DNA of 33,572 bases from FCB group bacterium (GCA_013152375.1 JAADGM010000029.1:1-33572); one strand, 5' to 3'. Numbered from the stretch's first letter, positions 1 through 33,572 are shown. The notes: generated from the sequence alone by a model not told the origin. Translations and numbers: made by a program.

Positions 1-474
1 AGTGCATTGAGCGCCCGTCAGAGTTCTGTATCGTCCCTTATCGATTTTATTCCAGTGGGGATGTTTTCTGAGTAGGTAGGTGAGAGTGCGTTCAAAGGCT
101 TTGCCGAAGCCATCGGTCTCTTCAATCTGCTTTATGAACTCGGAATGAAAACGGGTAAAAATAAATTTATTGAAGGCCGTGAAATAGTCTGCCTCCGAAA
201 CATCCCTGAAGTTACCAAAATATTCGTTTAGAATTAGAAAGCGACCGGATGGGTTCCTACCCAGGAGGGGACCGATCAAATCCCAGGCATTGTCCGTGAG
301 GGTTTTGCGGTAAGCATCAGGAGATGCTGATTTTTTCAATTTGAACAGTCGGGTTGCAAGATATTTTTCCGCCTCCTTACGAAGGATCTCAACAACGTAG
401 TCCACATCTCCCCGGGAACAGGTCCCGTTGCAAAGTCTTGTCAGTCTGGTTTTAAGCTCGGAGATATTGATCAT
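1..474 (-). CDS. Hypothetical protein, N-terminal 158 codons, truncated by window edge
   Basis: Not in the ORF track because no stop lies inside the window. Reverse-strand ATG at 474-472 opens an uninterrupted frame to base 1: MINISELKTRLTRLCNGTCSRGDVDYVVEILRKEAEKYLATRLFKLKK...; no family recognised. Confidence 0.65.
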   Translation of the reverse strand, partial: MINISELKTRLTRLCNGTCSRGDVDYVVEILRKEAEKYLATRLFKLKKSASPDAYRKTLTDNAWDLIGPLLGRNPSGRFLILNEYFGNFRDVSEADYFTAFNKFIFTRFHSEFIKQIEETDGFGKAFERTLTYLLRKHPHWNKIDKGRYRTLTGAQCT

Positions 475-570
475 TTACACTATATAGACTTGTCTGTCAC
501 TGCTTCAATTTACGGTTTTTTCAGGGTGGAGAAAAACGAATTTTGGACGGCTGCCCCCCGGGCAATATGC

Positions 571-1605
571 CTATACGAGCTTCAGTCTCATAAGTTGATC
601 CACCATATCCCGGATGGCAGTTTCTATGGGCGTGTAGTGCAGACCCAGATCGCGAATACTTTTTGAATTATTGAGGTTAATGGAATAGCCGATATTCCGT
701 TTTACGTATTTCGGCGACAGCCCAAAAGCCCAGCCTACCAGATAGAGCATGAACTTGGGCGAGCGCATCAGGGGCAGTTTGAACCTGCCCGGATAGGCCG
801 CTTTGATCATCTCTGCCAGCTGCCACATGCTCATGACCCGCTCGGACAGGATGAATCGGCCTTCCGCTTTTTCCGACGCCAGACCCAGCAGATGTGCTCT
901 GGCCACATCCCGGACATCCACATAGCCAAATTCCAGGGCAGGAGCGCCCAGGCGATACCGGCCGCTTAACATGTCCCGCATAAACTGCAGGCTGCCGGAA
1001 TTACTTAAAGGCGTGACGGCCGGTCCCATGATGAAGGCCGGATTCATGACAATGAGTTTCCACTGATCCTGGTTTTTACAGATGTCCCAGGCTGTTTTTT
1101 CCGCCTGTACTTTTGAATATGAATAAGGCTGATGCTCAGACGAACTGGTTTCGTTGAACTGATCTTCCGTGATCTCGGTTCGTCCGGCAGCCTGCATATC
1201 CGCATTGTCTCCGAGAATAGCCGCCACGCTCGAGGTGAGGATGATCTTCTGCACCGTCTTTGAGTGGTTGGCTGCCATCAGCACATTCCGTGTCCCGTTG
1301 ACTGCCGGTTCGATGAGTTCTTTTTGAGGGTCTTTGAACCTGAGGGTAAAGGGAGACGCCACATGAATTACTGCATCTGCTCCCGCTGCAGCCTCATCAA
1401 AAGATCCCGCCTGGAGCAGGTCCGCCTCATAAATTTTCAGCTCACCCGGGGCCGCTGCCGACAGTGACAGCAAGGGTGCATACTTGTCTTCACGGTTCCT
1501 GTCCCTCACCGTCATCCGAACCGTGTAGCCTGCGTCCAGCAGCAACTTTACTACCCATCCACCCAGATATCCCGTGCCGCCGGTAACCATGACTGTTTTT
1601 TTCAT
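571..1605 (-). CDS. NAD-dependent epimerase/dehydratase, dihydroflavonol-4-reductase-like extended SDR
   Basis: N-terminal Rossmann motif VTGGTGYLGGWVVKLLLDAGYTVRMTVRD; YSYSKVQAEK (YxxxK) active site motif; 344 aa. Confidence 0.85.
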   Translation of the reverse strand: MKKTVMVTGGTGYLGGWVVKLLLDAGYTVRMTVRDRNREDKYAPLLSLSAAAPGELKIYEADLLQAGSFDEAAAGADAVIHVASPFTLRFKDPQKELIEPAVNGTRNVLMAANHSKTVQKIILTSSVAAILGDNADMQAAGRTEITEDQFNETSSSEHQPYSYSKVQAEKTAWDICKNQDQWKLIVMNPAFIMGPAVTPLSNSGSLQFMRDMLSGRYRLGAPALEFGYVDVRDVARAHLLGLASEKAEGRFILSERVMSMWQLAEMIKAAYPGRFKLPLMRSPKFMLYLVGWAFGLSPKYVKRNIGYSINLNNSKSIRDLGLHYTPIETAIRDMVDQLMRLKLV

Positions 1606-1701
1606 TGTGATCCCTTTTTTATTTTGAGAATGGCTGTTGCCAGAGATGAAATACTCCGGGCAACCTTTCAGAGAAGCAGATGCATCCTATGGGCCAACTT
1701 T

Positions 1702-1730
1702 GGGCTAATACCACTGATAAAAATTAGCCC
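1702..1730. promoter_or_regulatory. Perfect 8-bp inverted repeat GGGCTAAT-N13-ATTAGCCC in the divergent epimerase/mer intergenic region
   Basis: GGGCTAAT at 1702-1709 and ATTAGCCC at 1723-1730 read directly; between the 1605 (-) and 1915 (+) start codons. Confidence 0.45.
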
Positions 1731-1914
1731 CTCCGTTTAGACATGGCAAAGTTTTATGTCCGGGTCCGCTTAGCTGCGTTCCGCCGGGTGACTGATCAGC
1801 CTTACGATTTAAATGATTTGCGCGCGAACAAATAACAGAAGTAAAAAACCCGGGAACCCCGGACCATGGTACAAGGCGTTAGTCAGGGGTTATACAACAA
1901 ATAAGGAGCTGAAC

Positions 1915-2550
1915 ATGAATTCAAAATCTGAACAAAAATCATCCAAAAAACCCCTCCTGCTGGCGGTCCTGACGGCTCTTGGAGCCTCACTATGTTGCGT
2001 AGGACCCCTCCTGCTGGTCTTTCTCGGTGTTGGAGGAGCCTGGGCAGGGAGTCTGAGTTTCTTTGAGCCCTGGCGTCCTCTTTTCATAGGCCTGACTCTC
2101 ATTTTCCTGGGATATGCCTTTTATCGTATTTACGGCAGATCAAAGCAGGAGACGTGTGAACCGGGAAGTTTGTGCGCCAATCCGAAATCGAACCGCTTTA
2201 ATAAAATCGCTTTGTGGTTCGCCACGATTCTGGTTATTATTTTGCTGGGAATTCCGTATCTGGTGTCAGGATTTGCCTTGGACAGCCCTGTTTCTGAACC
2301 GGGCATACTGAAACCGAACAAATCACTGGTCCTTGCCGTTGACGGAATGACCTGCAGCTCCTGTGCGGTCACGGTGTCAAAAAGCCTTACGAACCTCGAA
2401 GGTGTGACAGATGCCGCAGTTGATCTGGAAAGGGGTACGGCAACCGTAACTTTCGATTCGACACGTGTCACGGCAGAACGCCTGACGGATGCGACAACCA
2501 AAGTGGGTTTCCCATCAGAAAAGCTTAACAATAAGCCGGAAGGAAAGTGA
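1915..2550 (+). CDS. merTP: Mercuric transport protein, MerT fused to a C-terminal MerP-like heavy-metal-associated domain
   Basis: ORF opens at 1813, but ATG 1915 is preceded by AAGGAG. MerT-like LLAVLTALGASLCCVGPLLL with Cys pair in TM1; C-terminal HMA motif GMTCSSCAVTVSKSL. Confidence 0.8.
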   Translation: MNSKSEQKSSKKPLLLAVLTALGASLCCVGPLLLVFLGVGGAWAGSLSFFEPWRPLFIGLTLIFLGYAFYRIYGRSKQETCEPGSLCANPKSNRFNKIALWFATILVIILLGIPYLVSGFALDSPVSEPGILKPNKSLVLAVDGMTCSSCAVTVSKSLTNLEGVTDAAVDLERGTATVTFDSTRVTAERLTDATTKVGFPSEKLNNKPEGK

Positions 2551-2551
2551 A

Positions 2552-4186
2552 ATGAAAAAACTGTTTTTCAAAATCGAGGGAATGACCTGCGACAGCTGCG
2601 CAGAGACTATCCGGAAATCTCTTCAGCAGACGGAACGTATCGAGGCGGATGTCTCCTATCCTGAAGCCCGCGCCTCCGTCACAACCCGGGATGAAAAGAT
2701 CACCTCTTCCCTGCTCATCGGGATCATTGAGAATGCCGGGCCCTACCGCGTAACGGAATTCTCAGAGATTGAAGCTGACACAAAAGACCGAAAGCATCTG
2801 GTGATCATCGGCGGCGGATCGGCGGCTTTTGCCGGCGCTCTCCGGGCACTCGAACTGGGTGCCCGGGTCACAATGATCAATGACGGACTGCCCATCGGCG
2901 GAACCTGTGTGAATGTGGGCTGTGTCCCTTCTAAAACCCTGCTGCGAGCTGCCGATACCCTGCAGCGGGCAAACCGTAATCCCTTCGGGGGAATTGAAAC
3001 ACAGGGGAAACTTTCGGATTTCAGGACTCTGATCGGAGAAAAGCGCCATTTGGTCGAAAGTCTGAGGCTGGAAAAATATATCGGCGTCATAAAAGATAAA
3101 GCTGATTTTCAGCTGATCGAAGGCCGTGCCAGACTTCAGTCACCGACCGGGGTTAGCGTAAACGGTACTTCACTTCGAGCCGATCACATTCTACTGGCTA
3201 CCGGGGCGAGACCCAATATTCCCGCTGTACCGGGTCTGGATCAGGTGCCATACCTTACAAACGCTTCTGCCTTTGAACTCGATTCATTACCGGAATCTAT
3301 GATCGTTTTAGGAGGCCGGTACATCGCTTTGGAACTGGCTCAGCTCTTTGCCAGACTGGGCACCAGGGTCACCCTGGTTCAGCGTTCCGGGCATATTCTG
3401 CCTGATGAAGATACCGACCTTACAGATCGACTGGTCCGGTATTTGACAGATGAGGGTATTGAGATTCTCACTGATACTCAACTGCAAACCGTTGACTCTG
3501 AAGGGGGTCGGGTGAAAGTGAAACTGCTCCATAAAGGCCGTCCCCTCACTGTCACCGCAGAAAAAATACTGGCGGCAACCGGTCGGAAGCCGAATACGGA
3601 GAATATCGGTCTTAAGGAGGCGGGCGTCTCTTTGAACCAGGACGGTTCCATTCTGACAGACGATCTGCTCCGGACGACGGCACCCACAATTTCTGCAGCC
3701 GGGGATGTTCTGGGAAAAAGAATGTTCGTTTACACTGCCGCCTATGAAGGTAAGCTTGCCGTGGAGAATGCTTTTTCTGAGGTTTCAACAAAAACCGATT
3801 ACACGGCCCTGCCATGGGTTGTCTTTACCGATCCCCAGTTGGCAGGTGTCGGACTGAATGAAAGGGAAGCCGGTCAGGCCGGACGTGATATTGAAACAGC
3901 ACGTCTCGAACTGGATAAGATACCACGCGCCATCGCTGCCAGGGATACCCGGGGGTTCATTAAACTGATCCGGGAAAAGGGAACACACAAGCTCCTCGGA
4001 GCCCGGATCCTGGCACCCGAAGGGGCGGAAATCCTCATGGAAATCACCCTGGCTATAAAGTTTGGAATGACTTCCGATCAGCTGACGGAACTCTTCCATC
4101 CTTATTTGACGCTGTCCGAAGGCATCAGACTCGCGGCAATTACGTTTGACAAAGATGTCTCCGAGCTGAGTTGCTGCGCTACCTGA
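2552..4186 (+). CDS. merA: Mercuric reductase with N-terminal HMA domain
   Basis: Start at ATG 2552 after GGAAGGAAAG. HMA GMTCDSCAETI; redox-active GGTCVNVGCVPSK; C-terminal vicinal cysteines VSELSCCAT. Confidence 0.9.
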   Translation: MKKLFFKIEGMTCDSCAETIRKSLQQTERIEADVSYPEARASVTTRDEKITSSLLIGIIENAGPYRVTEFSEIEADTKDRKHLVIIGGGSAAFAGALRALELGARVTMINDGLPIGGTCVNVGCVPSKTLLRAADTLQRANRNPFGGIETQGKLSDFRTLIGEKRHLVESLRLEKYIGVIKDKADFQLIEGRARLQSPTGVSVNGTSLRADHILLATGARPNIPAVPGLDQVPYLTNASAFELDSLPESMIVLGGRYIALELAQLFARLGTRVTLVQRSGHILPDEDTDLTDRLVRYLTDEGIEILTDTQLQTVDSEGGRVKVKLLHKGRPLTVTAEKILAATGRKPNTENIGLKEAGVSLNQDGSILTDDLLRTTAPTISAAGDVLGKRMFVYTAAYEGKLAVENAFSEVSTKTDYTALPWVVFTDPQLAGVGLNEREAGQAGRDIETARLELDKIPRAIAARDTRGFIKLIREKGTHKLLGARILAPEGAEILMEITLAIKFGMTSDQLTELFHPYLTLSEGIRLAAITFDKDVSELSCCAT

Positions 4187-4215
4187 TCGGCGATCAGCGG
4201 CGTGAAATGATAGCC

Positions 4216-5988
4216 TCAGGGTGTCCGCATCATGGGAATTTTTAGATAGAAAATGCTGCCTTTGCCTTTTTGGCTTTTCACCCAGACGCGGCCTTTGTGG
4301 ACGTTGGCGATATGTTTGACAATGGATAAGCCCAAACCGGTACCACCCAGTTTTTTACTGCGCGCTTTATCCACCCGGTAAAACCTTTCAAAGACCCTGT
4401 AAACATGTTTCGGGGAAATGCCAATCCCAAAATCCTGTACAGATATGATAAGATTTCCCCCTTTCTGTACGGCCTTTAATATGATCTTCGAGCCTTCGTC
4501 CGAATATTTTAGGGCATTGTTCAGCAGATTCACCAGGGCCTCCCGCATCAACCGGGAATTCATAGGCAGCAGAAAATTTTCAGTACACTCCACGCGAATT
4601 TCTATCTTTTTCTGTCGGCAAAGATCTTCACACACCAGCAGAGCCTCGTCAAAAACATCCCGGATTGCTTCCAGCGGGAAATCCAACTGCGCTTGATTTT
4701 CCTGCGCTTCAATACGGGATAATTCCAGTAGATCGTCAACGATGGAATTCAGATGATCCGAATGTTTATCGATGATCTTCAGAAATTTTTTAAACTCAGC
4801 AGGCTCTTCCAGATCCCCCAGGGTTTCCACGTAGCCTTTGATGGCCGTGATGGGTGTTTTTAATTCGTGGCTGACATTTGCGACAAATTCTGTACGGATC
4901 TTTTCAGATTCTTTAATTTTCGTGATGTCATTCAGCACAATAACAGCGCCAAGAGAGCTGCCCTCTTCGTCCTCCAACACGGTGCCGGTGACATACACCT
5001 GTCCGAAGAAATCCCATTTTAATTTAAGTTCCTTTTTCAGCCGCTGTTTTCCGCTAACCAACTCATCGATAAAGGTCTTGAGGTCGCTGTTTGTCAGAAT
5101 TGCAGCTGCCTTTTTACCAATGGGATTTTTCTCACGAATGCTGAACATACGTTTTGCGGCCTTGTTGATCATGAGAATTTTACCTTCGTTATCAACTGCG
5201 ATGACCGCCTCGATCATGCTGGTTAGTATGGCATTCTGCTCATTCTTTTGACGGGATATGGTGCGAATACGGTCATCCAACTGCCGGGCCATCCTGTTCA
5301 GGGAGCCTGCCAGGCTATTGACCTCAAGGGAGCTGTTCAGTTCAAGTTGAGAGGAAAAATCACCTTCAGCATAGTTTTCAGCCACTGCTTTCATCAATTT
5401 CAGGGGGGAGGCAATTTTCCGGGCAATATAATAGCTAGCGATCAGGGCCGCCAGGCCGATCAGTAAAGCTCCCATCAGAATTTTCCAGTAAATTCCAGCG
5501 ATATTTTTCTCAAGGGACGTGAGCGGCAGAGAGACCCTGATAATCAGTGGTTTTCCCCGGATCTCTACGGAATAGGCCAGATACATCATCTCATGTTTCA
5601 GGGTGGCGCTGTAACGGATGGAAGTACCAATGGTCTTTTCTCTGGCCGCAACGATCTCAGGGCGATCGGCATGGTTTCCCATTTTCCAGGGTTTCTCATC
5701 GGAATCCGCCAGAACCACTCCCTTTTCATCGATAAGGGTGATCCTTACTTGAATAGCCGTTCCCAGCTTTTCACAAAACTGCGTGAGTTTCAGAGGGTCA
5801 TCTATTTCCTCCCGGGGCAGAATTTCGCTGATGAGCAGTGCCTGGTTTTTCAGACTGGCCTGTTTTTCCTGATAATAAAACCGATCCACCGAAGTTGATA
5901 AAAACCACCCCAGCAGGGACACGGTGACGATGATCACCGAGAAATATGTGAAAAATAATTGTGATGCCTGTGTCCTGAATTTCAGCAT
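4216..5988 (-). CDS. PhoR-like membrane sensor histidine kinase (HAMP, PAS, HisKA, HATPase)
   Basis: VANVSHELKTPITAIKGYVETL H-box; NLLNNALKYSDEGS N-box; GGTGLGLSIVKHI G-box; two N-terminal hydrophobic segments; PAS-like central region. Confidence 0.9.
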   Translation of the reverse strand: MLKFRTQASQLFFTYFSVIIVTVSLLGWFLSTSVDRFYYQEKQASLKNQALLISEILPREEIDDPLKLTQFCEKLGTAIQVRITLIDEKGVVLADSDEKPWKMGNHADRPEIVAAREKTIGTSIRYSATLKHEMMYLAYSVEIRGKPLIIRVSLPLTSLEKNIAGIYWKILMGALLIGLAALIASYYIARKIASPLKLMKAVAENYAEGDFSSQLELNSSLEVNSLAGSLNRMARQLDDRIRTISRQKNEQNAILTSMIEAVIAVDNEGKILMINKAAKRMFSIREKNPIGKKAAAILTNSDLKTFIDELVSGKQRLKKELKLKWDFFGQVYVTGTVLEDEEGSSLGAVIVLNDITKIKESEKIRTEFVANVSHELKTPITAIKGYVETLGDLEEPAEFKKFLKIIDKHSDHLNSIVDDLLELSRIEAQENQAQLDFPLEAIRDVFDEALLVCEDLCRQKKIEIRVECTENFLLPMNSRLMREALVNLLNNALKYSDEGSKIILKAVQKGGNLIISVQDFGIGISPKHVYRVFERFYRVDKARSKKLGGTGLGLSIVKHIANVHKGRVWVKSQKGKGSIFYLKIPMMRTP

Positions 5989-6053
5989 TTTAAAAGGGTA
6001 CAGTAGATTTATTCGATCGCATCCGGTGGAAGTTCAGAGCTGGATTCCGCTTT

Positions 6054-6755
6054 TCATTTTTCAAAATAAAAGCGATACCCGACTCCCCGGACGGTCTTGA
6101 TCAGCTGACCGTCCCGCCCCAGCTTTTTCCGTAAGCCCACAATTTGAAAATCAACTGCCCGGTCCGTAACAAAATAATTTTCACCGCGAATTTCCTCAAT
6201 GATCTGGTTACGGGTAAACACCCAGTTGGGATGACTCGCAAGCAGGAACAATATCTGGAACTCACTGAAAGTCAGATCGACAAGATCACCGTTTGTGCGG
6301 ACTTCCCGCTTGCCCGTATGGATTTCGAGGCTCCCGTAAACCAATTTACCATCGCTGCCGAGATCGATTTCTTCTTCTCTTCTCAAAAGAGCCTTAACTC
6401 TGGCCACCAGCACTTTCGGGCTGAACGGTTTGGTCACATAATCATCGGCACCGATTTCAAGACCTTTGATGATATCGGCTTCCTCGCCCCTGGCCGTCAG
6501 CATTAAAATCGGGATCTTACTGGTCTTGGGATCTCCCTTTAAAACCCGACAGGCGTCATGTCCATTGATGCCCGGCAGCATCAAATCCAGAACGATCAGA
6601 TCCGGATAGTGTGTACGCGTCTCACGGATCGCCTTTTCACCATCACTTGCTAGAAGGGTTTGAAATCCGGCTTTTTTCAGATTGAAACTGACAAGATTCC
6701 GGATATCTTTTTCATCATCGACAATCAGTATCAGCTTATTTAATCTCTTTTTCAT
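6054..6755 (-). CDS. PhoB/OmpR-family response regulator
   Basis: ILIVDDEKDIRNL, DLIVLDLMLPGINGHD, DDYVTKPFSPKVLVARV and C-terminal winged helix VRGVGYRF; directly upstream of the kinase. Confidence 0.9.
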   Translation of the reverse strand: MKKRLNKLILIVDDEKDIRNLVSFNLKKAGFQTLLASDGEKAIRETRTHYPDLIVLDLMLPGINGHDACRVLKGDPKTSKIPILMLTARGEEADIIKGLEIGADDYVTKPFSPKVLVARVKALLRREEEIDLGSDGKLVYGSLEIHTGKREVRTNGDLVDLTFSEFQILFLLASHPNWVFTRNQIIEEIRGENYFVTDRAVDFQIVGLRKKLGRDGQLIKTVRGVGYRFYFEK

Positions 6756-6887
6756 ACCCTGAATTTAATAGTTTTTTGTTAGGATTGGATTAGAGGAAAA
6801 AAATTAATTATTATTTCTATTAATGATCGGCTGTTTTTGAGGGTTTATCATTACTGCATGATCCGGCATGAGGTACCTGCGCGGGTT

Positions 6888-6907
6888 AATTCGCTTTCCA
6901 GCGAATT
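6888..6907. promoter_or_regulatory. 8-bp hairpin / inverted repeat AATTCGCT-TTCC-AGCGAATT
   Basis: Perfect arms 6888-6895 and 6900-6907 in the divergent region between the response regulator (-) and nptA (+). Confidence 0.4.
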
Positions 6908-7073
6908 CGGTTTCTCGGTAAATTTATGGCATCGGCAGCATCGATCAATTCAGTCTTTGGATTCGTTGAATTTGCAATTTCAAACCGCTATTGAAAATAA
7001 ACGGAGCTGAGTTGGAAGACGGAACATGAAGCAGAAAATAAAACAGTATGATACAGGTAAACGGGAGAACTGA

Positions 7074-8177
7074 TTGAATTCTGAAGTAAGGACTAAAATT
7101 CTCAAGGGAATAATTGTCATTGCGTCCATCTATTTATTTCTGTTGAGCATCAAACTGCTGGGACATTCCTTTAAGCTTTTCGGTAAAGACTTTGCCGAGG
7201 CGATGATCCAGATGACCTCCAACCCATTTGCCGGCCTGCTGATCGGAGTTGTGGCCACCAGTTTAATCCAGAGTTCTTCTACGACGACCTCAATCGTCGT
7301 GGGGTTGGTGGCCGGTGGCGCCTTGACGCTGGATACGGCCATCCCCATCATTATGGGGGCTAATATCGGCACTACAATCACCAACACACTCGTATCTTTC
7401 GGACATATCTCAAACCGTGCCGAGTTTAAACGAGCCTTTTCCGCAGGCATCGTACATGATATATTTAACGTCATGTCCGTCTTGATATTGTTTCCAATCG
7501 AGTTGAAATTCCATTTGATCCATAAACTTTCCACAGGAATGGAGAAGATTTTCACGGGAGCAGGCGGCATGAAAATGTTCAATCCTCTCAAGGCGATCCT
7601 CGAGCCTGTCATCGAACTCGTTGACCATATTTTTGCTTTTCTGCCCCATTACAATGTCTTGCTGATGATTTTCTCCATCATCCTCATGTTCGGAGCACTG
7701 ACTTTTCTCATCAAGACCATCAGATCGTTGGTGTTGACTAAACTCGAACTGATCATCAACCGCTATCTCTTTCGAAATGATGTCCTGGGTCTGCTGCTGG
7801 GAATTCTCATGACGGTGATTGTGCAGAGCAGTTCGGTCACCACGTCACTGATCATTCCCCTGGCAGGGGCCGGTCTGATCACGATTCGGAAATTATTCCC
7901 CTACACACTGGGGGCCAATATCGGAACTACAGTGACTGCCATTTTAGCGGCTCTGGCTACCCAGAATACGACAGCGATAACCGTTGCTTTCTCACACCTG
8001 ATCTTTAACATCCTCGGGATCATCATTATATATCCTATCAGATTTATTCCCATAAACCTGGCGGTATATATCGGGGAAAGGGCCAGCGAATCCAAAAAGA
8101 ACCTGATCATTTTTGTATTGTCATATTTGTCACTTTATATTATTCCTCTTATTATTTTAGTTATCACGGAATTGTAA
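7074..8177 (+). CDS. Na+/phosphate cotransporter, NptA/Na-Pi-II type, without a fused PhoU domain
   Basis: Duplicated core motifs VATSLIQSSSTTTSIVVGLVAGG...GANIGTTITNTL and VIVQSSSVTTSLIIPLAGAG...GANIGTTVTAIL. TTG start preceded by CGGGAG. Confidence 0.88.
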   Translation: MNSEVRTKILKGIIVIASIYLFLLSIKLLGHSFKLFGKDFAEAMIQMTSNPFAGLLIGVVATSLIQSSSTTTSIVVGLVAGGALTLDTAIPIIMGANIGTTITNTLVSFGHISNRAEFKRAFSAGIVHDIFNVMSVLILFPIELKFHLIHKLSTGMEKIFTGAGGMKMFNPLKAILEPVIELVDHIFAFLPHYNVLLMIFSIILMFGALTFLIKTIRSLVLTKLELIINRYLFRNDVLGLLLGILMTVIVQSSSVTTSLIIPLAGAGLITIRKLFPYTLGANIGTTVTAILAALATQNTTAITVAFSHLIFNILGIIIIYPIRFIPINLAVYIGERASESKKNLIIFVLSYLSLYIIPLIILVITEL

Positions 8178-8220
8178 TTAACTTTAATTTTGCAGAAGGG
8201 TAAAGCAGGAAACTTGAATT

Positions 8221-8901
8221 ATGTGGACTAATTTAATTAAAATCTGGACTTCAAATGATCTGTTAAAACAGGCCTGGGAGCAGTCTTTTGAAATGCTCAA
8301 GATTGATGAGCTCATGTTCCGCGAGGCACAAAGAGTCCTCCGGGAAAGTGACAGTGCCGAAGCAGATATTGAAATCCGCGAGAAAGATAAACTCGTCAAC
8401 AAATATGAACGGGAAGTCAGAAAAAAAGTCATGACCCACTGCGCCGTGCAGACCTCCTACGGCCTTGCTGAAGGGCTGGCGCTTGTGAGCATTGTGATCG
8501 ATATCGAACGGATCGGTGACTACACCAAAAACATCATGGACATGGCGGTAAACCACCCGCACCGACTCGAAGGCAAATCTTACGAAAAGGACCTGCAGAA
8601 GATTGAAAAAGCTGTAAAAGTCAATTTCGAGAAGGTTCGAAAAATTCTCAAAACGAGTAATGCCGAAGAAGCTCTGGAATTAATCAGAAAATACAGATGG
8701 GTCAATCCATTGTGTGATGAACGCATGGTGGATGTTCTCAAAGAAAAAGATAAATCAATCACACCCGGAGAGTCTGCGGCATTGGCGCTGTATTTCAGAT
8801 GGTTGAAGCGTATTTACGCCCATCTGCGGAACGTCACTACGAGTGTCATCAATCCTTTCGATAAGATCGGATTCAAACCTAAAAAGAAATATTTGAGTTA
8901 G
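8221..8901 (+). CDS. PhoU-domain protein
   Basis: DxERIGDYTKNI motif (VIDIERIGDYTKNIMDMA); 226 aa; immediately downstream of the Na/Pi transporter. Confidence 0.8.
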   Translation: MWTNLIKIWTSNDLLKQAWEQSFEMLKIDELMFREAQRVLRESDSAEADIEIREKDKLVNKYEREVRKKVMTHCAVQTSYGLAEGLALVSIVIDIERIGDYTKNIMDMAVNHPHRLEGKSYEKDLQKIEKAVKVNFEKVRKILKTSNAEEALELIRKYRWVNPLCDERMVDVLKEKDKSITPGESAALALYFRWLKRIYAHLRNVTTSVINPFDKIGFKPKKKYLS

Positions 8902-8942
8902 GGCTGAATACCCCGACCTGAAAAAGTTCTTTCCTGAACGGA

Positions 8943-8971
8943 CAAAAGCCCGGCGATTAGCCGGGCTTTTG
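8943..8971. terminator. Bidirectional intrinsic terminator
   Basis: CAAAAGCCCGGC-GATTA-GCCGGGCTTTTG: 12-bp perfect stem, 5-nt loop, A-tract and T-tract flanks, between convergent phoU and doxX. Confidence 0.88.
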
Positions 8972-8994
8972 ACATCTCCCTGTTATCCCTTATC

Positions 8995-9024
8995 CGACTC
9001 TTCTCTATAAGAGTCGAATTTTTT
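8995..9024 (+). terminator. Second hairpin followed by a T-run
   Basis: CGACTCTT (8995-9002) / AAGAGTCG (9009-9016), then AATTTTTT; about 25 bp after the first terminator. Confidence 0.6.
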
Positions 9025-9427
9025 ATGACTCCGCGATGGAGTTGCCCTTCGTGGCAAAAAAGAGTGAAACGGCCAGGATCAAAACCTGGAATTCCATGCC
9101 CATGCCCATATTGCCGGAACCGGTGTTAATGGAGTTCCAGCCGTATTGCCAATGAACCTTGTAAATTGCACCCAGCATCACTATGGTAAAGATCAAACCG
9201 GCAATTCTGGTCGCCAGATCCTGTCCAAATCCGCCCACAAGTATCAGGATGGCCCCCGCTACCTCCATTGAGGCCAGCACATAGATCATGAAGAGGGGCA
9301 TTTTCATCATATCTGCCAGTCCCTGGGCCATTGGGAATTTTACCCAGCCGTGATAAATGAAAATCCCAAACAAAGACAGGCGCACGAGCCAATGGGCATA
9401 TTTACCGAGATTATTGATTGAATTCAT
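9023..9427 (-). CDS. DoxX-family membrane protein
   Basis: Four hydrophobic segments, LVRLSLFGIFIYHGWVKF and ASMEVAGAILILVGGF; 134 aa. Confidence 0.75.
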   Translation of the reverse strand: MNSINNLGKYAHWLVRLSLFGIFIYHGWVKFPMAQGLADMMKMPLFMIYVLASMEVAGAILILVGGFGQDLATRIAGLIFTIVMLGAIYKVHWQYGWNSINTGSGNMGMGMEFQVLILAVSLFFATKGNSIAES

Positions 9428-9440
9428 TTTTTTTCTCCTT

Positions 9441-9791
9441 TTATTGATGATTTATAACCCTATACCGCTTTTTAAGTTTGTCGGTGAATTTTTGTGGATC
9501 GAAATCACCGGTGTACCATAATTCTCCATTCACCCAGATGCCGGGGGTCAGATGCCGGCGGTTCGGGGGCAGAGCATTCCGGGTGGTATCAACATTCGTG
9601 ACCACCAACCGATACAATTGTCCCTGGTCCTGAGTTACTCTCAATTTAACCGTGACCTGCTCACACAGTTCGCAGGAGTTTCTCACTAGTAGTTCCACAA
9701 GGGGTAATTCATCTGTATATTCTCTCATCATACGGCTGTAGTTTAGACGATTCCAGCCACCCGGAACCGTCGCGTATCCGACAAAAGACAC
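9441..9791 (-). CDS. Thioredoxin/glutaredoxin-like small protein; start uncertain, 9731 also plausible
   Basis: LVELLVRNSCELCEQVTVKL (CxxC after beta-1) and TPGIWVNGELWYTGDF (cis-Pro-like region). Confidence 0.55.
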   Translation of the reverse strand: MSFVGYATVPGGWNRLNYSRMMREYTDELPLVELLVRNSCELCEQVTVKLRVTQDQGQLYRLVVTNVDTTRNALPPNRRHLTPGIWVNGELWYTGDFDPQKFTDKLKKRYRVINHQ

Positions 9792-9821
9792 ATCCTGTGG
9801 GAAAAGTTGTGATAGTATTTG

Positions 9822-10499
9822 TCAACTTAACTTGTCAGGATCCTTGATCCGGATATACCGGCGTGTGAAATCGATCAGACCCTCTTCTTTTAAATCATTC
9901 AATATCTGGCTGGCCGTTTGACGGGAAACTGCTGTGAGATCGGCAATTTCCTGTTGCGAGAGAGAGGGTCTCACCACCCAACCATCGAGCATCTTTTTAC
10001 CGTATTCCTTCACATAGCGCACAATGAAAGAGCAAATCCGCTGCCGGGCATCCTTAAAAACAAGATCCTCTGCCTGAGCCGAGATCTTGCGCATCCGCCA
10101 GCCGATAAATTTGGTGATGGACAGATTGAGAGCAGGATTCTTCATCATCATATCCTGGAAATGATCCTTGTTAATCGTACAGATGACTGCATCCTCCATG
10201 ACCTCCGCGATATTGGAATGCCGGTCTGCCCCCAGCAGAGACGTTTCCCCGAAGATCTCTCCCGGACCGATGATCTGCAGTACCGTGCTTTTGCCGTCTT
10301 CGGTGATTCGGGACAGTTTAACTTTGCCCTTTTTTAGAAAGTAGATTGTCTCATTGGGTTCATCCGGGAAATAGATGATCTCTCTTTTACCGGAGGCTTT
10401 CATGCCGGTCTTGTCTTCCAGTTCGCTCATCATTTTTTCAGGCATTTTCTTAAATAGGTTAAAATTCTGCAGATACCACAGTTTCGTCTGTTCAGCCAT
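9822..10499 (-). CDS. Crp/Fnr-family transcriptional regulator
   Basis: cNMP-binding fold (YFLKKGKVKLSRITEDGKSTVLQIIGPGEIFGETSLL) and C-terminal HTH LSQQEIADLTAVSRQTASQILNDL. Only two Cys, so unlikely to be an Fe-S Fnr. Confidence 0.88.
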   Translation of the reverse strand: MAEQTKLWYLQNFNLFKKMPEKMMSELEDKTGMKASGKREIIYFPDEPNETIYFLKKGKVKLSRITEDGKSTVLQIIGPGEIFGETSLLGADRHSNIAEVMEDAVICTINKDHFQDMMMKNPALNLSITKFIGWRMRKISAQAEDLVFKDARQRICSFIVRYVKEYGKKMLDGWVVRPSLSQQEIADLTAVSRQTASQILNDLKEEGLIDFTRRYIRIKDPDKLS

Positions 10500-11112
10500 T
10501 TTTACTCCCTGACAATAATTTAAACAAGTTGTTGATCGCCTCCTCCTTCATTTCAATAAGGTCGTGCGGATCCTGCTCTTTGGCATGAAATATTTCCTGC
10601 TCGACAACAAACATCAGAACCGCCAGATGAAACAACCTGATTTGAATTTTAGTGTTGAAGGCCGGGTCAAAAGACCAGTGCCGCTTGCCATATTCGATTC
10701 GGTCCTCCATGATCCTCCAGAAACCCTGCATGGTTTGGGCGTATTTGGATTTCGCCAGGGGATGCTGGATCAGGGATATCTGCAGCAGCAGACGTAAATA
10801 GGCAATACGTTCAGGATGAATGGAGATCATGCTGCTGAGATACTCATCGATAAATTGTCTGAAATCACTTACAGTTTGTATTTCAGAAACCGCCCGGAGA
10901 GGATGTTGATGACTGACATAGCGTGCAATAATAGATTCGAAAATTTCATCTTTCGTGGAAAAATATTTGAATAGAGTGCCTTCGGAAATACCAGCAGCCC
11001 GGGCAATTTCCAAGGTCCTGATCTCGGCAATCGGTTTGGTGATCAGGAGTTCCAGAGTCACGGCCAATATCTGGGAGATCCGGTCCTCTTTTTTCATTCT
11101 GACATGCGCCAT
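10492..11112 (-). CDS. TetR/AcrR-family transcriptional regulator
   Basis: N-terminal HTH TLEIARAAGISEGTLFKYFSTKDEIFESII; 206 aa; overlaps the crp start by 8 nt. Confidence 0.88.
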   Translation of the reverse strand: MAHVRMKKEDRISQILAVTLELLITKPIAEIRTLEIARAAGISEGTLFKYFSTKDEIFESIIARYVSHQHPLRAVSEIQTVSDFRQFIDEYLSSMISIHPERIAYLRLLLQISLIQHPLAKSKYAQTMQGFWRIMEDRIEYGKRHWSFDPAFNTKIQIRLFHLAVLMFVVEQEIFHAKEQDPHDLIEMKEEAINNLFKLLSGSKNG

Positions 11113-11124
11113 TGGTGATAATAT

Positions 11125-11138
11125 AGTGAGTACTTACT
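11125..11138. promoter_or_regulatory. Putative TetR operator, near-palindrome AGTGAGT|ACTTACT
   Basis: 6 of 7 arm positions are symmetric; lies 13 bp upstream of the tetR start codon. Confidence 0.45.
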
Positions 11139-11223
11139 TAATTAAACAAATGGAAAACAAAAAGGGGGAATATCCCAGAAAGATCCGTGGTTTTCCCCTC
11201 CTTTAAGCTGCGGGTAAGATTTC

Positions 11224-11279
11224 GTCCCTCCGGGACTTTATCTGTATTTTTATATGATTTACATCAGCTCCGTAGGAGC
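11224..11279. repeat. Two short hairpins, GTCCC-TCC-GGGAC and GCTCC-GTA-GGAGC, downstream of the xdhD-like gene
   Basis: GTCCCTCCGGGAC at 11224-11236 and GCTCCGTAGGAGC at 11267-11279, separated by a 30-nt AT-rich spacer. Confidence 0.5.
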
Positions 11280-11290
11280 GGTACATGCTT

Positions 11291-13597
11291 CTATTTCAGC
11301 TTGCCAAGTCCCCGTAAGATCTTTTCAGGCGTCACCGGCAGGTTGCGGATACGCACACCACAGGCGTCGTAGATAGCGTTGACTACAGCAGGAGCAGGTC
11401 CGTCAATGGGGATCTCTGCCACAGCTTTGGCGCCATAAGGTCCGGTGGGTTCATGGGTATGGATGAATTCAACCACTACCTCCGGCATGTCCAATGCAGT
11501 ATAAATATGATAGTCATGGAAAGTGGTTACGAGCGGCCGACCTTTTTTATCGAACATCATGTGTTCAGAAAGGGCCATGCCCAGAGACTGGGGAATGGCA
11601 CCCTCTACCTGACCCTCTGCCATGGGTGGATTGATCACCTGCCCTGCATCCGTCACCGAAACGATTTTCTCCACCCGCACGAGACCTGTTTCCGTATCGA
11701 CCGTCACTTCGGCAAAGGTCGCGTTGAAAGGGGGTGGTGAATCATAGCTCATATGAGAGGCCGTTGCCATGAGCTGCCGCTGATTATCCGTATAAAGCGA
11801 ACGGCTGCAGATCTCTCCAAAACTGATCTTCTCCCCATTTTCCGCCACCACAAATTCATCTTTGATTTCAGCCCGACGGGTATTCAGCAACAGTTTGCCC
11901 TGGGAGAGGATTTTAGCCCTGAGTTTTTCCGCTGCTTTCTTAACAGCTCCCCCTGATACAAAGGTTGTACTGGAAGCATAGGCCCCGGTATCGAAAGGCG
12001 TGAGGTCCGTATCCGCAGCATAGACGATGATCCTTTCTACGGGGACTCCCAGGGTCTCAGCGGCAATCTGGGCCAGAACCGTGTCTGCGCCGGTCCCAAG
12101 GTCGGTGGCACCGGTCTGCAGGTTAAAGCTGGCATCTTCATTCATTTTCAAAAAAACAGCCGCCATATCTATACCCGGGATACCCGAACCCTGACAGGCG
12201 GCGGCAACCCCCACGCCCCTCCGGCAGACAGCGGTTTTTTCGGAGCCGCGACGCTCTCCCCAGCCGATGAGTTCAGCACCCCGCTGCAGACAGCGGGTCA
12301 TCCCCGTCGTGTTCAGCTTCATCTCATAACCTTCCCGGCCTTCACCCAGAATTCTTGCAATAGGGATCTCGTCCCCCGGGCTGAAAAGATTTTTCTCCCG
12401 CAGCTCAATGGGATCAACACCAAGGTCAGCGGCAATTTCATCCAGCATGGACTCCAAAGCAAAGAACCCCTGGGGAGCACCATAGCCCCGGTAAGCGCCG
12501 GCCACAGGCAGGTTCGTATAGACGGCATCTGCATGAAGACGAATATTGGGTGCCTTGTACAAAGACAGGGTCTTCTGAGCCGTGACGGACATGACGGTTA
12601 GGGCATGAGGGCCGTAAGCACCGCAATTTTCCAGTATTTTTAAATCGATTGCCGTGATGTGCAGATCAGCATCCAGCCCTATTTTCAGTTTTACGATTTC
12701 CGGATGTCTCGACCGGGCAGCAAAAAATTCTTCTCTGCGGGTCATTTCCATCCGGACCGGCCGGCCGGTTTTCAGGGTCACGGCTGCACAGAGTTCTTCA
12801 TTCAGTATCTCCTGTTTGCCGCCGAATCCGCCTCCGATGCGCGGTTTGATGACCCGGATACGATGCAGGGGGAAATCCAGCACCTCAGAGACGATCCGTC
12901 GTACATGAAAGGGCACCTGTGTCGCCGTACGGATAACCAGTCTTTCATGGTCGTCCAGCCAGGTCAGTGTGATATGGGGTTCTATATGAGCATGCTGGAC
13001 ATAGGGTGTTGAATATTCCCGCTCAAAGACATGGACGGAATTATGAAAGGCTTCATCCACATCGCCCAGGTCAGCCGTTACCCGGGCCGCAATGTTGCGC
13101 CGGGGGTCGTAGAGAAAAGGGTCATCGCTGATCTCACCATGGATCACAACCGGATTGTCGATGGCGTCCCGGGGGTCGAAAATAGCAGGGAGTTCCTCAA
13201 ACTGCACCTCAATCAGGTCAGCAGCCTGTTGAGCGATCTCGGGCGTCTCGGCGGCAACTACGGCAACTTTATCTCCCACATACCGCATCACAGGATTCAA
13301 TATGAGCATATCCCGGGGTGAGGGTTCTGGGTAACCCTGCCCGGCTGTGGTGTAAAAGTGAGGTGGAAAATCCCTATGGGTCAGCACAACAGCCACACCG
13401 GGAAGGGCGGCAGCTTTGGTTGTATCAATATGGGTTATTCTACCGTGAGCTATGGGGCTGTAAAGCAGTTTCAAATGGAGCAGATCGGGCAGTTGAAGGT
13501 CATCGGCAAATACGGCCTTCCCCTTGGCCAGGGCTATCCCATCCACACGAACCGTATTTTTCCCCACCACTTTCATTTTTTGACCTCTGTCAGTCAC
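11291..13597 (-). CDS. xdhD: Xanthine-dehydrogenase-family Mo-binding subunit, XdhD-like (putative selenium-linked hydroxylase)
   Basis: GGGFGGKQEI, GAYRGYGAPQGF, DLGTGADTVLAQIAAETLG and C-terminal GAKAVAEIPIDGPAPAVVNAI; order ygfK / amidohydrolase / FAD / Mo matches E. coli ygfK-ssnA-ygfM-xdhD. Start may be 13576. Confidence 0.85.
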   Translation of the reverse strand: MTDRGQKMKVVGKNTVRVDGIALAKGKAVFADDLQLPDLLHLKLLYSPIAHGRITHIDTTKAAALPGVAVVLTHRDFPPHFYTTAGQGYPEPSPRDMLILNPVMRYVGDKVAVVAAETPEIAQQAADLIEVQFEELPAIFDPRDAIDNPVVIHGEISDDPFLYDPRRNIAARVTADLGDVDEAFHNSVHVFEREYSTPYVQHAHIEPHITLTWLDDHERLVIRTATQVPFHVRRIVSEVLDFPLHRIRVIKPRIGGGFGGKQEILNEELCAAVTLKTGRPVRMEMTRREEFFAARSRHPEIVKLKIGLDADLHITAIDLKILENCGAYGPHALTVMSVTAQKTLSLYKAPNIRLHADAVYTNLPVAGAYRGYGAPQGFFALESMLDEIAADLGVDPIELREKNLFSPGDEIPIARILGEGREGYEMKLNTTGMTRCLQRGAELIGWGERRGSEKTAVCRRGVGVAAACQGSGIPGIDMAAVFLKMNEDASFNLQTGATDLGTGADTVLAQIAAETLGVPVERIIVYAADTDLTPFDTGAYASSTTFVSGGAVKKAAEKLRAKILSQGKLLLNTRRAEIKDEFVVAENGEKISFGEICSRSLYTDNQRQLMATASHMSYDSPPPFNATFAEVTVDTETGLVRVEKIVSVTDAGQVINPPMAEGQVEGAIPQSLGMALSEHMMFDKKGRPLVTTFHDYHIYTALDMPEVVVEFIHTHEPTGPYGAKAVAEIPIDGPAPAVVNAIYDACGVRIRNLPVTPEKILRGLGKLK

Positions 13598-14066
13598 CGG
13601 TTTGTTCTTCTCCTTCCGTCACATTTTCGTGCATAGCTGCTGCCACCGGTTTGACATATCCGGTACAGCGGCACAGGACTCCGGAAAGGGCTTCGCGAAT
13701 GGTCTCAATGTCTGGTTTAGGATGGGTTCTCTTCACGGCTTCCAGGGCAAGCAGCATGGCCGGCGTACAATAACCGCATTGGATTGCTCCGGTTTTCAGA
13801 AAGGCTTCCTGTAGAGGCGTCACACCCTGTTTCAGGTTGAAATGTTCAAGCGTCTCCACGGTTTTCCCTGCCAGCGTCTGAACCAGGATCAGGCAGGCAT
13901 TCTGCGCCCGCCCGTCAATCAATACCGTACAGGCACCGCAGCTGCCTTCATCACAGCCATGTTTCACGCTGTAAAAACCACTCTTGCGTAAATGCTCCAG
14001 TAAGGTTTCCCCTGGAGGCGTCTTTGCCGAATGACGTTTTCCGTTCAGTATAAAATGTACTTTCAC
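13590..14066 (-). CDS. 2Fe-2S subunit of a molybdenum hydroxylase
   Basis: GCDEGSCGACTVLIDG plant-type Fe-S motif and QCGYCTPAML...LCRCTGY second cluster motif. Confidence 0.92.
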   Translation of the reverse strand: MKVHFILNGKRHSAKTPPGETLLEHLRKSGFYSVKHGCDEGSCGACTVLIDGRAQNACLILVQTLAGKTVETLEHFNLKQGVTPLQEAFLKTGAIQCGYCTPAMLLALEAVKRTHPKPDIETIREALSGVLCRCTGYVKPVAAAMHENVTEGEEQTGD

Positions 14067-14827
14067 AGCTTTTCCCGAAGCCTGTCGAAGGCAATTTTAA
14101 GCAGCATTTTTTTATAGGCCCGTGTGCCGTATCTGTCCGATTCAAACTGCTCTGAAGCAGCTTCGCTGAAGTTGCGGATCGCCTCACCCTTGAACGCTTT
14201 CTCAGCACAAGTTTCGGTCCAGTAATTCCGGGCGCGCCCGCCAGTACAGAAATTGAATCCATGGGTAGATTTCGCGCCGCAAACAATCATGAAAGCCGGT
14301 GCGGACGGAAGGAGGGCATATCGTTCAAGGGCGGAGTGTTCAAGGGTCTTCCGTGAGATTTCAATATGTGTGAGAATGCCGTTGCCGTCCCAGTCCTCGA
14401 GGCTTGTTTTTATACTACCAGCTTTCCCGGTAATGTGAAGCACCCCTCTCAGAGCGTGGAACAGTACACAGAGCTCTGAATCGGTTCTCATGCGGGCTAT
14501 TTCACCGCCCAGTGTCCTCTGGTTACGGATGTTTTTCGAACTGACGGAATAGCGGGCAGCCTCGGCCAGGATCACGCCCGGTGTATCCCATTGAAATTCC
14601 ACCAGACTCTGCAGGGTCAGGCCGGCGCCGAAAACCAGTGCTGCCGCTTCCTCCCGAACGTCCGTTTCCAGTAACCCGTTCAGATCGATGAGGGTCGTCA
14701 CCATCGGGTCCTGCTCACTGACCAGATAGGAACCACCTGCCAGAAAACGGGCTCCGGCAGTTTGACGAAATTCCAATGCTTCGGCAATGGTTTTCGGTTT
14801 TACAATGCTTTCAAGGGAGGACCACAT
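14063..14827 (-). CDS. ygfM: FAD-binding subunit of a molybdenum hydroxylase, YgfM-like
   Basis: ARFLAGGSYL, IRNQRTLGGEIARM and position between 2Fe-2S and amidohydrolase genes; 254 aa. Confidence 0.8.
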   Translation of the reverse strand: MWSSLESIVKPKTIAEALEFRQTAGARFLAGGSYLVSEQDPMVTTLIDLNGLLETDVREEAAALVFGAGLTLQSLVEFQWDTPGVILAEAARYSVSSKNIRNQRTLGGEIARMRTDSELCVLFHALRGVLHITGKAGSIKTSLEDWDGNGILTHIEISRKTLEHSALERYALLPSAPAFMIVCGAKSTHGFNFCTGGRARNYWTETCAEKAFKGEAIRNFSEAASEQFESDRYGTRAYKKMLLKIAFDRLREKL

Positions 14828-14830
14828 GGT

Positions 14831-16222
14831 TCAGATGAAGTTAATCCCAGTATTTTTTCCGGCCCGCTCCAGCATCTCTGCACTGATGCGGTTGTGCTCT
14901 GTTATAAGGGCCGCCTCGTCAACAGCAGATAACTGCTCCCGGATGAGAACTTTTCCCTTGACGATGAGATAATCTACAGGAGCGGTTCTCACAGCAAAAA
15001 CCAGTGCTGCCAGGGGATCGCTCATTCCGCCGGCGTATTCGATCCGATCCATGTCAAACAGTGACAGATCGGCTTGTTTGCCCACAGCCAGTTCGCCGAT
15101 ATCATCCCGGCCCAGAACGGCCGCTCCACCCCGCGTGGCCATCCGCAGGACCTCTCTCGCCGTGAGCCAGCAGTCGGAGGCTCTCAATCTGGACAACAGC
15201 AGGGCATTGCGGATCTCCAGCAGCATATTCCCGGAATCGTTGGATGCCGAGCCATCCACTCCCAAACTTACGTGAACACCCGCCTGCAGCAGTTCTCTGA
15301 TCCGGGCAATGCCTGAACCGAGACGCATATTTGAGGATGGACAGTGGGATATGCCGGCGCCTGCCTCACCCAGTTCTTCAATTTCAGCATCGGATAAATG
15401 GACGGCATGAGCAAACCAGCTGCTGCCGGTGAGCCAGTCCAGGGATTTTATATAAGCAACCGGCCGTTTACCCGTATTTTCCAGACAATATCTTTCTTCG
15501 TCCAGGGTTTCGGCCAGATGTGTGTGCAGTCTGAGACCGTTCGCCCGGGCGAAGTCTGCCGTCTCACGCATGAGGTCAGGGGTAACGGAAAAGGGGGAAC
15601 AGGGTGCTAAAGAGATCCTCACCATGGCGCCGGGGCTCTCATCGTGCCACCGTTTCAGCAGTCTTTCGGTGTCCTGTCGAATTTCCGTCTCGGTCTGAAC
15701 TGTGTCATCCGGAGGTAATCCGCCCATGGATTTCCCCAGTGACATTGACCCTCGGGTCGGTTGAAAACGGATCCCCAGATCCCGGGCAGCTTCTATTTCC
15801 GTATCGATGAGTGTCGGACTGGCCTGGCGGGGAAAGAGATACAAGTGATCCGAACTGGTAGTGACGCCGGACTTCATTAATTCCAGCAGACCGGTTTTCG
15901 TGCTGACAGCAACAGCTTCGGTGGTGAGTTCCCGCCAGACTTCATAATGATTTGTCAACCAACTGAACAGCGGCTGAGTCTGCATGAGAGGTATATTCCG
16001 CGTGAGGGTCTGATACAGATGATGGTGAGTATTGATAAACCCGGGCAGGACAACCATCCGGTGAGCATCAATCGTTTCATCCACGGGAACACCTTCGTAA
16101 TCCTCTCTGCCCAGGGAAACGATGCGGTCGTCCTCAATGAGGATATGCCCGCCGGAAAATTCTTCTCCGGCGTCATTTTGCGTTGCGACGCGCAAAGGGT
16201 TTTTAATCAGGATACGCTGCAT
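14831..16222 (-). CDS. Amidohydrolase closely resembling 8-oxoguanine deaminase (ATZ/TRZ family)
   Basis: PGFINTHHHLYQTLTR, TTSSDHLYLFP, RGSMSLGKSMGGLPPD, APCSPFSVTPDLMR, SHCPSSNMRLGSGI and GVDGSASNDSGNM. ORF track start is 16261; ATG 16222 (MQRILIKNPLRV) more likely. Confidence 0.8.
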   Translation of the reverse strand: MQRILIKNPLRVATQNDAGEEFSGGHILIEDDRIVSLGREDYEGVPVDETIDAHRMVVLPGFINTHHHLYQTLTRNIPLMQTQPLFSWLTNHYEVWRELTTEAVAVSTKTGLLELMKSGVTTSSDHLYLFPRQASPTLIDTEIEAARDLGIRFQPTRGSMSLGKSMGGLPPDDTVQTETEIRQDTERLLKRWHDESPGAMVRISLAPCSPFSVTPDLMRETADFARANGLRLHTHLAETLDEERYCLENTGKRPVAYIKSLDWLTGSSWFAHAVHLSDAEIEELGEAGAGISHCPSSNMRLGSGIARIRELLQAGVHVSLGVDGSASNDSGNMLLEIRNALLLSRLRASDCWLTAREVLRMATRGGAAVLGRDDIGELAVGKQADLSLFDMDRIEYAGGMSDPLAALVFAVRTAPVDYLIVKGKVLIREQLSAVDEAALITEHNRISAEMLERAGKNTGINFI

Positions 16223-16277
16223 GTTAAATTCTCTTGCTTCTACGATGATCGTTCCGAACAACCGCTGTTCCGGTTAG

Positions 16278-16376
16278 AGCCTTAAATACGAGCTCCATCC
16301 CGGCAGCAAATTTAAGGCTGCTTTCGCCCCAACCTGGAGCATTTCCCGGGATCGGGTCAAGGCTCGGATTTGGGGC
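16278..16376 (-). other. Structured intra-operon spacer, candidate cis-regulatory RNA
   Basis: AGCCTTAAAT (16278-16287) / ATTTAAGGCT (16310-16319), 10-bp perfect; GCCCCAA (16326-16332) / TTGGGGC (16370-16376) enclosing GAGC/GCTC and CCCG-GGAT-CGGG. Confidence 0.45.
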
Positions 16377-16451
16377 AGGTTTTAGCACTGTTTTGCCACT
16401 CCCACCCAGATTTTTTCGGCATTTTCCAACAGGATGGCCATTTCAACAGCT

Positions 16452-19400
16452 CTACCCGTGTCGGCCTGATGCCTGATGGATACCCGCAGCCAATTGAGCC
16501 CGGATAATCCCCAGCGTTTCAGAATTCAGCAGGGCCGTCATTTCTGGTCCGCTGTAGCGGAATCCCTGCGCAGAAAGCTGCAGTGTAGTTTTCCGGTGGT
16601 TTTTTAAAAACTGCAAGACCTCACCGTCAAAATAAAACCCGTCCTGTTCTGTTTCAAATGCCTCCCGGGAGAGAAAGACCTTCGGCTTGTCTGCAAATGG
16701 CCGGCCGGCAGTGGGGCAAAAGGTTGTGCAGTTTCCGCACTCGTTGCAGAAATCACCGATATTGAGAACCTGGTGGGCTTGATCCAATTTAAAGGTCACT
16801 GATTCACTGATCTGAATTTTATCCATCTCTCCGGTAACGGTCTGCAGCTGATATTCCCGGGGCTCTACACGATAGCTGATATTGGCCAGATTCGGGCAGA
16901 CACTCACACAAATATTGCAGACTTCATCACAATAAAGACAGCGGGCTGCTTCCCTCCGGGCTTCATCTTCCGTCAGGGTCCGGCTGATGAGGTTGAAATC
17001 AACCTGTTCGTGGGAAATGAAGTCCTCCATCACCGCACCGTACTCCCGGTGCGACAGCTTTTTCTGATAGTCAACGTCTTTCAGATTCACGGACCGGCTG
17101 GTTGTATTATTGTATTTTTCCCGGGCACTTTCCAGAATGCAGGCAGCCGCTCTCCGCCCGTCACCTACAGCATTGACCACAGACGAAGCCCCTCTTAACG
17201 CATCACCCCCGTAAAAGACCTGCCCGCCGGTGGATGTCCCTGACGCGGCGCTGACCACATCTACCCCGTTTTCGAGCAGCCCTGCCTCCACATCCTGACC
17301 GATGGCCGGAATGAGAGTGTCAAACTGCAGGATCCGGGAGGGTGCTGATGATCTGATGGAAACCCTGCGACCGCTGGCATCCTTTGCCGTACCGGGTTCC
17401 ATTACGGTACAGTGAACCCGAAGCCTCCCATCCGATGCTTCAATTTTTTCCGGCGCCAATAGCTGGATGAGGTTGATCCCTTCTTTCAAAGCATCCTGTA
17501 TCTCATCCTGATCCGCCGGCATTTCACGCCGGGTTCTGCGATAGAGTATGGAGACTTCACCTGCCGGCCCCACCAGCCGACGGGCGGTCCTGGCCGCGTC
17601 GATAGCCGTATTTCCGCCGCCGATGACTGCAACGCTCCTGCCGATTTGCACTTCTTTACCCGCTTTCACAGCAGCTAAAAACTGAATGGGATCGAGCACA
17701 CCCGGAAGGTTTTCACCGGGAATCCCCAGGTTTTTATTCAGTGCTGCCCCCACGGAGATATAAATAAAATCATAGTCTGCCCGGAGGATCTTCAATCGGT
17801 CACGGTCGATATGCTCGCCGTGGCGGATATCCACACCGAGCTTCTCAATGGTCTCAATATCCCCTGCGATAACTTCATCCGGCAGTCTGAAAACCGGAAT
17901 ACCTCGTGAGACCATTCCTCCTGCCCGGGAATCCGCCTCAAAAACGGTGACTTCAAAGCCTTCCAACGCCAGAAAATAGGCGCAGGAAAGTCCCGAGGGA
18001 CCTGCGCCGATGATTGCGGCGGTCTGCCCCGTCGGTTCCGAGCCATCAGGGACCATATGCCCGGAGCGCTCAATGAGGAAGCGTTTGATCTCGCGGATGA
18101 GCAGGGTATTGTCGAGATTGTTTCGGGTGCATTTAAGTTGACAGAGATGATCACATACATAGCCCGTGACCCCCGGGAAAGGGTTCGTGCGCAGAACGAC
18201 TCCGGCAGCCCTTTGAAAGTCCCCTATGGCAGTGTAATACAAATAACGGGGAATTTCCTGATCGGTCGCGCAATACTCGACACACGGCGCTTTGATGCAG
18301 TCAAAGGATTCCAGATTCCGGTCGGTCTTAATGGTTTCGAAGGCATCCGGTCTGGTCCGGTAGCGGGGATCTTCGCAGACCGTTTCGGCATAACCGGTGA
18401 GGACGGCCAGACCTGCCTGTGCAGCTGTGGCTTCCGTCGGTGCCAGAGACTTGATATAATCTTCAAGGGAGCATACCGAATGCGATTTGAAAACATGGGT
18501 AAGGGCTTCGAGATACTGCAGCAGCCGCGTATAGCCGCCGGGCTTCAGCAGGTCGCTGCAGGTTGTTACGGGTTTGATATCGCAGCCGATCACTGAAACA
18601 ATATTGAAAGCATCCACACCGGCTGAAAAAGAAATATCCAGTTTGCCCCCAAAGCTTTGCTGCAGGCGCGCCGCCAGATTGATGCTGATGGGATGCAGCG
18701 GACGCCCACTGAGATAGGCCATGGATTCGGAAGGCGGAAAAACCGACTTGTGATTCTCTACTTCCAGGGTATTGGTGAGTTTCAGGCCGAAGTGCAGTCC
18801 TTTATCCCGGGCACACTCCCGGAGGTTCTCCAGCAGTATTAGGGCTTCATCATATTTCAGATCATGCCGGAAAGCTTCATCCGGTACAATCACCTGATCA
18901 TATCCCAGCCGGACATTCAGGATCTCACGCACCCGGTCCGCACCCAGCAGGGTTGGGTTCAGCTTGATCGTAGTGTGATAGCCCCGGTCTTCCAGAAAAT
19001 AGCGGCCGATCTTTTCAATTTCATCCGGTGGACACCCGTGCATCGTGGATACCGTCAGGCTCTCCGAAATCCGGGCGGGGATATCAATATCTTTAACGGC
19101 CGGATAAAAAGACGAAAGACGGTCGAGTTTCTCGCTGAGCTGCTCTGAGGAATCCTCCATCAGATCCAGAAAATGCTGTACATTCGCGCTGCGTATACCC
19201 TTTAGATCATAGCCTGCGCTCATATTGAAAATAACGCCGGGACCCTTTGTAGTAATCCAGGAAAATTTTTCTCTCAACAGGTGAATGAGGATCCAGGCAT
19301 TGAGATATTCTTCATGGGATTGCCGCAGTTTCAACTCCTGTGACCATTCACAGTTGTAGCCTTCATCTTCCATGTCAATACAGGGCTTGGCGACTTCCAG

Positions 19401-19676
19401 TTCATCCAGTGTCTGGATCGTCTTCAGCTCAATATAGCGGGCACCGCAAAGCCAGGCAGCTATGATATTCTGGGAAAGCTGAGTATGGGGTCCTGCGGCC
19501 ACGCCGATGGGGGTCTCCAGGATTTCCCCGTATCGTTCCATTCTGAAAACATCATTGGGATCAGGGTGAAAAAAAAGGTCTGAGTAGATTCCAAGGATGG
19601 AGCTATTTTGCTCAAATTCAGTCAGAATTCTGCTCAACAGCTTTTCGATCGGAAGGGGTGTCAGTCGATCAGACAT
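16452..19676 (-). CDS. ygfK: YgfK-family putative selenate reductase / iron-sulfur flavoprotein
   Basis: 1074 aa: DHOD-like N-terminus (PIGVAAGPHTQLSQNIIAAWLCGARYIELKTI), GltD-like Cys region (CDHLCQLKCTRNN), FAD site AAIIGAGPSGLSCAYFLALEGFEVTVFE, and C-terminal ferredoxin motifs CLYCDEVCNICVSVCP and CNECGNCTTFCP. Confidence 0.9.
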   Translation of the reverse strand: MSDRLTPLPIEKLLSRILTEFEQNSSILGIYSDLFFHPDPNDVFRMERYGEILETPIGVAAGPHTQLSQNIIAAWLCGARYIELKTIQTLDELEVAKPCIDMEDEGYNCEWSQELKLRQSHEEYLNAWILIHLLREKFSWITTKGPGVIFNMSAGYDLKGIRSANVQHFLDLMEDSSEQLSEKLDRLSSFYPAVKDIDIPARISESLTVSTMHGCPPDEIEKIGRYFLEDRGYHTTIKLNPTLLGADRVREILNVRLGYDQVIVPDEAFRHDLKYDEALILLENLRECARDKGLHFGLKLTNTLEVENHKSVFPPSESMAYLSGRPLHPISINLAARLQQSFGGKLDISFSAGVDAFNIVSVIGCDIKPVTTCSDLLKPGGYTRLLQYLEALTHVFKSHSVCSLEDYIKSLAPTEATAAQAGLAVLTGYAETVCEDPRYRTRPDAFETIKTDRNLESFDCIKAPCVEYCATDQEIPRYLYYTAIGDFQRAAGVVLRTNPFPGVTGYVCDHLCQLKCTRNNLDNTLLIREIKRFLIERSGHMVPDGSEPTGQTAAIIGAGPSGLSCAYFLALEGFEVTVFEADSRAGGMVSRGIPVFRLPDEVIAGDIETIEKLGVDIRHGEHIDRDRLKILRADYDFIYISVGAALNKNLGIPGENLPGVLDPIQFLAAVKAGKEVQIGRSVAVIGGGNTAIDAARTARRLVGPAGEVSILYRRTRREMPADQDEIQDALKEGINLIQLLAPEKIEASDGRLRVHCTVMEPGTAKDASGRRVSIRSSAPSRILQFDTLIPAIGQDVEAGLLENGVDVVSAASGTSTGGQVFYGGDALRGASSVVNAVGDGRRAAACILESAREKYNNTTSRSVNLKDVDYQKKLSHREYGAVMEDFISHEQVDFNLISRTLTEDEARREAARCLYCDEVCNICVSVCPNLANISYRVEPREYQLQTVTGEMDKIQISESVTFKLDQAHQVLNIGDFCNECGNCTTFCPTAGRPFADKPKVFLSREAFETEQDGFYFDGEVLQFLKNHRKTTLQLSAQGFRYSGPEMTALLNSETLGIIRAQLAAGIHQASGRHG

Positions 19677-20511
19677 GTCTTTTTTTCAAAATAGACAATA
19701 TTGCAAACTGGAGAATATTTTTCAGCGCCTTACGGCGGTATGCCGCTGAGGCCCTGATATCTGTGATGGGAGCGATCTCACTATCGATGATGGCCAGATG
19801 TTCCGCGAGGTTATCCGGATCCCGGTTCAGCTCTTCGGTAAAGCGGTTCAAAGACACCACTGTGGGGGCCACCGCTCCCGCCGTGATGGAGATAAATTCC
19901 ACTGCTGCCCCGGTTTTGCGATATACCAATGCACAGTTTACAACCGATATGGCCATGGTCCGGCGCAGACCCAATTTATGAAATTCCGATTGTGCACCAT
20001 AGTCTTTCAAACGGACAGTGCTAAGCAGCTCATCCGGCCGCAGTGCTGTCCTGCCTGGTCCCAGCAGAAAATCCTCTAATGGCAGAACCCGACTGCCTTG
20101 CGAAGATTCCAAAATGATCTCTGCCCCAAATGCCAGAAGACCCGGGAGCAGATCACCTGCGGGAGAGGCGTTACAAATGTTGCCTCCTACTGTAGCTCTG
20201 TGCCGGATCTGCAGGCCGGCGAACTTTTCGCAGGCTGCCTGCAGGGCTGCAAACTTGCTGGTCACCCTTGCATGCCGGCGGAGGTCCTCCACTGTGGTCA
20301 GGGCACCAATCTCAATCCCATCCCGGGTTTCACGGATACTTTTCAGGTGCGGGATTTTCTTCAAATCGATGAGGGTTGCCGGGAGAGCTTCTCCTCGTTC
20401 AAAACGGGGCATGAGGTCAGTGCCACCTGCCAGCAAAAGGGAATCCGACAGCCCTGTTTTGGCGGTCAACTCAAAGTAGGTCTGCAAATTTTCAGGTTGA
20501 AGGTAAATCAT
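19669..20511 (-). CDS. FAD-binding subunit of a molybdenum hydroxylase
   Basis: LLAGGTDLMPRFERGE and IRHRATVGGNICNASPAGDLLPGLLAFGAEI (FAD-binding CO dehydrogenase flavoprotein-type motifs). Confidence 0.9.
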   Translation of the reverse strand: MIYLQPENLQTYFELTAKTGLSDSLLLAGGTDLMPRFERGEALPATLIDLKKIPHLKSIRETRDGIEIGALTTVEDLRRHARVTSKFAALQAACEKFAGLQIRHRATVGGNICNASPAGDLLPGLLAFGAEIILESSQGSRVLPLEDFLLGPGRTALRPDELLSTVRLKDYGAQSEFHKLGLRRTMAISVVNCALVYRKTGAAVEFISITAGAVAPTVVSLNRFTEELNRDPDNLAEHLAIIDSEIAPITDIRASAAYRRKALKNILQFAILSILKKRHV

Positions 20512-20999
20512 TATCTTCGGTCTCTACTCACGGATTCAATAGCATCCACAATTTTCTGATAACCTGTGCAGCGGCAGATATTCCCGGACAGGTCTTGCCT
20601 GATCTCCTCCCGCGTGAGCTGCTCATGGTCCCGGAGCATCTGTTCTCCACTGAGGATCATTCCGGGTATGCAGAAGCCGCACTGAACAGAATGATGATCG
20701 ATAAAGGCCTGCTGCAGGGGCGTAAGGTTGCCGTTCCTGGACAATCCTTCGATAGTTGTGATCTCCATGCCGTGCGTTTCCACGGCAAATATCAGGCAGG
20801 CGTCCACAGTCAGCCCATCCAGCAGCACCGTGCAGGCCCCGCATTCGCCCTCGCCGCAGACTTCTTTGGTTCCTGTTAAACCCAGCTCTTCTCTTAGAAA
20901 ATCCAGCAACCGTAAATGAGTGGGGATACGCCTGCGAACGGGAGTTCCGTTAACCGTCAGTTCAAGATCAAAATAATCCGTGTTTGACACACTCAGCAT
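20511..20999 (-). CDS. 2Fe-2S subunit of a molybdenum hydroxylase
   Basis: CGEGECGACTVLLDGLTVDAC and QCGFCIPGMI...GNICRCTGYQKIVDAI. Confidence 0.92.
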   Translation of the reverse strand: MLSVSNTDYFDLELTVNGTPVRRRIPTHLRLLDFLREELGLTGTKEVCGEGECGACTVLLDGLTVDACLIFAVETHGMEITTIEGLSRNGNLTPLQQAFIDHHSVQCGFCIPGMILSGEQMLRDHEQLTREEIRQDLSGNICRCTGYQKIVDAIESVSRDRR

Positions 21000-22237
21000 A
21001 AATCTGCCTGCCGTAAAAACTCCCGCACGGCCGGGAAAACCGGTTCTACCGGAGACGGGATCATAATTTTCCTTTTGGCGGACTCAATATCTTTCAGTCC
21101 GGAGCCGGTGATGAGCAGCACTGCGGATTGCATCCCGGTCACCAGGTTTTCATGCACAGCCTTCTGATACCCGGCATAGGCGGAAGCTGCTGCGGGCTCG
21201 GCGAAGATGCCCGTACGGGTGGCCAGGTCTTTCTGACCCTTTAGAATCTCATCGTCCGTCACCGTGATACCGAAACCGCCGGAGGACTTCACGGCATTCA
21301 GAGCCTTTAAACCATCCCTTGGGAAATCCACACAAATGCTGTCAGCCACGGTATGAGCGTCAACGGGAGCAAGATCAGCCCCGGACTCCAGGGCTTTGAC
21401 TATAGCAGCGGAATTCTCCGCCTGTACGGCGATAAGTCCCGGTATAGTCTCGATCCAGCCCAATTGCTGCAGATCGTAAAATCCTTTGTAAACACCGCCG
21501 GCAATACAGCCGTCACCCGTCGGAATAAATACCCAGTCCGGCATCTGCCAGTTCAACTGTTCGGCAATTTCCAAAGCCACCGTTTTTTTACCCTCCGACA
21601 GCATTGGATTAATGCCTGTACTTCGGGAGTACCACCCGAACTGTTCAGCAACCTGCATCGAGAGGTCAAAAGCTTCATCATAAGTCCCGCCCACGGGAAT
21701 GAGCGTGGCGCCGTACTGCAGGATCTGGGTGAGTTTGGCCGCCGGTGCGGTAGCCGGGGCAAGAATGACCGCCCGAAGACCATAATAGGCTGCCAGCGCT
21801 GCCAGTGAAGCTGCAGCATTGCCGGTGGAAGCAGCTATCAGAGTCTTCTTTTGTAGTTCCATTGCGTGTTGTACTCCCACCGCAGTGGCCCTGTCTTTCA
21901 GCGAGCCGGAAGGATTGCGTGTATCGTCTTTGAGATAAAGCTGCTGCTCCTCGTCAGAAGATCCCCGGGGGACCTTCAGCAATGGGGTCCCGCCCACATG
22001 CAAACCGGATGTCAGGGGAGTTCGCTTTAACGGCAGGAGCGGGCCATAGCGCCAGATCGAGGGTTCGGGATTTGCTTTGAGTAAATCTTTTGACCAGACC
22101 TTCTTTAAACGGTCATAATGATAAACGACATCCAGATTATTCCCGCACTCACAGCGGTAACGAAAGGGTTCCGGGGCAAATTCTTTACCGCAGCAGACAC
22201 ATTTGTACCCCAGCACAAATTGCAGATTTTCAGGCAT
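20993..22237 (-). CDS. Threonine-synthase-like PLP-dependent enzyme with N-terminal Cys-rich ribbon
   Basis: YKCVCCGKEF...YRCECGNNLDVVY ribbon; PLP-lysine motif LKDDTRNPSGSLKDRATAVGV; AASTGNAAASLAALAAYYGL. Confidence 0.85.
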   Translation of the reverse strand: MPENLQFVLGYKCVCCGKEFAPEPFRYRCECGNNLDVVYHYDRLKKVWSKDLLKANPEPSIWRYGPLLPLKRTPLTSGLHVGGTPLLKVPRGSSDEEQQLYLKDDTRNPSGSLKDRATAVGVQHAMELQKKTLIAASTGNAAASLAALAAYYGLRAVILAPATAPAAKLTQILQYGATLIPVGGTYDEAFDLSMQVAEQFGWYSRSTGINPMLSEGKKTVALEIAEQLNWQMPDWVFIPTGDGCIAGGVYKGFYDLQQLGWIETIPGLIAVQAENSAAIVKALESGADLAPVDAHTVADSICVDFPRDGLKALNAVKSSGGFGITVTDDEILKGQKDLATRTGIFAEPAAASAYAGYQKAVHENLVTGMQSAVLLITGSGLKDIESAKRKIMIPSPVEPVFPAVREFLRQADLC

Positions 22238-23703
22238 CAGCTGTATTTTTTTAACAATCCCGTCCGTTCATTAAATTCATCTATCCGGGCATCCCACTGG
22301 TCAACCTGGCTGTATCGGTCAATCCAGTAATTTTCATCGTACCACTGCGCATTCAGCTCTTCCACGGTTTTACCCTGCTGTTCAACCCAGGTAAAATATT
22401 TCAGATTGTGCATGCGTTTTTTATCACGATAACTGAGCTCCAGCAGCGCCTCCGTACTGATGCCCAGCAGCCGGCCTTCGTAATCGATCCCGGCTTCTGC
22501 AGGAGTGTATTCACCATGCCGCTGTCTCTCTTCAGCCAGACGGGATTGATACATCTCCATGGAATCCGTGGCAACTGTGAAGATAAAGTGAGAAGCATCC
22601 CATTCGAAATATTTGGCCATTTTAATGGCTCCCATGATATTGGCAATTGAAGAAATCCCAAGGTCATCCAGCTTGTCAACCAGACCGCCATCAATTCCCC
22701 TGGCTTTCAGGAGGGCTCTTCCCGCAGGTTCATTGAACAGTCTCATGATCCGGATATTGGGCTCGTCGTCAATACCGGCAACGATATCCATATTTTTCAG
22801 ATTGTGGATCCAGGGCACATGTTTGTCCCCAATCCCTTCAATTCTGTGACCCCCAAATCCGTTGTACAGCAGTGTAGGACATTGCAGGGCTTCACCGGCA
22901 CCGATCTTAATGAGCGGGAATTTCTGACGCAGATAATCCCCGGCCCCCAGCGTTCCGGCCGATCCCTGGGTTAAAAACAAACCGCTGAATTTATCGCCGT
23001 TTCCTTTCATCCCGTCGAAAACTTCCGCCATGGCTTTGCCGGTGACGGCGAAATGCCAGAGGGGGTTGCCAATCTCTTCAAACTGGTTCAGGACTACAAT
23101 GGAATCCCCCCGTTCCCGCTTTAAAGCTTTTACCTTGTCGTATATTTCCTTCACATTGCTCTCACAGCCCGGTGTGGCAAAGATCTCGGAACCCACCTTT
23201 TCCAGCCATTCGAAACGTTCACGGGACATCTCTTCCGGAAGGACTGCAATGGATTTACATCCTAACAGATAGGAATCATAGGCGCCGCCCCGGCAATAAT
23301 TCCCGGTTGAAGGCCAGAGGGCTTTTTGTGAGCCGGGGTCGAACTTCCCTGTGATCAGTTTCTCCACCAATGGGCCGAAGGTTGCCCCCACTTTGTGGGC
23401 ACCGGTGGGAAAATATTTCCCCAGTAAAATGATAATTCTGGCTGAAACTCCCGTTAATTCCGGCGGAAGTTCAAGAAAGTTGACCGACCCGAAACCGCCG
23501 CCGAATTTCACCGGCTCATTCTTCCAGGTGATGCGGAACAGATTCAACGGATTCAGATCCCACAGTCCGATCTTTTTCAGTTTCTGCTGTATACCGTCCG
23601 GTATGAGTCGGGGATTTGCCATCTGCCGGTAAGTCGGGAGAATAATCTCCTGTTCACGGCACTGCTTGATGGTATTTTCGAGTATTTTTTCGCTCTTTGT
23701 CAT
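22237..23703 (-). CDS. Fold-type-II PLP-dependent enzyme (cysteine synthase / tryptophan synthase beta-like), function unknown
   Basis: GKYFPTGAHKVGATFGPLVEKL with candidate PLP lysine; WPSTGNYCRGGAYDSYLLGC substrate loop; 488 aa. Does not read like YgeX (diaminopropionate ammonia-lyase). Confidence 0.7.
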   Translation of the reverse strand: MTKSEKILENTIKQCREQEIILPTYRQMANPRLIPDGIQQKLKKIGLWDLNPLNLFRITWKNEPVKFGGGFGSVNFLELPPELTGVSARIIILLGKYFPTGAHKVGATFGPLVEKLITGKFDPGSQKALWPSTGNYCRGGAYDSYLLGCKSIAVLPEEMSRERFEWLEKVGSEIFATPGCESNVKEIYDKVKALKRERGDSIVVLNQFEEIGNPLWHFAVTGKAMAEVFDGMKGNGDKFSGLFLTQGSAGTLGAGDYLRQKFPLIKIGAGEALQCPTLLYNGFGGHRIEGIGDKHVPWIHNLKNMDIVAGIDDEPNIRIMRLFNEPAGRALLKARGIDGGLVDKLDDLGISSIANIMGAIKMAKYFEWDASHFIFTVATDSMEMYQSRLAEERQRHGEYTPAEAGIDYEGRLLGISTEALLELSYRDKKRMHNLKYFTWVEQQGKTVEELNAQWYDENYWIDRYSQVDQWDARIDEFNERTGLLKKYS

Positions 23704-23726
23704 TTGATATTCTTTCTTATAGTCAA

Positions 23727-24899
23727 TCAGGTTTTCAGCAGAGACATAAGTTGATTTTTCGGATTGGGAACGGTCATTAAGAAGGTCATGGCGGCAATGA
23801 TAAAGGGTTTATAGCTCGCTTCCAGATAGGTCTGCGGGCGGTATTGTTCAAATACGCCGGCGCTGACTTCACCCTGTTCACAGCTTACACCGGAAATATC
23901 TGCGGGCAGACAGTGCATATAGAGGGCCCGTCCATTTTTTGTCAGAGCCATCTTCGACTCGTTACATTCCCAGCTGCTGAACTGCCGGTTTTGTGCCAAA
24001 CCTTCCTGTTCCAGTTCAGTAAGGCCCCGCCGGTCACCTTCACTCAATAAACGGGTTCTCTTCTGCATTACTGCAAAGGGTGCCCAGGATTTCGGATAAA
24101 CGACATCCGCTCCCTGAAAGGCTTCCTCCATGGAATGGGTGAGTTCAAACTTTCCGCCCGAAGCTTCAGCCTGCTGACCGGCCAGCGTCACTACTTCGGG
24201 GAGCAGGTCATAGCCCTCCGGGTGCGCCAGCGTCACCTCCATTCCGAATCTCGTGAGTAAACCGATTATCCCCTGGGGAACGGATAACGGTTTGCCGTAA
24301 CTCGGAGAATAGGCCCAGGTCATGGCGATTTTTTTGCCTTTTAAATTTTCCAAAGATCCGAAATGCCGGCACAACATGGCCAGATCACTCATGCTCTGGG
24401 TAGGATGGTCAATATCGCACTGGAGGTTGACAAGTCCAGGTCTTTGGTGCAAAGTACCTTCGGAAAATCCCAGGTCCAGCGCTTCTGCTACCTGCTGCAT
24501 GTAGGTGTTGCCCTGACCGATATAGAGATCATCCCGGATACCGACAACCCGCGTTAGAAAGGACAGCATATTGGCCGTCTCACGAACTGTTTCGCCGTGT
24601 GCGATCTGGGATTTTTCCTCATCCAGATCTACGACGGAAAGTCCCAGCGCGTCGGCGGCAGAAGCAAAGCTGTATCTCGTGCGCGTTGATTTGTCCCGGA
24701 AGATGGAAACTGCAATACCAGTGTCAAACTGGCGGAACGACTTCCCCTGCCGATGCAGTGCTCTGAAGATTTCCGCCACTTTCAGCGTAGCTTCCAGGTC
24801 CGCCCGGGATTTCTCCCATGTGAGGAGAAAATTGCGGCCGTAGTGGTCAAGTTCGTTCCAGCGAATGCTGGTCAGTATCTCATTCATCTCTTTTTGCAT
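23727..24899 (-). CDS. ygeW: YgeW-type knotted carbamoyltransferase
   Basis: SIFRDKSTRTRYSFASAADALG carbamoyl-phosphate motif; MHCLPADISGVSCEQGEV; CDIDHPTQSMSDLAML. Confidence 0.88.
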   Translation of the reverse strand: MQKEMNEILTSIRWNELDHYGRNFLLTWEKSRADLEATLKVAEIFRALHRQGKSFRQFDTGIAVSIFRDKSTRTRYSFASAADALGLSVVDLDEEKSQIAHGETVRETANMLSFLTRVVGIRDDLYIGQGNTYMQQVAEALDLGFSEGTLHQRPGLVNLQCDIDHPTQSMSDLAMLCRHFGSLENLKGKKIAMTWAYSPSYGKPLSVPQGIIGLLTRFGMEVTLAHPEGYDLLPEVVTLAGQQAEASGGKFELTHSMEEAFQGADVVYPKSWAPFAVMQKRTRLLSEGDRRGLTELEQEGLAQNRQFSSWECNESKMALTKNGRALYMHCLPADISGVSCEQGEVSAGVFEQYRPQTYLEASYKPFIIAAMTFLMTVPNPKNQLMSLLKT

Positions 24900-24961
24900 T
24901 CTTCTGTTGAATCCCTCAATCGGAGTTGATAATCTTTATAAGACGGTGAGCCGGGCCTGCC

Positions 24962-26161
24962 TCAGCGTGTTTTCAGATAGGTACCGGGAATCGCAGCATA
25001 CATGGCGGCTGACTTCACCAATTCTTCCTTCCAGGTTTTTTCATTGGGCGCATGTGCCTGATCTTCATGTCCGGGCCCGAACCCGATGCAGGGAATACCG
25101 AATCTTCCCATAATCGCCACTCCGTTGGTGGAAAAAGTCCACTTGTCAACCAGCGGTTCAGATTGAAACAGTCCCTCATAAGCCCTGACCAGAGTCCGGG
25201 TGGCAGGATGGTCCTCTTCCACCAGCCAGGTGGGAAAATACGACTCACTGGGATAGGTGAGCCCCTTATAGGAAGGACGGGCGTAGTTGTACATCTCGAC
25301 ATCCGCCTGAACCTCCTGAACTGAAGGCAGACGACGAATTTCTTCCAGGGCTGACTCCGCCGTTTCACCCATCGTCAGACGACGGTCGATGGAGACGGAG
25401 CACCCGTCGGCCACGGCACAGCGGGAGGGCGAACTGAAGAAAATTTCGGACACGGTGAGACTGCCCTTGCCAAGAAAATCATGGTCTTTCAAATGTTTGT
25501 TGAGTTCAGCCAGTTCGGTAATGATTCCCGTCATTTTATAGATGGCATTATCCCCGCGTTCCGGTGCAGACCCATGCGCGCTGAGACCATGTGTTGAGAC
25601 TTTTATTTCCATACGGCCCCGGTGTCCCCGGTAAATGTTGCACGCAGTCGGTTCGGTGATCACTACAAATTCAGGTTTGATTCCCAGCTCCCGGATCAGA
25701 TACTGCCAGCAGAGACCGTCGCAGTCTTCTTCTTGTACAGTTCCCGTGACGAGCAATGTGTAGTCATCCTCCAGCCTCAGATCTTTGATGATCCGGCCGG
25801 CATAGACCATGGCTGCCATGCCTCCTTCCTGGTCGGAGGCCCCCCTGCCGCCGATGATCACATCATCTTCTGTTCCCTTGTAAGGATCAAATTGCCACAG
25901 ATCAGGATCTCCCACCCCCACCGTATCGATATGGGCATCCATGGCAATTAAATGACTCCCTCTGCCGATATACCCGAGGATGTTCCCCATGGGATCGATC
26001 TCCACACGGTCAAAACCGTTCTGCTCCATTTCTGCTTTGATCCTGAGAATTAACTTTTCTTCCTGACAACTCTCACTGGGGATGGCGATCATATCCCGCA
26101 AAAAGCGGGTTATTTCCGGCTCATAATGCTTCGCTCTGTTATAAATTTCGCTGTATTCCAT
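24962..26161 (-). CDS. ygeY: YgeY-family M20 metallohydrolase (selenium-metabolism-linked)
   Basis: [32 protein letters not shown] and [16 protein letters not shown]20 motifs; next to ygeW. ORF track start 26197; ATG 26161 ([16 protein letters not shown]) more likely. Confidence 0.85.
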
Positions 26162-26169
26162 CTTTTCCC

Positions 26170-27492
26170 CTATCCAATCTGCTGGATTTTTTCCCAAAGC
26201 TTCACAGACTCAAGTCTGGCATTAGCGAGAATTTCATCTTCATTGATACTTACGAATTTATTCGCCCTGATCCTGAATTTACCCCGTGTAACCACGTCAC
26301 AGGGCCGCTGCATCCCGCTTAAAATATGACCGGCAACATTGTACTCGGTGAATTTGGTGCGGGGATGATAATCATAGACGGCAAAGTCAGCGTGATATCC
26401 TTTTTCCAAAAGTCCGATCTTCTGGTTGAAAAGCCTGCTGGCAATGGTGGCATTCTGCTTAAACAGCAGGTTCAGGTAATCAATGTTTCGGTCGCGTCCT
26501 GAAATGTGAGAACTCCGGATCAGCTCCCCTTCTTTGGCTTCAATGAGCATATTGGACTGCATGCCGTCCGTTCCCAGCCCAACCGTGAGTTTCCGGGTGA
26601 GGTCACCCGGCATCAGGCCCACCCGGTTATTGGCATTTGACGTAGGACAGTGGATCAGGAAGGCCCGGGCTTTCTTAACGGCTGCTACATCCGCTTCAGT
26701 CAGATGAACTCCGTGGATTATCAGACTGTTTTTGTTCAGCAGTTCCAGCTTCATCAGCCTGTCCAGTACCGAGTCAAAACCCCGGTCAAGGGCATCCTGC
26801 TGATCAGCCTTATCTTCTCCCACGTGAATATGAACCCCTGGATTATCAAATTTATCGAGATGACCTGCTATAATTTTCAGGGAGGTATCGGAAAGGGTGA
26901 AAGAAGCGTGCAGCCCCATCATCGGGTGCACATAGGGATGGTTTGAAAAATCGCGAATCGCCACCAGGTTTTCGTTCAGCGCCGCCTCGAAGCGCTGAGG
27001 ACCGTTGCGGTCCGTGACCTCAAAAGCAGTCGTGAGACGAACGCCAAAGCGGTTGGCGACTTCCACAAGTCTTGATATGGAACCGGAAATGAAGTTCTGA
27101 CTCGAATGGTGATCCATGATGGTCGTTACGCCGGCCCGTAGGCAAGCCAGGATGCCGGCCTGATAGGAAGCATAAGTCGAGGCCTCGTCCAGCGCCAGAT
27201 CAAGTTTCCACCAGACATTTCTAAGTTTTTCGATGAAACTTTTAGGAATCCTGCGGGGCGACGGCATACCGAGGGCCAGTGCCGAATAAAGATGCGTGTG
27301 ACCGTTGATCATACCGGGGACGGCGGTTTTGCCTTTCATATCGATGATTTCATCGTAATCGCTTTGATTCGAAGGGGTGCCCCCCACATGATCGATAATT
27401 CCCTCATTACTGGAGATGCAGCCGTTAGCGATATACACAGGGGTACCTGCCGGATTTACGATCCGCAGATTCTTAAACAGTGTTTTGCTCAT
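26170..27492 (-). CDS. ssnA: SsnA-family putative aminohydrolase
   Basis: [76 protein letters not shown]; resembles E. coli SsnA. Confidence 0.85.
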
Positions 27493-27560
27493 TTATTTCC
27501 GATCCATAATTTGATTTGTTATTATTCCTCTAATTCTGATTAATGCTAATTTCAACAGGC

Positions 27561-29837
27561 TTACCCCGAAATGGACGAGAGAGCCGAAAGTACGCTTTCC
27601 GGGGTCAGCGGCAGCTGGTAGAACTGTTTCCCGACTGCACGGCTTACAGCATTGGCAATTGCAGCGGCAACAGGAATGATGGCCGGTTCACCAATCCCCC
27701 TGGCACCCCAGGGACCCTCCGGTTCGGGAAATTCCAGTATTGCCGTATCAACCTCGGCGGAATCAGCAGCGGTAGGCAGCAGATATGTAGAAAGATTTGG
27801 CGAAATTACCCGCCCCTCATCGAAAACGAGCTGTTCAGTCAGGGCCCAACCTATGCCCTGGGTGACACCCCCTTCCACCTGACCTTCAATCCCGGCAGGG
27901 TTGACAGCCCGGCCCACATCGTGCGCAGCCCAGAATTTCTCAACTTTTACCAAACCCGTCAGTTTGTCTACTCTCACTTTGGCCACATGGGTTGCGTATG
28001 AATAGGTAAAGTAAGCCTCACCAGCCCCCTTGGCAGCGTCAAATTTGAGGCTGGGGACATGCCACCATCCGGTGGTACTCATGGGATAATTATTCAGGTA
28101 TAAAAAGTCAGCCAGTTCGGTAAATCCGATATGAGCGCCCGTCAGCGTGTTTGAGGCCCGGTCGCCAGCAAAAGAAACCTCGCTTTCCTCACAGTCCAGC
28201 AGCCTGGCGGCCGCCGTTCGCAGGATGGGCCTCAATTTTTGGGCAGCATTCAGGATCGCCTGTCCGGTCATCACAATATTCCGGCTGGCCACTGAAGGCC
28301 CGCTGTCAGGTACCTGATCAGTGCTTGTGGGCAGAACCGTGATACGGGCAATATCCACTGCCAGGGCCTCGGCAGTCATTTGAGCGACAGCCGTAAGGGC
28401 GCCCTGCCCCATTTCGACCAATCCGAAAGCCACCGTGATGGAACCGTCGCGCAGCAGGCTCAGGTGGACGGCCGAGCCGTCCAGACTCCAGCCGGCAGCT
28501 CCCAGGCAGTTACCGTAGTGACAGGTTGCAACACCAAGTGCGGTCACATATCTGTCTGAAGACAGCCGTGAGGTCCCGGAGCTGTTCCAGCCGGCAGCGT
28601 CTCTGGCACGCTTCAGCGTTTCAGCGGCACCGGCACCATGACTTATTTTTTGACCGGTAACCGTTTCTTCATTTTCCCTGATAATATTTTTGAGACGCAG
28701 TTCCACCGGATCCATCTGCAGACGCCGGGCAATAATATCCATCATACGCTCATGACCAAAGGTCGCCTGAGGAGAACCGAACCCCCTAAAGGCTCCGTTG
28801 GGAGGCAGGTTGGTGTAGTAAGACCTGGAAAGAATGCTGACATTCGGAACCACATACGGACCCATTGCCTGTACCGATGCCCGATAAGAGACAACCGAAG
28901 AAAGGGTGGCGTAGGCTCCGCTGTTCTGTTCCAGCAGGATTTGCGCAGCCACCAGCTTACCTGCTTTGGTGACACCCACTTTGTACTGCATGGTAAAAGG
29001 ATGCCGCTTACTGGTAAGCTGGATATCGTCATTCCGGGTATAGATCAGCTGCACCGGTTTGCCGATTTTGCGGGCCGCCACCGCTGCTCTGGCACAGACC
29101 TCCGAAGGAACATCTTCCTTTCCCCCGAATGCACCGCCGGTTGGTGCCTGCTCGACACGTACGTGAGCATACGGGATCCCCAATACCCTGCCCACAGCCT
29201 TCTGCACATAAAACGGACACTGCAGCGAGGCGATGATGCTGATCTTTCCCCCGGGTTCGGGTACGGCAATGCAACCCTGGGGCTCCAGATAATAGTGCTC
29301 CTGGGCAGGTGTACTGAAGGAGGCTTCGATAATATGGTCCGCAAGCTCAAAGCCTCTGGCGATATCCCCCTTTTCGACCCGATGTTCACAGGCCAGATTA
29401 CTGTCGTGCAGAAAACCTTCGGTCATCTGTTTACTGTCTTCGATGGTAAAAACGGGGCGGTAGGGTTCGCAGTCTATTTTGACTTGTCTGGCGCAGTTTA
29501 ATGCAGCCGTGGCTGTATCGGCAATGATGAGCCCGATGGTATCACCCACATACCGCACAACAGGCCGGGCAAACAGCGGTTGATCCTGCAGGATCACACC
29601 GACTTCGTTCACACCGGGAATATCCTCAGCGGAAATAAAATCCAGATAACCGGTATATTTTCTGGCTTTCGTCAGGTCCACCGACAATACCCGGCCGTAA
29701 GGCACCGACGCATAAACGGGGGCGGCAAAGACGGCCTCCCTGACCGGCAGGTCGGCGAGGAATTTAGTCTCTCCGGTTACCTTTCCGGCGGCGTCAATAC
29801 GATTTTGTGCTGTGCCAATGTAGCTGTATTTTTTCAA
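27561..29837 (-). CDS. Xanthine-dehydrogenase-family Mo-binding subunit (second hydroxylase)
   Basis: GGAFGGKEDVPSEV, GAFRGFGSPQATFGHERMMD, VEMGQGALTAVAQM and GARGIGEPAIIPVAAAI. The called first codon is TTG (29837-29835), so the start is uncertain. Confidence 0.87.
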   Translation of the reverse strand: MKKYSYIGTAQNRIDAAGKVTGETKFLADLPVREAVFAAPVYASVPYGRVLSVDLTKARKYTGYLDFISAEDIPGVNEVGVILQDQPLFARPVVRYVGDTIGLIIADTATAALNCARQVKIDCEPYRPVFTIEDSKQMTEGFLHDSNLACEHRVEKGDIARGFELADHIIEASFSTPAQEHYYLEPQGCIAVPEPGGKISIIASLQCPFYVQKAVGRVLGIPYAHVRVEQAPTGGAFGGKEDVPSEVCARAAVAARKIGKPVQLIYTRNDDIQLTSKRHPFTMQYKVGVTKAGKLVAAQILLEQNSGAYATLSSVVSYRASVQAMGPYVVPNVSILSRSYYTNLPPNGAFRGFGSPQATFGHERMMDIIARRLQMDPVELRLKNIIRENEETVTGQKISHGAGAAETLKRARDAAGWNSSGTSRLSSDRYVTALGVATCHYGNCLGAAGWSLDGSAVHLSLLRDGSITVAFGLVEMGQGALTAVAQMTAEALAVDIARITVLPTSTDQVPDSGPSVASRNIVMTGQAILNAAQKLRPILRTAAARLLDCEESEVSFAGDRASNTLTGAHIGFTELADFLYLNNYPMSTTGWWHVPSLKFDAAKGAGEAYFTYSYATHVAKVRVDKLTGLVKVEKFWAAHDVGRAVNPAGIEGQVEGGVTQGIGWALTEQLVFDEGRVISPNLSTYLLPTAADSAEVDTAILEFPEPEGPWGARGIGEPAIIPVAAAIANAVSRAVGKQFYQLPLTPESVLSALSSISG

Positions 29838-30044
29838 TGGAATTACTTTCAGACAGGAGCCTCGTTTTTCATTTCTACGTAAATTCCGCCCATCTAACCT
29901 GAACCAAATGTACGTTTTATAACGTTTGAATTGTGTTCTAATTTACAATGCTTTTTACCTTAGCTTAAGACAGGGTTTTGCCCAAAATGCTATTTTCTCG
30001 ATTCCCAAAACCGACTGTTTTAAACTGTAAATTTAAACAAAAGA
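29838..30044. promoter_or_regulatory. AT-rich divergent intergenic region expected to carry promoters of both arms of the island
   Basis: About 207 bp between divergent start codons; contains ACGTT-TTAT-AACGT (29912-29925) and GGTTTTG/CAAAACC (29974-29980/30006-30012). Confidence 0.55.
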
Positions 30045-30794
30045 ATGTCTCATTTCATGAATTTTATTGAGCTTTTCACAGAAAATCCGTTTAGCTTAAA
30101 AGGAGCCTGCATCGGACTCCTTGGGGGAGGCGGCAAGACCACACTGCTGCAGAGGCTGGGACTTGAATTCAGCTTTGTATTTGAAAAGGTCCTGCTGTCA
30201 TCGTTAACCCAATCCGCCTATGTTCCTGATGAGGAAGTTGTCTTTTATGAAACTCTGGAAGAAAATAATTTTTCTGAAATATACAGCCGCAGCCGCACCC
30301 TGTTCGTGATGCATCCGGGAGAAAAAGACCATAAATTGAAGGGGCTCACTCCAAGCGAACTGAAACTATTGTGGAAAAAATCGGAACTGTGTGTGTTTGA
30401 ATGCGACGGCGCAAGACAGCACCCTCTTAAAGCTCACTCGTCATACGATCCGGAAATACCGGGATTTGCCACGCATGTGATCATCCTGGTGGGCGCCGAG
30501 GTAGTGGACTCCACCTGTTCAGCAGGGCTCGTGCACAGGCCGCAGGAGTTCATGAGAACCTGGGAGATACAGACGGAGACAACCCTCAGTGCCGATTTCA
30601 TCGCCCGGGTTATCACCTCTTCAAGAGGCTATCTGAGTAAGGTCAGCGGGGCTCCCTCCCTGCTCTACTTTGTGAACAAATGGGATATCGCTCCTGACAA
30701 AGCCCGGGAACTGGCCGGTGCGATCAGCCGATGTACTGACCACCCCGTATTTTTCGGCTCTCTCAAAGACAGTACCTATATGCGGGTTCAATGA
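30045..30794 (+). CDS. yqeC: YqeC-type selenium-dependent hydroxylase accessory protein
   Basis: GACIGLLGGGGKTTLLQRLG P-loop-like motif; FECDGARQHPLKAHSSYDPEIP; position before mocA and yqeB. Confidence 0.8.
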   Translation: MSHFMNFIELFTENPFSLKGACIGLLGGGGKTTLLQRLGLEFSFVFEKVLLSSLTQSAYVPDEEVVFYETLEENNFSEIYSRSRTLFVMHPGEKDHKLKGLTPSELKLLWKKSELCVFECDGARQHPLKAHSSYDPEIPGFATHVIILVGAEVVDSTCSAGLVHRPQEFMRTWEIQTETTLSADFIARVITSSRGYLSKVSGAPSLLYFVNKWDIAPDKARELAGAISRCTDHPVFFGSLKDSTYMRVQ

Positions 30795-31408
30795 ACGCAG
30801 CAATCTGCATGATCATAACCGCAGCCGGGTTATCCCGGCGAAATCCGGAGAAATTGCTGTACCGGCTGGGAACGCAAACCGTGATCCGGCAATGTGTCTC
30901 CCAATATGCAAATTTTTCCTGGGATATTGTGGTGGTAACCGGTCACGAGCGCAAAAAGATCGAAGGCCAGTTACAGCAGCTCGGAAGCAGCATAAAATTT
31001 GTCCGCAATCCCGATTACCGTGAGGGTCTGGCCTCTTCTCTGTCTGCTGGCCTGTGTTCGGTACCAGATCACTATACCTATTACGGCTTCAGCAACGGAG
31101 ACAAACCCTTTATCAGGCCCGGGACAATCCGAAAATTGATGGAATTCCTGCAAGCAAACCGACCCCTAATCCTGTTTCCAAAATGGAAAACCCAAATCGG
31201 GCATCCTGCCTTTTTTCACCGGTCCCTGCGGTCTTCACTGCTGGGACTCAGCGGGGATGCCGGGGGCCGGCAGCTCATCCCGGAACATCAGGATGAGACC
31301 GTATATCTGCAAGTTGAGGATGAAGGTGTCTGTCTGGATATGGACCGGTACTTCCTTGAAAAAACTGCCCGAGGTGCGCGGACCGGAAATGGGGAGTCTG
31401 CCTCGTGA
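30791..31408 (+). CDS. MocA/YgfJ-type molybdenum cofactor nucleotidyltransferase
   Basis: IITAAGLSRRNPEKLLYRLG, NPDYREGLASSLSAGL, GDKPFI; overlaps yqeC stop (ATGA). Confidence 0.82.
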   Translation: MNAAICMIITAAGLSRRNPEKLLYRLGTQTVIRQCVSQYANFSWDIVVVTGHERKKIEGQLQQLGSSIKFVRNPDYREGLASSLSAGLCSVPDHYTYYGFSNGDKPFIRPGTIRKLMEFLQANRPLILFPKWKTQIGHPAFFHRSLRSSLLGLSGDAGGRQLIPEHQDETVYLQVEDEGVCLDMDRYFLEKTARGARTGNGESAS

Positions 31409-32205
31409 TCCTGGTTAGGGGTGCCGGTGAACTTGCCACGGCAGCGGCGATCAGTCTGTGGAAAAGCGGCTATGACGTTGTTGCAACCGATTTGCGCACG
31501 CCCCTGGCCATTCGCCGGACGGTAGCCTTTTGCGAGGTCATGTTTACCGGCCGGACCACTGTTGAGGGTGTCAGGGCCGTCCGCTGTGACCCTGAGGCTG
31601 TGCCTGCGTTCCTGGGGCAAGGCAAACTCCCGGTCCTGGTGGATACCCCGGATCTGACCCGGGAACTATCTGCCGGGGTGCTGGTGGATGCCAGAATGCT
31701 CAAAACCGTACAGGCGGATATGCGGTCCCAAGCCCGTCTGACCATCGGCCTGGGTCCGGGATTTACCGCCGGGGAAAATTGCCACCTGGTGATTGAAACC
31801 TTGCGGGGGCATGATCTGGGCCGGATCATCGAGATCGGACCTCCTGCCCGGGATACGGGAATTCCGGGGAATATCGCCGGTGAAACCCGCCGCCGGGTGG
31901 TGCGGGCACCTGCAGACGGACAAATCAGCTGGCAGGTGGAGTTAGGGGATCTGGTATCGGAACGGGACCTGATGGGGAACATCTCATCAGAAACCCCCAT
32001 CTATGCACCGCTGTCCGGATTGGTCCGGGGGTTGATCGCACCGGGATTGACGGTTCCCAGAGGTCTCAAGATCGCGGATGTCGATCCCCGAGGTGACCGT
32101 GTGAACTTCTCTACAATCTCTGACAAGGCCAGAGCCGTTGGCAGAGCAGTTCTGGAAGCTGTTTTATCAAATCACTTTTTACCGGAAGGAACTCATGAAC
32201 CCTGA
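31405..32205 (+). CDS. yqeB: YqeB / EF2563-type selenium-dependent Mo hydroxylase maturation protein
   Basis: MILVRGAGELATAAAISLWKSGYDVVATDLRTPLAIRRTVAFCEVMFTG; GLGPGFTAGENCHLVIET; 266 aa. Confidence 0.83.
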   Translation: MILVRGAGELATAAAISLWKSGYDVVATDLRTPLAIRRTVAFCEVMFTGRTTVEGVRAVRCDPEAVPAFLGQGKLPVLVDTPDLTRELSAGVLVDARMLKTVQADMRSQARLTIGLGPGFTAGENCHLVIETLRGHDLGRIIEIGPPARDTGIPGNIAGETRRRVVRAPADGQISWQVELGDLVSERDLMGNISSETPIYAPLSGLVRGLIAPGLTVPRGLKIADVDPRGDRVNFSTISDKARAVGRAVLEAVLSNHFLPEGTHEP

Positions 32206-33238
32206 CCTTTATCAATTTCTCACAGAATTCGATTTTAACCAGAAAGCCGCCCTGTGCTCCATTCTTCACCACTCGGGATCCGTCCCCCGGAAAGACCATC
32301 CGCTGATGATGGTTCTCGAAGACGGCAGCACCCTGGGAACCGTCGGCGGTGGAGCGTTGGAACACCAGGCCGGGGTAGCCTCCATGGAAGTCCTGAAAAC
32401 GGGTCTTCCCCAATTACTTCAGTCCAGTATGTCCGGGACTGATCTTTCCAAGGATGCCGGTATTTGCGGAGGGTCGGTGAAGCTGCTGGTGGAGGAATTC
32501 ACGCCCGCCCTGCAGCGACTTTGGCAGAGGGTCCCCATTTTTTCCGATCCGGCCATTCCCTGTCTCATGATCACCGGCTACGATCCGGAGGCGAAGGAGA
32601 CAGTATTTCATTTTGCCGTCACAGAAGATCAGCTGCCGGAAGTTCCCCGCTTTTTAAGGGATGCGGCGGAGACTGCATTTCAGCGGCGGGCCTCAACAAA
32701 CCTCCGTAAAGACGAAAAGGTTATTCTGTTGCGCTATTTTGCTCCGGCACCCGTTCTGCATATTTTCGGAGCGGGACATGTGGGATCAGCCGTGGCAGAC
32801 CTGGCTGACTTTCTGAAGATTGCCGTGAAAATTTATGATGACAGGGCGGAGTTGGCCAACCCGGAACGCTTCCCGTTTGCCAGGACGGTTTCGACCGATC
32901 CACTCGGGGACCTGAAAAAAAACTCACACTTCGGGGAACAGGACATGGTGCTGGTTTCAACCCGGAACCATAAATCCGACCTGCAGATCATGCGCTGGCT
33001 TTTGGGAATGAACCTGCCCTATATTGGTCTCATGAGCAGCCGCCGTAAGTGGCAGTTGATCGCGGATGCGCTCCTCAACGAAGGTATATCTCAAGAAAAG
33101 ATTGAAGCCGTATTTGCGCCGGTAGGATTGGATATCGGGGCCGATACTGTCCCCGAAATTGCGCTGAGCATCCTCACGGAGATCGTGTTTCATCAAAAAA
33201 AGCAGTGCGCCTCACCTTTAGCGCTCCGGGAAAAATGA
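32195..33238 (+). CDS. XdhC/CoxI-family molybdenum enzyme maturation factor
   Basis: ORF begins at 32138; ATG 32195 after GGAAGGA is likelier. LCSILHHSGSVPRK, GTVGGGALEHQ, and C-terminal Rossmann LHIFGAGHVGSAVADLADFL. Confidence 0.87.
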   Translation: MNPDLYQFLTEFDFNQKAALCSILHHSGSVPRKDHPLMMVLEDGSTLGTVGGGALEHQAGVASMEVLKTGLPQLLQSSMSGTDLSKDAGICGGSVKLLVEEFTPALQRLWQRVPIFSDPAIPCLMITGYDPEAKETVFHFAVTEDQLPEVPRFLRDAAETAFQRRASTNLRKDEKVILLRYFAPAPVLHIFGAGHVGSAVADLADFLKIAVKIYDDRAELANPERFPFARTVSTDPLGDLKKNSHFGEQDMVLVSTRNHKSDLQIMRWLLGMNLPYIGLMSSRRKWQLIADALLNEGISQEKIEAVFAPVGLDIGADTVPEIALSILTEIVFHQKKQCASPLALREK

Positions 33239-33239
33239 T

Positions 33240-33572
33240 GTGATCCGGGAAACCTGTCAGCTCCTTTCGGGGGGGCAGCTGGTTAGGGCGGATTCCATTC
33301 GCCGTGAAGATATCCTGATCCGCGGCGGGAAGATCCTCCGGATTGAAGATCGCATCAGGGATATTCCGTCCGGCTGCCGGCACATTGACTGCGCGGGAAA
33401 ACTCATCTTCCCCGGCATCATCGATACCCACGTTCATCTGAAAGACGCCGCCACCGAGAGCCGGGCTGCCCTCCGGGGAGGTGTCACTGCCATCATGGAT
33501 TTCAGCCGACATGAAAAAGGAAAATCTCTGCTCGAAAGCGTACGACAGAGGAAGGCTGAACTGGCCGGGTGC
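33240..33572 (+). CDS. HyuA/dihydropyrimidinase-like amidohydrolase, N-terminus only (runs off window)
   Basis: Not in ORF track. GTG 33240 opens a stop-free frame to 33572: MIRETCQLLSGGQLVRADSIRREDILIRGGKILRI...AGKLIFPGIIDTHVHLKDAATESRAALRGGVTAIMDFSRH; HxH metal motif. Confidence 0.78.
   Translation, partial: MIRETCQLLSGGQLVRADSIRREDILIRGGKILRIEDRIRDIPSGCRHIDCAGKLIFPGIIDTHVHLKDAATESRAALRGGVTAIMDFSRHEKGKSLLESVRQRKAELAGC

Follow-up and report, generated by a model that had tools for sequence, protein, structure and literature searches.

Gene content of the locus

The window (the whole 33,572-nucleotide stretch of DNA analysed, from FCB group bacterium GCA_013152375.1, JAADGM010000029.1) holds a single pathway cluster at 11291-29837, with every gene on the minus strand. 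Read from 29837 towards 11291, the order is a xanthine-dehydrogenase-like (XDH-like) Mo subunit, SsnA, YgeY, YgeW, two PLP enzymes, a 2Fe-2S subunit, an FAD subunit, YgfK, a deaminase, a YgfM-like FAD subunit, a 2Fe-2S subunit and an XdhD-type Mo subunit. Neighbouring genes are no more than 68 bp apart, save for a 229-bp gap that separates YgfK from the deaminase gene. No promoter-like site was found in this 229-bp gap, and the terminator-like sites there lie on the other strand. About 24 related contigs show this order again, far beyond chance.

YgfK, SsnA, YgeW and YgeY all fall within 16452-27492. YgfK, the predicted yanthine-reducing flavoenzyme (16452-19676), scores 900.7 bits against TIGR03315 (cut-off 835) and is 37.6% identical to E. 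coli YgfK over 1085 aa. The YgeW carbamoyltransferase (23727-24899; 601-621 bits) and the YgeY hydrolase (24962-26161; TIGR03526, 678 bits, cut-off 321) are also above their cut-offs. SsnA (26170-27492), predicted to open the ring after YgfK has acted, has SsnA as its best NCBIfam match, at 381.6 bits and so under the cut-off of 444; it is 32.8% identical to E. coli SsnA, and its probed active-site residues are nearly identical. It lies 9.9 kb from the deaminase gene, in agreement with the first-pass annotation, which had put the real SsnA about 10 kb away.

A second molybdenum hydroxylase is split across the cluster. Its Mo subunit (27561-29837) has classical XDH residues at the probed columns and is placed among XDH-like proteins, apart from XdhD, in the tree; its FAD subunit (19669-20511) matches the XdhB model at 6.5e-47 and its 2Fe-2S subunit (20511-20999) the XdhC model at 1.8e-56. 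YgeX is a diaminopropionate ammonia-lyase, and none was found over the cut-off in the genome. A candidate stand-in is the threonine-synthase-like PLP enzyme at 20993-22237, which is over the cut-off of threonine synthase models, is kept in the clusters and has weak similarity to YgeX. Its neighbour at 22237-23703, also kept in the clusters, is a 488-aa PLP enzyme of the cysteine synthase fold (Pfam PALP; cysK model 7e-27, under the cut-off). Divergent from the operon, at 30045-33238 on the plus strand, are YqeC, MocA-like, YqeB and XdhC-family genes for maturation of selenium-dependent Mo hydroxylases (TIGR03172 and TIGR03309 over the cut-off; MocA-type and XdhC-type proteins as best matches). 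Of two HyuA-like genes in the genome, one is on contig C30 and the other lies just past the window; an apparent frameshift in the latter is a run of N.

The operon has the genes described for reductive urate breakdown (PMC12507026; PMC12990295), except for YgeX, and with the HyuA-like genes lying beyond the window. It shares with the uricolytic cluster of E. coli (ygeW-ygeX-ygeY-hyuA ... ygfK-ssnA-ygfM-xdhD; PMC12507026) YgfK, SsnA, YgeW, YgeY, a YgfM/XdhD-type complex, the YqeB/YqeC/MocA maturation genes and the order YgfK-amidohydrolase-FAD-Mo. It differs in having an 8-oxoguanine-deaminase-family gene in the ssnA slot, with SsnA 10 kb off, in keeping the Fe-S subunit separate from the Mo subunit, in adding a second, XDH-like complex to the operon, and in lacking GuaD and YgeX, with two other PLP enzymes in place of the latter.

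The deaminase and its distribution

The gene in the ssnA slot (14831-16222, minus strand) had been annotated at first pass as an 8-oxoguanine-deaminase-like enzyme rather than SsnA, and profile search bears this out, with 615.6 bits against NF006055 (8-oxoguanine deaminase; cut-off 532). The motifs quoted in that annotation are close to those of the two solved enzymes 7ww2 and 3hpa, to which the protein is 47.4% and 46.5% identical, and all 19 of the probed active-site columns (metal and substrate residues) are the same in all three. Scores on other models are far lower: 160.5 bits for SsnA (cut-off 444), with several probed columns differing, and 146.5 bits for guanine deaminase (GuaD, TIGR02967; cut-off 375.4). 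Judged by sequence, the protein belongs to the 8-oxoguanine deaminase family and not to SsnA. Its length had been given as 476 aa; the frame is the same, but that form starts from a TTG at 16261, and the ATG giving 463 aa is the better start because homology to the solved members begins at residue 3-4 of the shorter form.

We also considered other branches of the family. Against 2paj, which we take to be a pterin-type enzyme, the protein scores 239 bits, compared with 442 bits for 7ww2. The residues of dimethylguanine hydrolase (CQNN) and of AtzB (SSII) are absent; the mapped positions, the fourth by way of a fixed 48-residue offset, read C,S,S,M, which is the state of both solved 8-oxoguanine deaminases at the NdmH-marker positions. 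N2,N2-dimethylguanine hydrolases are marked by C,Q,N,N there (PMC13054789). Phylogeny, which the first-pass annotation had proposed as a check, was clear on one point: the deaminase splits from the SsnA clade at 100/100. It sits in a clade of Marinimicrobia and Cloacimonadota, with the two solved enzymes in a different sub-clade. TrzN falls near the deaminase family on a long branch, where its placement is unsafe, and E. coli GuaD is likewise a long branch of unsafe position. The trees were built from references other than AtzB and NdmH, with a single XdhD among them.

Among 199 genomes of the phylum Marinimicrobia (Fidelibacterota), the deaminase was found in 74 (67 over the cut-off and seven partial), YgfK in 66 and both in 58. 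This co-occurrence gives a Fisher p of 1e-24 to 1e-26, with kinship ignored. The two genes share a contig in 36 genomes, always on the same strand with YgfK upstream, and are within 3 kb of one another in 31 of these. Eight of the 66 YgfK genomes have no detected deaminase; either the deaminase is an accessory step or these drafts are incomplete. Family f19 at one point seemed to have a deaminase-Mo unit without the urate pathway, and this was rejected: two of its four genomes (G001 and G008) have a shorter, 654-aa YgfK-like protein beside SsnA, which had been missed at our YgfK threshold of 1e-150.

Beyond this phylum, YgfK is encoded within 10 kb of the deaminase in Acidobacteriota (L058) and a Treponema (L084). 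SsnA is found at that range in L042, in the same Acidobacteriota locus and in a member of the Peptococcaceae (L080), and an XdhD-type subunit on a Planctomycetota contig (L076). Urate-pathway genes flank the deaminase in Acidobacteriota, Spirochaetota and Bacillota. At other loci it is often near a plain XDH-like enzyme, and in Cloacimonadota a close homologue stands apart from urate-pathway genes.

The molybdenum hydroxylase beside the deaminase

A complete FAD/2Fe-2S/Mo hydroxylase abuts the deaminase gene, as first annotated. The FAD subunit (14063-14827, 254 aa) is YgfM-like, with weak matches to the models (glyceraldehyde dehydrogenase beta 3.1e-12; Se_sel_red_FAD, that is YgfM, 6.6e-12) and 33% identity to E. 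coli YgfM over 149 aa. The 2Fe-2S subunit (13590-14066) matches XdhC-type models at 1e-40 and has eight cysteines, with both cluster motifs complete. The Mo subunit (11291-13597) is 38.3% identical to E. coli XdhD (523 bits) and 36.1% to XdhA (471 bits). The four genes, deaminase included, are spaced by 3 to -8 bp.

The Mo subunit clusters with E. coli XdhD, the one reference XdhD in the tree, at SH-aLRT 98, leaving XdhA and the XDH-like set outside. It keeps the equivalent of Glu606 (LGEG) and an EPSP motif; both are missing from XdhA and from the XDH-like Mo subunit of the window, and Glu606 with an EPSP-type motif was present in every XdhD-type subunit inspected. Glu606 of XdhD has been modelled as orienting urate, and XdhA lacks it (Li et al., PMC12507026). 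In E. coli, XdhD-YgfM is a urate reductase whose product is 2,8-dioxopurine (yanthine) (PMC12507026). The complex at 11291-14827 is the counterpart of XdhD/YgfM, with its Mo subunit a predicted urate 6-reductase forming yanthine. A third Mo hydroxylase of the genome, on contig C101, was considered as the true XdhD and rejected, as it groups with 4-hydroxybenzoyl-CoA reductase.

An XdhD-type subunit was found in 59 of the 62 genomes scored as having deaminase and YgfK (a number that takes in all four f19 genomes), and also in five genomes that have YgfK but in which no deaminase was detected (G016, G025, G031, G035 and G092). On the single contig of G017 the order is FAD-FeS-Mo-HyuA-SsnA-YgfK-YgeY, and the deaminase lies about 17 kb past YgfK, beside a PLP enzyme. 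Both this order and the five genomes with no detected deaminase indicate that the XdhD-type complex belongs to the urate pathway with or without the deaminase. In families f23 and f25 the complex adjoins HyuA-SsnA-YgfK and the deaminase is elsewhere. That the complex serves the deaminase alone was rejected as the main reading, given the five genomes and the proximity to SsnA-YgfK in f23 and f25.

Predicted pathway and competing readings

We think it probable that the window encodes the reductive, oxygen-independent urate pathway of Marinimicrobia (Fidelibacterota), extended by an 8-oxoguanine-deaminase-family enzyme as feeder. This reading builds on family membership, gene order, co-inheritance and the XdhD grouping of the window proteins, and borrows its reactions from the biochemistry of E. 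coli and clostridia. The XDH-like complex (27561-29837 with 19669-20999) would oxidize xanthine to urate, while the deaminase would form urate directly from 8-oxoguanine by hydrolytic removal of its 2-amino group. Urate would then be reduced at C6 by the XdhD-type complex (11291-14827) to yanthine, whose ring would be reduced and then opened by YgfK and SsnA; a HyuA-like enzyme, YgeW and YgeY would carry the product onward in the direction of diaminopropionate. We infer that the deaminase feeds the urate reductase. Its real substrate is most likely 8-oxoguanine, yielding urate, and it may also take guanine to xanthine, a possibility raised by the lack of a guanine deaminase over the cut-off in the 199 phylum genomes. 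The 8-oxoguanine deaminase family cluster is promiscuous, acting on isocytosine, guanine and alkylated guanines (PMC13054789).

The latter possibility can be pressed further, so that the deaminase would be mainly the guanine deaminase of the lineage, with guanine passing through xanthine and, by the XDH-like complex, urate to yanthine, and 8-oxoguanine a minor substrate. Guanine is a main purine, the source genome also yields no GuaD over the cut-off, the XDH-like complex is encoded in the same operon, and two metagenomic family members turn guanine into xanthine (PMC6186785). Yet the characterized enzymes of the cluster are slow on guanine, with kcat/KM not exceeding 2.2e3 per M per s, compared with 1e5 to 1e6 for GuaD (PMC13054789). 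Two Rhodobacterales loci (L083 and L085) have the deaminase near a GuaD homologue, so that in those loci guanine deamination is probably not its role, and four PF00383 proteins of the source genome are over the cut-off, among which a CDA-type guanine deaminase has been only partly checked for. We regard this reading as unlikely, although it is the strongest of the competitors. A smaller chance is given to another 2-aminopurine or a pterin (N2,N2-dimethylguanine, isoxanthopterin or isocytosine-like bases) salvaged along with urate. The promiscuous cluster includes such enzymes, but the missing dimethylguanine hydrolase residues, the low score against 2paj and the purine pathway encoded by the operon all speak against it.

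The first-pass annotation had proposed instead a C8 hydroxylation of guanine by the Mo complex next to the deaminase, which then converts the 8-oxoguanine to urate. That guanine needs some route in a phylum where no guanine deaminase was found, that deaminase and complex form a tight four-gene unit set 229 bp from YgfK, and that in f19 this unit and the SsnA cluster are on separate contigs would suit such a scheme. The scheme is not supported for the adjacent complex, which has the XdhD grouping and the Glu606 equivalent, persists in the five YgfK genomes with no detected deaminase, and stands by HyuA-SsnA-YgfK in the two of these that were inspected. Since E. coli XdhD-YgfM reduces urate, the adjacent complex more likely consumes the product of the deaminase than makes its substrate. 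Our literature search gave no Mo hydroxylase that forms 8-oxoguanine from guanine. The second, XDH-like complex is the likelier C8 hydroxylase, and a C8-first route would more plausibly run through it, yet its expected substrate is xanthine. We hold it improbable that one of the operon's Mo hydroxylases supplies the deaminase in this way; it is equally doubtful, taking both complexes together, that one of them performs a catabolic conversion of guanine to 8-oxoguanine by which guanine would enter the pathway with neither guanine deaminase nor xanthine.

It was not until 2025 that the reductive urate pathway was elucidated, in gut bacteria, and a version of it is now seen in an uncultured, mostly marine phylum. 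Deamination of 8-oxoguanine to urate was already noted as an entry to degradation in a 2016 review (PMC5270733). The word '8-oxoguanine' is absent from the text of the main pathway paper (PMC12507026), and accessible published accounts of the pathway make no mention of this entry step, for which the deaminase appears as a recurrent enzyme. If the proposal is true, 8-oxoguanine would be not only cleaned up but also catabolized in a way linked to a gain of energy or nitrogen. It also raises the question of how guanine is broken down in a phylum with no recognizable guanine deaminase.

The window deaminase resembles 7ww2 and 3hpa in family and probed active site, and differs from them in its separate Marinimicrobia/Cloacimonadota clade and its place inside a urate-reduction operon. 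The reductive variants of clostridia (C. difficile UacX/UacY; C. sporogenes XdhAC) have in common with the window the step from urate to yanthine, SsnA and YgeY, whereas the window uses YgfK and YgeW and adds the deaminase.

PLP enzymes at the YgeX position

The window's genome yielded no YgeX, the diaminopropionate ammonia-lyase of E. coli, over the cut-off for that protein. Two PLP enzymes encoded on the reverse strand, a threonine-synthase-like enzyme (window 20993-22237) and a 488-aa protein of cysteine-synthase fold (22237-23703), recur in urate-pathway clusters at the position expected for YgeX, and one of the two may substitute for the ammonia-lyase.

Pathway-related proteins in other phyla and families

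A YgfK-like protein of 654 aa, far shorter than the usual 1050-1100 aa, adjoins SsnA in genomes of family f19 of the Fidelibacterota (L107 2728-4689; L108 11477-13438). The deaminase in Cloacimonadota (L030 11400-12869; L032; L034) lies apart from urate-pathway genes; at L030, the one of these three loci subjected to a Pfam scan, its neighbours are a Maf gene on one side and, on the other, a protein of the Pfam family Amidohydro_3, to which UacY of C. difficile also belongs.

Other genes of the genome

Immediately beyond the window, shortly behind the Mo hydroxylase maturation genes, is a HyuA-like amidohydrolase gene broken by an N run (contig C115, L099 241-1513). A third Mo hydroxylase, with its 2Fe-2S and Mo parts fused, is found on contig C101 (L098 9896-13572) and groups in the tree with 4-hydroxybenzoyl-CoA reductase. 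At window positions 1813-4186 on the forward strand, a MerT-like transporter with a heavy-metal domain is followed by a flavoprotein whose sequence suggests a mercuric-reductase-like enzyme with a metal-binding domain at its N-terminus.
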